A DNA stretch of 64,000 bases, taken from a virus. The stretch's first letter is position 1. The number at the start of each line of letters is the position of its first letter. Shown in pieces: positions 1-64,000 of the stretch. A model generated the notes under the pieces. That model was not told the DNA's origin, made no database searches, and was given only the letters and a program-made list of their open reading frames with translations. A program made the translations under genes and the position numbers. Where the stretch lies: IMG/VR virus record IMGVR_UViG_3300023179_000082, positions 1 to 64,000 of that record. The stretch is one strand, 5' to 3'.

Positions 1-1525
1 TACCTGTAATTGTACCTGCTGTAGCATTTGAGCCTGTTGTAATATTTGTAGTGGTTAAACCAAATTGGAAATTAGCAGCATTGGCAGCACTTGTATTACT
101 GAATATAGCAGGTACTGTATTGCCTACTACAATGTTAGCTACTGCGCTTGCACCTGAACCTGTGCGTGTAAGGCGTGTTTCACCTGTTGTATCCAACCAT
201 ACTGCACCATTACGTATCACTGCAATGTTACCTGACAAATTAGCGTAAGCATACACATTACCTGCTGCGCCAATACCACCTTGTACTTGTAATGCTCCAT
301 TACCCGCTAATCCCGTAGCAAATGATGTAGCCTGTGCATTAACATTATCTGTACCATAAACAATGGTATAATCAGTAGAATTAGAATTACCAACAATTAA
401 ATTACCAACAATTCGTGCTCCACCTTGTACATTTAATGCACCACTAGATGTAGTTGATGTTGATGTATTTGTGCCATAAACGGTTAAAATAGATGATGCA
501 TTTGTTGACCCTGTGCCATTATTTGATGTAACATCAGCTCCAACAACTAGACTGCCTTTTGCGTACATACTACCATTACTGTAAATGTTTGGTCCTAGCG
601 ACAATGCAGGGTTACCACCAACTGAAATCAATACTGAACCATTTGCTACACTATTTGCAGCAATTTGTCCTTGCATATTGACGTTACTTGATGTTGTAGT
701 TAATGTAATTGGGCTATTGCCTGTACTCACACTAAACGAGCCAGGTCCACTAAACGACATTGTATTAGCTTGTACTGAAAATGTTGAACCATTAGCAATT
801 GCAACATTCATTTGTGAAGATGTTACGTTAGCGTTTGAACCTACGCTGAAGATCGGTCCTGACAACGATGGGGGTACTACACGTAAATTACCTTCAACTT
901 GAAGATTAGCTTCAGTTGATTCTGCATAAGAAAGATATGATGCACCAACTGCTACAGAATTAGCATCAGTATAAACAATAGCATTATTGCTACCACCTGT
1001 AATTAAGTTACCTGTAACGTTACCTGCCAATGTACCATAGATAGTTCCACCAACATATAAATTACCACCTATACCTGCGCCACCTACTGTTGTAAAACTT
1101 CCTGTTACAGTAGATGTACTATTGGAATTATTTGTAATAGCGACAGGACCATCAAAACGTGCATTACCTGTTGAATAAAACCAGCCATTTGCGGTAAGAT
1201 TACCATTAAAAATGGGATTGTTAACATCACCTGATGTTGTAACAACACTTGTCCACGTGCTAGTGAAGCCAGGACCACCATCATTCACCGCCACACTTAA
1301 CGTGTTTGACGTTGGGTTAAACCACAATTGACCTGTAAGGGTATTAAGTGGTGCGTTTGCACTACAGAAGTTTTCTAACAAATGTACAAAATTTGTATCC
1401 AAAAATTGTCCATACCCATTATAATTTCTCCCAGGCAACTGTAACGTCGAATATGCCTGTGAAATCGTACCATCGGGTATGGTAGTTAATAAATTTCCAT
1501 TAGTTTTAAGAATTTGATATGCCAT
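1..1525 (-). CDS. Tail-fibre-like structural protein, 3' end outside window
   Basis: The leftward frame stays open from an ATG at 1525 to the window edge (508 codons seen, no stop), so the C-terminus is missing. The N-terminus begins MAYQILKTNG and carries a block with LLENF and GQLWFNP, a pattern I associate with tail proteins of marine T4-like phages. The rest is poor in charged residues and rich in Gly, Asn, Ser, Thr and Val, with recurring GNL, VxGG and VQGG turns typical of beta-structured fibres (LYVGGTIYG, LQVEGNLRV, LNVQGGARI). It is probably a virion surface or fibre protein. A GATAAATA octamer lies about 19 nt upstream and GATGGAATAG is a weak ribosome site. Family assignment is by composition and motif only. 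Confidence 0.7.
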   Translation of the reverse strand, partial: MAYQILKTNGNLLTTIPDGTISQAYSTLQLPGRNYNGYGQFLDTNFVHLLENFCSANAPLNTLTGQLWFNPTSNTLSVAVNDGGPGFTSTWTSVVTTSGDVNNPIFNGNLTANGWFYSTGNARFDGPVAITNNSNSTSTVTGSFTTVGGAGIGGNLYVGGTIYGTLAGNVTGNLITGGSNNAIVYTDANSVAVGASYLSYAESTEANLQVEGNLRVVPPSLSGPIFSVGSNANVTSSQMNVAIANGSTFSVQANTMSFSGPGSFSVSTGNSPITLTTTSSNVNMQGQIAANSVANGSVLISVGGNPALSLGPNIYSNGSMYAKGSLVVGADVTSNNGTGSTNASSILTVYGTNTSTSTTSSGALNVQGGARIVGNLIVGNSNSTDYTIVYGTDNVNAQATSFATGLAGNGALQVQGGIGAAGNVYAYANLSGNIAVIRNGAVWLDTTGETRLTRTGSGASAVANIVVGNTVPAIFSNTSAANAANFQFGLTTTNITTGSNATAGTITG

Positions 1526-1544
1526 TTTCTATTCCATCAATTTA

Positions 1545-1552
1545 TATTTATC
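1545..1552 (-). promoter_or_regulatory. Late promoter-like octamer GATAAATA
   Basis: On the minus strand this reads GATAAATA, one mismatch from the T4 late consensus TATAAATA recognised by gp55-type sigma factors. It lies 19 nt before the ATG at 1525 and overlaps the stop of the preceding gene, so it would give a short leader. Confidence 0.45.
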
Positions 1553-2168
1553 ATATGGTCACCAAGTTGGTAAGCGTTTGTATACGTACTGTATAATCAA
1601 TTTGTATTTGACGATTTAACGCTTTTTGAACAGGGTGAAAAATTGCGTGGCTCAATAATTTTGTTTGAACCGCACCTGTGCTATCTGTACCATAATTTGC
1701 TAGTAATCCTAACTCATCAAATACATATAATCCCTCATTGTTTGTTGCATTATCAAATGCTTGTTGCCCTGCAGGTTCACCATAATCTAACAAACATTGT
1801 ACTAAAATATCAGAATACAACCGACCATTAATATGACTTACAATCATACGATTTCTTGCTGCATTTGTATTGGTTGCAATCGTATCATCAACAATCTTTT
1901 GATAAGTTTGGTTGTATAATGCAGCATTTTGTCCTGTAGTATTAGGTGGCAAATAAGTAATTAAACCTGTTTCGTCTACACTAGCACCACCATTACCAAA
2001 TGCCATTTGATATATGCTGCCATATCCACGATTACTTAAGGTCAATGCAATTGCTTCACTCATGTTTTCATAATGAATAGCATTCTTTTTGTCTAAAAGA
2101 ATCTCTCCACTTTTTGGGTCAGTTATTTTAATAAAACCTTCTATTGCTATGGTGTATTGATCGCTCAT
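1551..2168 (-). CDS. Probable virion structural protein, 205 aa
   Basis: Complete 205-codon ORF between the giant gene and the fibre gene. I recognise no catalytic motif. The N-terminus (MSDQYTIAIEGFIKITDPKSG) is followed by a mixed alpha/beta protein with GYGSIYQMAFGNGG and a C-terminal part rich in short beta-type segments ending IDYTVRIQTLTNLVTI. Its place in the leftward tail block argues for a small tail or fibre-associated protein. It starts 11 nt after the stop of the 51-aa ORF at 2180-2335, so the two are probably co-transcribed. The N-terminal IKI-x-DP-x-S segment resembles the C-terminus of that neighbour. A GATGGAAAAATAA stretch precedes the start. Function unknown. Confidence 0.7.
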   Translation of the reverse strand: MSDQYTIAIEGFIKITDPKSGEILLDKKNAIHYENMSEAIALTLSNRGYGSIYQMAFGNGGASVDETGLITYLPPNTTGQNAALYNQTYQKIVDDTIATNTNAARNRMIVSHINGRLYSDILVQCLLDYGEPAGQQAFDNATNNEGLYVFDELGLLANYGTDSTGAVQTKLLSHAIFHPVQKALNRQIQIDYTVRIQTLTNLVTI

Positions 2169-2179
2169 TTATTTTTCCA

Positions 2180-2335
2180 TCAATCGCATCGTTTTTGTAC
2201 AAAAACCTTGTTACTCTGTGGATCAAAAATTTTTATACCTGTGCTAAAATAAAAACTACCTTGCTCATTCGGTTTTTTAGAATGTTCAGTAGCTTCTACC
2301 TTTTTTTCTTCCACAATTTGCTTTTTATCTATCAT
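2180..2335 (-). CDS. Small hypothetical protein, 51 aa
   Basis: Short leftward ORF reading MIDKKQIVEEKK and ending NKVFVQKRCD, 51 residues, filling the gap between the giant gene and the 205-aa gene. The N-terminal half is lysine- and glutamate-rich and probably disordered. The C-terminal half contains TGIKIFDPQSNKVFVQK, which resembles EGFIKITDPKSGEILLDKK in the next gene. It may be a duplicated and shortened N-terminal module of that gene, or a small independent structural protein. A GATAAATA octamer ends 5 nt before its ATG and there is no Shine-Dalgarno sequence. Confidence 0.5.
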   Translation of the reverse strand: MIDKKQIVEEKKVEATEHSKKPNEQGSFYFSTGIKIFDPQSNKVFVQKRCD

Positions 2336-2340
2336 TTTTA

Positions 2341-2348
2341 TATTTATC
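2341..2348 (-). promoter_or_regulatory. Late promoter-like octamer GATAAATA abutting a start codon
   Basis: Minus-strand GATAAATA with 5 nt between its last base and the ATG at 2335. With T4 late spacing (octamer at about -13 to -6), the transcript would begin on the A of the ATG. Confidence 0.45.
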
Positions 2349-2350
2349 TT

Positions 2351-5300
2351 TTAGTTACCTGCACTTCTTAGGAATTCCGCAGCAGGTGTTTCACTAATTT
2401 GTAATGGATTATTTCTACTGTCATTCCAAGAATATCCATAATATCCCGCAGGTAATATATTCTTAGGTAATATTGGACGCACTAAACTACCAACAGGTAT
2501 AGATGGGTTTACAATAGAACCGTTTACACCACGTGTTAATCCACTAATGCTGTTATTGTCATGCTCTAAACTGAATTCAGTGAATCTAATATACTCACCA
2601 TTAATAACCACTGTATTTCCAACCCATACAGTAATTTCTACACTTGTACCTACACTATAATAAGATTCAATAATGATTTGATTGTATCCATCAGGTGAGT
2701 AAGTCGCTATTTTTTCTAAATCATATGTACCACCACTTGTATAAGCAGTATATGACGTTGTGTTTAATGGTGTGGTTAAGTCACTATCAACATACAAACC
2801 AAAAGTAGTAGCACTATAACCTGTTACCTTAGCATAATAAGTTAATCCATTTATTTGTACCATGCCAACCACGTTATTAATCGTAACCGCATCACCATCC
2901 ACTAAATCATGGTTTGTTGTTGTGGTTACTACACCTGTACTAGCCTGTGTAATACCACTTACTACTTTTGTAGCAACCATGTTTACACGACTAATTAAGT
3001 TAGAAACAAGATAAGGATCAGTTACAGTCAATGTGCTACCTGTGACTGTCTGCATTTGAATAATTGTGTCAAACAAACGATCTGCATCTTTTACATATAG
3101 GAATCCATCAGGTGGATCACTTGGGAATAGTTCGGTAGTGAAAGTAGTATGCTCAGGTGGCATTCTCATCACTGTTGGATCACCTGTCTTACTCAAATGT
3201 ATAGTAAAATATTCTGCATTGGGCGTTGCCCCAAGCGTCATACTCAATATACCAACCTCATCAGTTGGGTAAATTTCACGGAAAATTTGTACTTGGTTAT
3301 TGGTTAATGCATAATTTTCTTCAGCAACATGATATCCATTAACTGTAACCCACAAACGACTCTTGTCTAATATAACAAAGTCAGGTTGGTTTAGGAAATA
3401 TTGATTTTCAGCAAACACATAACCTGCTCCTAAAATATCAGGTGAACCACCCGTTACATTAATCGTAAACGTTGTCGTAGTTGGTGCACTGATAATTTCA
3501 AAAGCAGTACCAAAATCATTTGCACCATCATAAGTTGCATCATTAGTTTTGTTTATTCTAACAATTTCACCTGCTCCATATGGATGAACATTGACCGTTG
3601 TTACTGTAGCCACTGTGCCTGATACAATGATAGAATCAATAGCGTTAACTGTAGTACCAATCAATGCTAATGTATTCAAACTTTGTTGTGCAGTACGGTT
3701 AAATGTTGTAACAGTCAACAAATCACCTGAAGCTTGTACAGGAATATTCAATGTTAACACAGCAGAATTAAGTGCGGGATTGAATGTTATATCATATGGA
3801 TCACTAATATTAGTATTATCCTCATAAGATATTTCAATAATATCTCCTACAGCAGGTGCTACAACAAATTCAACGTATGGTGTATTATTACTATCATAGA
3901 TAATATCATAATCTAATGGATATGTTTGTAAAATACCATTGATAGTTACAACAAGTGTTCCCAATGTAGTAAATGTTGGACTAAATCCATATACCTGCGA
4001 GGCTACTGTAGGAATACTAAACGTATCAGTATTGACATAGTATACATCACCGTGTTGTCCTACGGTAATTGTGTCATTATTAGATTCGACGATTAACGCA
4101 TAAACATCACCATCTACTTGACTATCAACACGTGAGCCTGTCCATGTAATTCCTGAACCTGATAATGAATAAATTAAGCTTGTAAATGGTGCTATAGCAT
4201 CAAACTCACCAACAATATAAAATACAGGTGACCCTAATGTTTGATAATTTGGTATGTACGCAATATCTGTAAATGGAGTTGTTGATGTTAGTGACAAGTT
4301 AATGTTGGTAATAGCCCATGTAGCACTAATTGCCAATCCTGCATAGTTTATGGTGTAACCATTTGCCCATGGTTGACCAATATTTGTTGATGCGTTGTTT
4401 TGACCTACGATAATTGCATTACCTGTTAATGGGTCATATGCCACTGAACGTAATGAACCAATATCATCACGCTCTGCTGATGGTGGTAATACAGTCCATA
4501 CAGTACCTGCTGAATTACCTAATAATATAACACCCTGTACATAATTTGTGGCACCAATATAGGCAGTATCCGTTGATAATGGCGCACGTACATTAGGTAA
4601 ATTATTGCAATCACCTACTACAATAAACCTTTGTCCACTTACATAATTGTTCCAAATTACTTTACGGAAGTTATACTTATGTGTGCTTGGTAAGGTTGTA
4701 TAACCTGCTGTGGAAATAGTAACATCTGCCACGGTATAATCTGTCCATGTCACACCATCATTTGCACTAGTACGAATAGTTTGTGAATCACCTACTACAA
4801 CAAACGTACTTGACACACTATTATATGCAATAGAATTTAAACTATATGCAGTAAATGCTGATTGTATTGCCCATCCACTGCGTGTAGAAGCAGCATTAAC
4901 AATACCACTTGATGGTAGCGTAATCCAGGTTCCCAAATCACCAACAATAATAATCTTTGTACCACTTACTGCTACACTTTGTAAATTATTTCCTGTTACA
5001 TTAATTTGTGGAACCCAATCTAATGGGTCAGTTGGGTCATCAATATTAACTAAAATAATACCATTATTACCTACAGCAACATAATATGTGTATGCTGTTG
5101 AACCAATGGTTACCGTTCCTCTTGTAATTGCGTTAATATCACTTGTTAATTGTATAGGAACAGGTGCTGCATATGGTAAACTACCATCACTTACATATAC
5201 TTGACGTAATTGATCTAATAACCTTACACCGTTAATTTCAACAATTGCATTTTCAATATTTGTATCACCTGTTGTCGTTGGGCTACCTACAAAATTAACT

Positions 5301-8300
5301 AATGGTATAACTTGACTAAATGCTTGTGGATAACTAAATGTTAATGTATTGGTTACACTAATACCTGTTACGCTAGCTACTTGAACATCGGTACTATTCA
5401 AAACACTTACTACGATTGTTCCACCTGATGGTATTGCACCACCTGTAACAATCATGCCTGAAAATACGTTTGATGTGGAATTAAGTGAAATTACTACATT
5501 AGGTGCATCAATTGCTGTAACTGTTGCGGTTGTTGTGCCTGCTGTTGATAATACATTAGTTTGTGTTTCAGGAATACTATATCCATAATTAGTTTTACCC
5601 GTTGATGGATCAAAATCACCACTATTGCCTAATACGACATAACTTAAGTAATCATGTTCATCAACTGCTTCACGTAACACAATTTTTACTTTACCTAATG
5701 GGTCAGTGGATGGATTTTGTGCTACAATATAATAATCTGTATTTGCCGCAGCAGTATAGTCAACAAATGATACAAATGAACCATATGGTATTGTTACATT
5801 ACTATCTAATGTTACTGTTCCTGTATAATTTAATGCAATATTAGCAAAACTTACTGATGTAACACTAGGTGTAGTATTTACAGTGGCACTTAATAATGTT
5901 GTACTTGTTAATATACCACGTGCGTCAAGAACTTGTATAGTATTGCCATTAGTGGTTGTTGCAATCGTTGTTGTTGTATATGCTGTTGGTTGTTCAGGAT
6001 AATAGTTTAACTGACGGTATTCACCATTTGCTGCTGTATATCTATAAACTAATGGTGTAGCATATACTTGATAAACAAAATTAAATGCGTTTGCTGATGA
6101 TGGGCTTAAAATCGGATCACGTACAACAGAAAATACTTCACGGAATGATGCATCAATATTAATATCAGTCAATGCACCTGTGCTATTTGCTCTAACTGCA
6201 TTAAATTCTGTGTTAGTTCTTTCTAGTTCATTACCACCACCCACTTCATATACATAAGCATCAATCGCTACATTAGAAATATTTGATACCCATTGTTGAT
6301 TTAAGGTAACAACTTTATCGTACCAATCAACATAATATATATTTGAATTAAGGGCATTAGTTGGCGTGTTAACTATTCTTGTTTCATCATAAGTTTCTAA
6401 TACCCATGTTGACAAGTTCGCTGCGCCTGACAAACTAGCAATATTTGGGCTAACATTAAATGTTGTAACATTGCTTATATTGTTATAACTAATATTGCTT
6501 ACTGTATGTTGTGGGTAAGTTGTGGTATTACCTGTTGGCGTATTTGCATTAGATGAGAATACAATAATATTATTTGATAAAAATGCTTGTGTTAAATTAC
6601 CATTAAAACTAATTACGTTTGAGTTAGAATTAGCATAAACTAGTGACTTACCTGTATTACGGAAAACAGGATTATCATGGTCAATATTGAACAATATTAA
6701 ATCCATAGGTGTTTGTACAATATTGTCAAAACTAAACTCTTTTGCGTTAAAAGTGAATACTGTATTTGCAACTACCGCATTTAATGTATTAGCACTAATA
6801 CCAATAGCATTGTTATTTTTGTATACATTGGTAACATATGTATTTGCTGCTAACATATTAGCAGTAGTGGTGCTAATACGTTGCCCAATATGCACTGAAT
6901 CTATCGAATTTATTACCAATGTAGCAACGTTTGCATTAGCATTGCTTGCTAAAACTTTAGTAAATTGTACATCATCAATAACAGCTTGGAAATTAATAGC
7001 ATTAAAACCCGTGTGATCGACTAAAACAGGACCTAACGCAACGTTACAATAAGCTTGAGCACCTGAGAAGGTAATGTTTGTACCATTAACCCAATTACCA
7101 CGAATGTTTACATTAACCGCAAGATTAGCTGTGTCTACGTCAGTAACTAAAGTTGCAGCAGCAGGTGAAATAATAATATTTGCAGTGGTATTTGCATTAC
7201 TTAACACAGGTGAACTTAATTCAATAACATTACCTGCATGCATATTAGCAACATAACTATTTGAAGTAATAAAGTTTGCAACATTAGAACTTACAGTGGA
7301 GCCAATCGTAATACCTGTTATACTAGCCAATGAAAGATTAGAATCACCTACCGTTGCATTGCTAGCTAAGTTAGTTGTATAATTTAAACCAACAATCATA
7401 CCTGCAGTAATATTAGCAACATTTGCTACAGTAATAGTATAACTATTGCTTGCATTTAAACCTATTGTAGTGTTTAATATATCAGGCGCAGTAATATTAG
7501 CGGTTGGGTATACACTTAATACATTGCTATATCCCTCACCACCATTAGTCACTGTTATACCAACTATTTCATCATCAACTAATGTTACTTTAGGTGGTAC
7601 AGTGGGGTCGTAGCCTGAGCCTGGCTGCGTGATGATTACACCTGTCAATTCACCATTGCGTATCGTTACTCTAGCAGTTGCTTGTACACCACTTGTATTA
7701 ACCATATTATTTGCATAACGTGGCATATCAATAATTACTGTGGGTGGCACTTTATAACCTACACCAATACTAGTCACAGGTATACTTAACACTCTGCCTT
7801 CATTTATAGCACCAATCGGACCAACCGTTGGTGTGCCTAAACGTCCACCATAACCATTAACAACAGGTTGTCCTGTGGCTGTTACCTCTACACCACCAAA
7901 AATAAGTGGCAATGTTGGTGGAGCATCTACCGTTACATCAGGTGGTAAACGATACCCACTACCATTTGGTGGGTAAATTACATTGTTTCCATTGTATTCA
8001 TCAATTAAGTTTAATGCATTAACACGGAATACACGTGTGGCTACAGTAGAATCATAATCCCACGTCGAACCAGGTCTCGTATTCACATTAATATCAATTG
8101 TGTCAGTTACCACACCTGCTACTAATTCAGGTGGTGCATAACCATCTGAGAATGAACCACCACTAACATCATAAATGGTAGGATCAACTGCCGTAAAACT
8201 TGGGCTTAATACATAAGCATCATAGTATGTGGTTGGGTCAAGAACCTCATCCATCATACCACCAAAAATTGTACTATTAGGATATTGTACACCTTCAACA

Positions 8301-11300
8301 AGTTGTGCTACATCTACACCAACCATGTTTGCTGTAGGCTCATAGGCAACAGTAATACGGTCAATTGCATTAAGCTCAACATTTGATGTACTAATTAATT
8401 GCCAATTTGCTGTGTCAAGTGGTGGGATAGTTGTTACACCTGAAGGACTACCAATTGCGCTATATACATTACCACCATAACTTATTACACTAGGCGTAAC
8501 ATTGAATGGTTCATTAATAAACGCAATCATCTTAGAAATATTAGAACCATAGGTAGTAATAAAATTAGCATAAGGTACAGGATCATTAAACATTTGATCA
8601 TAATACAAGTCTACATTACTAAAATTACCACTAACTTTTACAACATTACCATAATATGAGTTTTCATTGAACCAACCTTTAGCAAACAATATTTGATTAT
8701 TTGCACCAAGTGTTAAGTTTTGGAAGTTGTTAAATTGTACTGAACCTGCAGGTGCATTTGCAATGTTTGAGTCAGGATATATAGCAACTACATAACTGTT
8801 TGATGCCATATTGCCACCATAAGCACGTTGCCCAAGGTAAATGTTTGCAACATCATCAAGTGGTACGTTTGCACTTAAAAATGTATTGGCTGTAAAGTTA
8901 GCTGAAACTACTGTTTCTGCTACATTAAATATTTCAATGGATTGTCCCTGAGCTTGCCCAGGACTTACAAAACTATTAGCAAAATCAAGCTGTATGCGCA
9001 CACCATTCGTGGTAGTATTATTACCAATTGCAGCATTAGCAAAGTCTATTTTTGCTCCTTCACTAGCTGCTGTAATATAATAGTTTATGTTCCAATTAGC
9101 ATATGTGCCATTGTTAGCACTGAAACTACTAACTTCTAAATCAAATGTATTAGCATTAGCACCAACAATGTTACTAATCGTACCTATAATATATTTTGGA
9201 TTGCTAACTGCTGCACTAACGTATACCGTAGAATTAGTTGAAATAGCATTAGTAATTGTATAACTATTCGTTAACGTCACTGTAGAAATATATGGTATAA
9301 TATTTCCTGCTGTAATTGCATTGCCACCACTATAGCCTACTGTGCTCTCAGGCTTGGTTAACCATATTAGTGAACCAATATTAACATTACCTGTTGCACC
9401 ACTGACTGATGGAGTAACTTGAATATTATTATTTGCTGCCCAACGATTAGTAATAATAAACGATGTTGCGTTAGCATCACTACTAAATTGAATACGATCA
9501 TCAATAGCAAACGTATTAGCAACATTACCACCTGCTACGTTAATAATTGCACCACTTGTTACATTAGCTGCTGCTGTCAATCCTGTTAATGATGTATTAA
9601 CTGAATATAAGTAAAAAGCAGTATTTGATAAACGATTTGCATAGAATGATGCATTATTAATAACGTTGCCTGATGATGGTGTTACTGTTAAATTAGCAAT
9701 ATAAACTTTCTGCCAATTTACTAAATTGTGGTCAACAGTTGTTGTAACAGTTGGTCTTGATGCACTTGTAATAGTTGATATTGGTTTCCAATAAACATTA
9801 CTTGTATTTGCATTGTTATTACCATACCATGTTGGTGTACCTAACAAATTAAAATCAGGATTGCCATTACTGTCAAAACTTATCGCTGCGCCACGTAATG
9901 CCTCTGCACCACCACCTGCATTTAACCCTTCATTGTCTACAATGGCAAAGGTTGTAAATGGTGAATTAGCAGTATTGTATGTTACAATAGGTTGTCCATT
10001 ACCATATGTTGCAGCTTCCCACACACTAGTTGCTGTCATAGCAATAACTTGGTTAGACTTGAATACCGTTGGTGAGGTAGTTGTTGTTACACTGATGGTT
10101 GATGGCAATGATGTGGGTATGGTAATATTACTATTACTAAACAATCCATAATTTTCCCCACTAGCTAAAAATAAAGATGAACTGATATTAACAGGATCGG
10201 TGTACGGTCCTGCATACGCTGTGTTAGCACCATCCCATGAAGTAATTGTACTGCGATAACTTGTTCTATCTAAACGAATGGTTGTTCTTAATTCACGTGT
10301 TGGGCGACTTGTTGTAAATGCAACAGCACGTGCAGTTTCACCAAATACGTGACCATTACCCACCGCATTGCCATAAATCATCACAGGATCATCGTTATAA
10401 TTAACATCACCTTGTCTTGCCAATGCTGCTGCCTTATTGTTAAACAAAAATAAACTATTTGATGCTATATTAACACGAACATAATAGTAAGCACCATCTG
10501 TCAATCCTAATGGTGGTGTGCTACCTTCTTCAACACGATAACGTACACAATCACCACTTATGAAATTAGTTGCTGCTGTTAAGTTAATACGATTAGTTCC
10601 CACACCAAAAGCATTAGCATTGAAAGTTTCTTCAAAAGCAGGTTGTATAAGGATTTCAGGTTGTTGTGCATAACCTGAACCACTATCATCTACTTGTATA
10701 CCAATAACACGATCATTTGCCATAATAGGCGTAAGTTGCGCCTCTGTTCTTGGCTCAGGGAATTGTGCTAAATCAATAACCGCATCAATAGTTGGTGGAT
10801 TAGCATAAGCACGACCTGTTTCAATAATAGTAACAGGGTCAAACGATAATAACACTTCAGTATTAGGATTGTGTGTGGCAATGGTAGTACCGAAACGTGC
10901 ACGTGATAAACCTGCTAAACGACCACGATAATAATCAACAAAGTTATAACCTATAATTTCATCATCAATTTGGATGTAACCGATTGCTGGCATACCGTAG
11001 GCGTTAGAAACAAATATACTTGTAGCATCTAAGCTAACAAATCGACGTAATACTGCAATAGAAACATTCTCTGCTTCACTTTGATCAATACTTAAACCAT
11101 AATTATTATACCAATTAACATATTCACTTGTTGTCCATATTGGGTTAGATGGTAAGTATTCATTATCTTGTGCTTGAGTTAGTTCATATACTAAGATTGG
11201 ACTTTCATAATTAGCCAATGATTGTACATAACGTGAAGGTACATCAAAATCAGTAATATCACCCTCAAAGATTTCCGTACCAACATAACGGAAAGAAAAA

Positions 11301-14300
11301 TCTTTAATAACTACATGGTATGGTTTTACTTCATTTAAGTAACCACTCAAGAATTCTTGATTGTCACGTTGGAACTTTTCATAAGGAATAAGTTCTCTTA
11401 TAGTATGTGATACATCAATCAAGCTTGTTTTATTCAACCATGGCAAATAATTTTTACGCTGTTGCGCTTCGCTCATGATGTAATTAAACATTAGAACTAA
11501 TGAACGATTTCTTTCAATTTGTAAATCACCAATAAAGATTTGTTCATTTATTGCACGAATAACATAACGTATAGGTAATGATACTTCATTTAAGTCAGTA
11601 TTGGTATATAAGGTTGATGAAAATTGTATAGTACCATTTTCTATACCAATTAATACCCATTCGTTATTAAGATAGGCATAAAATACTGCATTACCACTTG
11701 TTGATGTTACTGATACTCTAGCAACTAATCCTTCTCTTGCTGTGACTGCTGCTAATTCAGGCACGCTTTGTACTTGAACTTGTGCTTTAGTTGCATTACT
11801 ATAGCCACTAACCCAATAATTCTCATAACTCCAAAAATCAGTAGTATCCCATCCTGTTCCACTTTCATTAAGGAAAGTCATCACACGACTTTCAGTAACA
11901 GGGTAATTAATTAATACATTGTTAACATAAGTTATATAATTTTCTAATGCTAATGTACGATCTCTGAACATGCTTTGACGATACACATTGCTTGTACCAT
12001 AACGAACTAATAATGGTAAATTAGTATCAGGCACAGGTTGTGCTAAAATATCACGTCCTGCAAAACTATTAATATATTTTAAATATAATCCTTGTGGGTC
12101 TTGCTGACCAACTCTACGAATATTTGGTATACCATTTAAGAAATCAAATGGATCATTTTGTTTGATTAAATTAAACTCAACATGTTTGTTATCAAAATTA
12201 ACATTGTTTGAATAACCAATGTGTAATGCACTACTATTAGCTCTAATGTATGTGTTAGTATTGTATAGTGCTACAGCATTTGTTCCAATTGGTGCAAGAT
12301 AAGCAATTCCTGATCCTATTGGGTTTAAAATGTATGAAGCAATAGTCGATGTATTTAAAGTTTTACCAATCTTAGTATCAATGATTGGGTTATTTTCTAC
12401 CCAAAAATAATACAACGATACTAAACTGTTTGTGTTATTATCTTGTACGGTTACTGTGACATAATTGTCAAAGTTACGTGGTGTGCCTGGTCCCGCATAG
12501 TTTAGCGGATCCACCGTACTTTCTGTCCAACGATAAACAAGTGGTAAACTACCAACAAATGGTTGACCCCAATGTTTTGCATTATATACGCTATATGGTG
12601 TAGAAGTTTCGCCATAAACACTTTGATGTGTATCCACCATTCGTATATTACTTGGGTCAAACCATATTCTACCAACCATGTCTTTTGTCCATGCAGGTGA
12701 ATTTACTCCATATCCTGCAGGATCTTTCATTGTAATATAATCAATATTACTTTCTAATGCACCAAATAGTTTGCCTTGTATTGGATCAATATAATCTAAA
12801 TATTCCAAATCAGTATTGTCAATGGTATCGTATATTGAAATATATTCTAACTTATTGATATTGACAGCAGCAAGAGGCGCACGTATAACGTTCCAAGTTT
12901 GCTGATTACTACTTGTAAATTGCGTAACACGACCTACATCAGGTGTACCCCACATTGGGCTTGTTACTGTAATCACACTGTCTCTAAAAGCAATGCCACC
13001 ACTGCCATACATAGGCTGTAGTCCATAGTTTCCTATGTTGTAAGTTGGGTCATTGGTATATTCTGCGAAGACGTACTTGCCTGGGTTGGTGATGTTTTCA
13101 TTGGCTGCAGGTAAGTAATCATAAACTAATACTTCACCAAATAAAGGCCATTGATCAATAAAGGTAGTTGCTCCCCAATCAAATATAGTGTCATCGTTTA
13201 AATAATTGTCGCTAAAATCAAACGTAGTGCGATCATGTTTAGTTGCAGTAGGTGCGCCAATGGCAATACTACTTGATTCATTCATGACAACATGATAACC
13301 AAATTGTGCTGTATCAGTTTTGTATGGTTCAAACAATGTTTGTGTCAATGTGTAAGGTGTTAAACCTAAAGCAGTTAATGTTGCCACACTGTTACTACTA
13401 ATATCTAAGATATTAAGTGGTGTATCAACTAATAATGGGTCTACAGCAATAGTAAGGGTTGAACCACTAGCAGTTGCTGCAGCAGTACGTCCTGCTCCTG
13501 TCAATCCTGCATTAATCTGTGATACAATACCTGCTAAATTAGCTGCTGCTGTAATAGTAATTATGTCACTATCGATATATAGTGTTCCACTAAATGGATA
13601 GGATGCACTAACAACACCACTTATAGTACCATAACGTTGTGCTGAACTTGTATAACGATATACTGCACCCTCTACATTGTTTACACCGCTAACAGTTTGT
13701 AAATTAAATGGTGCACCTACAATAAAATCACTACCATATTGGAAAGTAGACACACTGTGACCGTATAATGCACCTTGATGTGGTGCAGGATTTACAATGG
13801 TTTGTTGTAAATTAATTGCTGAGCCTGTATAATCAAAGCAATATACAACACCTGCTTCAGTAATACCACTAATGGTAGACGTTGGTGCACTTACAAATAA
13901 TTTATTACCTTGATTGCTACATGCTACAGAATACCCAAAGCCTAATACTGCCCCTACACTGCCACTTGCTGATGGTGTTGTAACTGTACTACCTGCTACC
14001 CATGAAGCACCTGTGTTGATGTATTGATATACATTGTTTGTTGAGCTACTACCAACATAAACAACGGTGCCTGTTGCGCTAGTAGCAATACTTGAACCTG
14101 CATTGCTTAAAACTATAGTTTGTGTTACTGCCGTTGATGGTGCTGTGTATATTCTTAAATTAGTACCACTTACTGTAAAGATGTAATTACCTGCTACAGC
14201 AATGTCTGTTACACTAGCTGATGATGCTAAGTTATATGGTGAACCACTTAATGGGAATACACGAACATAACCTGAATAAGCAATTACTGTACCAATCGTT

Positions 14301-17300
14301 GCATTATATGCAACTGCACCTGTCTGTCCTGTACCTGCTGTGCTTGTTAATGTAGTTAATTGATAAACAGGAATACTTTCATACACTGCCCATTGTGCAT
14401 CGGGTTGTGGTCCATCCTCATCTGCCCAAAGTTTTTTACGAGCAAATTCATTATTTGGTATGGGGAAGTTGCTAGCATTGCTTGGTTGTGTTACACGATG
14501 ATTTTGAAACTTGAATGATATACCTATACCTTCAATAGTACGTATATTATTTGGTAATAGTTTATTGATTAATACTGAGTTTAATGATACTTTTGTGTTT
14601 ACAGTGTAATATCCATCAATGTTACTATCAAAACCAACAACACTGAAACGTTGATTTTTTGTCAATCCATGTGGGCGATCATAGGTTAATGTACAGGTAC
14701 CATTTAAATTATTTTGCATGAGTACAACAACTGCGCCAACCGAGATTGGTGTACTTACGTTCCATGTGCTTAGATAATCTGCCAACCATATGTAATCACC
14801 ATAGTACATATTTTGCACTGTATTGGAATCATCATTCAATCCAAAATAGTTGTATGATGTAGTTTTTACATCATCATAATTAACATAACCTGCAGTTGGA
14901 ATACCTGCTTGTACTGTGTAATTATCAACCATAGGTGGCAAGAAATCTGCTGTATATGGTTTTCTATCCCAATTAATTAATTCATCGATATTGGTTGTTT
15001 GTTGTGCACCATTAACTGAAGTAATATTAGCATCAGTAAATCCAATAATTGTTGGATTACTGTTTAAGTCTGCTTCAATAAGTAAGGTTTCAACAAAATT
15101 GCTACTATTTACTGCACCAAATTCGCCACTTTGTATACCCCAATTTTCGTAAATATCATAATCAATTTGCCCTTGTGCAAATTCTGCTCGCTTAAATGCA
15201 CTAGCAATTATGTTTGTACCTTTTTCTTTGATAAAGTTTTTATAGATATTAACTTGGCTAATGGTGCTTAAATCTGCTGCTGCCATATAATTTCTTGGTC
15301 TAAAACCAATCAAACTAAATGATAATAAATCAGTATCAGGATTAAGTGCGGCTACATTAGTATTGTAGAAGTTTAGTGCTTCAGCAGCTTCAGTACTAGG
15401 ATTAGCTAATAATCCTTCTTGTACATCTTGATAATCACTTGCTATCCATTGTTCTTGATTAAAATTAGCGTTAGGTTCAATAATGGTTGCAGCAACCCAA
15501 TACTTGTCCTTATACTTGACAATTTGACCTTTTGTATACTTTATGTTTGATTGCCATTCAACAATGTTGTTTTGATTTAATAAGAAACCTTGTGCATCAA
15601 CATATCCATCCCACTCAGCAGTAACATAACCCTTCATCAATATACGTTCTTGGCGTAAACCAATAGATACATTATAGATAACATCATTAAACAATGTTAC
15701 ATTATCAAATACAATGGCATGTTCAATATTAGACATATTAAAAATAGAATATGCTAATGTATCGCCAACATTTTTTACTTGTAGCTCAAACAATGTACCA
15801 TCACGATTGACCAACATATTTGTTGGTTTGATAGGCACCATGTTTTGATCGAGTACAAAATTACTTTGTTGTAATGTTAATGGCTGAACAATAAAGTTCT
15901 CTCTATTAACAGTAAGTTTTTGACTGTTTGGGTTAAGGTTAATTAATGAACCTACTGACCATTTTTGTGATTGCCAATATAAGAACTCAGCAACCATTTG
16001 TGACCAATTATATTCAATGCCATCATAGTTATTGATAAACTGCATACCTTGGTTTTTAAGGTGTGCACCATAACGTACTAAAAATTCAGCTACACCTTCT
16101 AAACTGTAAAATTCGGTACCATATGGCACAAGATAGGTTTCAGTTTTGTTAAATTCTGCGCTTACAGTGACACGGTATTTGTCATAGGAAATGATTTCTT
16201 TATAATTGTTGTTAATAGGTAAAGCACAACGGAAGAAACTTTGTGTTAAACTATTACCCCATACAGTATAACCATTTGCAGTTTTTTGTACAATTACTGT
16301 TGACCATGTGATTTTATCAGATGGTACATTATCATACAGTAATATGTTATAGCTTTCTGCAGGTATTAACAAACCTGTGTTAGTACTATTTGTGCTTGCT
16401 TTTTCAACAAGAAAACTTAAAAACTTCTTAGCTGTAAATCCACCAACACGATATACCAAACGCACATCTAAATTTTGTATAGCAGTTTGTACATCAGTAG
16501 TCGATGATGTACCACGTTGGTTAAGATAATCAACTACCCAATTAATATAACTGTGTTTAGGTGTACCATCACCATATACTACAATGTCATTTGGGTTGAT
16601 GTGGTAACGATCATTGTACAACCATTGTGCTATTTCAGTGTTAAAACGATATAAATCACGATCAACCATCAAACCAAAGAATTTTGCAGGTTTTGTTAAT
16701 ACAAACAATCTCATTAAGTCAAATGGGTATGTACTGCTTTTCTCATAACTCGCTTCTGTTGGCGAATCATCCCCAGGTAACCAATCCCTCCTAAAATCTA
16801 TTGAATTATAAAAACCAATCACTACACTTAAAGGTGGTACTAAATTACCTGAACTATCAACAGGAATTATGTTTAACAATTGTGGACGTTGATATTTGGT
16901 TAATGTATAACTATTTCCATTATTCCATACAAAACCATTGGCTAAATCTGTCCATAACACAGTGTTATCACTAGTATATGGTGCATCGCCATAGTAACTA
17001 ATCCACCATGAAGGACGTGCTGCAAAACCAAGCATTTGCCATGGAGTAATATGTGGTGTATCCGTATCATATAACCACTTGTACAAACCACGCCAATATC
17101 CTTGTTTAACTAGGCTATTATCTATTTCAATAGTGCTACCACGATAGTTGTAAGTAAATGCATTGTCAGCACGATAAAAATTAGTGCGATAATTTAAACG
17201 ATTCTTCCCAATCCAATTTAAAAATGATGGGGTTGTAACTTGTAATACTTCTTCATCGCTATATGCAGTGGTGCGGAACTGTCCTGGAACAATATCCGCT

Positions 17301-20300
17301 GTTACAATAGGAATATCTTGTGTAACTTTAATATTATTCCATACACGATTTTCAAACTCAAATAAGGCAATATCACGTGGGTCAGTTAAACGACCATTGA
17401 CATAAGTGCCATATAGTTTTGTGTAACTGCCATCATGCCCTATAATGAAGTATGTTGGTGTAGTATAACTATTGTCTAATAATACTTGTGGAACAAATGC
17501 AGGATACATGCCTAACTTTGATGGTGTATTAGGACAGAAAGTACCCCATGTTTGGTTATACTCTTTAATTGTTACAACATCACCTGCTAAGAAATCAAAA
17601 GTTATGGTTACACTTGGAGAGGTAGTGCTTGTTACCCAATTAACATTACGCAATAATTGTATTTCACGAGCATATCCATCAATTTGTCGTGTAACATAAA
17701 TGCCTAAACCATCATAATTAGCACTAGTAAAATTATAAATTTGACTTAAAGTATAGCTTGCAGTGCTTGCTGAATTTCTAAATGAGTAATTATTGGTGAT
17801 ATAAGCATCACCACTATAAAACATATCACTCCAAAAGAATGGCACAGTCTCTGCTTTAGCTTGCACCAAACGTTGAACAATTGTATCTAAAATATAAGAT
17901 GGTGTATCATAAGGTGAAAAGTCTAACTGATAAGCAGTGTCAACAATTAATTGTTTATAATTTGTATATTCATTGCTATTAAAGGTTAATGCATCTAACA
18001 CATTATACCCAGGCTTCCTTAAAAACAACCCTGTTAATAATAAGGGAGCACTGTTTTGTACAATTTTATTACCATATTCACTTAAATTAGGTAAATCACG
18101 ACTGTTATTATTTCCTACGAAATTACCTGTTACTAATCCACTATTTTCGCATATACTAATCCAATGATTACGTATGCCACCTAAGTCTAATGTAGTTGGG
18201 TTAACATTGAATGGATTGTTTTCTAAGTTAGTAGGTACAGTAAAATAAGCATTTGAACTAATTTCAGGACTTAATAATTCTACAACAATAGGTAAATCAT
18301 ATTCAACATTAGGTACAGTAATGATAGTTTCTGTACTAGTCACTGTATAACTAAATTGATTAGATTTTAAATAACGATTATTTAAATATACTTTAACAGG
18401 GTTCCATCCTGTATCAGGTTGTGCAGGAATTTCACATATTACAGTGGTAACATTGTTGGCTGTGTTAAAAGCACTACTAGTAAATGAAAATACTTGATAT
18501 TGTACGCTTTGTTCTACAGAATTAACCCAACCAATACGTTTAGTAGGAATGGTAGGAATAATATATTGATTTACATAACCTGTATTAATTAATTCACTTA
18601 CTGTGGTAGTGCCACTAGTATAACTAAATGTATCAGTATTAAAGTTTACAGTAAAGTTAATGTCACTAGTATTTTCAATACTTGTATATTGTATAGGAAA
18701 ACCTAACACAGGGTCATCAGGACCGTCAGGGTTAGGTGTATATGAAAATAATTTACTACCTGCAAAAGTAGAAGCAGGATATGAAGATGTATTAGATAAA
18801 CTTACACCATTTTCATTTAACACATCAAACAATGGTGCTTGATTAGTGCCTGTTTTTAATTGTGATTGTTGCCAACCACCTGTACCACTAAACAATTCTA
18901 AATCATAGTAAAACGTACGTCCAACATGATTATAAGAATCATCACCACGTGTAATAATTGCTTGACTTAAATCTTCTACAGCAACATCTGTATCTTGTAC
19001 AAAACTTGCAACTGTTGTACCTGATGTATCAATTTGTACAAAAGTAGCGTAGTAAATTTTATTACGTACACTAGAGTCAGTATCATTACTAACAATTATT
19101 CTTGCACCATCAAATACTGTTTGTCCATCAATAACATAATTACCAAAACTTGCATATGCAGTACCCACGCTAGGTGGTGTATATCCTTGCGTGTCTAATG
19201 GTTCAGGTGAACTTATATCTGCTACTGAAGATAATTTAAACGTTGTTATACTTGGCGTAGATGTATCAATATCATAGATATAATATAGTTGATTATCTAA
19301 ATCAAGCCATTCGCTAGGCCATGTATTAGGAATTTGTAAAACAACTGATTGACCCTCTACTAGCGTAACATTAAGAGCAGGATTTTCTATACCCACTAAT
19401 TCTGAATTGTTAACTGTTACAACTGCTGCACTTGCAGAAGAAAAGTTTGCAATAGTTGGTAAGGTAGGAATAATACCTTCTACGGTAGTAAACAAATCTA
19501 CGGTAGCAGTATCAATATAGTCAACATCACCTAATGAGTTAATACCACTAGTAAATAATTTTAAATTAGGTACAAACTCAATAATTGGGCGTTTTGCTCT
19601 TGCTGAAGTTGATTCTAAATCTTGTAAAGCACGTGCGCTTTTTGTATAATCATAGGTTGCTTGTAACACTTCATAATGAAACCAACGATTACTACGTGAC
19701 CACGCATTGCGATCACGTGATAAACGACTAATAGTGATATAATCTTGACTAATAGGTTGATTTAAAATTACATCATATCCTGTTGTATCATATGGTTCCA
19801 TATCATATGGTACAAATATTGGATCAGTATACAATTCAGGTGTACTTAAGTCTGTAGTAGGTATTAACTCAATTGCAGTGCCAACACCTTCAACATAATA
19901 TTCACCTTCTTCATAAGCAACAGGTATAACATTACCTTCAAACCTAACTTTTAAACCATTCGTGAAAACCACACCATTAGGACTAGTATAAGTTGATTTA
20001 CCAACAATATCAGTGATAAAGATAGATGCATCTGCATTGCTATCAATAAGTTCTATAATACCTACACTATTCGGATCATTAGCATTTTGATAATATAATC
20101 GATTTAATTGTGCGCTAAGATAAGGAATTAACTCAATTTGTCCTGCTAAATTTCTAAAGAATGAACGTGCTTGATATACTGTACCTAAGTTTACTGTAAT
20201 TTTTTCCAATGTTGGAATATTACTTTCTTCAACTAAGCGTATAATGATTGTTTGGTCAAAACCAATCTCTACAGGCGTAGTTACGCTTTGTGCAGGATCA

Positions 20301-21514
20301 GGATAACTTTCATCATAACGTGGGTATGGTGCAGCATTATAACCTACTGTAACCGCAGGTGGAACAGGATAACGCTCATTTTCAAAGGTTAAAGTTGTAG
20401 ATGTTGTTACGGTAACATTGTTACTTAAATATACGTTAGAATTAACTACATTTTCTACTACTGTGTTTGATGGTATACCGCTACCTGTCACAACCATACC
20501 TGGGTAGATATTTGCAATATCATCCACGCCAATGATAGACACACTTGTATAAGTTCCATCAGGAGTGGTTGTTGCTGTTAGTACATTATTTGTATCATAT
20601 ACAATACGATAATATTTTACTTGATTGGCAATGCTGTCAGGACCGTAAAACAGTATACTTTTACCATTTAAATCAGTAACTCCATCAATATTATAACCAA
20701 TCTCAGCTAATGTTTTACCATTTAAATCATCATAAGTGCCTGTATAGATGATGTCAACCGCATGGTTACCAGGCAAATCATACTGCGATTGTGCTATTTT
20801 AGATGGTACCGTAAATGTTACAACACCTGTAGATGCGCCATTGTTCGTAACACCAAGTATATCTCTTGTACTGATATTAGGATAATTAGGCAGTGTTCCT
20901 GTTACGCCTGGCACGCCTTGTATCCAAAATGGATCACTACCACTTGTAACAAAACGATAAGTGCCACCACGTAGCAATGTAATAATTGGGTTTTTCTGTT
21001 CAAAACTTGAAATTCTATAACCATCACTAGAATCAAGTACGTTATATGTTCTACGATTGTATACAGTATCAGTTGATACTAGCACAGAATCAGGACCAAG
21101 CGGTAACCAATAGTATTGCTGATAGTTCAACAACATGTCATAGTTAATGTATGATTCCCAACTATAACTATCTTGTGTGAATAAATCTTGTGGGTTTAGG
21201 GTTAAATTGTTTGGTTGCTTAAGGGCATCGACAATACCTGGGTAGGAGATAAAGTCCTGTGGCTTTTGTGTATCAGGCTTTAAAAAGATAACCGCAGGTT
21301 CAAGCTGATAGTCAGTCCTGATTTTGTCAGGTTCGACAACATATTTGTCATTGCGATTAATGCCATAGCCAAATTTTTCGCCAATATAGCCTTGAACAGC
21401 AGTTACATTCTTTTGCTGAGTCAATTGCTCTAGCGTAGCAGACAAAAATTGTCTGTTAGTTTCAGTCCTGAATATTTCAGGCAAAAAGTCGATTGTGCGT
21501 ACCTTGGTTACCAT
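2351..21514 (-). CDS. Giant modular virion structural protein, 6387 aa
   Basis: A single uninterrupted frame of 6387 codons, about 30% of the window. It begins MVTKVRTIDFLPEIFRTETN, a start I associate with large baseplate/virion structural proteins of T4-like marine phages. Directly after gp6, it occupies the place of T4 gp7. Visible modules: a cupredoxin-like segment (about 20720-21000; RGGTYRF, DPFWIQG, VTNNG, VTFTVP); an FG-GAP-like propeller (about 13230-14390; FGYSVACSNQG, GHSVSTF, IVGAP, IAIGAP); several GSGY-x-PP segments (near 7500-8000 and 10630-10830); a long Asn/Ala/Ser/Val-rich fibre-like stretch (about 6300-9800); a BNR-like propeller (about 4000-5120; VAVGNNG, IIVGDLG, VVVGDS); and a C-terminal FCCH-like module (about 2718-2980). 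There is no clear Shine-Dalgarno sequence at the start and only a poor late octamer (ACTAAATA, 21540-21547). Probably a tail-surface or baseplate-attached protein; exact role unknown. Confidence 0.85.
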   Translation of the reverse strand: MVTKVRTIDFLPEIFRTETNRQFLSATLEQLTQQKNVTAVQGYIGEKFGYGINRNDKYVVEPDKIRTDYQLEPAVIFLKPDTQKPQDFISYPGIVDALKQPNNLTLNPQDLFTQDSYSWESYINYDMLLNYQQYYWLPLGPDSVLVSTDTVYNRRTYNVLDSSDGYRISSFEQKNPIITLLRGGTYRFVTSGSDPFWIQGVPGVTGTLPNYPNISTRDILGVTNNGASTGVVTFTVPSKIAQSQYDLPGNHAVDIIYTGTYDDLNGKTLAEIGYNIDGVTDLNGKSILFYGPDSIANQVKYYRIVYDTNNVLTATTTPDGTYTSVSIIGVDDIANIYPGMVVTGSGIPSNTVVENVVNSNVYLSNNVTVTTSTTLTFENERYPVPPAVTVGYNAAPYPRYDESYPDPAQSVTTPVEIGFDQTIIIRLVEESNIPTLEKITVNLGTVYQARSFFRNLAGQIELIPYLSAQLNRLYYQNANDPNSVGIIELIDSNADASIFITDIVGKSTYTSPNGVVFTNGLKVRFEGNVIPVAYEEGEYYVEGVGTAIELIPTTDLSTPELYTDPIFVPYDMEPYDTTGYDVILNQPISQDYITISRLSRDRNAWSRSNRWFHYEVLQATYDYTKSARALQDLESTSARAKRPIIEFVPNLKLFTSGINSLGDVDYIDTATVDLFTTVEGIIPTLPTIANFSSASAAVVTVNNSELVGIENPALNVTLVEGQSVVLQIPNTWPSEWLDLDNQLYYIYDIDTSTPSITTFKLSSVADISSPEPLDTQGYTPPSVGTAYASFGNYVIDGQTVFDGARIIVSNDTDSSVRNKIYYATFVQIDTSGTTVASFVQDTDVAVEDLSQAIITRGDDSYNHVGRTFYYDLELFSGTGGWQQSQLKTGTNQAPLFDVLNENGVSLSNTSSYPASTFAGSKLFSYTPNPDGPDDPVLGFPIQYTSIENTSDINFTVNFNTDTFSYTSGTTTVSELINTGYVNQYIIPTIPTKRIGWVNSVEQSVQYQVFSFTSSAFNTANNVTTVICEIPAQPDTGWNPVKVYLNNRYLKSNQFSYTVTSTETIITVPNVEYDLPIVVELLSPEISSNAYFTVPTNLENNPFNVNPTTLDLGGIRNHWISICENSGLVTGNFVGNNNSRDLPNLSEYGNKIVQNSAPLLLTGLFLRKPGYNVLDALTFNSNEYTNYKQLIVDTAYQLDFSPYDTPSYILDTIVQRLVQAKAETVPFFWSDMFYSGDAYITNNYSFRNSASTASYTLSQIYNFTSANYDGLGIYVTRQIDGYAREIQLLRNVNWVTSTTSPSVTITFDFLAGDVVTIKEYNQTWGTFCPNTPSKLGMYPAFVPQVLLDNSYTTPTYFIIGHDGSYTKLYGTYVNGRLTDPRDIALFEFENRVWNNIKVTQDIPIVTADIVPGQFRTTAYSDEEVLQVTTPSFLNWIGKNRLNYRTNFYRADNAFTYNYRGSTIEIDNSLVKQGYWRGLYKWLYDTDTPHITPWQMLGFAARPSWWISYYGDAPYTSDNTVLWTDLANGFVWNNGNSYTLTKYQRPQLLNIIPVDSSGNLVPPLSVVIGFYNSIDFRRDWLPGDDSPTEASYEKSSTYPFDLMRLFVLTKPAKFFGLMVDRDLYRFNTEIAQWLYNDRYHINPNDIVVYGDGTPKHSYINWVVDYLNQRGTSSTTDVQTAIQNLDVRLVYRVGGFTAKKFLSFLVEKASTNSTNTGLLIPAESYNILLYDNVPSDKITWSTVIVQKTANGYTVWGNSLTQSFFRCALPINNNYKEIISYDKYRVTVSAEFNKTETYLVPYGTEFYSLEGVAEFLVRYGAHLKNQGMQFINNYDGIEYNWSQMVAEFLYWQSQKWSVGSLINLNPNSQKLTVNRENFIVQPLTLQQSNFVLDQNMVPIKPTNMLVNRDGTLFELQVKNVGDTLAYSIFNMSNIEHAIVFDNVTLFNDVIYNVSIGLRQERILMKGYVTAEWDGYVDAQGFLLNQNNIVEWQSNIKYTKGQIVKYKDKYWVAATIIEPNANFNQEQWIASDYQDVQEGLLANPSTEAAEALNFYNTNVAALNPDTDLLSFSLIGFRPRNYMAAADLSTISQVNIYKNFIKEKGTNIIASAFKRAEFAQGQIDYDIYENWGIQSGEFGAVNSSNFVETLLIEADLNSNPTIIGFTDANITSVNGAQQTTNIDELINWDRKPYTADFLPPMVDNYTVQAGIPTAGYVNYDDVKTTSYNYFGLNDDSNTVQNMYYGDYIWLADYLSTWNVSTPISVGAVVVLMQNNLNGTCTLTYDRPHGLTKNQRFSVVGFDSNIDGYYTVNTKVSLNSVLINKLLPNNIRTIEGIGISFKFQNHRVTQPSNASNFPIPNNEFARKKLWADEDGPQPDAQWAVYESIPVYQLTTLTSTAGTGQTGAVAYNATIGTVIAYSGYVRVFPLSGSPYNLASSASVTDIAVAGNYIFTVSGTNLRIYTAPSTAVTQTIVLSNAGSSIATSATGTVVYVGSSSTNNVYQYINTGASWVAGSTVTTPSASGSVGAVLGFGYSVACSNQGNKLFVSAPTSTISGITEAGVVYCFDYTGSAINLQQTIVNPAPHQGALYGHSVSTFQYGSDFIVGAPFNLQTVSGVNNVEGAVYRYTSSAQRYGTISGVVSASYPFSGTLYIDSDIITITAAANLAGIVSQINAGLTGAGRTAAATASGSTLTIAVDPLLVDTPLNILDISSNSVATLTALGLTPYTLTQTLFEPYKTDTAQFGYHVVMNESSSIAIGAPTATKHDRTTFDFSDNYLNDDTIFDWGATTFIDQWPLFGEVLVYDYLPAANENITNPGKYVFAEYTNDPTYNIGNYGLQPMYGSGGIAFRDSVITVTSPMWGTPDVGRVTQFTSSNQQTWNVIRAPLAAVNINKLEYISIYDTIDNTDLEYLDYIDPIQGKLFGALESNIDYITMKDPAGYGVNSPAWTKDMVGRIWFDPSNIRMVDTHQSVYGETSTPYSVYNAKHWGQPFVGSLPLVYRWTESTVDPLNYAGPGTPRNFDNYVTVTVQDNNTNSLVSLYYFWVENNPIIDTKIGKTLNTSTIASYILNPIGSGIAYLAPIGTNAVALYNTNTYIRANSSALHIGYSNNVNFDNKHVEFNLIKQNDPFDFLNGIPNIRRVGQQDPQGLYLKYINSFAGRDILAQPVPDTNLPLLVRYGTSNVYRQSMFRDRTLALENYITYVNNVLINYPVTESRVMTFLNESGTGWDTTDFWSYENYWVSGYSNATKAQVQVQSVPELAAVTAREGLVARVSVTSTSGNAVFYAYLNNEWVLIGIENGTIQFSSTLYTNTDLNEVSLPIRYVIRAINEQIFIGDLQIERNRSLVLMFNYIMSEAQQRKNYLPWLNKTSLIDVSHTIRELIPYEKFQRDNQEFLSGYLNEVKPYHVVIKDFSFRYVGTEIFEGDITDFDVPSRYVQSLANYESPILVYELTQAQDNEYLPSNPIWTTSEYVNWYNNYGLSIDQSEAENVSIAVLRRFVSLDATSIFVSNAYGMPAIGYIQIDDEIIGYNFVDYYRGRLAGLSRARFGTTIATHNPNTEVLLSFDPVTIIETGRAYANPPTIDAVIDLAQFPEPRTEAQLTPIMANDRVIGIQVDDSGSGYAQQPEILIQPAFEETFNANAFGVGTNRINLTAATNFISGDCVRYRVEEGSTPPLGLTDGAYYYVRVNIASNSLFLFNNKAAALARQGDVNYNDDPVMIYGNAVGNGHVFGETARAVAFTTSRPTRELRTTIRLDRTSYRSTITSWDGANTAYAGPYTDPVNISSSLFLASGENYGLFSNSNITIPTSLPSTISVTTTTSPTVFKSNQVIAMTATSVWEAATYGNGQPIVTYNTANSPFTTFAIVDNEGLNAGGGAEALRGAAISFDSNGNPDFNLLGTPTWYGNNNANTSNVYWKPISTITSASRPTVTTTVDHNLVNWQKVYIANLTVTPSSGNVINNASFYANRLSNTAFYLYSVNTSLTGLTAAANVTSGAIINVAGGNVANTFAIDDRIQFSSDANATSFIITNRWAANNNIQVTPSVSGATGNVNIGSLIWLTKPESTVGYSGGNAITAGNIIPYISTVTLTNSYTITNAISTNSTVYVSAAVSNPKYIIGTISNIVGANANTFDLEVSSFSANNGTYANWNINYYITAASEGAKIDFANAAIGNNTTTNGVRIQLDFANSFVSPGQAQGQSIEIFNVAETVVSANFTANTFLSANVPLDDVANIYLGQRAYGGNMASNSYVVAIYPDSNIANAPAGSVQFNNFQNLTLGANNQILFAKGWFNENSYYGNVVKVSGNFSNVDLYYDQMFNDPVPYANFITTYGSNISKMIAFINEPFNVTPSVISYGGNVYSAIGSPSGVTTIPPLDTANWQLISTSNVELNAIDRITVAYEPTANMVGVDVAQLVEGVQYPNSTIFGGMMDEVLDPTTYYDAYVLSPSFTAVDPTIYDVSGGSFSDGYAPPELVAGVVTDTIDINVNTRPGSTWDYDSTVATRVFRVNALNLIDEYNGNNVIYPPNGSGYRLPPDVTVDAPPTLPLIFGGVEVTATGQPVVNGYGGRLGTPTVGPIGAINEGRVLSIPVTSIGVGYKVPPTVIIDMPRYANNMVNTSGVQATARVTIRNGELTGVIITQPGSGYDPTVPPKVTLVDDEIVGITVTNGGEGYSNVLSVYPTANITAPDILNTTIGLNASNSYTITVANVANITAGMIVGLNYTTNLASNATVGDSNLSLASITGITIGSTVSSNVANFITSNSYVANMHAGNVIELSSPVLSNANTTANIIISPAAATLVTDVDTANLAVNVNIRGNWVNGTNITFSGAQAYCNVALGPVLVDHTGFNAINFQAVIDDVQFTKVLASNANANVATLVINSIDSVHIGQRISTTTANMLAANTYVTNVYKNNNAIGISANTLNAVVANTVFTFNAKEFSFDNIVQTPMDLILFNIDHDNPVFRNTGKSLVYANSNSNVISFNGNLTQAFLSNNIIVFSSNANTPTGNTTTYPQHTVSNISYNNISNVTTFNVSPNIASLSGAANLSTWVLETYDETRIVNTPTNALNSNIYYVDWYDKVVTLNQQWVSNISNVAIDAYVYEVGGGNELERTNTEFNAVRANSTGALTDINIDASFREVFSVVRDPILSPSSANAFNFVYQVYATPLVYRYTAANGEYRQLNYYPEQPTAYTTTTIATTTNGNTIQVLDARGILTSTTLLSATVNTTPSVTSVSFANIALNYTGTVTLDSNVTIPYGSFVSFVDYTAAANTDYYIVAQNPSTDPLGKVKIVLREAVDEHDYLSYVVLGNSGDFDPSTGKTNYGYSIPETQTNVLSTAGTTTATVTAIDAPNVVISLNSTSNVFSGMIVTGGAIPSGGTIVVSVLNSTDVQVASVTGISVTNTLTFSYPQAFSQVIPLVNFVGSPTTTGDTNIENAIVEINGVRLLDQLRQVYVSDGSLPYAAPVPIQLTSDINAITRGTVTIGSTAYTYYVAVGNNGIILVNIDDPTDPLDWVPQINVTGNNLQSVAVSGTKIIIVGDLGTWITLPSSGIVNAASTRSGWAIQSAFTAYSLNSIAYNSVSSTFVVVGDSQTIRTSANDGVTWTDYTVADVTISTAGYTTLPSTHKYNFRKVIWNNYVSGQRFIVVGDCNNLPNVRAPLSTDTAYIGATNYVQGVILLGNSAGTVWTVLPPSAERDDIGSLRSVAYDPLTGNAIIVGQNNASTNIGQPWANGYTINYAGLAISATWAITNINLSLTSTTPFTDIAYIPNYQTLGSPVFYIVGEFDAIAPFTSLIYSLSGSGITWTGSRVDSQVDGDVYALIVESNNDTITVGQHGDVYYVNTDTFSIPTVASQVYGFSPTFTTLGTLVVTINGILQTYPLDYDIIYDSNNTPYVEFVVAPAVGDIIEISYEDNTNISDPYDITFNPALNSAVLTLNIPVQASGDLLTVTTFNRTAQQSLNTLALIGTTVNAIDSIIVSGTVATVTTVNVHPYGAGEIVRINKTNDATYDGANDFGTAFEIISAPTTTTFTINVTGGSPDILGAGYVFAENQYFLNQPDFVILDKSRLWVTVNGYHVAEENYALTNNQVQIFREIYPTDEVGILSMTLGATPNAEYFTIHLSKTGDPTVMRMPPEHTTFTTELFPSDPPDGFLYVKDADRLFDTIIQMQTVTGSTLTVTDPYLVSNLISRVNMVATKVVSGITQASTGVVTTTTNHDLVDGDAVTINNVVGMVQINGLTYYAKVTGYSATTFGLYVDSDLTTPLNTTSYTAYTSGGTYDLEKIATYSPDGYNQIIIESYYSVGTSVEITVWVGNTVVINGEYIRFTEFSLEHDNNSISGLTRGVNGSIVNPSIPVGSLVRPILPKNILPAGYYGYSWNDSRNNPLQISETPAAEFLRSAGN
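2718..2980 (-). repeat. FCCH-like module, copy in the giant protein
   Basis: About 80 residues in the giant protein: SGITQASTGVVT, then GM-x2-ING-x-TYYAK, then ATTFGLY and YTAYTSGGT. The same order of motifs occurs in gp6 (23229-23480) and, more divergent, in gp6 at 22285-22515. It resembles the FCCH-type beta modules common in phage tail proteins. Boundaries are approximate. Confidence 0.6.
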
Positions 21515-21572
21515 ATTTAAAATATACTAATAATAATATTATTTAGTCGCCGTAATTATCAGCATATTTAGA

Positions 21573-24500
21573 TTATTGTTGTAACACTGTTGGAGTGAGG
21601 CTAGCCACGATAACTATATCGTTTGCAGTAGCACCATTAACAAAAATTTCATAAGGTGCACAGCGAACTTCGTATAAATCACCAAATTTTTGGTTTGGAT
21701 CTTGTGGTACGACAACAACAGAGTTAATTAAATCACCTAATTCAACATGCAAATAAGCTGTTAATTCACTAAAATAGAAAGTATCACCAAAATTCCATTT
21801 ATCCAAACTAAAATAGCTGTTTAGGGCAGTTAATGTAGCACTGCGTATTTGACTATCGCTAGCTGTTGTAAAAGGACTTTTGATTATTTTAATCGTACCA
21901 CGTAATGCAGGACTTGCTTTTTGTCCAAATAATGGTTTAAATTGTACACTATTGAGCACTACACTATCACTTAACATTTTGTAATTATCAACATCACCAT
22001 AAGCTTGAGTTAGTTGATTGATTGTAGGCACAGGTGGTTCTACCAATACATCAGTTGTATCGTTTAACCAATTAGTATATTCTGTATAATATTGTTGCGT
22101 GACCAAATATAAATCAATAATATTGGTTGTTGCAGGATCAACACGTGTAGTATTATTACTATTATGTCGATATTGGAAAATAATAGCACCACGTCCTGTT
22201 TCCACACTGTATTCATTAGTTACATCACTTAACGATACAGTATTAGTTACATTGTTAAGCACTGTATCATACCAACCTGCTACTGTTTTAATCGTACCAT
22301 TAGTAGCAGTTGTACCTGTTAATGGTGTAGTCAAGCTTGGATCAGTATATAAAGCAAACGTTGTTGATGTATATCCCGTAGTTTTTACATAACGTACACC
22401 GTTGTTCGCACCTGCTCCCGTAATAACCACACGTTGTCCATCAGCAAACGAATGAACCGCAGTGGTAACAACTGCAGGAGTTGCATTAGTAATACTTACT
22501 ATAGTATAGGATACAGGATCATAGTCAGTATAGAAAGTTGTTCCTGCAGGATACAAGTAACGATTGGCAAATACGTCTGCGTAAGTTTCTTGTGCAATCA
22601 CGATGGCACCGTTGGGTACAATTTCTTGACGATATAAACCTAACGCATCGGTAATTGTACGGAAAAATACATACGGATATGGACTTGTTGTTGTATCAGT
22701 AATTAATTCAAAGAAATCAGGATCAATAGGATAGCCTGTATCTGAATCTACACTTGTAATTTCTACAGCGTAATCATCAGTATAACCATCAGTTTGTACA
22801 GGTTGCGCTATAATATCCAAATAATAATCTGTTCCCAATGGTTGAGCAGATTGTAAATTAGAATTAGTGCCTTGAATATTAACAAAATCAGCTATTGTTC
22901 TACCACTTTTGTTATCAAATACTTTTTCAAATGAATCAAAAAAGAACCTAACTTGCTCTACACTACCAAAATAATACTGTAATGTACGATAACGCACAAT
23001 GTATACATTATCTGTACTATTAAAAGTAAAGCTCATAAAGTAACTTGTTGGTACTACTGAACTTGTTGGTATAGGTTGTATAACTTCCCAACGTTCTAAA
23101 TTAGAAGTAATACTATTATCAAAACTTAAAGCAAAATCTTGATGCAATTGTATTAAATTTAAACATTGACGTATAATAGTGTTACTTAATGAAGTATCAA
23201 TCGATGGAATAATGCCTGTTGCTGTGGTTGTTACTGTACCACCACTAGAATAAGCAGTGTAAATGGCTGTATTAACAGGATTTTCTAAAGCAGGATCATT
23301 ATATAGACCAAATGTTGTTGCACCATATCCTGATGCTTTGGCATAGTATGTCTTACCATTAATTTCAGTCATACCTACTACACCCGTAATTACTACTTCT
23401 TGTCCATCAATTAAATAATGTGAGCTGCTAAGGGTAACGACCCCTGGGGTGGCTTGGGTTAATCCCGTTACAGTATAAGTTTCATTCATTGTTTTATCAA
23501 TGATAGCAGTTTGTGGAACATATTCACTAAGGGTAATCGGTCCGCTACCTGTATCTAAATTACCCACACCATAATTACTACCATCACCAATAACTTCTTC
23601 TACCCCAACCCAAATATATGTTTTATCACCTATAGTATAGTTTGGTGTGCGTGTAACAATACGATTATTCTTATCAAAGCATTGTGTATCAGGATCAGGG
23701 CACACAAACTTAATCAAGGTACCTTGAGCAATATATTTTAAATCATAACCGTTAAGTGGACCAACTGTTTGAGGATAATCAGCAGTAGTGCTAATATAGA
23801 AATATCCTGTTACATTGTCACTATTTACTGTGGACAAGTTCCAATATACTTGATAATCACCTGTTACACCTGCAGGAGTGTAATATCCACTATAGCGTGG
23901 ATAATATTCTAGATAATATTGTTGACATTGTGCGCTACTTATAATTTGTTTAAAGTTTTGTGTTAAAAATTCTGTAGCAAAATTAATATTACTTAAACTA
24001 AATGTTGTAGCAGATGTTGGCGCACCTGTTGTTGTATCATCGCCATTTGCTATCCATAATGCACCATCATTAGCAAATACGTTAGTACTACTATATTTTC
24101 CTGTTGGGTCAAGCAAGTCTAAACCACGTGTTACACCAATACTACTGCGATTCAGTGCTTTAGACTTGATAATACTATTATATAAAGTATATGGAAAATT
24201 AGTATAATCTTCGCCATTAACCATACGATTTTGCGTATAGTATCTTGCAGGAGCACGTTCTTTAATGCTGACTAAACTTTCACGTGTTAATGCTGTGTTA
24301 ATTGGGTTTTGTAAGCTTAATGTAAGGGTTAATGTTTCAACACGGTTAGTACGACTTAGGTACCCAATATTTACTGTAATACCTTGTATTTCATTAGGAT
24401 CAATGGTATACTTCAACGCATTACCACTACGAACATATGCTCTAAATGCACCTACGGGAATTTCAGCGAAAACACCATCACCAAATACGTACGTAACTTG

Positions 24501-25508
24501 GTCATTAGCACGTGAGGTCACACTGAAAATAGTTCGTAAACTATTTTCAAGCTGTAGTTGAGAATTAGCATAAATGCTTTCTACTTGAGTCCAAATTTGG
24601 TCAGTATTGCCTTGTGAGTCTAATTTAAATAACCATGTATCTGTATTGTTGATACCTTCAATATTAATAAATTGTATATTATTTTCTACTGCATCAGGAA
24701 AGTTAAAATCTACATTTTGCAATACACCTTGTTTAAAATAAACAAACCATCCTGTGTTAGAACTGCCATATCCTAAGCGATCATTTTGATATAATATATT
24801 AAATGTACCACTTGGTGCGGGTGGTATTTCGTATAGATAATCACGATTTAAACTAGTTACACTGACCACTTCGAAGTTCATATCTACACCATCTACTTGT
24901 GCAACAAATGGAACAATAGGCAAATACCCCCCAGGTATACTTAACGTATACTCGTCTGTTTTTGTACCAAGTAGGGTAGCGGAGTTACCCGGTTTGCCTA
25001 CGTATTGACTACTAATCAGTGCGCTATTAATAATTGAAGTAAATTGTGTTTGCCAATATGGGTTAGCAGGATCATTCCACTGTATAGGTTGATTGGCTAA
25101 TGGTGTGCCATTAATATCACGTATATCTTCAGTAGTTTGTATGGCAGTAACTTTTAGTGTGCCTTGTGCTGTTACATTACGTTTTGGTGTATAACTAACA
25201 AGATTGGCAAGTTTAATAACACTGTCACGTCTTTCTGCGGTATCAATAAAATTTTCACGTGCATTAAGGTCACTACGAAAAGCAAGTGCCTGACCCATAT
25301 ATGCCATCACATCTAGCAGTGCGATAAATTCACTACTTTCTATATAATCATTAAAAGTTTCAGGATAGTAGGTGGTAAGATAATCAATAAAAGTTTTACG
25401 TAAGGTTTCGTAATCGTAGCTAACAAAATCAGCTTCACGATAAGTTTGATATATTTTTTTCCAATCTTGTACACCAAAAAGCGCACTTTGTCTGCTACTA
25501 GATGCCAT
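21573..25508 (-). CDS. 6: Baseplate wedge protein gp6-like, enlarged (1311 aa)
   Basis: T4-type gp6 forms the inner ring of baseplate wedges and belongs to the Baseplate_J-related proteins. The N-terminal 100 residues (DWKKIYQTYREADF, ETLRKTFIDYLTTYYPETFNDYIESS, AYMGQALAFR) and the middle (ALTRESLVSIKERAPARYYTQNRMVNGEDY, near residues 405-435, with the typical ERAP and V-x-GEDY elements) match the family. At 1311 residues it is about twice T4 gp6 (660 aa). The excess includes FCCH-like beta modules near residues 677-760 and 1000-1080. The C-terminus (ALNSYFSLDKWNFGDTFYFSEL, YLHVELGDLINSV) is again family-like. The start is supported by AAGGA 6 nt upstream and a perfect TATAAATA at 25527-25534. 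It lies between gp25 and the giant gene, as gp6 does in related phages. Confidence 0.9.
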   Translation of the reverse strand: MASSSRQSALFGVQDWKKIYQTYREADFVSYDYETLRKTFIDYLTTYYPETFNDYIESSEFIALLDVMAYMGQALAFRSDLNARENFIDTAERRDSVIKLANLVSYTPKRNVTAQGTLKVTAIQTTEDIRDINGTPLANQPIQWNDPANPYWQTQFTSIINSALISSQYVGKPGNSATLLGTKTDEYTLSIPGGYLPIVPFVAQVDGVDMNFEVVSVTSLNRDYLYEIPPAPSGTFNILYQNDRLGYGSSNTGWFVYFKQGVLQNVDFNFPDAVENNIQFINIEGINNTDTWLFKLDSQGNTDQIWTQVESIYANSQLQLENSLRTIFSVTSRANDQVTYVFGDGVFAEIPVGAFRAYVRSGNALKYTIDPNEIQGITVNIGYLSRTNRVETLTLTLSLQNPINTALTRESLVSIKERAPARYYTQNRMVNGEDYTNFPYTLYNSIIKSKALNRSSIGVTRGLDLLDPTGKYSSTNVFANDGALWIANGDDTTTGAPTSATTFSLSNINFATEFLTQNFKQIISSAQCQQYYLEYYPRYSGYYTPAGVTGDYQVYWNLSTVNSDNVTGYFYISTTADYPQTVGPLNGYDLKYIAQGTLIKFVCPDPDTQCFDKNNRIVTRTPNYTIGDKTYIWVGVEEVIGDGSNYGVGNLDTGSGPITLSEYVPQTAIIDKTMNETYTVTGLTQATPGVVTLSSSHYLIDGQEVVITGVVGMTEINGKTYYAKASGYGATTFGLYNDPALENPVNTAIYTAYSSGGTVTTTATGIIPSIDTSLSNTIIRQCLNLIQLHQDFALSFDNSITSNLERWEVIQPIPTSSVVPTSYFMSFTFNSTDNVYIVRYRTLQYYFGSVEQVRFFFDSFEKVFDNKSGRTIADFVNIQGTNSNLQSAQPLGTDYYLDIIAQPVQTDGYTDDYAVEITSVDSDTGYPIDPDFFELITDTTTSPYPYVFFRTITDALGLYRQEIVPNGAIVIAQETYADVFANRYLYPAGTTFYTDYDPVSYTIVSITNATPAVVTTAVHSFADGQRVVITGAGANNGVRYVKTTGYTSTTFALYTDPSLTTPLTGTTATNGTIKTVAGWYDTVLNNVTNTVSLSDVTNEYSVETGRGAIIFQYRHNSNNTTRVDPATTNIIDLYLVTQQYYTEYTNWLNDTTDVLVEPPVPTINQLTQAYGDVDNYKMLSDSVVLNSVQFKPLFGQKASPALRGTIKIIKSPFTTASDSQIRSATLTALNSYFSLDKWNFGDTFYFSELTAYLHVELGDLINSVVVVPQDPNQKFGDLYEVRCAPYEIFVNGATANDIVIVASLTPTVLQQ
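22285..22515 (-). repeat. FCCH-like module, divergent copy in gp6
   Basis: Protein segment SITNATPAVVT, then DGQRVVITGAG, then TGYTSTTFALYTDP and TNGT. It aligns in order with the module at 23229-23480 but has lost the GM-x2-ING element. Boundaries approximate. Confidence 0.5.
23229..23480 (-). repeat. FCCH-like module, first copy in gp6
   Basis: Residues about 677-760 of gp6: TGLTQATPGVVT, DGQEVVITGVVGM, ING-x-TYYAK, ATTFGLY, YTAYSSGGT. Closely matches the module at the C-terminus of the giant protein (2718-2980), indicating module exchange between tail genes. Confidence 0.6.
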
Positions 25509-25526
25509 ATGTTGTCCTTATATTGA

Positions 25527-25534
25527 TATTTATA
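25527..25534 (-). promoter_or_regulatory. Late promoter octamer TATAAATA for gp6
   Basis: Perfect T4 late consensus on the minus strand, 18 nt before the gp6 ATG, with an AAGGA ribosome site in between: a normal leadered arrangement. It overlaps the 3' end of gp25. Confidence 0.6.
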
Positions 25535-25976
25535 CCGTTGTAGCGACCCCTGAATTCCTATCTAAAAGAATTCCCAAATCTAGTGGTGTATTAAATGGTG
25601 TAAAAGCAAGTTCTAGCTCAATCAATACACCATTTTCTTGATTATTCACATAAACAGAATTTAAAATAATTCTTGGATCAGAATTAACAATTCTACGCAC
25701 TTCATTTTCAATTTGACCTAATACGGTTAAATTGTTAGGTTCAAAAACAAAATTCCATAACACTGAACCATAAGCAGGTTGACCAACCTTATCACCTTGT
25801 TTAATATTAAAAGCATTAAGTAAGTCACGAACAACTAAATTTTGATCAGTTAACGTAAATTTTTTAGTAATTGGTACAGGTTTAGAAATACCTGCAACGC
25901 CACCGTCTTTGCCTGGTTCGGTGAGGCGTGTAAGTTGTCCAACCTCTTGTGTTGAAAATCCGTAGTATGTAGCCAT
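25530..25976 (-). CDS. 25: Baseplate wedge protein gp25-like (148 aa)
   Basis: gp25 is the wedge component of the GPW/gp25 family found in all contractile tails and type VI secretion baseplates; it bridges gp6 and gp53. Size (148 aa; T4 gp25 is 132) and pattern fit: DQNLVVRDLLNAFNIKQGDKVGQ near the N-terminus, then GSVLWNFVFEPN, ENEVRRIVNSDPRIILNSV, and a beta-strand ending GVLIELELAFTPFNTPLDL. It lies directly upstream of gp6 (22-nt gap) in the same operon. A perfect TATAAATA (25984-25991) ends 7 nt before the ATG and no Shine-Dalgarno is visible, so its own transcript would have almost no leader. Confidence 0.92.
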   Translation of the reverse strand: MATYYGFSTQEVGQLTRLTEPGKDGGVAGISKPVPITKKFTLTDQNLVVRDLLNAFNIKQGDKVGQPAYGSVLWNFVFEPNNLTVLGQIENEVRRIVNSDPRIILNSVYVNNQENGVLIELELAFTPFNTPLDLGILLDRNSGVATTV

Positions 25977-25983
25977 AATATAT

Positions 25984-25991
25984 TATTTATA
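25984..25991 (-). promoter_or_regulatory. Late promoter octamer TATAAATA abutting gp25
   Basis: Perfect T4 late consensus on the minus strand. Only 7 nt separate it from the gp25 ATG at 25976, which predicts transcription starting about 2 nt before the start codon. Confidence 0.6.
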
Positions 25992-25998
25992 ACCTATT

Positions 25999-28900
25999 TT
26001 ACACAACATTTTGATCACTTGTCTCACCTGCTTCACCTTTTAACAATGCTGCATATGCTGCTTCAGCCGCTTCTTGACTTTTAAGTCTTGAATCTGCCTT
26101 TTCTACCCACAGTTTCAATAATCTTAAATAAGCGTCTTTATTAATTTTTCCTTCTTCATAATTCTGACTAATCTTTTGTCTATATAAAAGAAGTTCTTTA
26201 GTTTTTGCTGTTTCTTCTTGTACCTTTTGATATGCTTGCTCTAATGCTGATAATTGCTCATTTGGTTCTTCTTGTTTATTTTCTTCGGGTGTGAATACAG
26301 GAGCAGGTATACTTGAATCACCTACTAAACTACCTGCTTTTGCAACAATAGCATTATTATTAAACGTACCTGTGGCAATTGTTGGTATTTTAAAAGCACC
26401 TGCACTTGTTCCCAATGCTCCTAATCCTGCGTTAAGTTTTCCTGTTATACCACCTACTGACTTTGTTAAATCACCTTTTACAACATCTAAGCTAATATTA
26501 GGAGCAGAAAGTGCGTTTGGTAATGACGCTAAACCACCTGCTGCTTTTGTCAACGAACCACTTACCGCACCTGATAATGAATTAACTAACCCCGCAGCAG
26601 GTGATGAACCTTGTAATAATCCACTTAATGAACCTGCTGCACCACCTAACCCAAGTGTTGAACCAATTTGTGCAAGTGGGTTAGCGGTGGCGGTGCCTGG
26701 GATAGCGTTTTTCACTGTGTTTACCATAGCTCCGATGCCGCCTGGGAGGGCGTTAAGACCACTTGTTGCGCTTGTAGCTACTTCTCCTATACCACCTGTA
26801 ATTTTATTTGCTAATCCTTGCATATTTTGTGCGTTAATTACACCACCTGCTGCACTTGGTAAACCTGTTGCTGCTCCTGCAACAATACCTTTGGCATCTT
26901 TTTCTAATTCTTGATTAGCTTGTTTTAATTTTTGTAATGCTGCATCCCATGCTGCTTTATTATCATCAGTTTTATCAGCAAAGTAAGTATTCGATGCTTC
27001 TTTAACTTCTTTTTCTAACTGCGCAATATTGGCAAACTTTTTGACAACATCACTTTGTGGTAATACAGGATTTCCACCACCACCGACATTAGGTATATTT
27101 GCTTTGAAACTTGTAAATGATGACTCAATACCACGGAATGCTTGTTCAGACAATGACACTAACTGCCCTGCTTTACCTTGAATTGAACCTAACAAACCGC
27201 TTACTGCACCACCTATCGCACCTGCAGCTCCGCTTAAAGCACCTGCTGCGCCACCTAATGCACCTGTTGCTCCACTTAAAGCACCACCTAATGCACCTGC
27301 TACACCACCTAACGCACCTCCTAGTGCACCAACCGCACCACTAATTGCACTACCTGCAGCAGTTATTGCACCATTAATTGCTCCACCAATACTAGCAGCA
27401 ACACCTGCGCCACCACTTGATAATTTGTCAGCTAAACCACCTGCAAAGTTTCCACTTGCTAAATCATTACCAATTTTAGCAACAGCTTGTGCATTACCAC
27501 CTAATGCTTGGGTTACAGTGCTTATACCTTGATTTGCAACAGCCATTGCCATACCTGCCATTTGTGTTGGTGCAAGGTTTGGTGTCAATGCACCCGTTGA
27601 TTGTAATTGTTGTACACCTTGATTAACATTTTGTACAAATGCACTAGCTTGCGCTCCAACATTGTTTAATAATTGCTGTGGCGTGGAAGCACCTAATACA
27701 CCTGTTAATAAATTAGAACTGATTGCTTTATCAGGTGGTAATCCTGCTTGTAACGCTCTGTTAACGATAACGTCAGCGCCTGGCTTCATGAGACCTGCGT
27801 TCATCATTTGTGTTACGGTAGATACACCTGCACCAACCACGCCTTGTGCTGTGGCTGCAGCAGTACTTAAACCTGCATTGTTTACTGCATTTTGTGATAC
27901 CATAGCCAATGTAGTAGGTGTTGGCAAAGCATTCTTAGATGGTATAGGCACATTAGCATTAGCTGCTGTTACTGATGTTGATACAGGAGTGGTAGGGGCA
28001 CTAGGCGCAGAATCTAACACTGCTTGTGTGGCAGCAGGTGGTTGTGGTGGTGCTAATGGTGCAACTAAATTAGCCTGTACAGGTACCCCACCTGTTGAAC
28101 CATTGGTCTCTGCCATAGGATAGTGTGTTGGAGCACGTGTTACAATACTTTGTAATTTTAGTGGTGAACTAAACCAACCTTTTTCTTGTGAATAAGTTGT
28201 ATCATTATGATTTTTAGGTTCATTTTTTGGCACTTCTTCAGGTATAGTTCCTGTAGCACCTGTGTTTAAGTTTATTTTTGGTCCACCATTAATAAAGGTA
28301 GTTGCCTTACTTGCAAAACTTGCATCACCGCCACTTTGCAAACTCATTGCTCCACCAACAAATGTAGTATGTTTACCACCTGCACTAACCGCATGATCAG
28401 TGCCTACACGTTGAGTAAATGTTGTATCACTTTCTATACCAATGCTTTCTGCTTTGATTCGTAATTCTTTTTTTGCATTGATATTAATATTTTGATCAGC
28501 ATGAAAGTTAATATCTCCCAATGTTCTAACATTAAAACTATTAGTAGAAAATAAATCAATAGCACCTTCACTGTTTAATTCAATCCAACTTTGCCCATTA
28601 CTATGAATGATAAACAATGTTTGTCCATCATCACTCATTGTAATTTGATGACCTGCTGCACTACGTAACCTGATTTGCTGATTCTTTCCGTCAATAGTAC
28701 CATCATCCATGACAAGTGAATGACCACCTGTACGACCTATAACTTTAAATTTTTTAGGATTTTTTTCGTTTTGAATAGCTTGTTTGATTGTTCTATTATT
28801 AAAACCACCTTCGTAGATTTCGCCGCCTGGGGTGCTGATGCCAAACACTCTACTTGGTGTTTCACGATATGAACTACTACTAATCACACCACGTGTTGTA

Positions 28901-29508
28901 TCACGTATTAAACCTTGTTGCGCCAAAATAGCTGCTTGATAACTATGTACAGGACGTGGTTGATCGTAAAAAGTAGAACTATTATTGACACCATCGTTAT
29001 TAGTATTGATTTCACTTGTTGGTAATGCATCTGCTGCACCATAGGCATTAGCCTCTGTAGCATTTGGTATAAACCTCTTGTTCCCAGGCGCCACCGCAGG
29101 AACCATATTATGTGATTCTATTTTTGGTATACATCCTATATAATAACCTTGATTAATAGAACCATTAACAAATACACAAATTACTTCAGTGCCAATATCA
29201 GGTGGTGTAGCCCAAAAACCATAACTTTGTGGATTATTTTTAAAATCACCATAAGAATCACCTGCACTGCTACTATCTAATACACCATAAAATGGACTCA
29301 TATAACGTACAGGAATCCAATATGCATTATCTTCGGGGTTATTACTTTGTTGTAATCCTGCTATCCATACTTGAATAATACCACTATGACATGCATCAAT
29401 GGTTGATTTAACAATGCCAATACGTGGTTCTGTAATTAAAAACGCATTACCACGATCAGTTTTAAGTTGGTCAGGTACTCCTGTTGATTTTTGTATATTG
29501 TTTGCCAT
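25999..29508 (-). CDS. 5: Baseplate hub/spike protein, gp5-like without lysozyme domain (1169 aa)
   Basis: The N-terminal region (IGIVKSTIDACHSGIIQVWIAGL, then YGFWATPPDIGTEVICVFVNG and YYIGCIP, residues about 28-128) is the OB-fold of VgrG/gp5 proteins. Residues about 265-405 (GHSLVMDDG, IRLRSAAGHQITMSDDGQT, WIELNSEGAIDL, DINFHADQNININAKKEL) form the repetitive strand pattern of the gp5 C-terminal beta-helix needle. T4 gp5 carries a lysozyme domain between these parts; none is visible here. The C-terminal half is an extension: Pro/Ala-rich linker, long Gly/Ala-rich repeats (DNA about 27185-27365) and a charged helical tail ending GETSDQNVV. The start is supported by GAGGTAAG just upstream, inside the 9-nt gap after the 898-aa gene. 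Confidence 0.82.
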   Translation of the reverse strand: MANNIQKSTGVPDQLKTDRGNAFLITEPRIGIVKSTIDACHSGIIQVWIAGLQQSNNPEDNAYWIPVRYMSPFYGVLDSSSAGDSYGDFKNNPQSYGFWATPPDIGTEVICVFVNGSINQGYYIGCIPKIESHNMVPAVAPGNKRFIPNATEANAYGAADALPTSEINTNNDGVNNSSTFYDQPRPVHSYQAAILAQQGLIRDTTRGVISSSSYRETPSRVFGISTPGGEIYEGGFNNRTIKQAIQNEKNPKKFKVIGRTGGHSLVMDDGTIDGKNQQIRLRSAAGHQITMSDDGQTLFIIHSNGQSWIELNSEGAIDLFSTNSFNVRTLGDINFHADQNININAKKELRIKAESIGIESDTTFTQRVGTDHAVSAGGKHTTFVGGAMSLQSGGDASFASKATTFINGGPKINLNTGATGTIPEEVPKNEPKNHNDTTYSQEKGWFSSPLKLQSIVTRAPTHYPMAETNGSTGGVPVQANLVAPLAPPQPPAATQAVLDSAPSAPTTPVSTSVTAANANVPIPSKNALPTPTTLAMVSQNAVNNAGLSTAAATAQGVVGAGVSTVTQMMNAGLMKPGADVIVNRALQAGLPPDKAISSNLLTGVLGASTPQQLLNNVGAQASAFVQNVNQGVQQLQSTGALTPNLAPTQMAGMAMAVANQGISTVTQALGGNAQAVAKIGNDLASGNFAGGLADKLSSGGAGVAASIGGAINGAITAAGSAISGAVGALGGALGGVAGALGGALSGATGALGGAAGALSGAAGAIGGAVSGLLGSIQGKAGQLVSLSEQAFRGIESSFTSFKANIPNVGGGGNPVLPQSDVVKKFANIAQLEKEVKEASNTYFADKTDDNKAAWDAALQKLKQANQELEKDAKGIVAGAATGLPSAAGGVINAQNMQGLANKITGGIGEVATSATSGLNALPGGIGAMVNTVKNAIPGTATANPLAQIGSTLGLGGAAGSLSGLLQGSSPAAGLVNSLSGAVSGSLTKAAGGLASLPNALSAPNISLDVVKGDLTKSVGGITGKLNAGLGALGTSAGAFKIPTIATGTFNNNAIVAKAGSLVGDSSIPAPVFTPEENKQEEPNEQLSALEQAYQKVQEETAKTKELLLYRQKISQNYEEGKINKDAYLRLLKLWVEKADSRLKSQEAAEAAYAALLKGEAGETSDQNVV
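27185..27365 (-). repeat. Gly/Ala-rich tandem repeat tract in gp5-like protein
   Basis: DNA with a loose 12-15 bp period (minus strand GGTGGTGCA/GGTGCATTA units) encoding variants of GALGGA, GAAGAL and GAIGGAV, with many small-xxx-small spacings. It joins the spike region to the C-terminal helical part. Confidence 0.6.
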
Positions 29509-29517
29509 AACTTACCT

Positions 29518-32214
29518 CTAAATTGGTGGAGGTTCCTCTCGTGTACTATCAGGTGGTGGAATTCTTGCTAGTAGTCTTGCATTTTCATTTCTATTATCAT
29601 TATCATCGTTATTAGTTTGATTAATTATAGCAGGTGTATGTTCAGTAGAATCATCATATGGTGGTTGACTGCCACCTTGTGGTGCAACGGTTAAATCACC
29701 TGCACGATTGTTTTGATTATTTTGCTGAGCAACAGTTGCAGTTTCACGTGGATTTTCTCCACTTTTTTGTCCACCACTTTGTTTTCTTCGGTTGAAGAAG
29801 GCACCTGGGTCGATAAGGACTCCTGCTAATTCCTGTGTAAAACGTCCACGTGAAAATGAACTAGTCACTGTGGTTAACATATATATAAGTGATTTATTTT
29901 CTGCTGCTTCTTCACTGAATAATTTTGGGCTATAAAAGCTTACACTTTGATTAATACCTAGTAAACCATTTTCTTCTTTGTAATTAATAACTCTAGTATT
30001 TGGGTCAATTGTTGCATTATAATCTACAGGTTCTTTAAATGTAATTTCAATAAACACTTCACCACCATTAGGATTAATGGTAAAACCATCATACCCATAT
30101 ATACTAAAAGCTTTATAAAAATTAGTATTCAGTGTATTCATTCCTACACTTTGTGTAAGATAATCAGGGTCACCTAAAATAGTTGCCTTAAATTGTGCTT
30201 GATCTTTTGGACTGTACAAGAAATTTTGTACTTGAGAGGCTTGTGTACCTGCAATACCTCCACCGCTGCTATCAATCGCTTGTGGCGGTCCACCCACCGC
30301 AGCTATAGGTGCATTACCATTACCATCAGATACAGTTTTATTATCACCTGAAATTTGAGCAAATAACAAATAATATAATCCATTATAAGTTTGTTCGTAG
30401 TTAATAATTTCACTATTTTGCCCTGTGAACCAATATTCATAACGCTTATGCGGACCAGGATACTCCGCACGTGACCCTACATAAGGTGAACGCAAGTATG
30501 GTATTTTATATTGGTGGACTTGATACGTTAGTTTATATGCCCAATCTTTACGTTGTTCATCCCAACCATATGGTTCAACAAGTGGATTGATATGATACCA
30601 ATTTAATTCTTTAGAAGCAGGTTTAGGATCAGTCTCACCCTCAGGTTCAGCAGGATTATTAACTTGATTCAATGCTGCTAAAACATATTCACTTTGTGCA
30701 ATAATTTTATCAATAGCTGATAATATTGGTTGTGGTGTAATAGGTATATTAGTTTCCGTTGATAATGCTACCGCTTTTGCTGCTTGCTGTGGATTGTTTT
30801 GTACGGTGCTTGTTACAGGTGATGTAACAGTATTGGATTTGTCTTGTTTAGCATTATTTAATTTTGACGTAGGTATGATACTATCTTGTTCAAACTTAAT
30901 TTCATACTTGTCAGCTAGTTTATACAAATTACTTTTTACTGTATCTTCTTGTATTTTATTTAATTGTGCAATTAATCCATCATTACCTGTTAGTGCTGCT
31001 TGTACATTACCACCTTTACATGTAATTTGAGTTGATACTAAACCACGTTTTGTTCCATATGCTTCAGACATAGGCACAGGTGCTGCTTTAATATTGTATA
31101 CAGTTGCTTTACCATCTAGCTTAAACTTGAATTCTGTAATTTTAATTAGGTAATAACGTTTAAAAACAGCATTTGGGTTACCACCCATAGTATCTTTTGA
31201 TGAAAACTTAGTTGCATCAATTAATGTTCCATTTTCATCATATCCATAAAACCTAATGGCTAAAACAAAATGTTGGTCAAGAGGTAATGGTGTTTTCTTT
31301 GGGTCACGATTGTTTAAAATTTTACTATTCTTGTATAGAGTATTTGCTGCCATGACTAATTGTGTTGCCAAACCAAAGCTATTAGGTTCTATAATTTTAA
31401 ACTCAAAGTTCATACCGCTTGCAGGACCGCCTGGGATGCGGAGGGCTGTCTTAAAAGATAAATCATCAATGTAGTAATCAAAATACATACCAGGTGGTCT
31501 ATACTTTTGATCTCCAACCCCACCGCTTTGCGCTATAACATATGCTTGTGGTTGACCACCTGCACCTTGTGGCAAAAATGTATTAATATTTGTATAATTA
31601 GAATCGTTTAAACTTGAAATAGCATCAGGGTTGACCATATACCAAGTAATTTGATAGGTATAACTTGACAATTGTGATAGTGGATTAAACACCCTGCGCC
31701 CAGGAATCGTATCATCATTTGGTTTTTGTGATTTTACAGTAACTGATTCTTTAATCGTTGGGGTATCAGGTGATATACCACCACGCATATCATCTGTTAC
31801 TTCAGAAGCAGTTTCAGAGGCAGCAGCAGATTGACTAGTATCATTAGGTGTGTTATCATCTTTTGCGCCTGTATATGTTTCATTTTGTGATTCAGTTTCG
31901 TTTGCACTATTAGTTGATGCTGCAGGTAAAGGTTCTCCTTGAACAGGTTTAGGCTCTGCTGCAGGTGGTTTTTCTTCTTCAGGTTTTTTTTGTAATGCGG
32001 AAACAACCTCAGGTATATTAGCAGCAGTTGCTTCTAATTGATCTTGTACCGCTGATGCTGCAGGAACACCTTTAATACCACCTAAAAAAGAGCTTGGTGT
32101 AAATGAATCAATTGATCCAAGGTCAATACCTGAACCTCTTATTCCACCACCTTTGACAATTACTCTATTGCTAGGTGACAGAAAAAATGTAAAACCGTTT
32201 ACTGTTATTTCCAT
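29518..32214 (-). CDS. Probable baseplate protein of T4-like phages, 898 aa
   Basis: The N-terminus (MEITVNGFTFFLSPSNRVIVKGG) is compact, followed by an acidic, Pro/Ala/Thr/Ser-rich disordered stretch (about residues 60-165), then a folded core starting RRVFNPLSQLSSYTYQITWYMVNPD and including FDYYIDDLSFKTALRIPGG, FEFKIIEPN and LDQHFVLAIRFYGYDENG. The last 80 residues are polar and proline-rich. Position between gp53 and the spike gene makes it a baseplate protein, possibly a hub (gp27-like) or spike-associated component, but I cannot assign it to a T4 gene from sequence alone. The ATG overlaps the gp53 stop by one base, with TTAGGA as ribosome site inside gp53. Confidence 0.65.
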   Translation of the reverse strand: MEITVNGFTFFLSPSNRVIVKGGGIRGSGIDLGSIDSFTPSSFLGGIKGVPAASAVQDQLEATAANIPEVVSALQKKPEEEKPPAAEPKPVQGEPLPAASTNSANETESQNETYTGAKDDNTPNDTSQSAAASETASEVTDDMRGGISPDTPTIKESVTVKSQKPNDDTIPGRRVFNPLSQLSSYTYQITWYMVNPDAISSLNDSNYTNINTFLPQGAGGQPQAYVIAQSGGVGDQKYRPPGMYFDYYIDDLSFKTALRIPGGPASGMNFEFKIIEPNSFGLATQLVMAANTLYKNSKILNNRDPKKTPLPLDQHFVLAIRFYGYDENGTLIDATKFSSKDTMGGNPNAVFKRYYLIKITEFKFKLDGKATVYNIKAAPVPMSEAYGTKRGLVSTQITCKGGNVQAALTGNDGLIAQLNKIQEDTVKSNLYKLADKYEIKFEQDSIIPTSKLNNAKQDKSNTVTSPVTSTVQNNPQQAAKAVALSTETNIPITPQPILSAIDKIIAQSEYVLAALNQVNNPAEPEGETDPKPASKELNWYHINPLVEPYGWDEQRKDWAYKLTYQVHQYKIPYLRSPYVGSRAEYPGPHKRYEYWFTGQNSEIINYEQTYNGLYYLLFAQISGDNKTVSDGNGNAPIAAVGGPPQAIDSSGGGIAGTQASQVQNFLYSPKDQAQFKATILGDPDYLTQSVGMNTLNTNFYKAFSIYGYDGFTINPNGGEVFIEITFKEPVDYNATIDPNTRVINYKEENGLLGINQSVSFYSPKLFSEEAAENKSLIYMLTTVTSSFSRGRFTQELAGVLIDPGAFFNRRKQSGGQKSGENPRETATVAQQNNQNNRAGDLTVAPQGGSQPPYDDSTEHTPAIINQTNNDDNDNRNENARLLARIPPPDSTREEPPPI

Positions 32215-32513
32215 TATAGTCCTAACACTGCTTTTAATGTTTCTGCTTTAGGTAGATATATTCTAGTTCCTTGAACAAAATCAAAAAGCGGGTCTACTAA
32301 AGTATTTGGGTTACGTTGTGCAAATACCCACCATAATTTTGATTCATCATATAAATCATATGCTAGTAAATCAGGGCGCAAATGATAAGTTGGCGTAATT
32401 TGCCAATATACATCACCTGTATTAATAGGTATTGGACGATTAGTCATTACGTCCAAGTAAGCACTATTGACCACATTAGTCAAATAGTAAGGACTTGTTG
32501 ATGGGTATTTCAT
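32214..32513 (-). CDS. 53: Baseplate wedge protein gp53-like (99 aa)
   Basis: gp53 joins neighbouring wedges in the T4 baseplate. The sequence shows the family layout: an N-terminal segment Y-x-TNVVNSAYLDV, a central YHLRPDLLAYDLYDESKLWWVFAQRN (the L-x-YD-x-Y-x(5)-WW element), and a LysM-like end VDPLFDFVQGTRIYLP. At 99 aa it is shorter than T4 gp53 (196 aa), as in many marine relatives. The ATG immediately follows the stop of the 820-aa gene, with GGAGGAA as a strong ribosome site. It precedes a baseplate gene, the spike gene, gp25 and gp6, a conserved wedge/hub order. Confidence 0.88.
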   Translation of the reverse strand: MKYPSTSPYYLTNVVNSAYLDVMTNRPIPINTGDVYWQITPTYHLRPDLLAYDLYDESKLWWVFAQRNPNTLVDPLFDFVQGTRIYLPKAETLKAVLGL

Positions 32514-34976
32514 TTACCATATTCCTCCACCGAAACCTGCATTGGTGCTACCTTGTAATAATTTTCCTGTTGCATAATCACGTAAACTGAATTTATTACT
32601 TATCGTTCGACGTGTGACCATTGGATGGAAAGTTAGCTGTATTTGTATCTTGGTTGGTATACGTGTTGTTTCACCTGTAATTACTGTTCTAAATTCAGGA
32701 GGACGATTTAATGCACCTTTTTCTAATCTACTGCCAACTAAACGATTAAATTGTGTCAAAAATGGATTAGTTGATGTTGCAGGTGGGCTTAAATTAGGAT
32801 TATTACTTTGTCTTATTCCTCCACTAACTGATCCTGCCATAATATAATCAACATCATTAGGTAATGTATAATTAAAACTTGACAACACCATGGGATGATT
32901 ATCAAATTGATATTCTCCATATCCACTCAAATATAATAAAGGTGGTGGTGTACCTGCTTTAGGTGCTTGGTCTTGTCCATAAAACATTTTTGCAGCACTA
33001 CGGAAAAAATGTATTACTGCTCGTAAGTAAATTGCTTCAGCTACGTTTTGTGCAGTGAAATCACCTGTAATACCAATATCACTTACTGCGCTACCACGAT
33101 ATGAAAATATTTTATAGTTACTATGTGTAGGTTCAGTTGCGTCATAGTTTGCACTATAGGTTAATTGAACCGATGGTAGGTATGGAAATATAACACCATT
33201 GGTTGATTGTAATGGAAATAATATATCTTTATTACTTATTTTTGGGTCTTTGTATAGATAGGTTGCACTTGGTGCTAAACTAATTCGTACACGCCAATCA
33301 GCAGCTTTTTGAAATTTTACAGCAGGTGATTGATTACTGTTATTAGAATCACCAACAAATTGATCTTGATTAGGAGCAGCACGAACTCCGATGGTTGCGC
33401 CTGGACCGATCTCCTCCCCTCCTGCGCCATATTCATCTTCAGCAAATGCAGGATCAATACTTGGTGTATCAATTCCTTCCATAGCTGCAAGACCTGCATC
33501 ACTATTAGGGTCAATGGTTTCCTGACTACGTGGTATGGGAGCATCATCAAAGTCAACAAAGTTTTCACCACTTGTAGCAGGATCAATCGCAGGTGGTTCA
33601 TTATATATTTGTCCATTAGCTTCAAGAAATGCTGCTTCATCTTGTGTCTGTGGAGTAAGTGTAATTGCAGGATCATCCGCAACCACTTGTGGCGTAGGGT
33701 TGTTAACACCTGCGGGGGCTGATTCAGCAGTTTCAGCATTTGCAGTGGAAACATTGATAGCAGTTTGATAATTTTGTATTTCTGATGCTATAGAATTTTG
33801 CTCTAAAGCAAGCGTACTATTTTGATTATTTAAAGCAGCAAGTTGTTGCTCTGCTTCATTTCTTGCATCAGGTGAAGTATTTGGGTTGGAAATTTGTTCA
33901 CGTAATTGAACAATTTCTAAATCATTTTGTACTCGTTGTTGCGTAGTGCTTGCTAACCTTGCCTCAGCTTCAGATTTTTGTTGTTGTGCTTGTAATGCTT
34001 GCCCACGCCATTCTGCTGCAATATCTGAAGATGTAACTTGTGACGGTGTATTTGCTGCCGTATTTGGGTTAGTGTTAGGGTCACTTGCGGGGTCAATAGT
34101 TGTATTCGTTGAAGTTACAGGATTATTGTCTACCGTAACACTTAATCCTGATGGTGTAGTCAATGATGAAGTGCCATTATTGTTATTGACAACTTGTAAT
34201 CTTAGATTGCCATTAGTTTGGGTGGTAATTCCTGCTTCAGGTAATGCGCCTGTTATTATTGTTGGTGCAGCGTTTCCTGTATCTGTATTAACCGTTGTAA
34301 CACGTGTGGTTGTTGTACTTGGTGTATAAGCAACCGTTGTTTCACCTCTTGTTTGTGCAGCCTGTGCTTGACTTTCTAAAGCAATACCCTGATTTGCTAA
34401 TTCCGATGCTCGATCAAAACGTTGATCAGCAGATAATGATCTAATTTCAACTACTTGCGCTTGGCTAAGTTGTCCATTAGCCACAGCTTGTTGTAGTAAT
34501 CGTTGACCTTCAGTTGTATTGGGATCAACTAAATACAACTCTGATTGTGTTTTAAGTGCATCTGCTTTTGATTGTATTCCTTGACTTGTGGCGTTTGGCG
34601 TATCTTTTGCTCTACTAACAGTGTAAGTTCCACCACCTGAATCAGTTGCAACTTCTGTAACAGTGGTCGTAGTTTGTGCTTTAATGCTCGATGGTATAGG
34701 ATTAGCTTCCGTTCCTTTCGTACCACCTTCAACCCATTTTTCATAATTAAGTTGCTCAGTCTCTGCTTTAAAATAAGAAGTATAGTTATTAATATTAGCA
34801 GTGTAATCATTAATTTTTACATTGTTCTCATTAATCATACGCTGATATTCAGCAGCAGTATTTGTACTACCATTAGCTAAAGCTTTTGCCTTAAGCTTTT
34901 CTAAATTAGCATTACGATTTTCAAGAACCGTTCTATTAGCTTGCAAATCTGCCTGTGATGGTACTTTTGATGACAT
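32514..34976 (-). CDS. Baseplate/tail-tube initiator, gp48/gp54-like (820 aa)
   Basis: The folded C-terminal 270 residues carry a pattern I associate with the tail-tube-proximal baseplate proteins (gp48/gp54 group) of T4-like phages: DWRVRISLAP, LFPLQSTNGVIFPYLPSVQLTYSANYD, NYKIFSYRGSAVSDIGITGDFTAQN, AVIHFFRSAAKMFYGQD, PPPLLYLSGYGEYQFDNHP and TLPNDVDYI. These caps initiate tube polymerisation. The first 550 residues are unusual: coiled-coil and Gln/Ala/Thr/Asn-rich, mostly low-complexity, with acidic Pro/Asp segments. It heads the leftward baseplate operon; AATAAATA (34996-35003) lies 19 nt upstream and AAGGGTAG is the likely ribosome site. gp48 versus gp54 cannot be decided. Confidence 0.7.
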   Translation of the reverse strand: MSSKVPSQADLQANRTVLENRNANLEKLKAKALANGSTNTAAEYQRMINENNVKINDYTANINNYTSYFKAETEQLNYEKWVEGGTKGTEANPIPSSIKAQTTTTVTEVATDSGGGTYTVSRAKDTPNATSQGIQSKADALKTQSELYLVDPNTTEGQRLLQQAVANGQLSQAQVVEIRSLSADQRFDRASELANQGIALESQAQAAQTRGETTVAYTPSTTTTRVTTVNTDTGNAAPTIITGALPEAGITTQTNGNLRLQVVNNNNGTSSLTTPSGLSVTVDNNPVTSTNTTIDPASDPNTNPNTAANTPSQVTSSDIAAEWRGQALQAQQQKSEAEARLASTTQQRVQNDLEIVQLREQISNPNTSPDARNEAEQQLAALNNQNSTLALEQNSIASEIQNYQTAINVSTANAETAESAPAGVNNPTPQVVADDPAITLTPQTQDEAAFLEANGQIYNEPPAIDPATSGENFVDFDDAPIPRSQETIDPNSDAGLAAMEGIDTPSIDPAFAEDEYGAGGEEIGPGATIGVRAAPNQDQFVGDSNNSNQSPAVKFQKAADWRVRISLAPSATYLYKDPKISNKDILFPLQSTNGVIFPYLPSVQLTYSANYDATEPTHSNYKIFSYRGSAVSDIGITGDFTAQNVAEAIYLRAVIHFFRSAAKMFYGQDQAPKAGTPPPLLYLSGYGEYQFDNHPMVLSSFNYTLPNDVDYIMAGSVSGGIRQSNNPNLSPPATSTNPFLTQFNRLVGSRLEKGALNRPPEFRTVITGETTRIPTKIQIQLTFHPMVTRRTISNKFSLRDYATGKLLQGSTNAGFGGGIW

Positions 34977-34995
34977 AACTCTACCCTTATTCTTA

Positions 34996-35003
34996 TATTT
35001 ATT
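34996..35003 (-). promoter_or_regulatory. Late promoter-like octamer AATAAATA for baseplate operon
   Basis: Minus-strand AATAAATA, one mismatch to the T4 late consensus, 19 nt before the ATG at 34976, with an AAGGGTAG ribosome site between. It would drive the leftward baseplate operon. Confidence 0.5.
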
Positions 35004-35062
35004 ATTTTAAAAAGTCGTATTTTTATCTATAATAGTCGTAGTAAATAATTCTCTAACTCCTG

Positions 35063-35070
35063 TATAAATC
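35063..35070 (+). promoter_or_regulatory. Late promoter-like octamer TATAAATC before gp55
   Basis: One mismatch to TATAAATA, 63 nt upstream of the preferred gp55 ATG, in the divergent region. A 6-bp hairpin (TTGTTG at 35087-35092 with CAACAA at 35101-35106) follows it. Could allow gp55 to feed its own expression. Confidence 0.3.
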
Positions 35071-35133
35071 CAAATTTCTTGATTTTTTGTTGTAACTGTG
35101 CAACAATACAGGTATTATAACATTTGGAACCCT

Positions 35134-36009
35134 ATGACAGTCATTAAATACCTTAATAATAAGGACATACTCAAAGAAATACATTTAAGCAAGAATACCT
35201 ACTGCAGTTTTACTGAACCACAAGACCATCAATATGATTATATTATTGATTATGAAGAAGGTGTTATACTTGAAGACAGTTTAAAAATTGCGCTTAAGCC
35301 TGAAGTCATACAAAAAGCAAAAGAAAATCGTGCCTATCGTTTAGGCATAGAAAGTGGTACAAAAATTGACCCTACTACAATTGAACACAGTGACCTAGTA
35401 TTCAGAGTGATGACATGGGATCATATTCCACTAGCACCAAAACAATCACGTAAAGTTGACAAGAAGAAATCAGCACGTGAATTATTTGATTTTGAATTTG
35501 ATGATGAACCACTTTTTGATGATTTAGACGATCCAAAATTAAACAAAGAAATGGGCATGAGTGATATGAGTCATGTTCGTGTTAATTTTCCACCCTTCCA
35601 ACATTTTAAATACGCAGTAGCAGGTAATCAAATGTACTGTGTTGGTAAATCACATTGGAAAGGAGATATTTACACAGGATATTTTGACAAAGATAAAGGT
35701 CAAATTACTAATAAACTAGCTAAAATGTATCTTATGCTATGCGAAAAGTATGCCATGAGGTTTAATTGGCGTGGATATACCTACAATGATGAAATGCGTG
35801 GAGCAGCTATTTTACAATTGACTTATGTTGGTTTACGCTTTAACGAAGCTAAATCAAGTAATCCATTTGCTTACTATACCGCAGCTATTACTAATTCATT
35901 CTGTCGAGTATTGAATACAGAAAAGAAAAATCAAGGCATACGTGATGATATCCTAGAAGCTAATGGGTTAAACCCAAGTTGGTCACGTCAGTTTGCTGAA
36001 GAATCCTAA
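35134..36009 (+). CDS. 55: Late-transcription sigma factor gp55-like (291 aa)
   Basis: gp55 is the phage sigma factor that directs host RNA polymerase to late promoters (TATAAATA). The C-terminal 150 residues match the family: YFDKDKGQITNKLAKMYLMLCEKYAMRFNWRGYTYNDEMRGAAILQLT, RFNEAKSSNPFAYYTAAITNSFCRVLNTEKK (sigma region 2-like), then a short tail. At 291 aa it is much longer than T4 gp55 (185 aa); about 140 N-terminal residues are extra, including an acidic patch (FDFEFDDEPLFDDLDD). I start at ATG 35134 (MTVIKYL); a GTG at 35098 would add 12 residues but lies in the loop of a small hairpin. The many late octamers in this window are its expected targets. Confidence 0.85.
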   Translation: MTVIKYLNNKDILKEIHLSKNTYCSFTEPQDHQYDYIIDYEEGVILEDSLKIALKPEVIQKAKENRAYRLGIESGTKIDPTTIEHSDLVFRVMTWDHIPLAPKQSRKVDKKKSARELFDFEFDDEPLFDDLDDPKLNKEMGMSDMSHVRVNFPPFQHFKYAVAGNQMYCVGKSHWKGDIYTGYFDKDKGQITNKLAKMYLMLCEKYAMRFNWRGYTYNDEMRGAAILQLTYVGLRFNEAKSSNPFAYYTAAITNSFCRVLNTEKKNQGIRDDILEANGLNPSWSRQFAEES

Positions 36010-36013
36010 TTAG

Positions 36014-36040
36014 TTGACACTGTGGCAATCTTTATATAGA
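36014..36040 (+). promoter_or_regulatory. Possible sigma70-type promoter before gp47
   Basis: TTGACA (36014-36019), 15-bp spacer, TATAGA (36035-36040), in the 39-nt gap between gp55 and gp47. The spacer is short for sigma70. It would let the recombination genes be expressed without gp55. Confidence 0.3.
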
Positions 36041-36048
36041 TTGTATTG

Positions 36049-37065
36049 ATGAGTAATTTATTTAAAAAAGCAGCAGTTTTTACAGACATACACTACGGTT
36101 TAAAGAACAATAGTATACAACATAATGAAGACTGCCTAAAATTTACGGATTGGTTTATCTCCAATGCTAAAAAACATGGGTGTGAAACATGTTTTTTTCT
36201 AGGAGACTACCATCACAATCGTGCTACTATCAATGTACTTACCCTTAACTATAGCTTAAAAGGGTTAGAAAAACTTAACGAAAGCTTTGAACGGGTGTAT
36301 TTTATACCTGGAAATCATGATTTGTATTACAGAGATAAACGTGATATACAAAGTGTAGAATGGGCACGTTACTTACCTAACGTAGAAATTTGCAATGATT
36401 GGGTGGTTCGTGATGATGTAGTTATTGCACCATGGTTATGCGGTGATGACTACAAACATATACCAAAATTACAAGGCAAATATTTGTTTGGTCATTTTGA
36501 ACTACCAACTTTTTATATGAATGCTATGGTAGAAATGCCCGATCATGGCGAAATCAATCGCAATGACTTGCATCATTTTGACCATGTTTTTACAGGACAT
36601 TTCCATAAACGCCAAACTAAAGGAAACGTAACATATATTGGAAACGCATTTCCGCATAATTATAGTGATGTAAATGATGATGAGCGTGGTATGATGATTT
36701 TAGAATGGGGAGCAAAACCAATTTTTGAAAGTTGGCCTAATCAACCTAAATTTCGTTCATATACTTTATCGGAAATTTTAGATAAGCCTGATGATTTACT
36801 CATACCTAATTCTAATGTACGTATTACTATAGACAAAGAAATAAGCTATGAAGAATCAAGTACCATTAAGGAAACAATCATGAATGAATATAAATTACGT
36901 GAAATGACTATGATTCCACAACGTGTTGATATTGAAACTGACACTACAGAACATGTAAACTTGCAATTTCAATCAGTTGATGCCATTGTATTATCTCAAA
37001 TAGAACAACTAGATGCAGGTGCTTATGATAAGCAACTGTTACTTAATATCTACAAAAACTTATGA
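36049..37065 (+). CDS. 47: Recombination nuclease subunit gp47-like (338 aa)
   Basis: gp47 is the metallophosphatase (Mre11/SbcD-type) nuclease of the T4 gp46/gp47 complex that resects DNA ends for recombination-dependent replication. All phosphodiesterase motifs are visible: D13-x-H15 in TDIHYG, GDYHHNR near 50, GNHD near 87 and GHFHKR near 182. Length matches T4 gp47 (339 aa). I start at the ATG at 36049 (MSNLFKK); a TTG immediately upstream would add one residue. The stop overlaps the gp46 start by 4 nt (ATGA), so subunits are translationally coupled. Confidence 0.95.
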   Translation: MSNLFKKAAVFTDIHYGLKNNSIQHNEDCLKFTDWFISNAKKHGCETCFFLGDYHHNRATINVLTLNYSLKGLEKLNESFERVYFIPGNHDLYYRDKRDIQSVEWARYLPNVEICNDWVVRDDVVIAPWLCGDDYKHIPKLQGKYLFGHFELPTFYMNAMVEMPDHGEINRNDLHHFDHVFTGHFHKRQTKGNVTYIGNAFPHNYSDVNDDERGMMILEWGAKPIFESWPNQPKFRSYTLSEILDKPDDLLIPNSNVRITIDKEISYEESSTIKETIMNEYKLREMTMIPQRVDIETDTTEHVNLQFQSVDAIVLSQIEQLDAGAYDKQLLLNIYKNL

Positions 37066-39227
37066 TTATTATTAAAGAACTAACAATTAAGAACTTCTTA
37101 TCTGTTGGCAATGTAACACAAAAAATACACTTCAATCGCAGTGACCTTACTCTTATACTAGGCGAAAACCGTGATTTAGGCGGGGATGGTGCACGTAATG
37201 GCACAGGAAAATCAACGATAGTACAAGCTTTATGCTATGCATTATATGGTACTGTGCTGAATAATATCAAAAAAGATAACCTAATTAACCTAACTAATGG
37301 TAAAGGTATGCTTGTTACCGTTGATTTTGAGGTGAATGGTAGTGAATATCGTATTGAACGTGGTCGTAAACCAAATACACTTAAGTTTTTTGTTGATAAT
37401 ACTGAACAAGAATTTAGTGAAGATGAAAATGAAAGTCAAGGTGATAGTCGTGAAACACAGCTTACTATTGAGTCTGTTATTGGTATTTCTGCTGAGATGT
37501 TTAAGCATATTGTTGCCTTAAACACTTATAATGAACCATTTCTTGCACTTAAAGCAGCAGACCAACGTGAAATTATTGAACAATTACTTGGTATTACATT
37601 GCTTTCTGAAAAAGCAGAAGGTATCAAAGAACTTAATCGTAACGTAAAAGAACAAATTCAAGCAGAAGAATTTAAAATACGTGGCTTGCAAGATGCTAAT
37701 ACTAAAATTCAAGAACAAATTGATAGCCTAAAACGTAGACAAACACTATGGTTGGCTAAGAAAGATGAAGATATTACCACATATACTAATCAATTAATAG
37801 AATTGTATAAGATTGATATCGATCAAGAAATAGCATCACATCGTTCTTTGGTTACTTATAATGATAACCAAACCAAATTAACCACTGCCAAAACGCACTT
37901 AGATAGTGAAATGGCTAAACTTAGTAAACGTTATAACGATGCAGTCATTGCCTACAAACGTGAAAAAGACACAATAGTCACACAAATGAACAGTTTGAAA
38001 AATATTGATATACATATCGAAATTTCAAACTTGAAAATTATTTCTGAAATTAGAGAAAAAACAATTACACGTGACAATACTAAGAAATTATTTGATGCTA
38101 GTAACGCTACTTGCACACGCTTAAGCAAAGATATTGCTATTATTAACGCAGAATTAGTTAAATTATACGATCACAAATGCTATGCATGTGGACAAGATTA
38201 TCATGATGAAACACATAAATTTACGCTAAAGAGCAAAGAAAATCAATTAGCTGAACTACAAGCTGATTTAGCTACAGCAGAAAATCAATCGCAAGAATAT
38301 AATACAATATTAAATGGTATTGGTACGATTCCATCCATTCCTGCTGTTCATTATAAAACGTTAGAAGATGCCATCAATCATAAGTCAACAATTGATTCAT
38401 TAGCTGATAAAACCATAAAATTACAGGAAAACTTTAACAAAACCCAAAGTTTGTATGAAAATGATGTGGATGCTTTGAACAAGCAATATGATGATACTGT
38501 GCGTGAAATCGGTGAACTTGGTACAAAACCTGTTACAGTGTATAAAACATTGGAACAAGCATTAAAACATCAAAGTACGGTAGAAAAGTTAGAGCAATCG
38601 TTAGAAAGACGTGTAGAAGAAGTTGACCCATACAGTGATCAAATCAATGATATGGAGAGTAATAGTATTACTGAAATATCTTATACTATGTTAAATCAGT
38701 TAACTACTACGTTAAAGCATCAAGAATACTTGCTTGATTTGCTCACTAATAAGAAATCCTTTGTTCGTAAGAAAATTATTGAACAAAATCTAAATTATTT
38801 GAATAGTCGTTTGACATTATATTTGGATAAGATGGGTTTACCGCATCGTGTTAAGTTTCAAAATGATTTATCGGTTGAAATTACTGAACTTGGGCGTGAG
38901 TTAAGTTATGGTAATTTTAGTCGTGGTGAAAGCACAAGGTTAATATTATCCCTATCATTTGCTTTTAGGGATGTATGGGAAAATCTATATCAAGGTATTA
39001 ATTTATTGTTTGTTGATGAAATGATAGACAATGGATTAGATAGTGTTGGTGTAGAAAATGCGATTGGATTGTTTAAAGAGCTAGGCAGACGCAGAGATAA
39101 GTCAGTGTGGTTAATTTCACATCGTGACGATTTAATGAGTCGTGTTGGTAACGTGTTACATGTCATCAAAGAGGGTGGATTTACACGGTATAGTCATATG
39201 AATGAAAAAATTGCAGTAGCAGTATAG
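37062..39227 (+). CDS. 46: Recombination nuclease ATPase subunit gp46-like (721 aa)
   Basis: Rad50/SbcC-type ATPase partner of gp47. Visible in order: Walker A GARNGTGKST (residues 43-52), Q-loop region (VALNTYNEPFLAL), long coiled coil, a CxxC zinc hook in KCYACGQD (near residue 375), second coiled coil, ABC signature FSRGESTRLILSLS (near 620), Walker B LLFVDEMIDNGLD (near 650) and the switch histidine in WLISHRDD. At 721 aa it is longer than T4 gp46 (560 aa); the extra length is coiled coil. It forms an operon with gp47 by a 4-nt overlap. Confidence 0.95.
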   Translation: MIIIKELTIKNFLSVGNVTQKIHFNRSDLTLILGENRDLGGDGARNGTGKSTIVQALCYALYGTVLNNIKKDNLINLTNGKGMLVTVDFEVNGSEYRIERGRKPNTLKFFVDNTEQEFSEDENESQGDSRETQLTIESVIGISAEMFKHIVALNTYNEPFLALKAADQREIIEQLLGITLLSEKAEGIKELNRNVKEQIQAEEFKIRGLQDANTKIQEQIDSLKRRQTLWLAKKDEDITTYTNQLIELYKIDIDQEIASHRSLVTYNDNQTKLTTAKTHLDSEMAKLSKRYNDAVIAYKREKDTIVTQMNSLKNIDIHIEISNLKIISEIREKTITRDNTKKLFDASNATCTRLSKDIAIINAELVKLYDHKCYACGQDYHDETHKFTLKSKENQLAELQADLATAENQSQEYNTILNGIGTIPSIPAVHYKTLEDAINHKSTIDSLADKTIKLQENFNKTQSLYENDVDALNKQYDDTVREIGELGTKPVTVYKTLEQALKHQSTVEKLEQSLERRVEEVDPYSDQINDMESNSITEISYTMLNQLTTTLKHQEYLLDLLTNKKSFVRKKIIEQNLNYLNSRLTLYLDKMGLPHRVKFQNDLSVEITELGRELSYGNFSRGESTRLILSLSFAFRDVWENLYQGINLLFVDEMIDNGLDSVGVENAIGLFKELGRRRDKSVWLISHRDDLMSRVGNVLHVIKEGGFTRYSHMNEKIAVAV

Positions 39228-39243
39228 TGTAATAAGTATCGAT

Positions 39244-39753
39244 ATGCCATCAGCAAGTAAAATTAAGGGTAGTACATTTGAGCGAGAAATAGCCAAATAT
39301 CTATCAGATTTGTATAAAGAATCCTTTATACGTGTCCCCAATAGTGGCGCATTTATTGGTGGTATAAACACAAGTCGCAAAGAATTTTTGCATGAAGGTC
39401 AGGTAAGAAGCTTCAAAGGTGATATCATCCCAGGCGAATCTTTCAAACTCCTCAACATTGAATGTAAAAACTATGGTGATTTTTCCTTTCATCAATTACT
39501 AACTAGTTGCAAAGTATTAGATAATTGGTTAGACCAATTGATGGAAGTAAGTGATGAGCATGATTTAAATGTACTTTTTATGAAATTCAATCGTAAAGGT
39601 CGTTATATTGCTGTACAATGGCATCATCAGTGGGAATTAATCAATTACAGTGTTTACAAAAACAATACCCATGGTATATGGGTTATATCAGAATTAGAAC
39701 ATTTTTTTAAATTAAACTCAGGTCGTTTTAAACTTTTATCTCAACATACTTAG
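39244..39753 (+). CDS. Small PD-(D/E)XK-type nuclease, 169 aa
   Basis: The N-terminal half shows the layout of Holliday-junction-resolvase-like or VRR-type nucleases: KIKGSTFEREIAKYLSDLY (helix with a conserved Glu), RVPNSGAF, then GDIIP and NIECKNYGDFSFHQLL, where D of GDI and E-x-K of ECK are the likely metal-binding set. The C-terminal half (VLFMKFNRKGRYIAVQWHH) is a beta-rich end. It follows gp46 with a 16-nt gap, so it likely processes recombination intermediates with gp46/47. No strong ribosome site is visible (ATAAGTATCGAT before ATG). The substrate cannot be told from sequence. Confidence 0.65.
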   Translation: MPSASKIKGSTFEREIAKYLSDLYKESFIRVPNSGAFIGGINTSRKEFLHEGQVRSFKGDIIPGESFKLLNIECKNYGDFSFHQLLTSCKVLDNWLDQLMEVSDEHDLNVLFMKFNRKGRYIAVQWHHQWELINYSVYKNNTHGIWVISELEHFFKLNSGRFKLLSQHT

Positions 39754-39797
39754 GTCTCCTTAGGTCTAACATCTTACTTTTACTCCAATTTAGGTCT
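39750..39797 (+). repeat. Three TTAGGTCT direct repeats at 10-bp phase
   Basis: TTAGGTCT occurs at 39750-39757, 39760-39767 and 39790-39797, so starts are 10 and 30 bp apart. The first copy overlaps the stop of the nuclease gene. The GGTCT part can pair with AGACC at 39912-39916. Could be a phased protein-binding site or part of the RNA fold that follows. Confidence 0.5.
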
Positions 39798-40371
39798 TTA
39801 TTATAGAACAATAGGTTTGGTTGCATGACCTGTAACGCAACGTAGGTACACTAATTAAAGTTGGTTAATGCCTTGGCTGAGTTCTACAGCAGCTTCAATA
39901 GACTATCCCCAAGACCCATGTGGTTGTAAGGACGCTATAAACGGATGCCCATTGGTAGTCACGTTTCTATTGTCGTAATAGTTGAATCTACTGTAAAGTA
40001 GGTTAGGGTAAAAAGTATTTTTTATCAAGTGCTCGATCATAATAATAGTGGAAAAGGGTCGAGACTGTGTTAATAGCTAACTCACTGAGGTTATTAACGT
40101 TACAGTGTATGCGGTGTGTTTCTTGTACAAACAAGTTTTGGGGTGATATAGTCAAACCTACCTGAATAAAATGCACGAAGTGAGCACCTTCTACGAGAGT
40201 GGGCGGGGAAGAAGAACCAAATGTGTGGATTATTGCAACTGTAAAAAGTTACATTTATCCACCTTTTTGCAAAAAAGATAAACGGAAAAATAATAATAAA
40301 AAAAAATATGAGTGTACGTGGCTGAAGCGATAGCGTAAGCTTAGTACACGAATAGATGACCTTTGGTCATC
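39754..40371 (+). ncRNA. Candidate large structured RNA, group I intron-like core
   Basis: A 618-nt stretch with no gene, between the converging nuclease gene and 75-codon ORF. On the plus strand it shows long-range complementarity: GACTAT+CCCCAA (39901-39912) with TTGGGG and ATAGTC (40138-40143, 40148-40153, 4-nt bulge); GGTCTT (39793-39798) with AAGACC (39911-39916, competing with the first helix at AA); GTGCTC (40029-40034) with GAGCAC (40182-40187). Local hairpins: 39820-39841, 39876-39890, 39985-40004, 40032-40063, 40069-40098, 40122-40135, 40225-40262. AGACTA ... GATATAGTC with a GGTCTT/AAGACC partner resembles P7 and P3 of group I introns. No split host gene is seen, so it may be a free-standing RNA. 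The 3' part (40312-40371) has GTGTAC/GTACAC and a terminator-like hairpin. Fold and strand are inferences from reading by eye. Confidence 0.45.
40355..40371. terminator. Hairpin between converging units
   Basis: GATGACC (40355-40361), TTT loop, GGTCATC (40365-40371): a perfect 7-bp stem directly after the stop of the leftward 75-codon ORF and at the end of the rightward RNA region. The U-tract is poor on both strands, so termination strength is uncertain. Confidence 0.4.
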
Positions 40372-40599
40372 TTAAAAGAATGGTAATCCACTTTTCTTAG
40401 TAACTTCTAGATTTTCATCAATTAACTTGTTAATAATATTAGTTTCAGTTGGTGAAAGATTCATAGCATCAACATATGATAATGAACCACGCATATACCA
40501 TGCTGCTTTTAAAGCATTGCGTTTAATAATAGTAACTTCTTCTTCGTATCCTTTTACTAGCTTCTCTATATCATCTTGTGATAGATAGAGAAGCCTCAT
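40372..40599 (-). CDS. Tail assembly chaperone-like ORF, likely -1 frameshift extension of gp26
   Basis: A 75-codon ORF (MRLLYLSQDDIEKLVKGYEEE ... YMRGSLSYVDAMNLS ... KKSGLPFF) overlapping the end of gp26 by 4 nt (ATGA). The YMRG-x-LSY-x-DAM and LPFF ending recall small proteins encoded next to gp26 in T4-like marine phages, the position of T4 gp51, but the match is only suggestive. It lies exactly in the -1 frame relative to gp26, downstream of a TTTTTTC heptamer, so it may be made mainly as the C-terminal part of a 348-residue gp26 fusion. Independent re-initiation at the ATGA overlap is the alternative. The helical, charged sequence is compatible with a chaperone that binds the tape measure. 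Confidence 0.65.
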   Translation of the reverse strand: MRLLYLSQDDIEKLVKGYEEEVTIIKRNALKAAWYMRGSLSYVDAMNLSPTETNIINKLIDENLEVTKKSGLPFF

Positions 40600-40608
40600 T
40601 CGAAAAAA
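40560..40608 (-). promoter_or_regulatory. Candidate programmed -1 ribosomal frameshift signal
   Basis: On the minus strand, the gp26 frame reads GA-T TTT TTC-GAA-TGA: TTTTTTC (40608 to 40602) is an X-XXY-YYZ heptamer in the zero frame. After a 7-nt spacer (40601 to 40595) comes a perfect 10-bp stem, GCTTCTCTAT (40594 to 40585) with ATAGAGAAGC (40569 to 40560), 15-nt loop. A -1 slip reads TTT TTT CGA ATG, entering the frame of the 75-codon ORF. All three elements of a classical signal are present. Confidence 0.75.
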
Positions 40609-41417
40609 TCGGTAACACTAAATGTTATAGTTTGATTATATTCGTGTTGGCAACTTACGCATTTAAATCGTAATGGTTTAGATTGACTACTTTCACGCAA
40701 TTCTATATTGTGATCACGTATTGTGTCATACATTTTCTTATCACAGTTTTGTAAAAAATCCAAGATAAAAGGTTGATTTGATACACTAGTTTCAGGTGTT
40801 CTAATATATTCTATATTTTTAGATAGAATTTTTTGTGTTAAGTTGTTCATACGTACTAGCAATTCACTAGCTGCTTTATTCTTAACCTCACCATCCTCAT
40901 AATTTTCTAATTGTGCTAAACCACGTTGTATTTCAAATTGTTCAGCACTAGCATTATTATTATCTTGGTAGGTAGTTGACCTAAACTTGATTGCTAAATC
41001 ACCTACAACTAATTCAGTATTATAGTCACCAACTTGAATAGTGCTTATTAATTTTGAAAGGTTAATACCATAACGATTACTATTTTTACATGCAGGACAA
41101 TTTGTGTCTACGTCCATTTCATCACCGTTAGTGGCTATACGAATTGATATTAATACAGTTTCTAAGTCAGCATTAAGTAATAACCATGGATTTTTAATGG
41201 TTGGTACACAACTTTGAATGATGGAGACTACTGCTGAACCATTATACAAAGCATCAGGTGTACGTGCAGTAATTTCATCATTTGCAGTCATTGGGTATAC
41301 AGGAAGTTCACCTGTTGGTGGTAAATCTACGATTTCTGATGAATATTTGTAGTTGCTAGGTAAACGTATATGTATAGCAGGTCTGCGAAAATACTGCTTA
41401 AGTGGGTTGTTTTCCAT
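40596..41417 (-). CDS. 26: Baseplate hub/tail assembly protein gp26-like (273 aa)
   Basis: Resembles the T4 baseplate (gp26) family: after a short tail, LPVYPMTANDEITARTPDAL, SIIQSCVPTIKNPWLLLNADLETVLISIRIATNGDEM, then a zinc-ribbon-like pair CPACKN (near 115) and CVSCQHE (near 258). The start at 41417 (MENNPLKQYF) is supported by GGAG 11 nt upstream; an upstream ATG at 41498 would add 27 hydrophobic residues and overlap the divergent tape-measure start, so I reject it. The stop sits within a frameshift signal that would fuse it to the 75-codon ORF. Adjacent, divergent to the tape-measure candidate. In lambda-type phages such frameshifted pairs chaperone the tape measure; I infer the same role. 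Confidence 0.75.
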   Translation of the reverse strand: MENNPLKQYFRRPAIHIRLPSNYKYSSEIVDLPPTGELPVYPMTANDEITARTPDALYNGSAVVSIIQSCVPTIKNPWLLLNADLETVLISIRIATNGDEMDVDTNCPACKNSNRYGINLSKLISTIQVGDYNTELVVGDLAIKFRSTTYQDNNNASAEQFEIQRGLAQLENYEDGEVKNKAASELLVRMNNLTQKILSKNIEYIRTPETSVSNQPFILDFLQNCDKKMYDTIRDHNIELRESSQSKPLRFKCVSCQHEYNQTITFSVTDFFE

Positions 41418-41447
41418 GGTGAAGTTAAATCTCCGTATATATAATTT

Positions 41448-41455
41448 GATAAATA
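41448..41455 (+). promoter_or_regulatory. Late promoter-like octamer GATAAATA for tape measure
   Basis: GATAAATA, one mismatch to the T4 late consensus, 31 nt before the ATG at 41487, giving a leader of about 26 nt. TTGACATATA (41473-41482) lies between. Confidence 0.45.
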
Positions 41456-41486
41456 TATTTAATCCTAAAAAATTGACATATAAAAA

Positions 41487-44400
41487 ATGGCAGACCAACT
41501 TGATCCTGAATTAATGCGTCAGCTCAATGATAAATTCACTGAGTTATCAAATTCTATTACTACGATTGGCACTATTTCAGCCAAATCAATGAAATCAGTG
41601 GAGGACAATACTCAAAAAGTTGACAAAAATACATCATCTACTGAAGATAATACTAAAGCAACGGATGAAAATACTAGTTCAATCAAGCGTAATACTACTG
41701 CAGTAAACAGTCAGTTAAAGACTACGGAAAAAAATACTCAAGCATCTTCTGATCAAACTGATGTTATTAAAGAAGCTAATAATGCTATAAAAAATCAAGC
41801 ACAAGCGGTTGGTGCTAGTAAAAAAACATTTGATGATTTAACAAAAGCCACTAATCAGCAATTTAAATCATATATGGCAACTGAGGTTGCAAAAGAGCAA
41901 ATAAGTGGTGCATCAGCAAAAGCTCAGCAAGAATTAAATTCTAGACTAAAACTATCAAGCATTGGAATGGAAGTATTCCAAACAGGCGTAGAGGGTGTTA
42001 AGAAAGTTTTTGATGCTGCGATTGATGCGCAAATGAACTATACTAAAGCTTTGTTGCAGGGTACACGTGGTTTAGGTTTGGAAGCGCAGCGTAGAGAAAC
42101 TGAAGGCAAAGCTGTAAACCAAGTTATACGTGATTTTGGCAACTTAAGTATGTCGATTGGTGGATTGATGGTGGCGTTAGGACCGTTTGGTATAATTGGT
42201 CGTATTGTAGGTTTGGTTGGAGTAGGTGTTGGTATTTTGGCACAGTATGAAGCAAAAGCACGAGATTTTGCTTTGGAAGTGGCTACTATTACTGAACAGT
42301 TAAAAGATAAACTGTTTGATACTTTCAAAGATTTAAGTAATTCTGCTTTAACTACTGCAGGAGGTATGACCACATTACGTGCTCAAATGAAGAAGTTTGA
42401 TTTTGCTATGGCTGAAGTTGGTCAATTTGCAGCCGTAATAAAAGGTGCGGGTAAAGAGTTATCACAAATTGGTGGTTCTACAGTTAAAGGTTTAGAAAAC
42501 TTTGTTGAAACTGCTGCAGATTTGTTTGAAAGTCAACTTGGTAAAGAGTTGCAATACATGGGCTTGGATCGTGAAGAACAAATGAAAGGAACATTAAAGT
42601 TCTTAAGTTTACAAGCTAGATTAGGTGTTCAACAAGAAAAAGACATTAAAAAGTTATCACAATCAGCAGGAAAATACATATCAGAATTAGACCAATTAGC
42701 TACGCTAACAGGTATAACACGTCAAGAACAAGAACAAGCACGTGAACAAGTTATGGCAATTGAGGAATTACGTGCTGCTTTAGTGGAAGAAACTGCAAAA
42801 GGTGCTGCTGCAGATAAAGGTCGCTTAAAAGTATTAGAAGATGCCATACAAGTATCTACTGTATTAACTGCAGAAGGCATGAAAGAAGCAGGTGCTTCAT
42901 TAGCTAGAACAGTTGCTGCAGGTGGTGTAACAAGGGCTGAAGATGCTAAATTATTACAAACTGCACCACAATTTTTACAGAATATGATGCAAGGTGTGGG
43001 TAGTGTAACCGACAATTTACAATTATTTGGTAAAGAATCTAAACAAACATTGACACAATTGTCAAGCGCAGTAAAAGTATCAGGTGATATTGGTAAGGAA
43101 ATAGCAGCAGTTGACTACGCAAAATTATTTGATTTCATACCAAAAATAGATAAGATTGCAGAATTACAAAAACAATTCCCTGAGAAAACATTACCACAAA
43201 TCGTAGATGAAATGCGTAAGGTAACCGATCCCGCTACTAAAGCAGTACAAGATTTAATAAATGCTCAAAGAAAAGACGCAATTGCAAAAGAAGAATCAGG
43301 TGGAGGAATAAAAGGGGCAGCGGATTTACTAAAGTCAGGTGCACAAATATTTGGTATAAATGTTGAAAATTTTGGAAAATATGTACGTCAATTATTAGGA
43401 ATAAAAGACACTGCTAAGGTAGAAAAAACTGAAGCAACTAAAAAAGCAGAAGCTAAAGTAGAAGAAAAGAAAAAAATTACTGATATAGCCACTGAAAAAG
43501 CAACTGCTGCATCCATGGCTGAGGATCAAGCTAAGAAAGAATTAGCCGAACTATATAAAAAGGGTGACGTTGCAGGTGTCGAAGCTAAAAAAGTTGAAAT
43601 ACAAAAATTAACTGACGAGCGTATGAAAGCTGAACAAGAAATGATGGTTGCTTCACGTGATCAATCACAAGCTGCTTTAGAAGCTTCAAACCAACGTAAA
43701 AAAGATATACGAGAAGTAAACCAACTTGATGATAAAATAAGATTTTATAAAGATTCAATTAATCTTAACAATATGAAAATTGATTCATTATCAAAAGACC
43801 AAGTTGAATTAAATATAGAACTTAAAAAATCAACGGGATTTGCTAAATTAGAAAATGAAAATCGATTAAAACATCTTACTCGATTAAGAGAATTAGCAGA
43901 AAAAGAAGTAAAAGAAGCAGAAGAAAATATCAAAAAAAGTGAAGAACGTAAAAAAGAACTAGAAAAGAAAACGTCTACCGCTACCCCAACCCCTGCAGCA
44001 TCTTCACAAGAACGTAAAGAATTTGTGGACAAAATGTATGCAACATTACTTGAGCAAGCTAAAAAACAAGGTGTTGCAAATCCTGAAGTTGTTGCTAGAT
44101 TAGGTGTTGCTCAATCTGCTTTAGAAACAGGGTATGGTAAATCCACTGCAGGTGGTCAAAATTATTTTGGTATTAAAGCAGGTAAAGGTCAGCCTAGTGT
44201 CACTGCGGAAACTGAAGAATTTGATGCAGCCAAAGGTGTAATGGTCAAACAACAAGCTGCGTTTAAAAAATATAGTAGCATGGAAGAATCTGCTGCTGAT
44301 TATATTAAATTCTTAAAAGAAAATCAGCGATATAAGGAAGTATTAGCAGCAAAAACACTTGACGAGGCTATTCTAGCACAAAGTATGTCAGGTTATGCTA

Positions 44401-44699
44401 CTGATCCACGTTATGGACAAAAATTAGCAACTATTAACCAAAATATCGCACAAGAGCCAGGAAAAATGTTCGATGGTGGCGTAGTAACTAAACCGTTAAC
44501 AACCACATTACGTGATGGTGGACAAGATGAAGCAGTTATTCCATTGAATAAGTTAGCAGATTTAATACCTATAAAGTCATTAGTTGATGCTATAGAACGT
44601 CAAACAGCAATGTTAACCCAAGGTTTTGAGAACATGACTGACAAATTAGCTGAAAATAATAGCATGGTAAGTGACCAATTATTGTACATGCAGAACTAA
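41487..44699 (+). CDS. Probable tape measure protein with glucosaminidase-like domain (1070 aa)
   Basis: N-terminal 110 residues are a polar, Asn/Thr-repeat coiled coil (DNTQKVDKNTSSTEDNTKAT). A hydrophobic segment near residues 219-255 (SIGGLMVALGPFGIIGRIVG) and long charged helices up to about residue 830 give the profile of tail tape measure proteins. From about 840 to 990 there is a peptidoglycan-hydrolase domain of the glucosaminidase (FlgJ/LytG) type: EVVARLGVAQSALETGYGKS with E880 as the likely catalytic Glu, GQNYFGIKAGKG, F-x-KYSSMEESAADYIKFL and YATDPRYGQKLATI. The C-terminus resembles a tape-measure tail motif (FDGGVVTKP, VIPLNKL). Neighbours: gp26 pair (divergent) and portal (downstream, 14-nt gap). 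T4 gp29 is 590 aa; this longer protein may mean a longer tail. No strong ribosome site. Confidence 0.72.
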   Translation: MADQLDPELMRQLNDKFTELSNSITTIGTISAKSMKSVEDNTQKVDKNTSSTEDNTKATDENTSSIKRNTTAVNSQLKTTEKNTQASSDQTDVIKEANNAIKNQAQAVGASKKTFDDLTKATNQQFKSYMATEVAKEQISGASAKAQQELNSRLKLSSIGMEVFQTGVEGVKKVFDAAIDAQMNYTKALLQGTRGLGLEAQRRETEGKAVNQVIRDFGNLSMSIGGLMVALGPFGIIGRIVGLVGVGVGILAQYEAKARDFALEVATITEQLKDKLFDTFKDLSNSALTTAGGMTTLRAQMKKFDFAMAEVGQFAAVIKGAGKELSQIGGSTVKGLENFVETAADLFESQLGKELQYMGLDREEQMKGTLKFLSLQARLGVQQEKDIKKLSQSAGKYISELDQLATLTGITRQEQEQAREQVMAIEELRAALVEETAKGAAADKGRLKVLEDAIQVSTVLTAEGMKEAGASLARTVAAGGVTRAEDAKLLQTAPQFLQNMMQGVGSVTDNLQLFGKESKQTLTQLSSAVKVSGDIGKEIAAVDYAKLFDFIPKIDKIAELQKQFPEKTLPQIVDEMRKVTDPATKAVQDLINAQRKDAIAKEESGGGIKGAADLLKSGAQIFGINVENFGKYVRQLLGIKDTAKVEKTEATKKAEAKVEEKKKITDIATEKATAASMAEDQAKKELAELYKKGDVAGVEAKKVEIQKLTDERMKAEQEMMVASRDQSQAALEASNQRKKDIREVNQLDDKIRFYKDSINLNNMKIDSLSKDQVELNIELKKSTGFAKLENENRLKHLTRLRELAEKEVKEAEENIKKSEERKKELEKKTSTATPTPAASSQERKEFVDKMYATLLEQAKKQGVANPEVVARLGVAQSALETGYGKSTAGGQNYFGIKAGKGQPSVTAETEEFDAAKGVMVKQQAAFKKYSSMEESAADYIKFLKENQRYKEVLAAKTLDEAILAQSMSGYATDPRYGQKLATINQNIAQEPGKMFDGGVVTKPLTTTLRDGGQDEAVIPLNKLADLIPIKSLVDAIERQTAMLTQGFENMTDKLAENNSMVSDQLLYMQN

Positions 44700-44701
44700 A
44701 T

Positions 44702-44709
44702 TATAAATA
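44702..44709 (+). promoter_or_regulatory. Late promoter octamer TATAAATA abutting portal gene
   Basis: Perfect T4 late consensus, only 4 nt before the ATG at 44714. T4-like spacing puts the transcription start at or one base inside the start codon. Confidence 0.55.
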
Positions 44710-44713
44710 CAAG

Positions 44714-46471
44714 ATGCCATTAAAAAAGAAATTTTCTAATTTTCACGGTTCACTATCTCCTATAAGTGGTGGTAATAGCAATACAGGAGCATGGAATGCA
44801 GGTGCGGGACAAGAACCAACAGGTGCTTGGAACAATGATTTTGCTTTTCGTAATTACCAAAGTCGCTTACCTGAAGTATATACAGGTCATCCAAATCGTA
44901 TAGAACGTTATAATCAATATGAAATGATGGACGTTGATCCTGAAATTAATGCATGTTTGGACATTCTTAGTGAGTTTAGTACACAGATTAATCAACAAAA
45001 TAATACACCATTTGAGTTAATCTTCAATGATGAGCCTACTGATGTAGAAGTAGATTTGTTAAAAAAACAATTACAGCAATGGTGTAAACTAAACGAATTT
45101 GATACTAGAACATTTAAAATATTTCGCAATACAGTAAAGTATGGTGATCAAGTTTTTGTGCGTGATCCTGAAAACTTTAAACTGTATTGGATGGACATGA
45201 CTAAAGTTGTTAAAGTCATTGTTAACGAAACTGAGGGTAAAAAACCTGAGCAGTATGTAATAAAAGATATCAACCCAAACTTACAAAATTTAACTATTGC
45301 TGAAAAAACAACAACTGATTTTCAGGCACAACCACCTACAGCAGGTTATAGTGCGCCATACTCTTATACTGTACCCAATGAACCATATGGTACTACAGGT
45401 ACACGTTTTAGTTTAGGTATTAATGAATTTGCTGTTGATGCTAAGCACATTGTACACCTATCCTTAACTGAAGGATTAGACCGTTATTGGCCTTTTGGAC
45501 AAAGTATATTAGAAAATATCTTTAAAGTATACAAACAGAAAGAATTATTAGAGGATGCGATATTAATTTATCGTGTTCAACGTGCGCCTGAGCGTAGGGT
45601 GTTTAAGATTGATGTAGGTAATATGCCATCACATTTAGCAATGCAGTTTGTTAATCGTATTAAAGATGAGATACATCAACGCAGAATACCTAGTGTGCAT
45701 GGTGGTAGCAATGTGTTAGATGCAACCTATAACCCATTATCAATTAATGAAGATTACTTCTTTCCAACAACTGCTGAGGGACGTGGTAGTAGTGTCGAAG
45801 TACTGCCTGGCGGTCAAAACCTTGGTGAAATTGATGATTTAAAGTATTTTAACAATCGTTTAGCACGTGGTTTGCGAATACCAAGTTCATACTTACCGAC
45901 AGGTCCTGATGATCAAACCACACCATTGAATGATGGTCGTGTTGGTACAGCAATGATTCAAGAGTTTCGTTTTAACAAATACTGTGAACGTTTACAAGGT
46001 TATATTGCAAGAAAGCTAAATGAAGAATTTAAGTTATTCTTGCGTTGGCGTGGTTTTAATATTGATAGTGGTTTATTTGATATTAAGTTAAATGAACCAC
46101 AAAATTTTGCTAGTTATCGACAAGCTGAATTAGATACTGCACGTGTTAACACTTTTAATACTATGGCAGCATTGCCATACATGAGTACACGTTTTTGTTT
46201 AGAACGTTTCTTAGGATTAACACAAGAAGAAATCAAGAAAAATCAAGAATTGTGGCATGAAGAACGTAATAAACCTGATGACATGGAAGCTAAAGGTTCT
46301 GACTTACGTAGTGTTGGTATATCTACAAGTGATATAGAACAAGATTTAGAATCAGCAGAAACCTTAGATGCTGAAGAAAATATGCCACCTGAAGGAGGTG
46401 AAGCTGCTGAAGTTACCGCACCTGTGGGTGGACCTGAAACAGCACCTCAACCCCCACCTGCAGGTACTTAG
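44714..46471 (+). CDS. 20: Portal vertex protein gp20-like (585 aa)
   Basis: gp20 forms the dodecameric portal through which DNA is packaged and to which the neck binds. Family features: NRIERYNQYEMMDVDPEINACLDILSEF near residues 60-95, NEFDTRTFKIFRNTVKYGDQVFVRD, DRYWPFGQSILENIFKVYKQKELLEDAILIYRVQRAPERRVFKIDVGNMP, and VEVLPGGQNLGEIDDLKYFNNRLARGLRIPSSYLPTG. Length 585 aa is slightly more than T4 gp20 (524); the extra part is an acidic/Pro-rich tail. It starts the head gene block (portal, core, protease, scaffold, capsid). Confidence 0.95.
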   Translation: MPLKKKFSNFHGSLSPISGGNSNTGAWNAGAGQEPTGAWNNDFAFRNYQSRLPEVYTGHPNRIERYNQYEMMDVDPEINACLDILSEFSTQINQQNNTPFELIFNDEPTDVEVDLLKKQLQQWCKLNEFDTRTFKIFRNTVKYGDQVFVRDPENFKLYWMDMTKVVKVIVNETEGKKPEQYVIKDINPNLQNLTIAEKTTTDFQAQPPTAGYSAPYSYTVPNEPYGTTGTRFSLGINEFAVDAKHIVHLSLTEGLDRYWPFGQSILENIFKVYKQKELLEDAILIYRVQRAPERRVFKIDVGNMPSHLAMQFVNRIKDEIHQRRIPSVHGGSNVLDATYNPLSINEDYFFPTTAEGRGSSVEVLPGGQNLGEIDDLKYFNNRLARGLRIPSSYLPTGPDDQTTPLNDGRVGTAMIQEFRFNKYCERLQGYIARKLNEEFKLFLRWRGFNIDSGLFDIKLNEPQNFASYRQAELDTARVNTFNTMAALPYMSTRFCLERFLGLTQEEIKKNQELWHEERNKPDDMEAKGSDLRSVGISTSDIEQDLESAETLDAEENMPPEGGEAAEVTAPVGGPETAPQPPPAGT

Positions 46472-46479
46472 GATAAATA
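46472..46479 (+). promoter_or_regulatory. Late promoter-like octamer GATAAATA abutting a start codon
   Basis: GATAAATA at the end of the portal gene, with 5 nt to the ATG at 46485. With T4 late spacing the first transcribed base would be the A of that ATG. Confidence 0.45.
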
Positions 46480-46484
46480 AATTT

Positions 46485-46709
46485 ATGTACTTAATGGAAT
46501 TTTACAACGCTGCGCCTAAAGGAATGCAAGATGTGGAAGATGATCATAGTCAACCACGTTGGGGTGAATCACGTAAAACTAAGGGTTTAACATTAGCAGC
46601 AATCAATAAAATTAGGCGTTTTAAAGAAGTTAGAACATACGAACGTGCTGAAAATTTGAAAAAAATTCGACAACAATATTCACCACCTGCCCCTGAGGGC
46701 GGTCTATAA
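46485..46709 (+). CDS. Small basic protein between portal and core genes (74 aa)
   Basis: MYLMEFYNAAPKGMQDVEDD ... LTLAAINKIRRFKEVRTYERAENLKKIRQQY, ending PPAPEGGL: mostly helical, with a basic C-terminal half. Position between gp20 and the prohead core gene corresponds to T4 gp67/gp68, but sequence similarity is not evident to me. A start at M4 (46494) is equally possible. A frame opening at 46368 overlaps the portal gene and is not needed. Possibly a prohead core or packaging-related protein. A terminator-like hairpin and a 20-bp palindrome follow it. Confidence 0.6.
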   Translation: MYLMEFYNAAPKGMQDVEDDHSQPRWGESRKTKGLTLAAINKIRRFKEVRTYERAENLKKIRQQYSPPAPEGGL

Positions 46710-46711
46710 TA

Positions 46712-46731
46712 TAGTATAAAATTTTATACTA
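46712..46731. promoter_or_regulatory. 20-bp perfect palindrome
   Basis: TAGTATAAAATTTTATACTA, a perfect dyad starting 3 nt after the stop of the 74-aa gene. It has no loop, so it suits a dimeric DNA-binding protein better than an RNA hairpin; AT-rich chance symmetry is possible. Confidence 0.35.
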
Positions 46732-46756
46732 ATCCGTATATTTTCTCCAAAAACGT

Positions 46757-46787
46757 AAAAAAATAGCACTTTTAGCTATGTTTTTTT
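46757..46787 (+). terminator. Rho-independent terminator-like hairpin
   Basis: A-rich run, ATAGC stem (46763-46767), 7-nt loop, GCTAT (46775-46779), then G and seven T. The A and T runs can extend the stem. It separates the portal/74-aa unit from the core-protease-scaffold-capsid unit. The stem is weak. Confidence 0.45.
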
Positions 46788-46794
46788 AGATATA

Positions 46795-46833
46795 AGGTAA
46801 ATAAAACTAGCACAAGCCATTTACCTAAAGGAG
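46795..46833 (+). promoter_or_regulatory. 5' leader of prohead core gene: stem-loop before Shine-Dalgarno
   Basis: AGGTAAAT (46795-46802) is complementary to ATTTACCT (46819-46826), 16-nt loop, followed directly by the ribosome site AAAGGAG (46827-46833) and ATG at 46844. The left arm overlaps a late-like octamer GGTAAATA (46796-46803). So this is either an RNA hairpin on read-through transcripts or a promoter whose transcript lacks the left arm. Confidence 0.4.
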
Positions 46834-46843
46834 AATACATTAA

Positions 46844-47686
46844 ATGTCTACAGCAAAATTTGAAAAGCTGATTGATCTTATTATCAATGAGGATCAAGAG
46901 CGAGCAGAACAATTGTTTCACGAGATTGTAGTTGAAAAGTCACGTGAAATTTACGAGAACCTCATGGACGAAGAAGTCAATGAGGATATGTCTACTGATC
47001 TATTAGACGAGATCGAGAATGAAGAAGCAGGAATGCATGGCATGACTGAGGCAGATGAAGAAACAGATGAAATCGAGGATATGGATTTCGATACTGATAC
47101 TGCTGATATGGATGCAGATGCTGCTGACATGGATGCAGACGCAGCGGATATGGAAATGGATGCTGATGTGGGTGATGATGAAGCACCTGCAACAAAGGGT
47201 GACATTCAAGATTTAGAAGATAAGCTAGATGAACTCATGGCTGAATTTGAAGCAATGATGGGTGCAGAAGGTGAGGAAGAAGAGGAAGAGGGTGAGGAAG
47301 AAGAGGAAGAAGGCGAAAGCATGGTTGCTGAAGCTATTGCTCTTAAACAAGTTGGTGGAGCTACCTATGACAAGTTTGCCAAGGGTGGTGATCACGGAGC
47401 TAACACCAAGAGTCCTGCATTGACCAAACCTAAAGTTGTACAAACAGGTGCAGGTCCTGTAAATTTCTCAGGTGGTGGTGATGAGTCAGTCCCAACAAGT
47501 CCTAAGGCAAATACAGGATATTTAAAGCATGGTGGTGATTTAATGAGTGGTGCAAAAAATGCCCCAGGCTCAACCTTCAACGAAAAAGGTGAATCCACAC
47601 CAAAACCTGTAACAAAAGATGCAGCATCTGACAAGCGTAGTCCTGTAGCAGAAAGTAAAAAATCTGTTAAAAAAGTAGTGCGCTAA
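46844..47686 (+). CDS. Acidic prohead core protein (280 aa)
   Basis: The N-terminus (AKFEKLIDLIINEDQERAEQLFHEIVVEKSREIYENLMDEE) is helical and has the pattern of small core proteins encoded before gp21 in T4-like phages. Residues about 45-160 are extremely acidic, with Met/Asp/Ala repeats (DMDADAADMDADAADME) and a run of Glu/Gly. The C-terminal 110 residues are Gly/Ser/Pro/Lys-rich and disordered. I infer an internal scaffold/core role like T4 gp67/gp68, removed or cut by the gp21 protease that follows 13 nt downstream. The start has a strong AAAGGAG site. Confidence 0.65.
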   Translation: MSTAKFEKLIDLIINEDQERAEQLFHEIVVEKSREIYENLMDEEVNEDMSTDLLDEIENEEAGMHGMTEADEETDEIEDMDFDTDTADMDADAADMDADAADMEMDADVGDDEAPATKGDIQDLEDKLDELMAEFEAMMGAEGEEEEEEGEEEEEEGESMVAEAIALKQVGGATYDKFAKGGDHGANTKSPALTKPKVVQTGAGPVNFSGGGDESVPTSPKANTGYLKHGGDLMSGAKNAPGSTFNEKGESTPKPVTKDAASDKRSPVAESKKSVKKVVR

Positions 47687-47699
47687 GGATTAAAGCACC

Positions 47700-48344
47700 A
47701 TGGCATATTTGCGTGAACACCTTACCTTTGACAGAGCAGGACTAATTGTCGAGTCTGTCAAAGAGGGTGATGAAAAAACCAAAGCACTTTATATGAAGGG
47801 TATTTTCATACAAGGTGGTGTAAAGAATGCTAATGAGCGTGTATATCCTGTTGATGAAATTGAACGTGCAGTAGAAACACTGAATGGACAAATCACAGAG
47901 GGATACAGTGTACTAGGTGAAGTAGATCATCCTGATGATTTAAAAATTAACTTAGACCGTGTGTCCCATATGATTGTCAACATGTGGATGGATGGACCAA
48001 ATGGTTATGGTAAGTTAAAAATATTACCAACACCTATGGGAAATTTAGTATCTACTATGTTAGAGAGTGGTGTAAAGTTAGGTGTATCAAGTCGTGGTAG
48101 CGGTAATGTCAATGATATGAATGGTCGTGTAAGCGATTTTGAAATTGTAACGGTTGATATTGTTGCACAGCCAAGTGCGCCTAATGCTTATCCAAAGGCT
48201 ATCTATGAGGGTCTAATGAACATGAAAGGTGGTCATCGTGTGCTAGAAAACTTAAAAGGTAGCAAGTTAGATAAGGATGCACAAGTTCAAAAGTATTTAA
48301 AGGAATCAGTTGTTAACCTAATTAAGGAGTTGAAATTAAAATGA
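47700..48344 (+). CDS. 21: Prohead maturation protease gp21-like (214 aa)
   Basis: Serine protease of the T4 gp21/herpesvirus assemblin clan, which cleaves core and capsid proteins after (I/L)-x-E during head maturation. The catalytic His is in GEVDHPDD (near residue 76) and the Ser in KLGVSSRGSG (near 128). The sequence QGGVKNANERVYPVDEIERAVE is typical of the family, as is FEIVTVDIVAQPSAPNAYP. Length is like T4 gp21 (212 aa). AAGGATTAAAG serves as ribosome site. It sits between the core and scaffold genes in canonical order. Confidence 0.95.
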   Translation: MAYLREHLTFDRAGLIVESVKEGDEKTKALYMKGIFIQGGVKNANERVYPVDEIERAVETLNGQITEGYSVLGEVDHPDDLKINLDRVSHMIVNMWMDGPNGYGKLKILPTPMGNLVSTMLESGVKLGVSSRGSGNVNDMNGRVSDFEIVTVDIVAQPSAPNAYPKAIYEGLMNMKGGHRVLENLKGSKLDKDAQVQKYLKESVVNLIKELKLK

Positions 48345-48410
48345 TTTCAACTTTACTAATGCCCGTCAGTTCGGGGTTATACGGACTAACCACTATAGGG
48401 GAACATACAA

Positions 48411-49514
48411 ATGTTTGATGCTATTAAGCCATTGCTTGATAACGGCATCATCAATGAGGACACAGGTCGTGCAATTAACGAGGCTTGGGAATCTAAATTG
48501 ATGGAAGCACGTGAGCAAGTACGTGCTGAATTGCGTGAAGAATATGCAAGAAAGTACGAGCATGATAAAAATGTAATGGTTGAAGCCCTAGATAAGATGG
48601 TATCAGAAGGACTCCAAGCTGAAATTTCGGAATTCCATGAAGAGCGTAAAGCAATGAATGAAGACCGTGTTAAAGCTAAAGTTGCATTGCGTGAAAACGC
48701 ACGTAAATTTAATGATTTCATGGTAACTAAGTTAGCAGAAGAAATTAAAGAATTACGTGCTGATCGTCATGCACAAATGGAAGGTCGTGAAAAATTAGAG
48801 CAGTTTGTTGTACATGCATTAGCACGTGAAATTAAGGAATTTGCTGAAGATAAAAAAGCTGTTGTCGAAGCCAAAGTGAAGTTAGTAGCAGAGGCACGCA
48901 CACAGTTAGAAACATTAAAAGCAAAATTCGTAGCAGAAAGTGCTAAGCGTATCAATGAAAGTGTTACTAAACATCTTAAGGGTGAATTAAGTCAGTTGAA
49001 AGAAGACATCAAGGTAGCACGTGAGAATACCTTTGGTCGTCGTTTATTTGAAGCATTTGCTACAGAATTTAGTGCAACGCATCTCAATGAGAAAGCAGAA
49101 ACACGTAAATTATTAGCACAATTAACTTCAAAAGATCAACAATTGGCTGAATCCATTGCTGAAGTAAAGAAAGCTAAAACTTTAGTTGAAAGTAAAGAGC
49201 GTGAAGTTCGCATTATAAAAGAAAGTAACCTACGTGAAAAGACCATGGCAGAATTGCTTGGTACATTAAACGAGGAAAAAGCTGTTGTAATGAAGGGCTT
49301 GCTCGAAAGTGTGCAGACAGGAAAGCTAAAATCTGCATATGATAAGTATCTACCTGCAGTACTTAACCAAGGTGCGGATAAACCCGCTACTAAAAAGCAA
49401 ATGATTGCTGAAAGTGTTGAAGTAACAGGTGATAAATCTGCCGTTAAGAAAGATGTTGAAGTCGAGGAAGAACGTGATAACGTGATTGCGATCAAACGTT
49501 TGGCAGGGCTTTAA
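48411..49514 (+). CDS. 22: Major prohead scaffold protein gp22-like (367 aa)
   Basis: Almost entirely helical and coiled-coil, rich in Lys/Glu/Ala, as gp22 scaffolds are. It begins MFDAIKPLLDNGIINEDTGRAINEAWESKLMEAREQVRAELREEYARKYEHDK and continues with KMVSEGLQAEISEF, a pattern conserved in T4-like scaffolds. Many L/I-x-E sites offer targets for gp21. Length 367 aa (T4 gp22 is 269). It lies between gp21 and gp23, spaced 66 nt from gp21; this gap has GGTTA/TAACC pairing and an AGGGGAA ribosome site. Confidence 0.9.
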   Translation: MFDAIKPLLDNGIINEDTGRAINEAWESKLMEAREQVRAELREEYARKYEHDKNVMVEALDKMVSEGLQAEISEFHEERKAMNEDRVKAKVALRENARKFNDFMVTKLAEEIKELRADRHAQMEGREKLEQFVVHALAREIKEFAEDKKAVVEAKVKLVAEARTQLETLKAKFVAESAKRINESVTKHLKGELSQLKEDIKVARENTFGRRLFEAFATEFSATHLNEKAETRKLLAQLTSKDQQLAESIAEVKKAKTLVESKEREVRIIKESNLREKTMAELLGTLNEEKAVVMKGLLESVQTGKLKSAYDKYLPAVLNQGADKPATKKQMIAESVEVTGDKSAVKKDVEVEEERDNVIAIKRLAGL

Positions 49515-49544
49515 TTTGACATATATACAGGAGATAAAATAGAA

Positions 49545-50756
49545 ATGTCTAAAGTACTATTAGAAAGCCGTTGGGGTGAGACAAAAGAAGCCCTTCTAGA
49601 AGGTCTCAAAGGAACTCGCCGTTCAACAATGAGTGTTATTTTAGAAAACACTCGCAAACAGTTGCTTCAGGAAAGCAGTGCAGGAACAACTACAGCAGGT
49701 AACATTGCTACACTTAACCGTGTAATTCTACCCGTTATTCGCCGTGTTATGCCAACCGTTATCGCTAACGAGTTAGTTGGTGTACAGCCAATGACAGGTC
49801 CTGTTGGTCAAATTCATACACTTCGTGTTCGTTATGCTAATAACATGAACGATACAAGTGCTGCACAAACAAGTACCGTAGCAGGTGAGGAAGCATTATC
49901 ACCATTCAAGATTGCACAAGCTTACTCATCAGCAAGTAGCGTAACAGCAGGTGTTGTTAACACAACACAATCACGTTACACAGCCGCTGATACAGCAGTT
50001 CTTGAAGGTAGTGGTGGTCGCCAAATCAGCGTACAAATCTTACGTCAAGCTGTTGAAGCTAAATCACGTAAGTTGCAAGCACGTTGGACTTTTGAGGCAG
50101 CACAAGATGCACAGTCACAGCATGGTATCGATGTTGAAGCTGAAATCATGGCAGCACTTGCACAAGAAATTACTGCTGAAATTGACCAAGAAATTCTCTT
50201 GTCATTACGTAGTCTTGCTGCAACAGAGTTTACATACAACCAAGCTACAGTATCAGGTACAGCTACATTCGTAGGTGATGAGCATGCTGCTCTTGCAGTA
50301 TTGATCAACCGTGTTGCTAACTTGATCGCACAGCGTACACGCCGTGGCGCAGGTAATTGGTGTGTTGTTTCAAGTGAAAGCTTGACAATTCTTCAAAGTG
50401 CTACAACTTCTGCTTTTGCTCGCACAACAGAGGGTACATTTGAAGCACCAACAAATACTAAATTGGTTGGTACATTGAACAACGCTATGCGTGTTTTCGT
50501 TGATAGCTATGCTCCAACAGGTACAGCAGTTCTTGTTGGTTACAAAGGTAGTAGCGAAACAGATGCAGCAGCATTCTATTGCCCATACATTCCATTGATG
50601 AGCAGTGGTGTTGTTCTAGATCCAACAACGTTCGAACCTGTAGTATCGTTCATGACTCGCTATGGTTATATCGAGTTAACGAACACAGCATCATCTTTTG
50701 GTAATGCTGCTGACTACGTTGGAGAAATCGCTGTTCAGAACGTATCGTTTCAGTAA
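49545..50756 (+). CDS. 23: Major capsid protein gp23-like (403 aa)
   Basis: HK97-fold capsid protein of T4-type heads. Conserved elements: IATLNRVILPVIRRVMPTVIANELVGVQPMTGPVGQIHTLRVRY, KLQARWTFEAAQD, ADYVGEIAVQNVSF. A likely gp21 cut lies in QLLQE-SSAGTTT near residue 50 (L-x-E pattern), which would release the N-terminal propeptide. At 403 aa it is shorter than T4 gp23 (521). AGGAG precedes the ATG by 12 nt, and TTGACATATATA lies just upstream. A strong UUCG terminator follows. No second vertex protein gene (gp24) is seen here. Confidence 0.96.
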   Translation: MSKVLLESRWGETKEALLEGLKGTRRSTMSVILENTRKQLLQESSAGTTTAGNIATLNRVILPVIRRVMPTVIANELVGVQPMTGPVGQIHTLRVRYANNMNDTSAAQTSTVAGEEALSPFKIAQAYSSASSVTAGVVNTTQSRYTAADTAVLEGSGGRQISVQILRQAVEAKSRKLQARWTFEAAQDAQSQHGIDVEAEIMAALAQEITAEIDQEILLSLRSLAATEFTYNQATVSGTATFVGDEHAALAVLINRVANLIAQRTRRGAGNWCVVSSESLTILQSATTSAFARTTEGTFEAPTNTKLVGTLNNAMRVFVDSYAPTGTAVLVGYKGSSETDAAAFYCPYIPLMSSGVVLDPTTFEPVVSFMTRYGYIELTNTASSFGNAADYVGEIAVQNVSFQ

Positions 50757-50763
50757 TCATTAT

Positions 50764-50783
50764 TTTCTAATTTTTTTTAGAAA
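50764..50783 (+). repeat. TTTCTAA hairpin, left flank of endonuclease cassette
   Basis: TTTCTAA (50764-50770), six T, TTAGAAA (50777-50783). A near copy, TTTCTA-CTTTTT-TAGAAA, lies at 52503-52520 on the other side of the homing endonuclease gene. Confidence 0.4.
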
Positions 50784-50787
50784 TATT

Positions 50788-50813
50788 AAAGGGTACTTCG
50801 GTACCCTTTTTTA
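50788..50813 (+). terminator. Rho-independent terminator after gp23
   Basis: AAAGGGTAC, TTCG tetraloop, GTACCCTTT followed by a T-run: a 9-bp perfect stem with the very stable UUCG loop. Ends the core-protease-scaffold-capsid operon. Confidence 0.92.
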
Positions 50814-50842
50814 TTGACATAATTTATAAAATAATATAAATA
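50814..50842 (+). promoter_or_regulatory. Composite promoter: TTGACA, 15-bp spacer, TATAAATA
   Basis: TTGACA (50814-50819) is followed after 15 bp by a perfect late octamer TATAAATA (50835-50842). It could serve a sigma70-type holoenzyme (weakly, given the short spacer) and gp55. The octamer is 1 nt from an ATG at 50844, too close for that start to be used; it favours the ATG at 50874. Confidence 0.45.
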
Positions 50843-50873
50843 CATGTTATATTCAAATGTTATTGGATCTAAT

Positions 50874-52406
50874 ATGAAAGATAAAATTTTAGAAATTATT
50901 GCAAACAATCCCAAGCATTATGTAAAGATGATAAAGCGTAATGTAGAATTGAATAATTGGGTAATAGAACATTCTAAAGTGCACAGTGATAATGTAGCAT
51001 TATGTATATATAGTGCAATTAATAATGTGTCCAATGTATGTCAGTATGGAAAAGAAAAGAAGTTTGGTGGTTTATCAGTAGGATTGCGCAACTGTGGTAC
51101 AGCAAAAAATTGTCAATGTACACGTGAACAAGTTGCTGAATCAGTAAAACAAACTAAACAAAGTATAACTGATGAAAATAAACAACTTATTAATAAAAAG
51201 CGAGAAGCTACTAATTTGCAAAAATATGGTGTTGCAAATATTGGACAAACCAATTTTGCTAAATTAGCACATACTCAATTTTATTTAAATTCATGTTCTA
51301 AAAAACAAATTGAACAAAAAACAGCTAAACAAGTTGGATATGAAAAATTTTCACATTATGTAGAAGATCGATATAAATTTAAGTTATTAACAAATATTGA
51401 TGATTATCATGGTATTAGACAAAAAGATGCACATGAATATGTTTTTGAATGTATCAATTGTCATACACAAGTGAGCAAAAAGTTTTACCATCGTGTAGGA
51501 ATAAATTGCGAAAAGTGTAATCCATACAAAGCTAGTTATTTAAGTAATGAAGAACAGGAGGTATTTGATTACATCAAAAATGAATTAGGTATCGAAAATG
51601 GTGTACAAAGTGATAAAAAAATAATTGCCCCATATGAATTAGATATGGTTTTTCACGAACAAAAAATTGCCATTGAATATTGTGGACTATATTGGCACAG
51701 TGAACTAAGTTCATTAAAGCATAAAAATTATCATAGAGCAAAGATGAAATTAGTTAATAATGCAGGGTATCGTTTAATAACTATTTTTTCAGATGAATGG
51801 TTATCTAAAAAGGAAATTGTAAAAAGTAGGTTACGTCATATTTTTGGAATTAGTAGTGAACGAGAACAGGCAAGAAAATTAAAAGTAGTTGAAGTGAGTA
51901 ATAAAGAAGCTAAAGAATTTTTAGAAAAATATCATATTCAAGGGTTTGCTATTGCTCCTATAAGGTTAGGATTAATTAACAAAGATAAAAAATTACTAGC
52001 ATTGATGACATTTGCTGCGGGTAGGAAGTCATTAAATTCAAATGATCAATATGAATTGGTACGATTTGCGAGTTACGGTTCAGTTGTAGGTGGGGCAGGA
52101 AAGTTATTAAAACATTTTGTGGAAAAATACAAACCTACAAAATTAATAACATATGCTGATTTAAGGTGGAGTGATGGCAATTTATATGAACGTTTAGGTT
52201 TTAATAAGATTGGTGATGCAAAGGTGGGATATTGGTATGTTAAAAATTACATGAAACGGGAACATCGTTATAATTATACAAAGCATCGATTGGTTAAAAT
52301 GGGTAATGATGCAAGTATAAGTGAGTGGTCTATTATGCAAAGTTTGGGGTATGATCGTATATGGGATTGTGGTCATCAAAAATATGAAATTGTATACTTT
52401 TCATAA
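50874..52406 (+). CDS. Vsr/EDxHD-type homing endonuclease with GNAT-like C-terminal domain (510 aa)
   Basis: Free-standing endonuclease inserted after gp23. Visible: a Cx2C...Cx2C zinc ribbon (ECINCHTQ, NCEKCNP), then a PD-(D/E)XK-like core resembling phage EDxHD/Vsr nucleases (PYELDMVFHEQKIAIEYCGLYWHSE, GYRLITIFSDEW), then an acetyltransferase-fold-like part (QYELVRFASYGSVVGGAGKLLKHF, ITYADLRWSDGNLYERLGF, KREHRYNYTKHRL, IWDCGHQKYE) often fused to such nucleases. I prefer ATG 50874 (MKDKILEI, GGAT 6 nt upstream) over 50844 (10 more residues), because the late octamer ends 1 nt before 50844. It probably promotes its own transfer into the capsid locus of related phages. Low GC like its neighbours. 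Confidence 0.8.
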   Translation: MKDKILEIIANNPKHYVKMIKRNVELNNWVIEHSKVHSDNVALCIYSAINNVSNVCQYGKEKKFGGLSVGLRNCGTAKNCQCTREQVAESVKQTKQSITDENKQLINKKREATNLQKYGVANIGQTNFAKLAHTQFYLNSCSKKQIEQKTAKQVGYEKFSHYVEDRYKFKLLTNIDDYHGIRQKDAHEYVFECINCHTQVSKKFYHRVGINCEKCNPYKASYLSNEEQEVFDYIKNELGIENGVQSDKKIIAPYELDMVFHEQKIAIEYCGLYWHSELSSLKHKNYHRAKMKLVNNAGYRLITIFSDEWLSKKEIVKSRLRHIFGISSEREQARKLKVVEVSNKEAKEFLEKYHIQGFAIAPIRLGLINKDKKLLALMTFAAGRKSLNSNDQYELVRFASYGSVVGGAGKLLKHFVEKYKPTKLITYADLRWSDGNLYERLGFNKIGDAKVGYWYVKNYMKREHRYNYTKHRLVKMGNDASISEWSIMQSLGYDRIWDCGHQKYEIVYFS

Positions 52407-52469
52407 GTAATTATATTATTATTGCATCCTTTTTGGTTGTAGTTCTTTAATATAAAAAATATATAACCA

Positions 52470-52477
52470 AATAAATA
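52470..52477 (+). promoter_or_regulatory. Late promoter-like octamer AATAAATA
   Basis: AATAAATA 59 nt before the adhesin ATG at 52537; the first of two such octamers in this gap. It would give a leader containing the TTTCTA/TAGAAA hairpin. Confidence 0.35.
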
Positions 52478-52502
52478 GTTAAAACTGTGCCACTTGGTTT
52501 AG

Positions 52503-52520
52503 TTTCTACTTTTTTAGAAA
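52503..52520 (+). repeat. TTTCTA hairpin, right flank of endonuclease cassette
   Basis: TTTCTA (52503-52508), CTTTTT, TAGAAA (52515-52520), a near copy of 50764-50783. Possible leftover of the insertion, or a short hairpin. Confidence 0.4.
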
Positions 52521-52521
52521 G

Positions 52522-52529
52522 AATAAATA
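52522..52529 (+). promoter_or_regulatory. Late promoter-like octamer AATAAATA abutting the adhesin gene
   Basis: One mismatch to consensus, ending 7 nt before the ATG at 52537. Predicted start of transcription is about 2 nt before the start codon. Confidence 0.45.
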
Positions 52530-52536
52530 CTATACT

Positions 52537-55500
52537 ATGCAAATTACTAACGTAACCGCAGGATCTGGGATGGTTATAAATGGATCTCCTAACAATACTG
52601 CAGATTCAAATTTTAAAAATACAACAATGTTATTATCAGGTATGCCTGAAACATACAATAATTGTTTACAAGATGAAAGTGGATATAATTTTAGTTTAAT
52701 TTCAGTTGGTGACACTAAAGTTTCGAGCTTTACCCCGTTTTCATTAGTTAATAGTGTTTATTTTAATGGATCATCAACTCTTACGACAGGTACTAGTTTA
52801 ACTATTGGAACTAATAATTTTACTTTTGAGTGTTGGGTTTATGTCGCAACAGGAGCTGCATTAGGTACCATTACTTTATTTTGTAATGATATTGCTACAA
52901 CAGGTTTGAATATACAAATGACTGCATCAACGGTTGGGTTATATACTACTGCCCCAAGTACTTTATTAGAAGCTACGGGACAAACTTTTATACCGAATCA
53001 ATGGTATCATGTTGCGGTATCTAGAGTTGGCACAGGAGCAGGTCAAACAGGAATTTATGTAAATGGTATAAGATTAACGACAGGAACAGTAGCAACTAGT
53101 TTTCCTGCAGCAAATTCTAGACTAGGTTCAAGAAATGGTAATGTAAATTATTTAACGGGATTTATTTACAATGCTCGTTTAGTTAATGGATCAGCAGTTT
53201 ACGATCCTACAACTACTACACTTTTTAATCCCCCATTATCACCGTTAACAGCGGTAACAAATACAGCTTTACTAACTTGTATATACAACAGATTTAGGGA
53301 TGGAAGTACAAATAATTCGACATTTACTGTATCAGGAACTCCCAACGTACATCTTTTCAATCCTGCATCAATATCTAATAGACAATTTTTTGGACAAACT
53401 AGTGGATCAATTTTATTTGACGGGACAGGAGACTACATAACGGGACCATCAGGAAGGCTTGCGTTTTCTTTTAGGTCAGCAGATTTTACAATTGAATGTT
53501 TTCTATATTTGACAGCATTAACAGCAGCTGGTGCTATTTGTGGAGTATGGACAGGCACTGCTTCAACTTCACAATGGCTTTTTACTCAAGGTAACACACT
53601 TGGTACTGCACTACGTTTTGGAATGTCTGATGGTACAACAACTACATTTGTCGAAAGCACTGCCGCTTTAGTTATAAATCAATGGATGCATGTTGCGGTG
53701 TCAAGACAAAGTGGTACTTTACGAATGTTTATAAATGGAACACAGGTGTACAGTGCTGCAGGTTCTACTACAATGCTTACTACATCAACAGTTCTGTCAA
53801 TTTTTTCAGTTTCAGATGGAACAGTTACGAGTGCAGGGTACCTATCTAATTTACGTATACTAAATGGGACAGCTTTATACACAGGTAATTTTACAGTACC
53901 AACCACTCCGTTAACTTGGACTCCTACAACTAGCTTATTAACTGCAAAATATTCTTTTGCTCCAAATTCTTATATGATGTACGATCAAAGTGTAAATCAA
54001 TATAATTTTACAAGAGCGAATGTAGTGATGACAAATACATTTACACCATTTGCAACGAATGGATGGAGTAATCGTTTTAATGGCTCATCTGCGTTAACTA
54101 TAGCATCTAATACGCAACTTGCTCCTGGTACAGGAAATTTCACAATTGAAGGATGGGTTAGGTTTACAGCTTTTCCTGCAGCATCGGGAACAGCGGGTAT
54201 ATGCCAAAATGAATTAACTATAACATCAGCAGCAACAAATGATAAATTTTGGTTTGGATTATATAATAATGCAGGTGCCTATAATTTAGTATTAGGGCGA
54301 CATACCATTACTTGGAATACTACATCATACGTTGCTTGGACACCATCTTTAGGCGTTTGGTATCATGTTGCTGCTGTGATAAATTCAGGTACAACTTTAT
54401 TGTTTATTGATGGCATTAGCCAATCCGTAACAAATAATACGTATTTTAATGGAGTTTCATTATCACAAAATGGATTTGCTATTGGAGCTATTTCTAACGC
54501 ACAATATTTAAATGGTAATATCAGTAATTTTAGATATGTTGTCGGGCAAGCAGTTTATACTTCAAATTTTACTCCTTCAACGGTTCCACTTACTACAACA
54601 ACTGCAGGTGTTACTTCTATTAATACTAGGTTGCTAACAGCTCAGTCATATGGTTTTCTAGATAACAGTGGCGCATGTACTTTTGTTGGAAGTATATCAG
54701 CTACTACTTTAACAGTTACTTCAATTATTTCAGGACAATTAAAAATAGGATGTGTAATAAGTGGTTTGGGTGTTACTACAAATACAACAATTACTGCTTT
54801 GGGAACGGGAACAGGAGGAGTTGGAACTTATACTGTTGGAACATCACAAACAACAAATTCAGTATTCATGAAAACTAATGGTGCAGCGTTTACTTTTGTA
54901 GGAACCCCGATTGTTGATGCTTTAATGCCATTTACACCATCTACTGCTATTACACCAAATACTCCTGCATATAGTTTAACTTGGGCAGGTGGCAGCTATT
55001 ATTTTGATGGAACAAACGCAGGACTTACTGCTTTTACTATAATAAATGGTAATTCAAATACTTTTTTTAATTTTTTACACAACACTTGGGCTAAATTCAC
55101 CATCGAGGCGTGGATTTATCCTACAGCTACAGGAACTTTTCGATATATATGTGGAACTGCAGCAGGAAATGGCACCTCTACGCATGTAGGTGTTGCATTT
55201 TACTTAAATACTTCCAATCAATTATGCCTAGACGTTGACAGGGGTGTCAGTGCAGCTTATGTTTTTCAAAGCAGTGCGGGTGGTACAGTGTTAGCAAATC
55301 AATGGACTCATGTTGCGGTAACATACGATCAATCTTTGACTACTAATAACGCACGATTTTATATTAATGGAATGAATACATTAAGTGGAACAAAAACTGC
55401 AAATGCTCCATCGACTTCAAATTCCACATATAATTTTAGAATAGGAGAAGATGGGGCAGGAGGGGGTGATTGGACAGGTTGGATTACAAACCTAAGAGTT

Positions 55501-56979
55501 GCTAATGAAGTGTTATACGATAATGTTTTTATGCCACCAACTGCCCCACCTGGCTTGTCTCAATACACAGCATTATTGGCTTTGGGTACAGAGGGAAGTT
55601 TTACAGATATAACAGGAAGAAATAATTTTAGAGCCGTCAGTAATGCCCAAAATAATACTGCTAACCCAAAATGGCAAGGATTATCTTCTATTTTCGTTAA
55701 TGCGATTAATCAAGAGCAAGAATATACAACTGCGGGTACGTATACATTTATTGCACCTGGAGGTTTTTCATCAGTAAGTGTAGTTGCTATTGGTGCGGGG
55801 GGAAGTTCAGCTATAGCCACTGGTGGTGGTGGGGGTGGTGGTTTAGGATATGCAAATGTATCCGTAACAGGTGGTTCACCCTATACGGTAGTTGTTGGTG
55901 GGGCAGGTGGTAGAAACACAGCTACCGCAGGGGGGCAATCATATTTTTCAGCCACCAATGTTGTTGCAGGTAATGGCGGTGGTGGTTCACCAACTAGAAC
56001 AGGTGGGGGATTTGTAGGAAATGGTGGTGGAAGCGGTGGGACTGGATCAAGCGTCAGCGGAAATACAGGAGGTTCAGGTGCGGGTGCTGGGGGATACGCC
56101 GGTTCTGGTGGAAATGGAAATGCAAGCGCACCTGCAGGTGGAGGTGGTGGTGGCGGTTTTAATGGAAGTAACGGATCAGGTTGGTCAGGTGGCAGTGGTG
56201 GTGGCGGGGTAGGAATTTATGGTCAGGGGGCAAGCGGTGCGGTAGGTGCTTGGACTACTGCAACCCCCTTTGTTCAAAATACAGGTGGAGGTGGCGGTTC
56301 AGGTGGCACACCAGGTGGTGGTGCAGGATCAACCGCAAGTGCAATGCCTGGTGGTGATGGTGGTTTATATGGTGGTGGCGGCGGTTCGGGGATATTAAAT
56401 CAGGGAGCTGAAACAGGTGGTGCTGGAGGTAGAGGCGCAGTAAGGATTGTTTGGGGAACAGGTAAAAATTACCCTTCGACAAACGTTACATCAAATATAA
56501 TAAGTGGTTATTTGATTTCAAACAACACAAGTAATTCACTAGCTTTTGGGACGGGTAATTTTACACTTGAATTTTGGATCTACCCTACTATATCAGGATC
56601 TTACACACTTATTGATACACGTGCAGCATCAACAGCAACACCTTACACAGTATCAATTGATAGTAGTAATTTTCCAAATATATATGATGGAACATCAACA
56701 TTTACTAGTACAGTAGCAGTTACGGTAAACACTTGGAATTTTGTTGCATATTCAAGATCATCAGGAACTCTTAATATTTATGTAAACGGCACAAGAGGTT
56801 ACAGTGCAGCTAATTCTAGTAATTTTACAGGAGCAGGAACCCTAAATTATATTACCAATAACGTTGGATTAACCTCTTATTTTAACGGATATATCCAAGA
56901 TTTAAGAGCTACTGTAGGAGTTGGTCGCTATACAGCAACAACAATGGATGTACCAACTGCTCCATTAACAAGTTTTTAA
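52537..56979 (+). CDS. LamG-repeat and glycine-rich tail adhesin (1480 aa)
   Basis: Five concanavalin/LamG-like domains, each with F-x-GSS or FGTG, FT(I/L)E-x-W and QW(Y/M/T)HVAV and NG motifs: about residues 68-235, 300-470, 515-705, 820-1020 and 1350-1480. Between the third and fourth is a [13 protein letters not shown]-type module (about 710-770) widespread in phage fibres. Residues about 1070-1310 are strongly glycine-rich with GGGG runs, like the polyglycine type II helical adhesins (gp38 of S16-like phages). LamG folds bind glycans, so it is probably a receptor-binding or surface adhesin. It has no Shine-Dalgarno site. The glycine-rich DNA is much richer in G than its surroundings. Confidence 0.8.
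55795..56455 (+). repeat. Glycine-codon-rich tract in the adhesin
   Basis: About 660 bp of GGT/GGA/GGC/GGG codon runs giving (G)n blocks separated by short Ser/Asn/Ala segments. Compositionally distinct from the AT-rich rest of the window and likely prone to recombination. Confidence 0.75.
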
Positions 56980-57100
56980 AATTAAGGGAAGAAATTGATA
57001 CGGGTTGTTGTGATCGATAGGTGTTGACAACTAATGGTAATAGAAATTAAAGTTGTACACAACAAAAGAAGTAGTCTACTATAACGTATAATAGATAAAA

Positions 57101-57108
57101 GGTAAATA
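57101..57108 (+). promoter_or_regulatory. Late promoter-like octamer GGTAAATA abutting desaturase
   Basis: Two mismatches to TATAAATA, ending 7 nt before the ATG at 57116. No ribosome site precedes the ATG other than the weak TAGAGC. Confidence 0.35.
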
Positions 57109-57115
57109 CTAGAGC

Positions 57116-57817
57116 ATGATTGAAATAATCTATACTCTAGTATCTACTCATATCACAATACTTTGTGTAACCTTATATCTTCATCGTAGTCAAGCACATC
57201 GTGGTATAACATTCCATCCTATTATATCGCATTTTATGCGATTTTGGTTATGGTTAACAACTAGTATGGTTACTAAAGAATGGGTTGCAGTCCATCGTAA
57301 ACATCATCGTTATACTGAAAAAATAGGTGACCCACACTCACCACATGTTTTTGGCATACATAATGTTTTATTGCGTGGTGCATGGTTATACAATGTAGCA
57401 ACAAAAGATAAAAATATGATTAATCAATATGGTGTCGGTACACCAAGTGATTGGATTGAAAACAATTTATATAGTAAATACACTGTACATGGCATTTTAT
57501 TTCTTCTTATTATTAATACCCTTATGTTTAATGGTTGGGGCATTGTTATTTGGTTCATCCAAATGGCATGGATTCCTTTTTGGGCTGCTGGTGTTGTTAA
57601 CGGTCTTGGGCACTACGTGGGTTATCGTAACAACCATACCAACGATCAATCCAAAAATTTATTCCCAATTGCTATAATTATTGGTGGCGAAGAACTACAT
57701 AATAATCACCACGATAACCCATCAAGTATAAAACTCAGCCAAAAATGGTACGAGTTTGATTTAGGATATGCATGGATAAACTTACTCAAGTTTTTAAGGT
57801 TAGCAAAATGTAAATAA
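57116..57817 (+). CDS. Fatty-acid (acyl) desaturase, 233 aa
   Basis: Membrane di-iron desaturase of the delta-9 acyl-CoA/acyl-lipid type. All three histidine boxes are intact: H23-RSQA-H28, H60-RK-HH (60, 63, 64) and H195-NN-HH (195, 198, 199 in EELHNNHH); also GDPHSP after box 2 and NGLGHYVGYRN before box 3. Hydrophobic segments occur near residues 3-22, 36-53, 124-145 and 142-162. It introduces a cis double bond into membrane acyl chains using O2 and electrons from ferredoxin or a similar carrier, at the inner membrane. At 233 aa it is a short but complete member. It sits between the adhesin and a 56-aa ORF among late genes, so it is probably an auxiliary metabolic gene. Confidence 0.9.
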   Translation: MIEIIYTLVSTHITILCVTLYLHRSQAHRGITFHPIISHFMRFWLWLTTSMVTKEWVAVHRKHHRYTEKIGDPHSPHVFGIHNVLLRGAWLYNVATKDKNMINQYGVGTPSDWIENNLYSKYTVHGILFLLIINTLMFNGWGIVIWFIQMAWIPFWAAGVVNGLGHYVGYRNNHTNDQSKNLFPIAIIIGGEELHNNHHDNPSSIKLSQKWYEFDLGYAWINLLKFLRLAKCK

Positions 57818-57826
57818 GGAGATTAT

Positions 57827-57997
57827 ATGAGTTGGACTAATAAAAAACCACATTCCAAAACACCACCTTGGATCTATAGACAAACATCAAATCGTTATCA
57901 CGAAGATCCAATCGGGCAAATATCCCAAAATTATTCCAACGAATTAGAAAAAAGTAAAAAACAACTTGAAGAATATAAAAATGAACCAACCAAATAA
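57827..57997 (+). CDS. Small hypothetical protein after desaturase (56 aa)
   Basis: MSWTNKKPHSKTPPWIYRQT ... QISQNYSNELEKSKKQLEEYKNEPTK: 56 residues, polar, with a C-terminal helix that could form a coiled coil. An ideal AAGGAG site 5 nt before the ATG and the 9-nt spacing after the desaturase show it is translated in the same operon. No family recognised. Possibly a desaturase-associated peptide, but nothing in the sequence proves that. Confidence 0.7.
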   Translation: MSWTNKKPHSKTPPWIYRQTSNRYHEDPIGQISQNYSNELEKSKKQLEEYKNEPTK

Positions 57998-58000
57998 ATA
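57993..58000 (+). promoter_or_regulatory. Late promoter-like octamer AATAAATA before a terminator
   Basis: AATAAATA overlapping the stop of the 56-aa ORF, 29 nt before the terminator stem. No rightward gene lies between, so if active it would make a transcript of about 50 nt. Confidence 0.25.
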
Positions 58001-58028
58001 CAGTATCTCAATCGGGATGGGAGCAATT

Positions 58029-58055
58029 AGGGAACCATAATAGGTTCCTTTTTTG
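58029..58055 (+). terminator. Rho-independent terminator after desaturase operon
   Basis: AGGGAACC, ATAATA loop, GGTTCCTT followed by a T-run (six T after the GGTTCC core). The 6-bp GC-containing core extends by a G-T and an A-T pair. It also faces the stop of the leftward gene at 58057. Confidence 0.85.
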
Positions 58056-58056
58056 T

Positions 58057-58401
58057 TTACATTGTAATTTGACTAATATCAACTGTTGCATCTACAGTTA
58101 ACTGAAATTCGTCGTGAGTTTTTTGTTTTATGGTTTGAATTCTTAATCTATTGCAGTTAGCACAATAAGTTTTGTAACTATCGGATAACTTAACTAAATC
58201 TAATTGACAGGTGTGCTCAGCTTTAAATCCACATATTTCACATACAATATTTTTAATAATTTTTTTACGATATTTTTTACTATCACAACTACTACAGTAT
58301 TTCCTCCATGTGGTAAATCCTAGGGCACTTGTCCTACACTTTCTAGCAGGTCTAATGTTGCAATATTGACATATAGGTCTTTTTTTATTTTTTTGCAGCA
58401 T
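58057..58401 (-). CDS. Zinc-finger protein with degenerate HNH-like fold (114 aa)
   Basis: Starts MLQKNKKRPICQYCNIRPAR. It has two pairs of Cx2C in each half: CQYC with YCSSC, then VCEICGFKAEHTCQLDLVKLSDSYKTYCANCNRLR. The second half has the frame of phage HNH endonucleases (C-x2-CGF, H-x-CQLD, CANCHRL), but the DHIDG-type catalytic histidine segment is replaced by LVKLSDS and the CANCHR His by Asn, so nuclease activity is doubtful. I place the start at 58401: the longer frame to 58530 overlaps the divergent fibre gene, and CATAAATA lies 5 nt before this ATG. A lone leftward gene among rightward ones, typical of small mobile inserts. Confidence 0.65.
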   Translation of the reverse strand: MLQKNKKRPICQYCNIRPARKCRTSALGFTTWRKYCSSCDSKKYRKKIIKNIVCEICGFKAEHTCQLDLVKLSDSYKTYCANCNRLRIQTIKQKTHDEFQLTVDATVDISQITM

Positions 58402-58406
58402 ATTGT

Positions 58407-58414
58407 TATTTATG
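58407..58414 (-). promoter_or_regulatory. Late promoter-like octamer CATAAATA abutting zinc-finger gene
   Basis: Minus-strand CATAAATA with 5 nt to the ATG at 58401, the same spacing as at 2335 and 46485; predicts a leaderless transcript. Confidence 0.4.
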
Positions 58415-58445
58415 TCTTCAGTACTACAAAATACGCAAATTAAAA

Positions 58446-58453
58446 AATAAATA
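58446..58453 (+). promoter_or_regulatory. Late promoter-like octamer AATAAATA for fibre gene
   Basis: One mismatch to the late consensus, 30 nt before the ATG at 58484, giving a conventional short leader with a weak GGATAAGAA ribosome site. Confidence 0.45.
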
Positions 58454-58483
58454 GTTATATCTCTATTATTTTGGATAAGAACA

Positions 58484-61400
58484 ATGGCTCTAGAAATTAT
58501 TAATATTGGTGTATTACCAAACGATGGCACAGGTGATCCTGTACGTGTTGCCTTTGAAAAAATTAATTACAATTTTAATCAAGTTCAAAGTGGTAACACA
58601 TTTAGCTATGTAAGCGGTCCTGAAGATAGCGTACAATATAAGAAAACAAATGACTTACAAGCAGTTGCGGTAAAAGGTAATATTACGTTAGCTGTCGGAT
58701 TTCCTGCACGTGCTTACACAAGTATTGGTAACCTAGCAACAGCCAATTGGGTTGAACAATCATTACCAACTAACAATAATATAAATGATTTAATTGTTGC
58801 AGGAGCTAATTTTTGGGGAGTTGGGGCAAACGGAACGGTAGTTACTAGTGTTGATGGTGTAACATGGGCAAATGCTATTACCGCTAGTAATGTTAACTTA
58901 AATGCGGTAATTTTTGATAGTGCTAATACATTATTTGTTACAGTAGGTGATAATGGAAAATTATTAACAAGTGGTAATGGTGTAACATGGACAACACGAA
59001 CTACAGGAACATCGGAAAATTTGCATGGTATTGCATTGTCACCAAATGTTGGGTATGTTGCTGTTGGAGCAAATGGTACATTAATCTATAGTTCTAACGC
59101 TATAGCATGGACAAGTGGTAATAGCACAGTTTCAACTACACTGCGTGATATTGTATATAATGGTAATGTTTTTACTGCAGTAGGTGACAGTGGTACAGTA
59201 ATTAGTAGTTTAAACTTAACATCATGGGCAAATCGTACAAGTTCAGCTAATATCAGCGTAAATTTAAACAGTGTATCATATGCAAATATTGCTAATGTAT
59301 TAACATTAGTAGCAGTTGGTGCAAACGGGCAAACTTATAAAAGTGTTGATGGTAATGCGGTAACATGGACAAGCATTGTAGATCCATTATCAAGCAATTT
59401 AAACAGTATTGTTCGTGGTGCTAACGCATTTGTTGCAGTTGGTAATACAAGCGCAGTTATTAATTTAGCTGATAGTGCAAATACATGGAGTAATGTTAGT
59501 TTACCAACAAGAATGGAAGGTAATATAAACTTTTTATATGACCAACCTAATGCAAACTTGTTACTTAATGCTAATATTATACCACAAGCAAATGGTAATA
59601 TTAGATTAGGTACAGCAAATAACAGAATAAACACTGCATTTTTTACTACATCAAATTCAAATACTGCTATTGCATCGAACTTATCTGTAACTAATAGTGC
59701 TATTGTAGCTAATTTAACTGCCACTCAAGCAACAATTACAACCTTTAATGTAACAGGTTTATCGAATTTAGGAAACATTTCCAACGTTACTATTTTGGGT
59801 GGAAATAATGGTTATTTTCTACAAACTGATGGTTCAGGTAATTTAACTTGGGCACCTGCAGGTAATGGAGGTGGTGGTAATGGCAGTCCAGGTGGCGCAA
59901 ACACTCAAGTACAATATAATAACGCAGGTGATTTTGGCGGTGATGCGGGATTTACCTATAATGATGTAACAAATACTTTAACTGTCAACACGATTAGTTC
60001 ATATAATCAGACAGTTAGTAATAATATATCAACTAATACTGCAACAGTTGTAGGAAATTTAACATCAGGTAATGCAAGCTTAGGGAATTTAGCCACTGCA
60101 AACTATATTAATGTAAATTGGGATGTATCTGCTAATGTAATATATGGTAATTATTTGTATGGAGATGGTTCAAACTTAACAAACTTACCATATTCATCAA
60201 ATGCAAATTATGCCGCTTATGCAGGTGAAGCATTTTTAGTAAGTGGTTCAAATGTTGTTGGTGATGTTGCTAATGCAAATTATGCGAATTTTTCAGGTAA
60301 CGCATATTCAGTTGACGGAGCTAATGTTGTTGGTGAAGTTGCTAATGCAAATTATGCTTCATTTGCTAACGTAGCAAACAGTGTAAGTAGTCCTGTTGCT
60401 AATGCAAATTATGCGAATTTTGCAGGAAATGCTTTTTCGGTAGATGGTGCTAATGTTGTTGGTGAAGTTGCTAATGCAAATTATGCAATGCATGTTGATG
60501 TTGAACCTGTATTAGATAATTTCAGTTATCATGTTGTATTGGTAGCAAATCCTGGCGACAATCATCTTAAGGTCGATGGCGATGATCAACTACAATATAA
60601 CCCACAATTTGGTATTTTAACATCAAATCGTGTTGATGCAAATTTATTTGTAGGTAATGGACATTTTCTCACTGATTTAACAGGTGCTAATGTAACAGGA
60701 GAAGTACCATATGCTAACATTGCAAACTCTGTTGCTGGTGCAAATGTTACAGGAACCGTAGCAAATGCTAATTATGCAGCATTTGCAGGTAATGCAAATT
60801 TTGCATCCAATGTAGCATATGCGAATGCTTCTAACACAGCGAATTCCGCTAATACATCTAATGTTGCTATCACGGTAAGTGGTAATGCTCAACCAAATAT
60901 AACAAGTGTTGGAAACCTGACAACATTAAATGTTACAGGAGCATTATTTGCAGCAACGGGTAATTTTTCAGGTAATGGGTCATTTGGTAACTTACAAGTA
61001 GTCAATCAAATACGTGTTGGTTCAAATATAATAGCTAATGTTGGTTCTAATCTTATTGCCTATGGCAATGTTGATTTTTATAATGCAACTGATGTAAACC
61101 TTGGTGAAATTACAGAATTACATATATCAGGTGGATCGAATGGTTATTTCTTACGTACAGATGGTGCAGGTAACCTAAGTTGGGCAGCAGTTTCTAATGG
61201 TGGAAATGCTGTCACCCCACCAGGCGGTTCAAACACTCAACTACAATATAATAATGATGGGAATTTTGCAGGAAGTGCAGCATTAGTATTTGACAATACA
61301 AGCAATGTATTAACTGTAAGTGGTCCGCTAGTTGCAACCCAACTTTCTGTTTCAGGTAATATTGGTGGCGCAAATGCTAATTTAGGCAACTTAGTTATTG

Positions 61401-63739
61401 CAAACTTTTTCCAAGGATCAGGTAATAGGTTATCAAATATACAAGGTGCTAATGTTTCAGGTACGGTAGCTAATGCAAATTATGCTGTATCTGCTAATTT
61501 TGCTAATACTGCAACCAATGCAAACTATGCCAATTATGCAAACATTGCAAGTGTTTCTAACCTTACATTATTTGCAAATACTGCAAATACTGTGGTTGTT
61601 AATGCACAACCAAACATTACAAGTGTTGGTAATTTAGTTAGTCTTGTAGTAGATGGTAATTTATATTCTAATAATTCCAATGTTGAAGGTAATGGTTCTT
61701 ATGGAAACCTACAAGTTGTAAATGAAATTAGGATTGGAAATACTTTTATTGCTAATTTTGGTTCTAACCTTATTGCATATGGTAATGTTGATTTTTATAA
61801 CGCAACTGATGTAAATCTTGGTGAAGTTACAGAATTACATATAGCAGGTGGATCTAACGGATATTTTCTACGTACAGATGGTGCAGGTAATTTAAGTTGG
61901 GCGGCAGTTAGTAATGGAAGTAATGCCAATGTTAATGCTGCGGGATCAAACACTCAGGTACAATTTAACGATGGTAATGCGTTTGGTGCAAGTGCAGCAT
62001 TTGTTTTTAACAAAGCAGCAAATATATTAACAATTACAGGTGGAATTGTTGCATCATCATTGGGTACTACTGCTAATATTACAGCAGCAAATGCAACGCT
62101 TGGTAATTTAGTTGTTGCCAACTTCTTCCAAGGTTCAGGTAATCGTTTATCTAACATTCAAGGTGCCAACGTAAATGGTGAAGTTGCACTTGCAAATTTT
62201 GCCACTTATTCTATTAGTGCCAATTTAGCAAACACTGCCAATATTGCTAATACTGCGAACAATGCAAATTTTGCTACTTTTTCAACAAATTCAAATGTTG
62301 CTATCACAGTAAGTAATAATGCTCAACCTAATATAACTAGTGTTGGTAATTTGACAAACCTAGTAGTAACAGGGGGAATTTTTGGAAATACAGGTAATTT
62401 TACTGGAAATGGGTCATTCGGTAATTTACAAGTTATCAATCAAGTAAGAATAGGTTCAAATTTAATAACAAATGCAGGATCTAATCTTATTGCATATGGT
62501 AACGTTGATTTCTTCAATGCAACAGACGTAAACCTCGGTGAAGTGACTGAACTACATATCGCAGGTGGTTCAAATGGATTTTTTCTTCAAACTAATGGAT
62601 CAGGTAATTTAACATGGGCACCTGCTTCGGGCAATGGAGGAGGTTATCCCCCAGGCGGCTCTAATACATATGTTCAATTTAATGATGGTGGAGCTTTTGG
62701 TGGAAGTGCAAATTTTTATTATAATAAAACGACTAACTTATTAACTGTAAATGGCAATATTAGTGGCAGTAATATTAATAGTTCAGGTAAAATTACTGCA
62801 ACAGGAAATATTCAAACTAATTCATTTTTTGTTGGTAATGGTATTTACATTACAGGGATTAATGCTGAAACAGCCAATTATGTAACTCAACCTGCTCAAT
62901 CTAATATAACGTCAGTAGGTAATTTGATATCGTTAGATATAATAGGTGACTTAACAAGCACAGGTAATGCAGCATTTTCAGGTGATATAGGTGCTAGTAA
63001 CATTAACTTAACCCGAAATGTTACGGCAAGTAATGGTACATTTACGGGAACACTGAGAGTTAATTCAGCAGGAACATTAAGAAGTTTAGGTAATGTAGTT
63101 TTTGCAGGTTCACCTAATATTTCTTTAGGTACTGTAGCTAATATTCGTATTACAGGCGGCACGAATGGATATGTATTATCAACTGATGGATTAGGTAATT
63201 TAAGTTGGGTAACGCCTGGCGGGGGTGGAGGAAATGGCTCACCAGGAGGTTCAAACCGTCAAATTCAATACAATGATAGTGGTGCATTTGGTGGTAGCCC
63301 ATTCTTTACTTTTGATAGTTCAGTTAACAATGTTACGATTGGGGGCAATTTAATTGCAAATACCATTACAATTGGTAGTGGCATTTACCAATTTAGTCAA
63401 TCAAATGTTTATTTTGCAGCAACAACTAGTAATGCAGCAAACCAAGAAATAATTTCAATTCCCACAGCAAATCTTGCAGGTATTGATTTTACTATTCTTA
63501 GTGATGATATTGGTGGAAATATTAGAACTCTAACTAAAATTTCGTCCGTGGTATTAGGATCAGTTATTAATTATAATGAAACTAGTAGTTTAGCAGTTAA
63601 TGGGTATACAGGTGATTACGTTGTTCAATATAACCCAGGCAACATCACTCTAGCACCATCTGCACAATTACTTTTTTCTCCTCAATCAGCAAATTATACT
63701 ACGTTAAAAATGATGATTACAACGTATAAAGAACTGTAA
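58484..63739 (+). CDS. Repeat-rich tail fibre protein (1751 aa)
   Basis: The N-terminus MALEIINIGVLPNDGTGDPVRVAFEKINYNFNQV is the conserved head of fibre-like proteins in marine T4-like phages. Residues about 55-350 form a BNR/YCF48-like propeller (TSVDGVTW, VAVGANGT, TAVGDSGTVIS). Then come Asn/Ala-rich repeats (GANVVGEVANANYA) and a 239-residue unit present three times (starts near 60903, 61620, 62337), each with ITSVGNL, GNGSFGNLQV, SNLIAYGNVDF-x-NATDVNLGE and TDGAGNLSWA. The C-terminus (FTILSDDIGGNIRTLTKISSVVLGS, then YVVQYNPGNITLAPSAQL) is probably a trimerisation or tip domain. I infer a long tail fibre that contacts the host. Confidence 0.82.
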   Translation: MALEIINIGVLPNDGTGDPVRVAFEKINYNFNQVQSGNTFSYVSGPEDSVQYKKTNDLQAVAVKGNITLAVGFPARAYTSIGNLATANWVEQSLPTNNNINDLIVAGANFWGVGANGTVVTSVDGVTWANAITASNVNLNAVIFDSANTLFVTVGDNGKLLTSGNGVTWTTRTTGTSENLHGIALSPNVGYVAVGANGTLIYSSNAIAWTSGNSTVSTTLRDIVYNGNVFTAVGDSGTVISSLNLTSWANRTSSANISVNLNSVSYANIANVLTLVAVGANGQTYKSVDGNAVTWTSIVDPLSSNLNSIVRGANAFVAVGNTSAVINLADSANTWSNVSLPTRMEGNINFLYDQPNANLLLNANIIPQANGNIRLGTANNRINTAFFTTSNSNTAIASNLSVTNSAIVANLTATQATITTFNVTGLSNLGNISNVTILGGNNGYFLQTDGSGNLTWAPAGNGGGGNGSPGGANTQVQYNNAGDFGGDAGFTYNDVTNTLTVNTISSYNQTVSNNISTNTATVVGNLTSGNASLGNLATANYINVNWDVSANVIYGNYLYGDGSNLTNLPYSSNANYAAYAGEAFLVSGSNVVGDVANANYANFSGNAYSVDGANVVGEVANANYASFANVANSVSSPVANANYANFAGNAFSVDGANVVGEVANANYAMHVDVEPVLDNFSYHVVLVANPGDNHLKVDGDDQLQYNPQFGILTSNRVDANLFVGNGHFLTDLTGANVTGEVPYANIANSVAGANVTGTVANANYAAFAGNANFASNVAYANASNTANSANTSNVAITVSGNAQPNITSVGNLTTLNVTGALFAATGNFSGNGSFGNLQVVNQIRVGSNIIANVGSNLIAYGNVDFYNATDVNLGEITELHISGGSNGYFLRTDGAGNLSWAAVSNGGNAVTPPGGSNTQLQYNNDGNFAGSAALVFDNTSNVLTVSGPLVATQLSVSGNIGGANANLGNLVIANFFQGSGNRLSNIQGANVSGTVANANYAVSANFANTATNANYANYANIASVSNLTLFANTANTVVVNAQPNITSVGNLVSLVVDGNLYSNNSNVEGNGSYGNLQVVNEIRIGNTFIANFGSNLIAYGNVDFYNATDVNLGEVTELHIAGGSNGYFLRTDGAGNLSWAAVSNGSNANVNAAGSNTQVQFNDGNAFGASAAFVFNKAANILTITGGIVASSLGTTANITAANATLGNLVVANFFQGSGNRLSNIQGANVNGEVALANFATYSISANLANTANIANTANNANFATFSTNSNVAITVSNNAQPNITSVGNLTNLVVTGGIFGNTGNFTGNGSFGNLQVINQVRIGSNLITNAGSNLIAYGNVDFFNATDVNLGEVTELHIAGGSNGFFLQTNGSGNLTWAPASGNGGGYPPGGSNTYVQFNDGGAFGGSANFYYNKTTNLLTVNGNISGSNINSSGKITATGNIQTNSFFVGNGIYITGINAETANYVTQPAQSNITSVGNLISLDIIGDLTSTGNAAFSGDIGASNINLTRNVTASNGTFTGTLRVNSAGTLRSLGNVVFAGSPNISLGTVANIRITGGTNGYVLSTDGLGNLSWVTPGGGGGNGSPGGSNRQIQYNDSGAFGGSPFFTFDSSVNNVTIGGNLIANTITIGSGIYQFSQSNVYFAATTSNAANQEIISIPTANLAGIDFTILSDDIGGNIRTLTKISSVVLGSVINYNETSSLAVNGYTGDYVVQYNPGNITLAPSAQLLFSPQSANYTTLKMMITTYKEL
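60244..60486 (+). repeat. Short tandem coding repeats (GANVVGEVANANYA)
   Basis: Three closely matching DNA segments encode variants of NVVG(E/D)VANANYA, starting near 60248, 60321 and 60453; the last two are almost identical in nucleotides (AATGTTGTTGGTGAAGTTGC shared). Indicates recent expansion or recombination inside the fibre gene. Confidence 0.6.
60903..62700 (+). repeat. 717-bp repeat unit, three copies
   Basis: Equivalent points (CAAGTGTTGG-type motif encoding TSVGNL) fall at 60903, 61620 and 62337, exactly 717 bp (239 codons) apart. The encoded order TSVGNL, GNGSFGNLQV, AYGNVDF, NATDVNLGE, GNLSWA is kept in each; the third copy ends near 62640-62700, and a partial fourth TSVGNL occurs near 62910. 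Nucleotide sequence has drifted more than protein. Confidence 0.75.
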
Positions 63740-63762
63740 TTAGGTGGAAATTTGAATAATAT

Positions 63763-63770
63763 TATAAATA
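63763..63770 (+). promoter_or_regulatory. Late promoter octamer TATAAATA for the last fibre gene
   Basis: Perfect consensus 20 nt before the ATG at 63791, with an AGGA ribosome site (63781-63784) between. A normal leadered late promoter. Confidence 0.6.
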
Positions 63771-63790
63771 TATAAAAGATAGGAAAAAAA

Positions 63791-64000
63791 ATGGCACTTA
63801 AACCACTTAATTCAGTCGGCGGTTTCTCAGTAGGGGAAATTCCATCAAACGTTATTTTAGGTAATGGAGATATTACCACTTCAAATGGTAACTTTAGCTA
63901 CAGTATAGCTGCAGGAAATGTTCTTACAAACAATTTAAAGTATGCTAATGGATCACCATGGGATCTACAAGAAGCAGCAGGTGCTAACAAACAAATCCAA
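63791..64000 (+). CDS. Fibre-like structural protein, 5' part only
   Basis: Open to the window edge (70 codons). MALKPLNSVGGFSVGE, then NVILGNGDITTSNGNFS and GSPWDLQEAAGANKQIQ: the end resembles the GSNTQLQYN-type turns of the neighbouring fibre, so it is probably another fibre or fibre-associated protein. AGGA and a perfect TATAAATA lie upstream, so the start is well supported. Confidence 0.75.
   Translation, partial: MALKPLNSVGGFSVGEIPSNVILGNGDITTSNGNFSYSIAAGNVLTNNLKYANGSPWDLQEAAGANKQIQ

Follow-up and report, generated by a model that had tools for sequence, protein, structure and literature searches.

The question raised by positions 39754-40371 of the virus DNA analyzed here is what, if not a protein, they encode. 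This 618-nt interval is bounded by the stop codons of two genes, one for a 169-aa nuclease on the + strand and one of 75 aa on the - strand, in a 64,000-nt stretch (hereafter the window) that is itself a portion of a 74,219-base virus record. A first-pass annotation had described the interval as a gene-free gap of unusual size folding into long-range helices, and had proposed either a group I core or a separate ornate phage RNA of the GOLLD or ROOL type. The gap is real, the longest ATG ORF within it being 45 aa with no convincing or conserved ORF present, and no other true gap in the window is as long. For this comparison the other ORF-free stretches of at least 150 nt were taken from a crude ORF call and each was re-examined: those at 249-584 and 903-1550 are covered by an ORF running off the window edge, that at 46472-46843 is partly covered by a 113-aa ORF, and that at 57818-58056 contains a 56-aa ORF.

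Locus and neighboring genes

The upstream gene encodes a phage nuclease of the RusA-like/PD-(D/E)XK kind, and the convergent downstream 75-aa gene, which recovered no Pfam or PHROG match, is followed by the gene for a baseplate hub protein (Table 1). The nearest relatives of the nuclease in cultured phages come from very large phages, namely Salicola phage SCTP-2 (44%), PA5oct-like Pseudomonas phages (45%) and Sinorhizobium phage Phosso (36%); the same gene arrangement was absent from the three stretches of these genomes that were inspected. The window has no tRNA genes. In a related 364-kb phage contig (G005), 43 tRNA genes were found by ARAGORN, among the matches listed, at 220-240 kb (locus L416), and positions 313799-319046 of the same contig (within L420) form a stretch of about 5.2 kb in which a crude call accepted no ORF of at least 60 aa.

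Table 1. Parts of the window RNA and adjoining features, in window coordinates
Feature	Position	Strand	Basis or remark
Nuclease gene, RusA-like / PD-(D/E)XK, 169 aa, directly upstream of RNA	39244..39753	+	phrog_244 1.9e-18, PF24608 7.4e-25
Three TTAGGTCT copies, 5' edge of RNA	39750, 39760, 39790 (39750..39797)	+	only matches in 64-kb window
Structured RNA body, about 480 nt, both ends putative	39790..40269	+	conservation, covariation; start placed where conservation begins
H1 hairpin, GUUGC/GCAAC	39820..39841	+	invariant
H2a/H2b hairpin	39844..39873	+	solely one-sided changes
H3 hairpin	39876..39890	+	1 pair changed on both sides
H4, CAAURGA/UCYAUUG	39896-39902 / 39966-39972 (39896..39972)	+	1 pair changed on both sides
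P7-like long-range helix, GACUA+CCC with GGG+UAGUC	39901-39912 / 40138-40153	+	complementarity kept 5/5; overlaps H4 by two bases
H5, inside H4	39940-39943 / 39962-39965	+	1 pair changed on both sides
H6	39985-39992 / 39997-40004	+	3 pairs changed on both sides
H7	40007-40013 / 40020-40026	+	3 pairs changed on both sides
H8	40032-40038 / 40057-40063	+	3 pairs changed on both sides
H9	40064-40068 / 40102-40106	+	4 pairs changed on both sides
H10	40069-40078 / 40089-40098	+	2 pairs changed on both sides
H11a/H11b, around H12	40107-40121 / 40169-40185	+	H11b: 3 pairs changed on both sides
H13 hairpin	40190..40203	+	1 pair changed on both sides
Hairpin then U run, probable intrinsic terminator of RNA	40225..40268	+	fold in five type A sequences
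Hairpin then U run, probable terminator of 75-aa gene	40312..40349	-	- strand fold
Short hairpin GATGACC/GGTCATC, sequence part common to type-B gaps	40355..40371	.	sequence comparison
75-aa gene, downstream, convergent	40372..40599	-	conserved in relatives
Baseplate hub protein gene	40596..41498	-	phrog_150 5.5e-17

Covariation in the window-type RNA

The free energy of the window sequence taken alone is mildly low (z -2.2, 20 shuffles), and the case for a structured RNA is carried by comparison with relatives. Versions of the window type (type A; the labels A-E are our own) were recovered by a nuclease search and a pattern search and amount to five distinct sequences, the window, L002, L003, L004 and L084, the match statistics of L005 being identical to those of L004. 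A second pattern search yielded no further type A contigs, nor did a broader nuclease search, whose matches fall in identity from 76% to 62%. When the alignment columns of the five sequences were shuffled, the alifold energy of the real alignment gave a z of -8.0, and its 28 compensatory pairs stood against 9.2 (sd 2.9) in the shuffles, 0/150 of which were as high. The structure with named helices comprises 97 pairs in 17 helices, for which 99.0% of 481 cells are paired. Covariation across homologous gaps, which the first-pass annotation had named as a check, is evident in this structure as 23 pairs with both partners altered, the shuffle mean being 9.8, and 0/500 shuffles reached any of five measures. 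Pairing falls to 35-42% once the partners are slid by 1 to 3 columns, a comparison in which the named structure has an advantage since it was derived from the same five sequences in which the pairs were later counted. The alifold energy is -169.5 on the + strand vs -139.0 on the - strand. A chance fold is excluded for type A by the column-shuffle and 500-shuffle tests, and the comparative evidence indicates that the + strand of 39754-40371 specifies a structured RNA that is conserved among relatives, with about 15 helices, most of which display compensatory changes. Helix H9 takes the forms ACUGU/ACAGU, GGCAA/UUGCU, GGUAU/AUGCU or AUCAG/CUGAU, and H11a/H11b enclose, besides H12, a near-invariant strand, GGGGnGAYAUAGUCAAACCUACCUGA.

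The helices proposed earlier from the single sequence fared unevenly. The 12-bp complementarity with a 4-nt bulge, here termed the P7-like helix, does exist, but an equally good one occurs in 65/200 shuffled sequences. Its GACTA/TAGTC and CCC/GGG elements are the sole part of the earlier set that is kept in relatives: in the alignment GGTCTT/AAGACC is not kept in L004, L002, L003 or L084, and the pairing of GTGCTC/GAGCAC is not retained by all relatives. In 5/5 window-type sequences GACUA/UAGUC is complementary and invariant and CC/GG is kept, and in the register that was counted no pair has both partners altered. Covariation hardly tests a helix that is so nearly invariant, and hence the long-range pairing of GACUA/UAGUC plus CC/GG is plausible, not proven. 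By eye, a shifted pairing, CCGAAA/UUUCGG, is possible in L004 in place of the window's CCCCAA/UUGGGG.

Putative ends of the RNA

A 3' hairpin with a U-rich tail is present in 5/5 type A sequences with differing stem letters. This hairpin is absent from the list returned by a consensus terminator scan, perhaps owing to internal loops in its stem. No promoter for the RNA was recognized, the consensus scan performing near chance level, and no TATAAATA, which we take to be of the T4 late-promoter type, lies near the RNA. This motif is found at 44702-44709, between two structural genes, and has 5 occurrences in the window against 13.6 expected. The 5' edge is marked by the TTAGGTCT repeats: 2.3 matches would be expected overall in 64 kb, and all three observed fall within 48 nt. 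A similar array marks this edge in L002, L003 and L084, each with three CTCAGGTCT-like copies spaced 35-36 and 12-13.

The same locus in related phages

Loci were collected from the best 80 of 164, best 80 of 530 and best 80 of 355 nuclease relatives, a selection by score in which distant relatives are undersampled. Both neighbors, the nuclease and the 75-aa gene, are present at 230/241 of these loci; the 11 without a recognized 75-aa gene were left out. Because several contigs recur across the searches, 121 different gap sequences were counted rather than 230 loci. In all 121, which derive from the best-scoring matches, the gap measures 403 to 1422 nt, never less than 403 nt. They fall into 104 of type B, 5 of type A, 4 of type C with 2 C-like, 5 of type D and 1 of type E. 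Most gaps of 900 nt or more contain an extra ORF; that of the 1422-nt gap (L254) resembles the hub gene, so that this gap is not gene-free. At the gap start of L113 and L132, just upstream of the RNA, there is a small ORF of 87-92 aa with a match to PF12843.

Type B likewise shows the marks of a structured RNA, its covariation being very strong. In a core alignment of 29 sequences 18/29 pairs are changed on both sides, and in a whole-length alignment of 66 sequences (gaps over 700 nt and near copies having been dropped, 104 to 98 to 66) most helices show compensatory changes. Paired positions hold 404 G-U vs 105 A-C cells, a count that is favored by the structure having been folded on the + strand; the alifold energy is -189 on the + strand vs -169 on the - strand. 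A pseudoknot, UCCC/GGGA, chosen as the best of a position scan, pairs in 98.4% of cells and shows 26 changes that affect both partners. A second pairing, of CACUACA with the GGUAGUGC hairpin, was discarded as the two do not vary together, as was a likeness of CCUCCUUGAG to an anti-Shine-Dalgarno sequence, which is changed in type D and some B sequences. An independent 20-mer search recovered at least 80 loci, and among the matches listed 80/80 fit the type-B core model (R1), the nuclease is present in 66/67 with enough upstream sequence and the 75-aa gene in 76/76 with enough downstream sequence. Of these 80 listed loci, 62 have both neighbors, 17 run out of sequence on one side and show the expected neighbor on the other, and in one the 75-aa gene is present and the nuclease is not recognized. 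In bacterial genomes 24 pattern matches gave 0 full R1 matches, one, at a contig end, covering 23/152 model positions with E 0.056.

Types A and B occupy the same locus between the nuclease and the 75-aa gene. R1 has no match up to E 10 in the window, L002-L005 or L084, a profile comparison finds in common the 3' terminal hairpin region alone, and neither covariance model nor profile HMM detected homology of the two types beyond that region. As the two are not alignable, the view that the clade carries a single RNA is based on its position and on the phage tree. Type D has about 60 nt of 5' domain in common with type B (best E 3e-7). A blastn search of a phage collection with the window gap, one type-B gap and one type-C gap gave no match. 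These comparisons suggest that the window RNA is one version of an RNA which related giant phages retain at this site, with a sequence almost wholly different between lineages.

Phylogeny and signs of exchange

In a nuclease tree of 121 rows, types B, A and D are each split off from the remaining rows by a supported branch (100/98, 100/91 and 100/100, respectively), implying that RNA type follows phage lineage. With midpoint rooting A is sister to B, D is next, and C and E lie outside. Given the 5' domain common to D and B, an RNA was probably already present at this locus in the ancestor of types A, B and D, and the type A RNA would be a strongly diverged or replaced descendant of it.

Signs of exchange are superimposed on this pattern. 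As far as the nuclease, the closest relative of the window is L003 (nuclease identity 0.85, vs 0.73 to L004), and from the RNA onward it is L004 (RNA identity 0.85, vs 0.72 to L003); the switch falls at about 39750-39820, which is the 5' edge of the RNA, where the AGGTCT repeats sit, and points to a recombination joint there. Between L112 and L118 identity is 97.1% across some 4650 upstream bases and 98% in the parts of the gap that flank the core, whereas their RNA cores of 150-170 bases (gap about 143-320 and 143-292, respectively) have 51% alignment identity with a score of 66, no better than shuffled sequences (60.5, sd 6.2), suggestive of a core swap. Homing endonuclease genes (phrog_314) lie on the - strand between the RNA and the 75-aa gene in the gaps of L053, L105 and L151, and, by eye, a near copy of such a gene is present in L162.

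Functional considerations

We consider it probable that the locus is a phage noncoding RNA gene, on the + strand, specifying a structured RNA of about 480 nt. The RNA would be transcribed together with the gp46-nuclease genes or immediately behind them, end near 40269, persist as a stable RNA and act in trans during infection, free or as an RNP, as a scaffold, decoy or regulator. A stable trans-acting noncoding RNA or RNP of infection is our best guess for its role, the trans-acting step being, taken by itself, a tentative proposal. Precedents among large phage RNAs are GOLLD and ROOL (available text of PMC12286853) and the transcript of phage ICP1 (available text of PMC7567579).

The main rival, possible though on balance unlikely, is that the RNA belongs to the gp46-nuclease mRNA as its cis-acting 3' untranslated region, stabilizing or regulating that message. 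It would account for the RNA being on the nuclease strand and starting at the nuclease stop codon with no recognized promoter, and for the nuclease lying upstream in nearly every type-B copy with enough sequence among the matches listed (66/67). Yet the RNA is far larger and more complex than ordinary stabilizing 3' hairpins, and that of the window has its history in common with the genes downstream of it rather than with the nuclease.

It is improbable that the palindromes merely resemble RNA helices and belong to a DNA element, such as a replication origin or a recombination or packaging site. The recombination joint in the window, the repeats at the 5' edge and the adjoining homing endonucleases in relatives are in keeping with such an element; against it are the excess of G-U over A-C in type B, even if folding on the + strand favors this, and the preference for the + strand in types A and B. 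Nor does GC skew point to a replication origin, since neither the window nor the 364-kb relative has a turning point here.

A group I intron or group I-like ribozyme, one of the first-pass proposals, can be virtually dismissed. Group I introns have a P7 of the form GACUA...GAUAUAGUC, and a putative long-range pairing resembling it is possible in 5/5 type A sequences (L004 has GACAUAGUC); the other features tested fail. The group I model RF00028, which detected 8/14 control genomes, 2 of them over the cut-off, has no match at the locus up to E 10 in any of the 5/5 type A records. The nuclease is full length, its 169 aa aligning with relatives, and the next gene is intact on the opposite strand, so that no exons are split. 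Helix order is also wrong: the P7-like arms are about 230 nt apart, the GGTCTT/AAGACC proposed for P3 is not kept, and the supported crossing helix is H4, which overlaps the P7-like helix directly instead of being a P3 with P4-P6 between. RF00028 absence, gene context and helix order together rule the intron out, and of the two options raised earlier it is the separate ornate RNA that is borne out by covariation and a fixed locus.

Membership in GOLLD, ROOL or another described large RNA class is just as improbable, the resemblance holding in the loose sense that the window RNA too is large, ornate and phage-borne. The Rfam search suggested in the first-pass annotation returned 0 matches to all 4227 Rfam 15 families over the whole window at gathering score, the GOLLD and ROOL models gave none up to E 10 over 39600-40500, and Rfam 15 recovered nothing useful, at gathering or relaxed thresholds, from 14 type-B loci and 5 loci chosen for other types and long gaps. 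As far as the available text of PMC12286853 goes, GOLLD and ROOL are large, ornate, noncoding phage RNAs whose functions are open; many GOLLD RNAs exceed 800 nt, vs about 480 nt for the window type, and both classes are often near tRNA genes, though this is not a strict criterion, whereas the window RNA has no tRNA near it in 64 kb. Vibrio phage ICP1 offers a further likeness: it produces an abundant noncoding transcript of ~800 nt between gp139 and gp140, that is, a long RNA from an ORF-less gap of a large phage (PMC7567579, available text). The ICP1 locus differs in lying by lysis genes; the blastn searches with the gaps were made against a phage collection that may not include ICP1. Among the papers listed in literature searches, none names the present RNA in its title or displayed abstract.

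Implications

The presence of at least four sequence types, a core swap, a recombination joint and homing endonucleases allows the speculative and rather unlikely reading that a large RNA which the phage requires always sits at this locus, its body being rebuilt or exchanged time and again. This would fit type-specific recognition, as in phage competition or host-defense evasion, with selection for change under which location and overall form are retained. Every member examined of this large group of uncultured phages, whose genomes are gene-dense, has a structured RNA at the one site, and it is probably something that the phage needs. It has no match to an Rfam family or in the cultured-phage collection that was searched. 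Few large phage RNAs are known, and this one extends them by a new class for which alignments and a working model are available; because the RNA turns over between lineages, what such RNAs recognize becomes testable by swapping types.

Follow-up and report, generated by a model that had tools for sequence, protein, structure and literature searches.

In phage P2, the tail assembly chaperones gpE and gpE+E′ are made by −1 frameshifting at a T-rich heptamer, and in phage lambda gpGT bridges the tape measure protein and the tail tube. The lambda products gpG and gpGT, a short form and a rare long form, result from a −1 shift near the 3′ end of a gene that lies next to the tape measure gene (PMC5009743). 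Genes of T4-like phages have also been linked to tail assembly chaperones (TAC) by Vladimirov et al. 2022, as described in passages of PMC10274946 and PMC12846349. These passages mention a short and a long copy in place of frameshifting in some T4-like phages (PMC10274946), as well as poly-T slip sites in T4-like TAC-N genes, which are credited to Vladimirov et al. 2022 (PMC12846349). A parallel in another phage lineage is the TAC locus of Vandenendeviridae/Andersonviridae (phage Adele), for which a poly-T −1 frameshift with the motif GTTTTT was derived from comparative genomics, according to the relevant section of PMC12846349.

We analyzed a stretch of 64,000 nt (“the window”; IMG/VR virus record IMGVR_UViG_3300023179_000082, positions 1 to 64,000), which belongs to a very large phage related to T4 and contains a gp26-type gene. 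As in lambda and P2, one gene is proposed to yield a short form and a rare long form via a −1 shift. In contrast to these systems, the gene and the probable tape measure gene are divergently oriented, its core is larger (273 aa) and has four conserved cysteines, and the stem that follows the slip site is conserved. Frameshifting of this kind is well known from other phages, and the present sequence comparison adds its conservation in many T4 relatives. Taken together, the gp26 gene very likely encodes a tail assembly chaperone that is made in two forms, short and long, by frameshifting.

The junction at the gp26 3′ end

The gp26-type gene is located on the minus strand at positions 40596-41417 (ATG at 41417; 273 aa plus stop) and would encode the short form, a proposed TAC-N. 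Its 3′ end reads GTT ACC GAT TTT TTC GAA TGA and includes the slippery heptamer T TTT TTC in the zero frame (GAT TTT TTC; 40602-40608, minus strand). The heptamer is followed by a spacer of 7 nt (40595-40601, minus strand), which contains the zero-frame stop codon TGA (40598-40596). The two arms of the putative stimulatory stem, GCTTCTCTAT (40585-40594) and ATAGAGAAGC (40560-40569), both on the minus strand, form a perfect 10-bp stem with a 15-nt loop, and an 11th pair (G-U) is possible. The second open reading frame, ORF2, begins at 40599 and encompasses 75 aa in the −1 frame (40372-40599). Counted from the slip site, the −1 extension has 78 codons followed by TAA (40372-40608, minus strand), and it would form the C-terminal domain of the 348-aa TAC-NC. 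A shift at TTT TTC results in 270 + 78 = 348 residues, with the junction ...TDFFRMRLLYL.... The original prediction had described the elements of this junction: the position of the heptamer was exact to the base, the spacer length with its internal stop, the stem coordinates, and the loop length were right, and both the 75-codon ORF exactly in the −1 frame and the fusion of about 348 aa were confirmed.

As judged from the sequence of the junction and its conservation, a backward slip of the ribosome by one base is very probable where gene 26 ends. Most ribosomes would stop at the TGA and produce the 273-aa short form. A minority, delayed by the stem, would move from T TTT TTC to TTT TTT and add 76 codons in the −1 frame, which would lead to the 348-aa long form.

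As a check for chance occurrence, the 98 in-frame slippery heptamers that occur in the main ORFs of the window (19,768 codons) were compared. The gp26 heptamer is the only one of the 98 that is associated with a perfect stem of at least 10 pairs, and also the only one that opens a −1 ORF of at least 60 codons.

Conservation of the slip site in viral contigs

A first scan of IMG/VR retrieved 13 loci with gp26 identities of 35-90%, and the heptamer together with the −1 ORF was present in all 12 loci that reach the junction. An alignment-based scan retrieved at least 80 further loci; 87 junctions were read, 74 of which are distinct over the compared stretch. Among the matches listed, the sequence NNT TTT TTC is present in 74 of the 74 distinct junctions, down to a gp26 identity of 35%, and the longer form GAT TTT TTC in 71 of them. 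The stop codon is situated 3 nt past the heptamer in 73/74 cases, and the −1 ORF has a length of 78 codons in 72/74 cases (one ORF has 79 codons, and one is cut by the contig end), again among the matches listed. In the relatives of the gp26 locus, Phe is encoded by TTT in only 65% and Asp by GAT in 71% of the cases, so that codon use would not lead one to expect a heptamer without synonymous variation. Because the relatives share kinship, probabilities were not multiplied across junctions. A scan with an exact DNA pattern, the junction set of which overlaps with the 74 junctions, retrieved at least 119 stretches, and the 78-codon −1 ORF was found in 98 of 99 distinct junctions (among the matches listed). 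By these comparisons, the conserved junction is not attributable to chance.

An alignment of gp26 loci from related phages had been suggested as a check of the prediction. It revealed that the heptamer, the −1 frame, and mostly also the stem are kept, even where ORF2 has no start codon.

Translation of ORF2

The −1 frame alone is no evidence for a shift, because an ATGA overlap always sets the second ORF in the −1 frame. Therefore, relatives without an ORF2 start codon were sought. The window junction does have an ATGA, ORF2 begins with its ATG, and overlaps of this kind are common in phage operons; ORF2 could thus be a separate small gene that is translated by coupled re-initiation, and the heptamer and the stem would be incidental. 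A start at codon 3 in Atu_ph07, Phosso, and about 10 of the 74 contigs (among the matches listed) is compatible with this explanation. However, no ATG, GTG, or TTG is present within the first 12 codons of the −1 ORF in 58 of the 74 distinct relatives (among the matches listed), and these relatives nevertheless keep the length of ORF2 and its sequence up to the slip site. Coupled re-initiation cannot make ORF2 in these 58 cases, because the first 12 codons do not contain a start codon. In PA5oct, a search for ATG, GTG, and TTG across the whole −1 ORF found none. The invariant heptamer, in spite of the 65% usage of TTT for Phe, also argues against re-initiation, which we regard as highly improbable.

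The sequence of the −1 ORF is kept in the relatives from the slip site onward (FFRLRLL...). A median dN/dS of 0.11 (36 pairs) indicates that ORF2 is under purifying selection in the −1 frame; the other two frames of the region contain 6-8 stops each. A conserved −1 ORF that lacks a start codon of its own is the strongest single argument for the proposed frameshifting. Homologues of ORF2 at the same place were found in Atu_ph07 (E 1e-8) and Phosso (E 4e-5), and comparisons with Pfam and PHROGs gave sub-threshold matches only. As a query against the viral contigs, an alignment of ORF2 proved to be too weakly conserved. The extension is predicted to be a conserved, all-helical domain (AlphaFold model, pLDDT 84).

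The downstream stem

The core of seven stem pairs is formed in 91.7% of the cases (72 distinct sequences), compared with 35-58% when one side is slid. Within this core, seven cells are altered on both sides but still pair; examples are AU in place of GC and UA in place of CG. RNAalifold predicted zero consensus pairs for the whole alignment of 75 junctions, probably because the stem registers differ among the sequences. Consensus folding was therefore replaced by a test on each sequence, in which the energy of the 52 nt after the site was compared with synonymous-codon shuffles within ORF2. The observed energy was −14.7 kcal/mol versus a shuffled mean of −7.2 kcal/mol. The mean z value was −2.97 over 75 sequences, p was ≤0.05 in 85% of them, and the window itself had a z value of −6.5. 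For comparison, three downstream control windows had values of −0.4 to −0.8. Significant stems, which differ in sequence, are present in Atu_ph07, the locus L013, PA5oct, P-SSM2, phiM12, and Cr30, and the shuffles detected no significant stem in GAP32, RaK2, Syn9, and HTVC008M. The stem is thus well supported by sequence data in the window clade, and it is frequent but not universal elsewhere. After the slip site of Atu_ph07 (L015:5992-6100), two nested long stems, GGCTCTTTGT/ACAAAGAGCC enclosing TAGAACCGGA/TCCGGTTCTA, fold at −33 kcal/mol and are stronger than the structure in the window clade.

Stem and heptamer together also bear on the question of whether the frame is changed by the ribosome or by slippage of the RNA polymerase on the T run. 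The window has six T, which is short for transcriptional slippage, and runs of 7-8 T occur in phiM12, Cr30, and HTVC008M. The window clade and most other lineages hold exactly TTTTTTC in the phase X XXY YYZ, with the stem at a fixed distance, an arrangement that is useful to the ribosome and not to the polymerase. Polymerase slippage as the general explanation is extremely improbable, but it is harder to exclude for HTVC008M, Cr30, and phiM12. The slip site of HTVC008M directly precedes a TAA.

Named phages with the same layout

The jumbo phages Atu_ph07, Phosso, GAP32, PA5oct, 121Q, and RaK2 carry the slip sequence T TTT TTC together with a related −1 ORF. Among the T4-superfamily phages, T TTT TTC is found at the corresponding position in P-SSM2, Syn9, S-PM2, and KVP40, and T TTT TTT in Cr30, phiM12, and HTVC008M, in each case with a −1 ORF. 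Altogether, T TTT TTY is found in 13 of the 13 named phages outside of the T4/RB43/RB49 group. The cyanophage and KVP40 loci, i.e. gp26 plus a short “gp51”, share the slip site and the location of the −1 ORF with the window; they differ in being annotated as separate genes and in an extension that is only distantly similar to that of the jumbo phages.

No named record that was checked for its annotation joins the two ORFs. In the records of P-SSM2, S-PM2, and KVP40, the −1 ORF appears as a small gene of its own, labelled 51 or “baseplate hub assembly catalyst”. The jumbo phage records give ORF2 as a separate gene, give it in truncated form, or omit it altogether, as in PA5oct and RaK2. Joining gp26 and ORF2 would correct many annotations: what is routinely recorded in jumbo phages as a “baseplate hub” gene plus an unannotated or truncated small ORF would be redefined as one chaperone gene with two products.

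The gp26 family and the T4 genes 26 and 51

The window gp26 belongs to the family PF12322 (T4_baseplate; E 5.8e-17, 62.5 bits versus a cut-off of 24.5) and matches phrog_150 (baseplate hub; E 5.4e-17). The protein has the four invariant cysteines C107/C110/C253/C256 and a C-terminal Phe-Phe. The core was modelled by AlphaFold with a pLDDT of 86.5, and T4-like baseplate hub proteins are its closest matches among viral folds. A fold search of the PDB with this model gave no meaningful match, and thus no solved chaperone structure for comparison.

T4 gp26 and gp51 are both members of PF12322 (E 8.8e-64 and 3.9e-52, respectively). T4 gp26 corresponds to the core, and gp51 to a gp26-type core with a C-terminal extension of about 48 residues. 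The prediction that T4 uses separate genes 26 and 51 thus holds, and the two are paralogues. Unlike the single gene of the window with its slip site, T4 has two genes and no slip site: gp26 ends with KEFFELL and has Phe-Phe at the homologous place, which is encoded by TTC TTT and not by TTT TTC. The −1 ORF of the cyanophage/KVP40 type, the short gp51, matches the end of T4 gp51, i.e. its extension, with an E value of 8e-8. The jumbo ORF2 has a weak profile match to the last 31-34 columns of this extension (E 1.6e-5 to 1e-3, probability 22-79%).

A maximum-likelihood tree was computed for the core and given a midpoint root for display. In this tree, T4, RB43, and the RB49-like phage SFHK24 each have both of their copies within one clade (99/96) beside KVP40, and all frameshift-type genes fall outside of this T4-type clade. 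Given this placement, the T4 pair looks like the result of a single duplication of a frameshift gene in the T4 lineage. This is the simplest reading of the tree and depends on the root, and the T4 genes 26 and 51 may thus separately encode the same two products. In a wider sense, gp26 frameshifting is likely to be the ancestral state throughout the T4 superfamily, RaK2-type jumbo phages included. The T4 genes 26 and 51 would have arisen once, after the split from KVP40, by a duplication, with the slip site lost from one of the copies and the fusion fixed in frame in the second. If this is true, a recoding signal was replaced by two genes. Frameshifting in most of the superfamily versus two genes in T4 represents a natural experiment on the chaperone ratio. 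In T4, where each form has a gene of its own, it is therefore genetically testable whether the ratio of short to long form needs to be fixed. The T4 comparison in the original prediction therefore stands, while the link between T4-like genes and tail assembly chaperone pairs, expected there to join two tail-assembly styles, had already been published by Vladimirov et al. 2022, according to the passages of the two articles cited above.

Function and the neighboring gene

The gene at 41487-44699 on the plus strand is divergent from gp26. Its product of 1070 aa contains a glucosaminidase domain (PF01832, E 9e-23) as well as a hydrophobic segment. The next gene encodes the portal. The position of the 1070-aa gene is the same as that of RaK2 ORF088, which is annotated as tape-measure-like, and the similarity to this protein is weak (E 0.016). 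The product is a probable tape measure protein, identified from this weak similarity. Of the predicted location of gp26 beside the tape measure gene, the adjacency to a probable tape measure gene was found, but the two genes are divergently transcribed and the similarity to RaK2 ORF088 is weak.

By analogy to lambda gpG/gpGT, the neighboring tape measure protein would be covered by the short form in many copies and the long form in few, and the C-terminal domain of the long form would recruit the tail tube subunits. The long form would accordingly be rarer than the short form and bridge the tape measure and the tube. The signal and its conservation support the original prediction that the phage makes gp26 and a gp26 fusion as a chaperone pair; from them, we infer the product, its ratio, and its role.

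It is also conceivable that frameshifting is real, but that the products are parts of the baseplate hub and not chaperones of the tape measure protein. The “baseplate hub” family annotations and T4 genetic work, which places gp26 in the hub (PMC3004832), are in line with this possibility, but the same article also names T4 gp26 and gp51 as hub assembly chaperones. Further points against it are the location of the gp26 gene adjacent to the tape measure candidate, the TAC assignment in T4-like phages in passages of PMC10274946 and PMC12846349, and the virion data of two phages. In the published virion proteomics table of phage CBB, no entry was found for the gene 26 product CBB_250, and the adjacent structural protein CBB_251 is listed (29 peptides, 50%); the locus numbers were matched by position beside the portal CBB_252. 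In the annotation of PA5oct, the gene 26 product is without the ESI-MS/MS mark that its neighbors carry. A role as hub parts is thus unlikely, and we favor the tail assembly chaperone function. The RefSeq label for CBB gp250, “structural protein”, speaks against this function. The CBB proteomics article also labels an unrelated lysozyme as CBB_250, which is probably a misprint.

Further features of the window

Just past the −1 ORF (40300-40372) lie imperfect palindromes, i.e. GATGACC AAA GGTCATC and GTGTAC...GTACAC followed by a T run. In spite of this terminator-like palindrome, a scan for intrinsic terminators just past ORF2 scored none.

A single ORF of 6387 aa is located at 2351-21514 on the minus strand. 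Its only Pfam domain is one E1_FCCH-like repeat, which is also present in the adjacent ORF (21573-25508), and it probably encodes a giant tail or fiber protein of a jumbo-type phage. A protein of 1480 aa with five laminin G/concanavalin A-like lectin stretches is encoded beside the head genes (52537-56979, plus strand) and is a possible capsid decoration or adhesion protein. A 72-bp tandem repeat with 2.2 copies (60200-60357) is situated within an ORF of 1751 aa (58484-63739); the repeat is coding, and the protein is perhaps a fiber protein.
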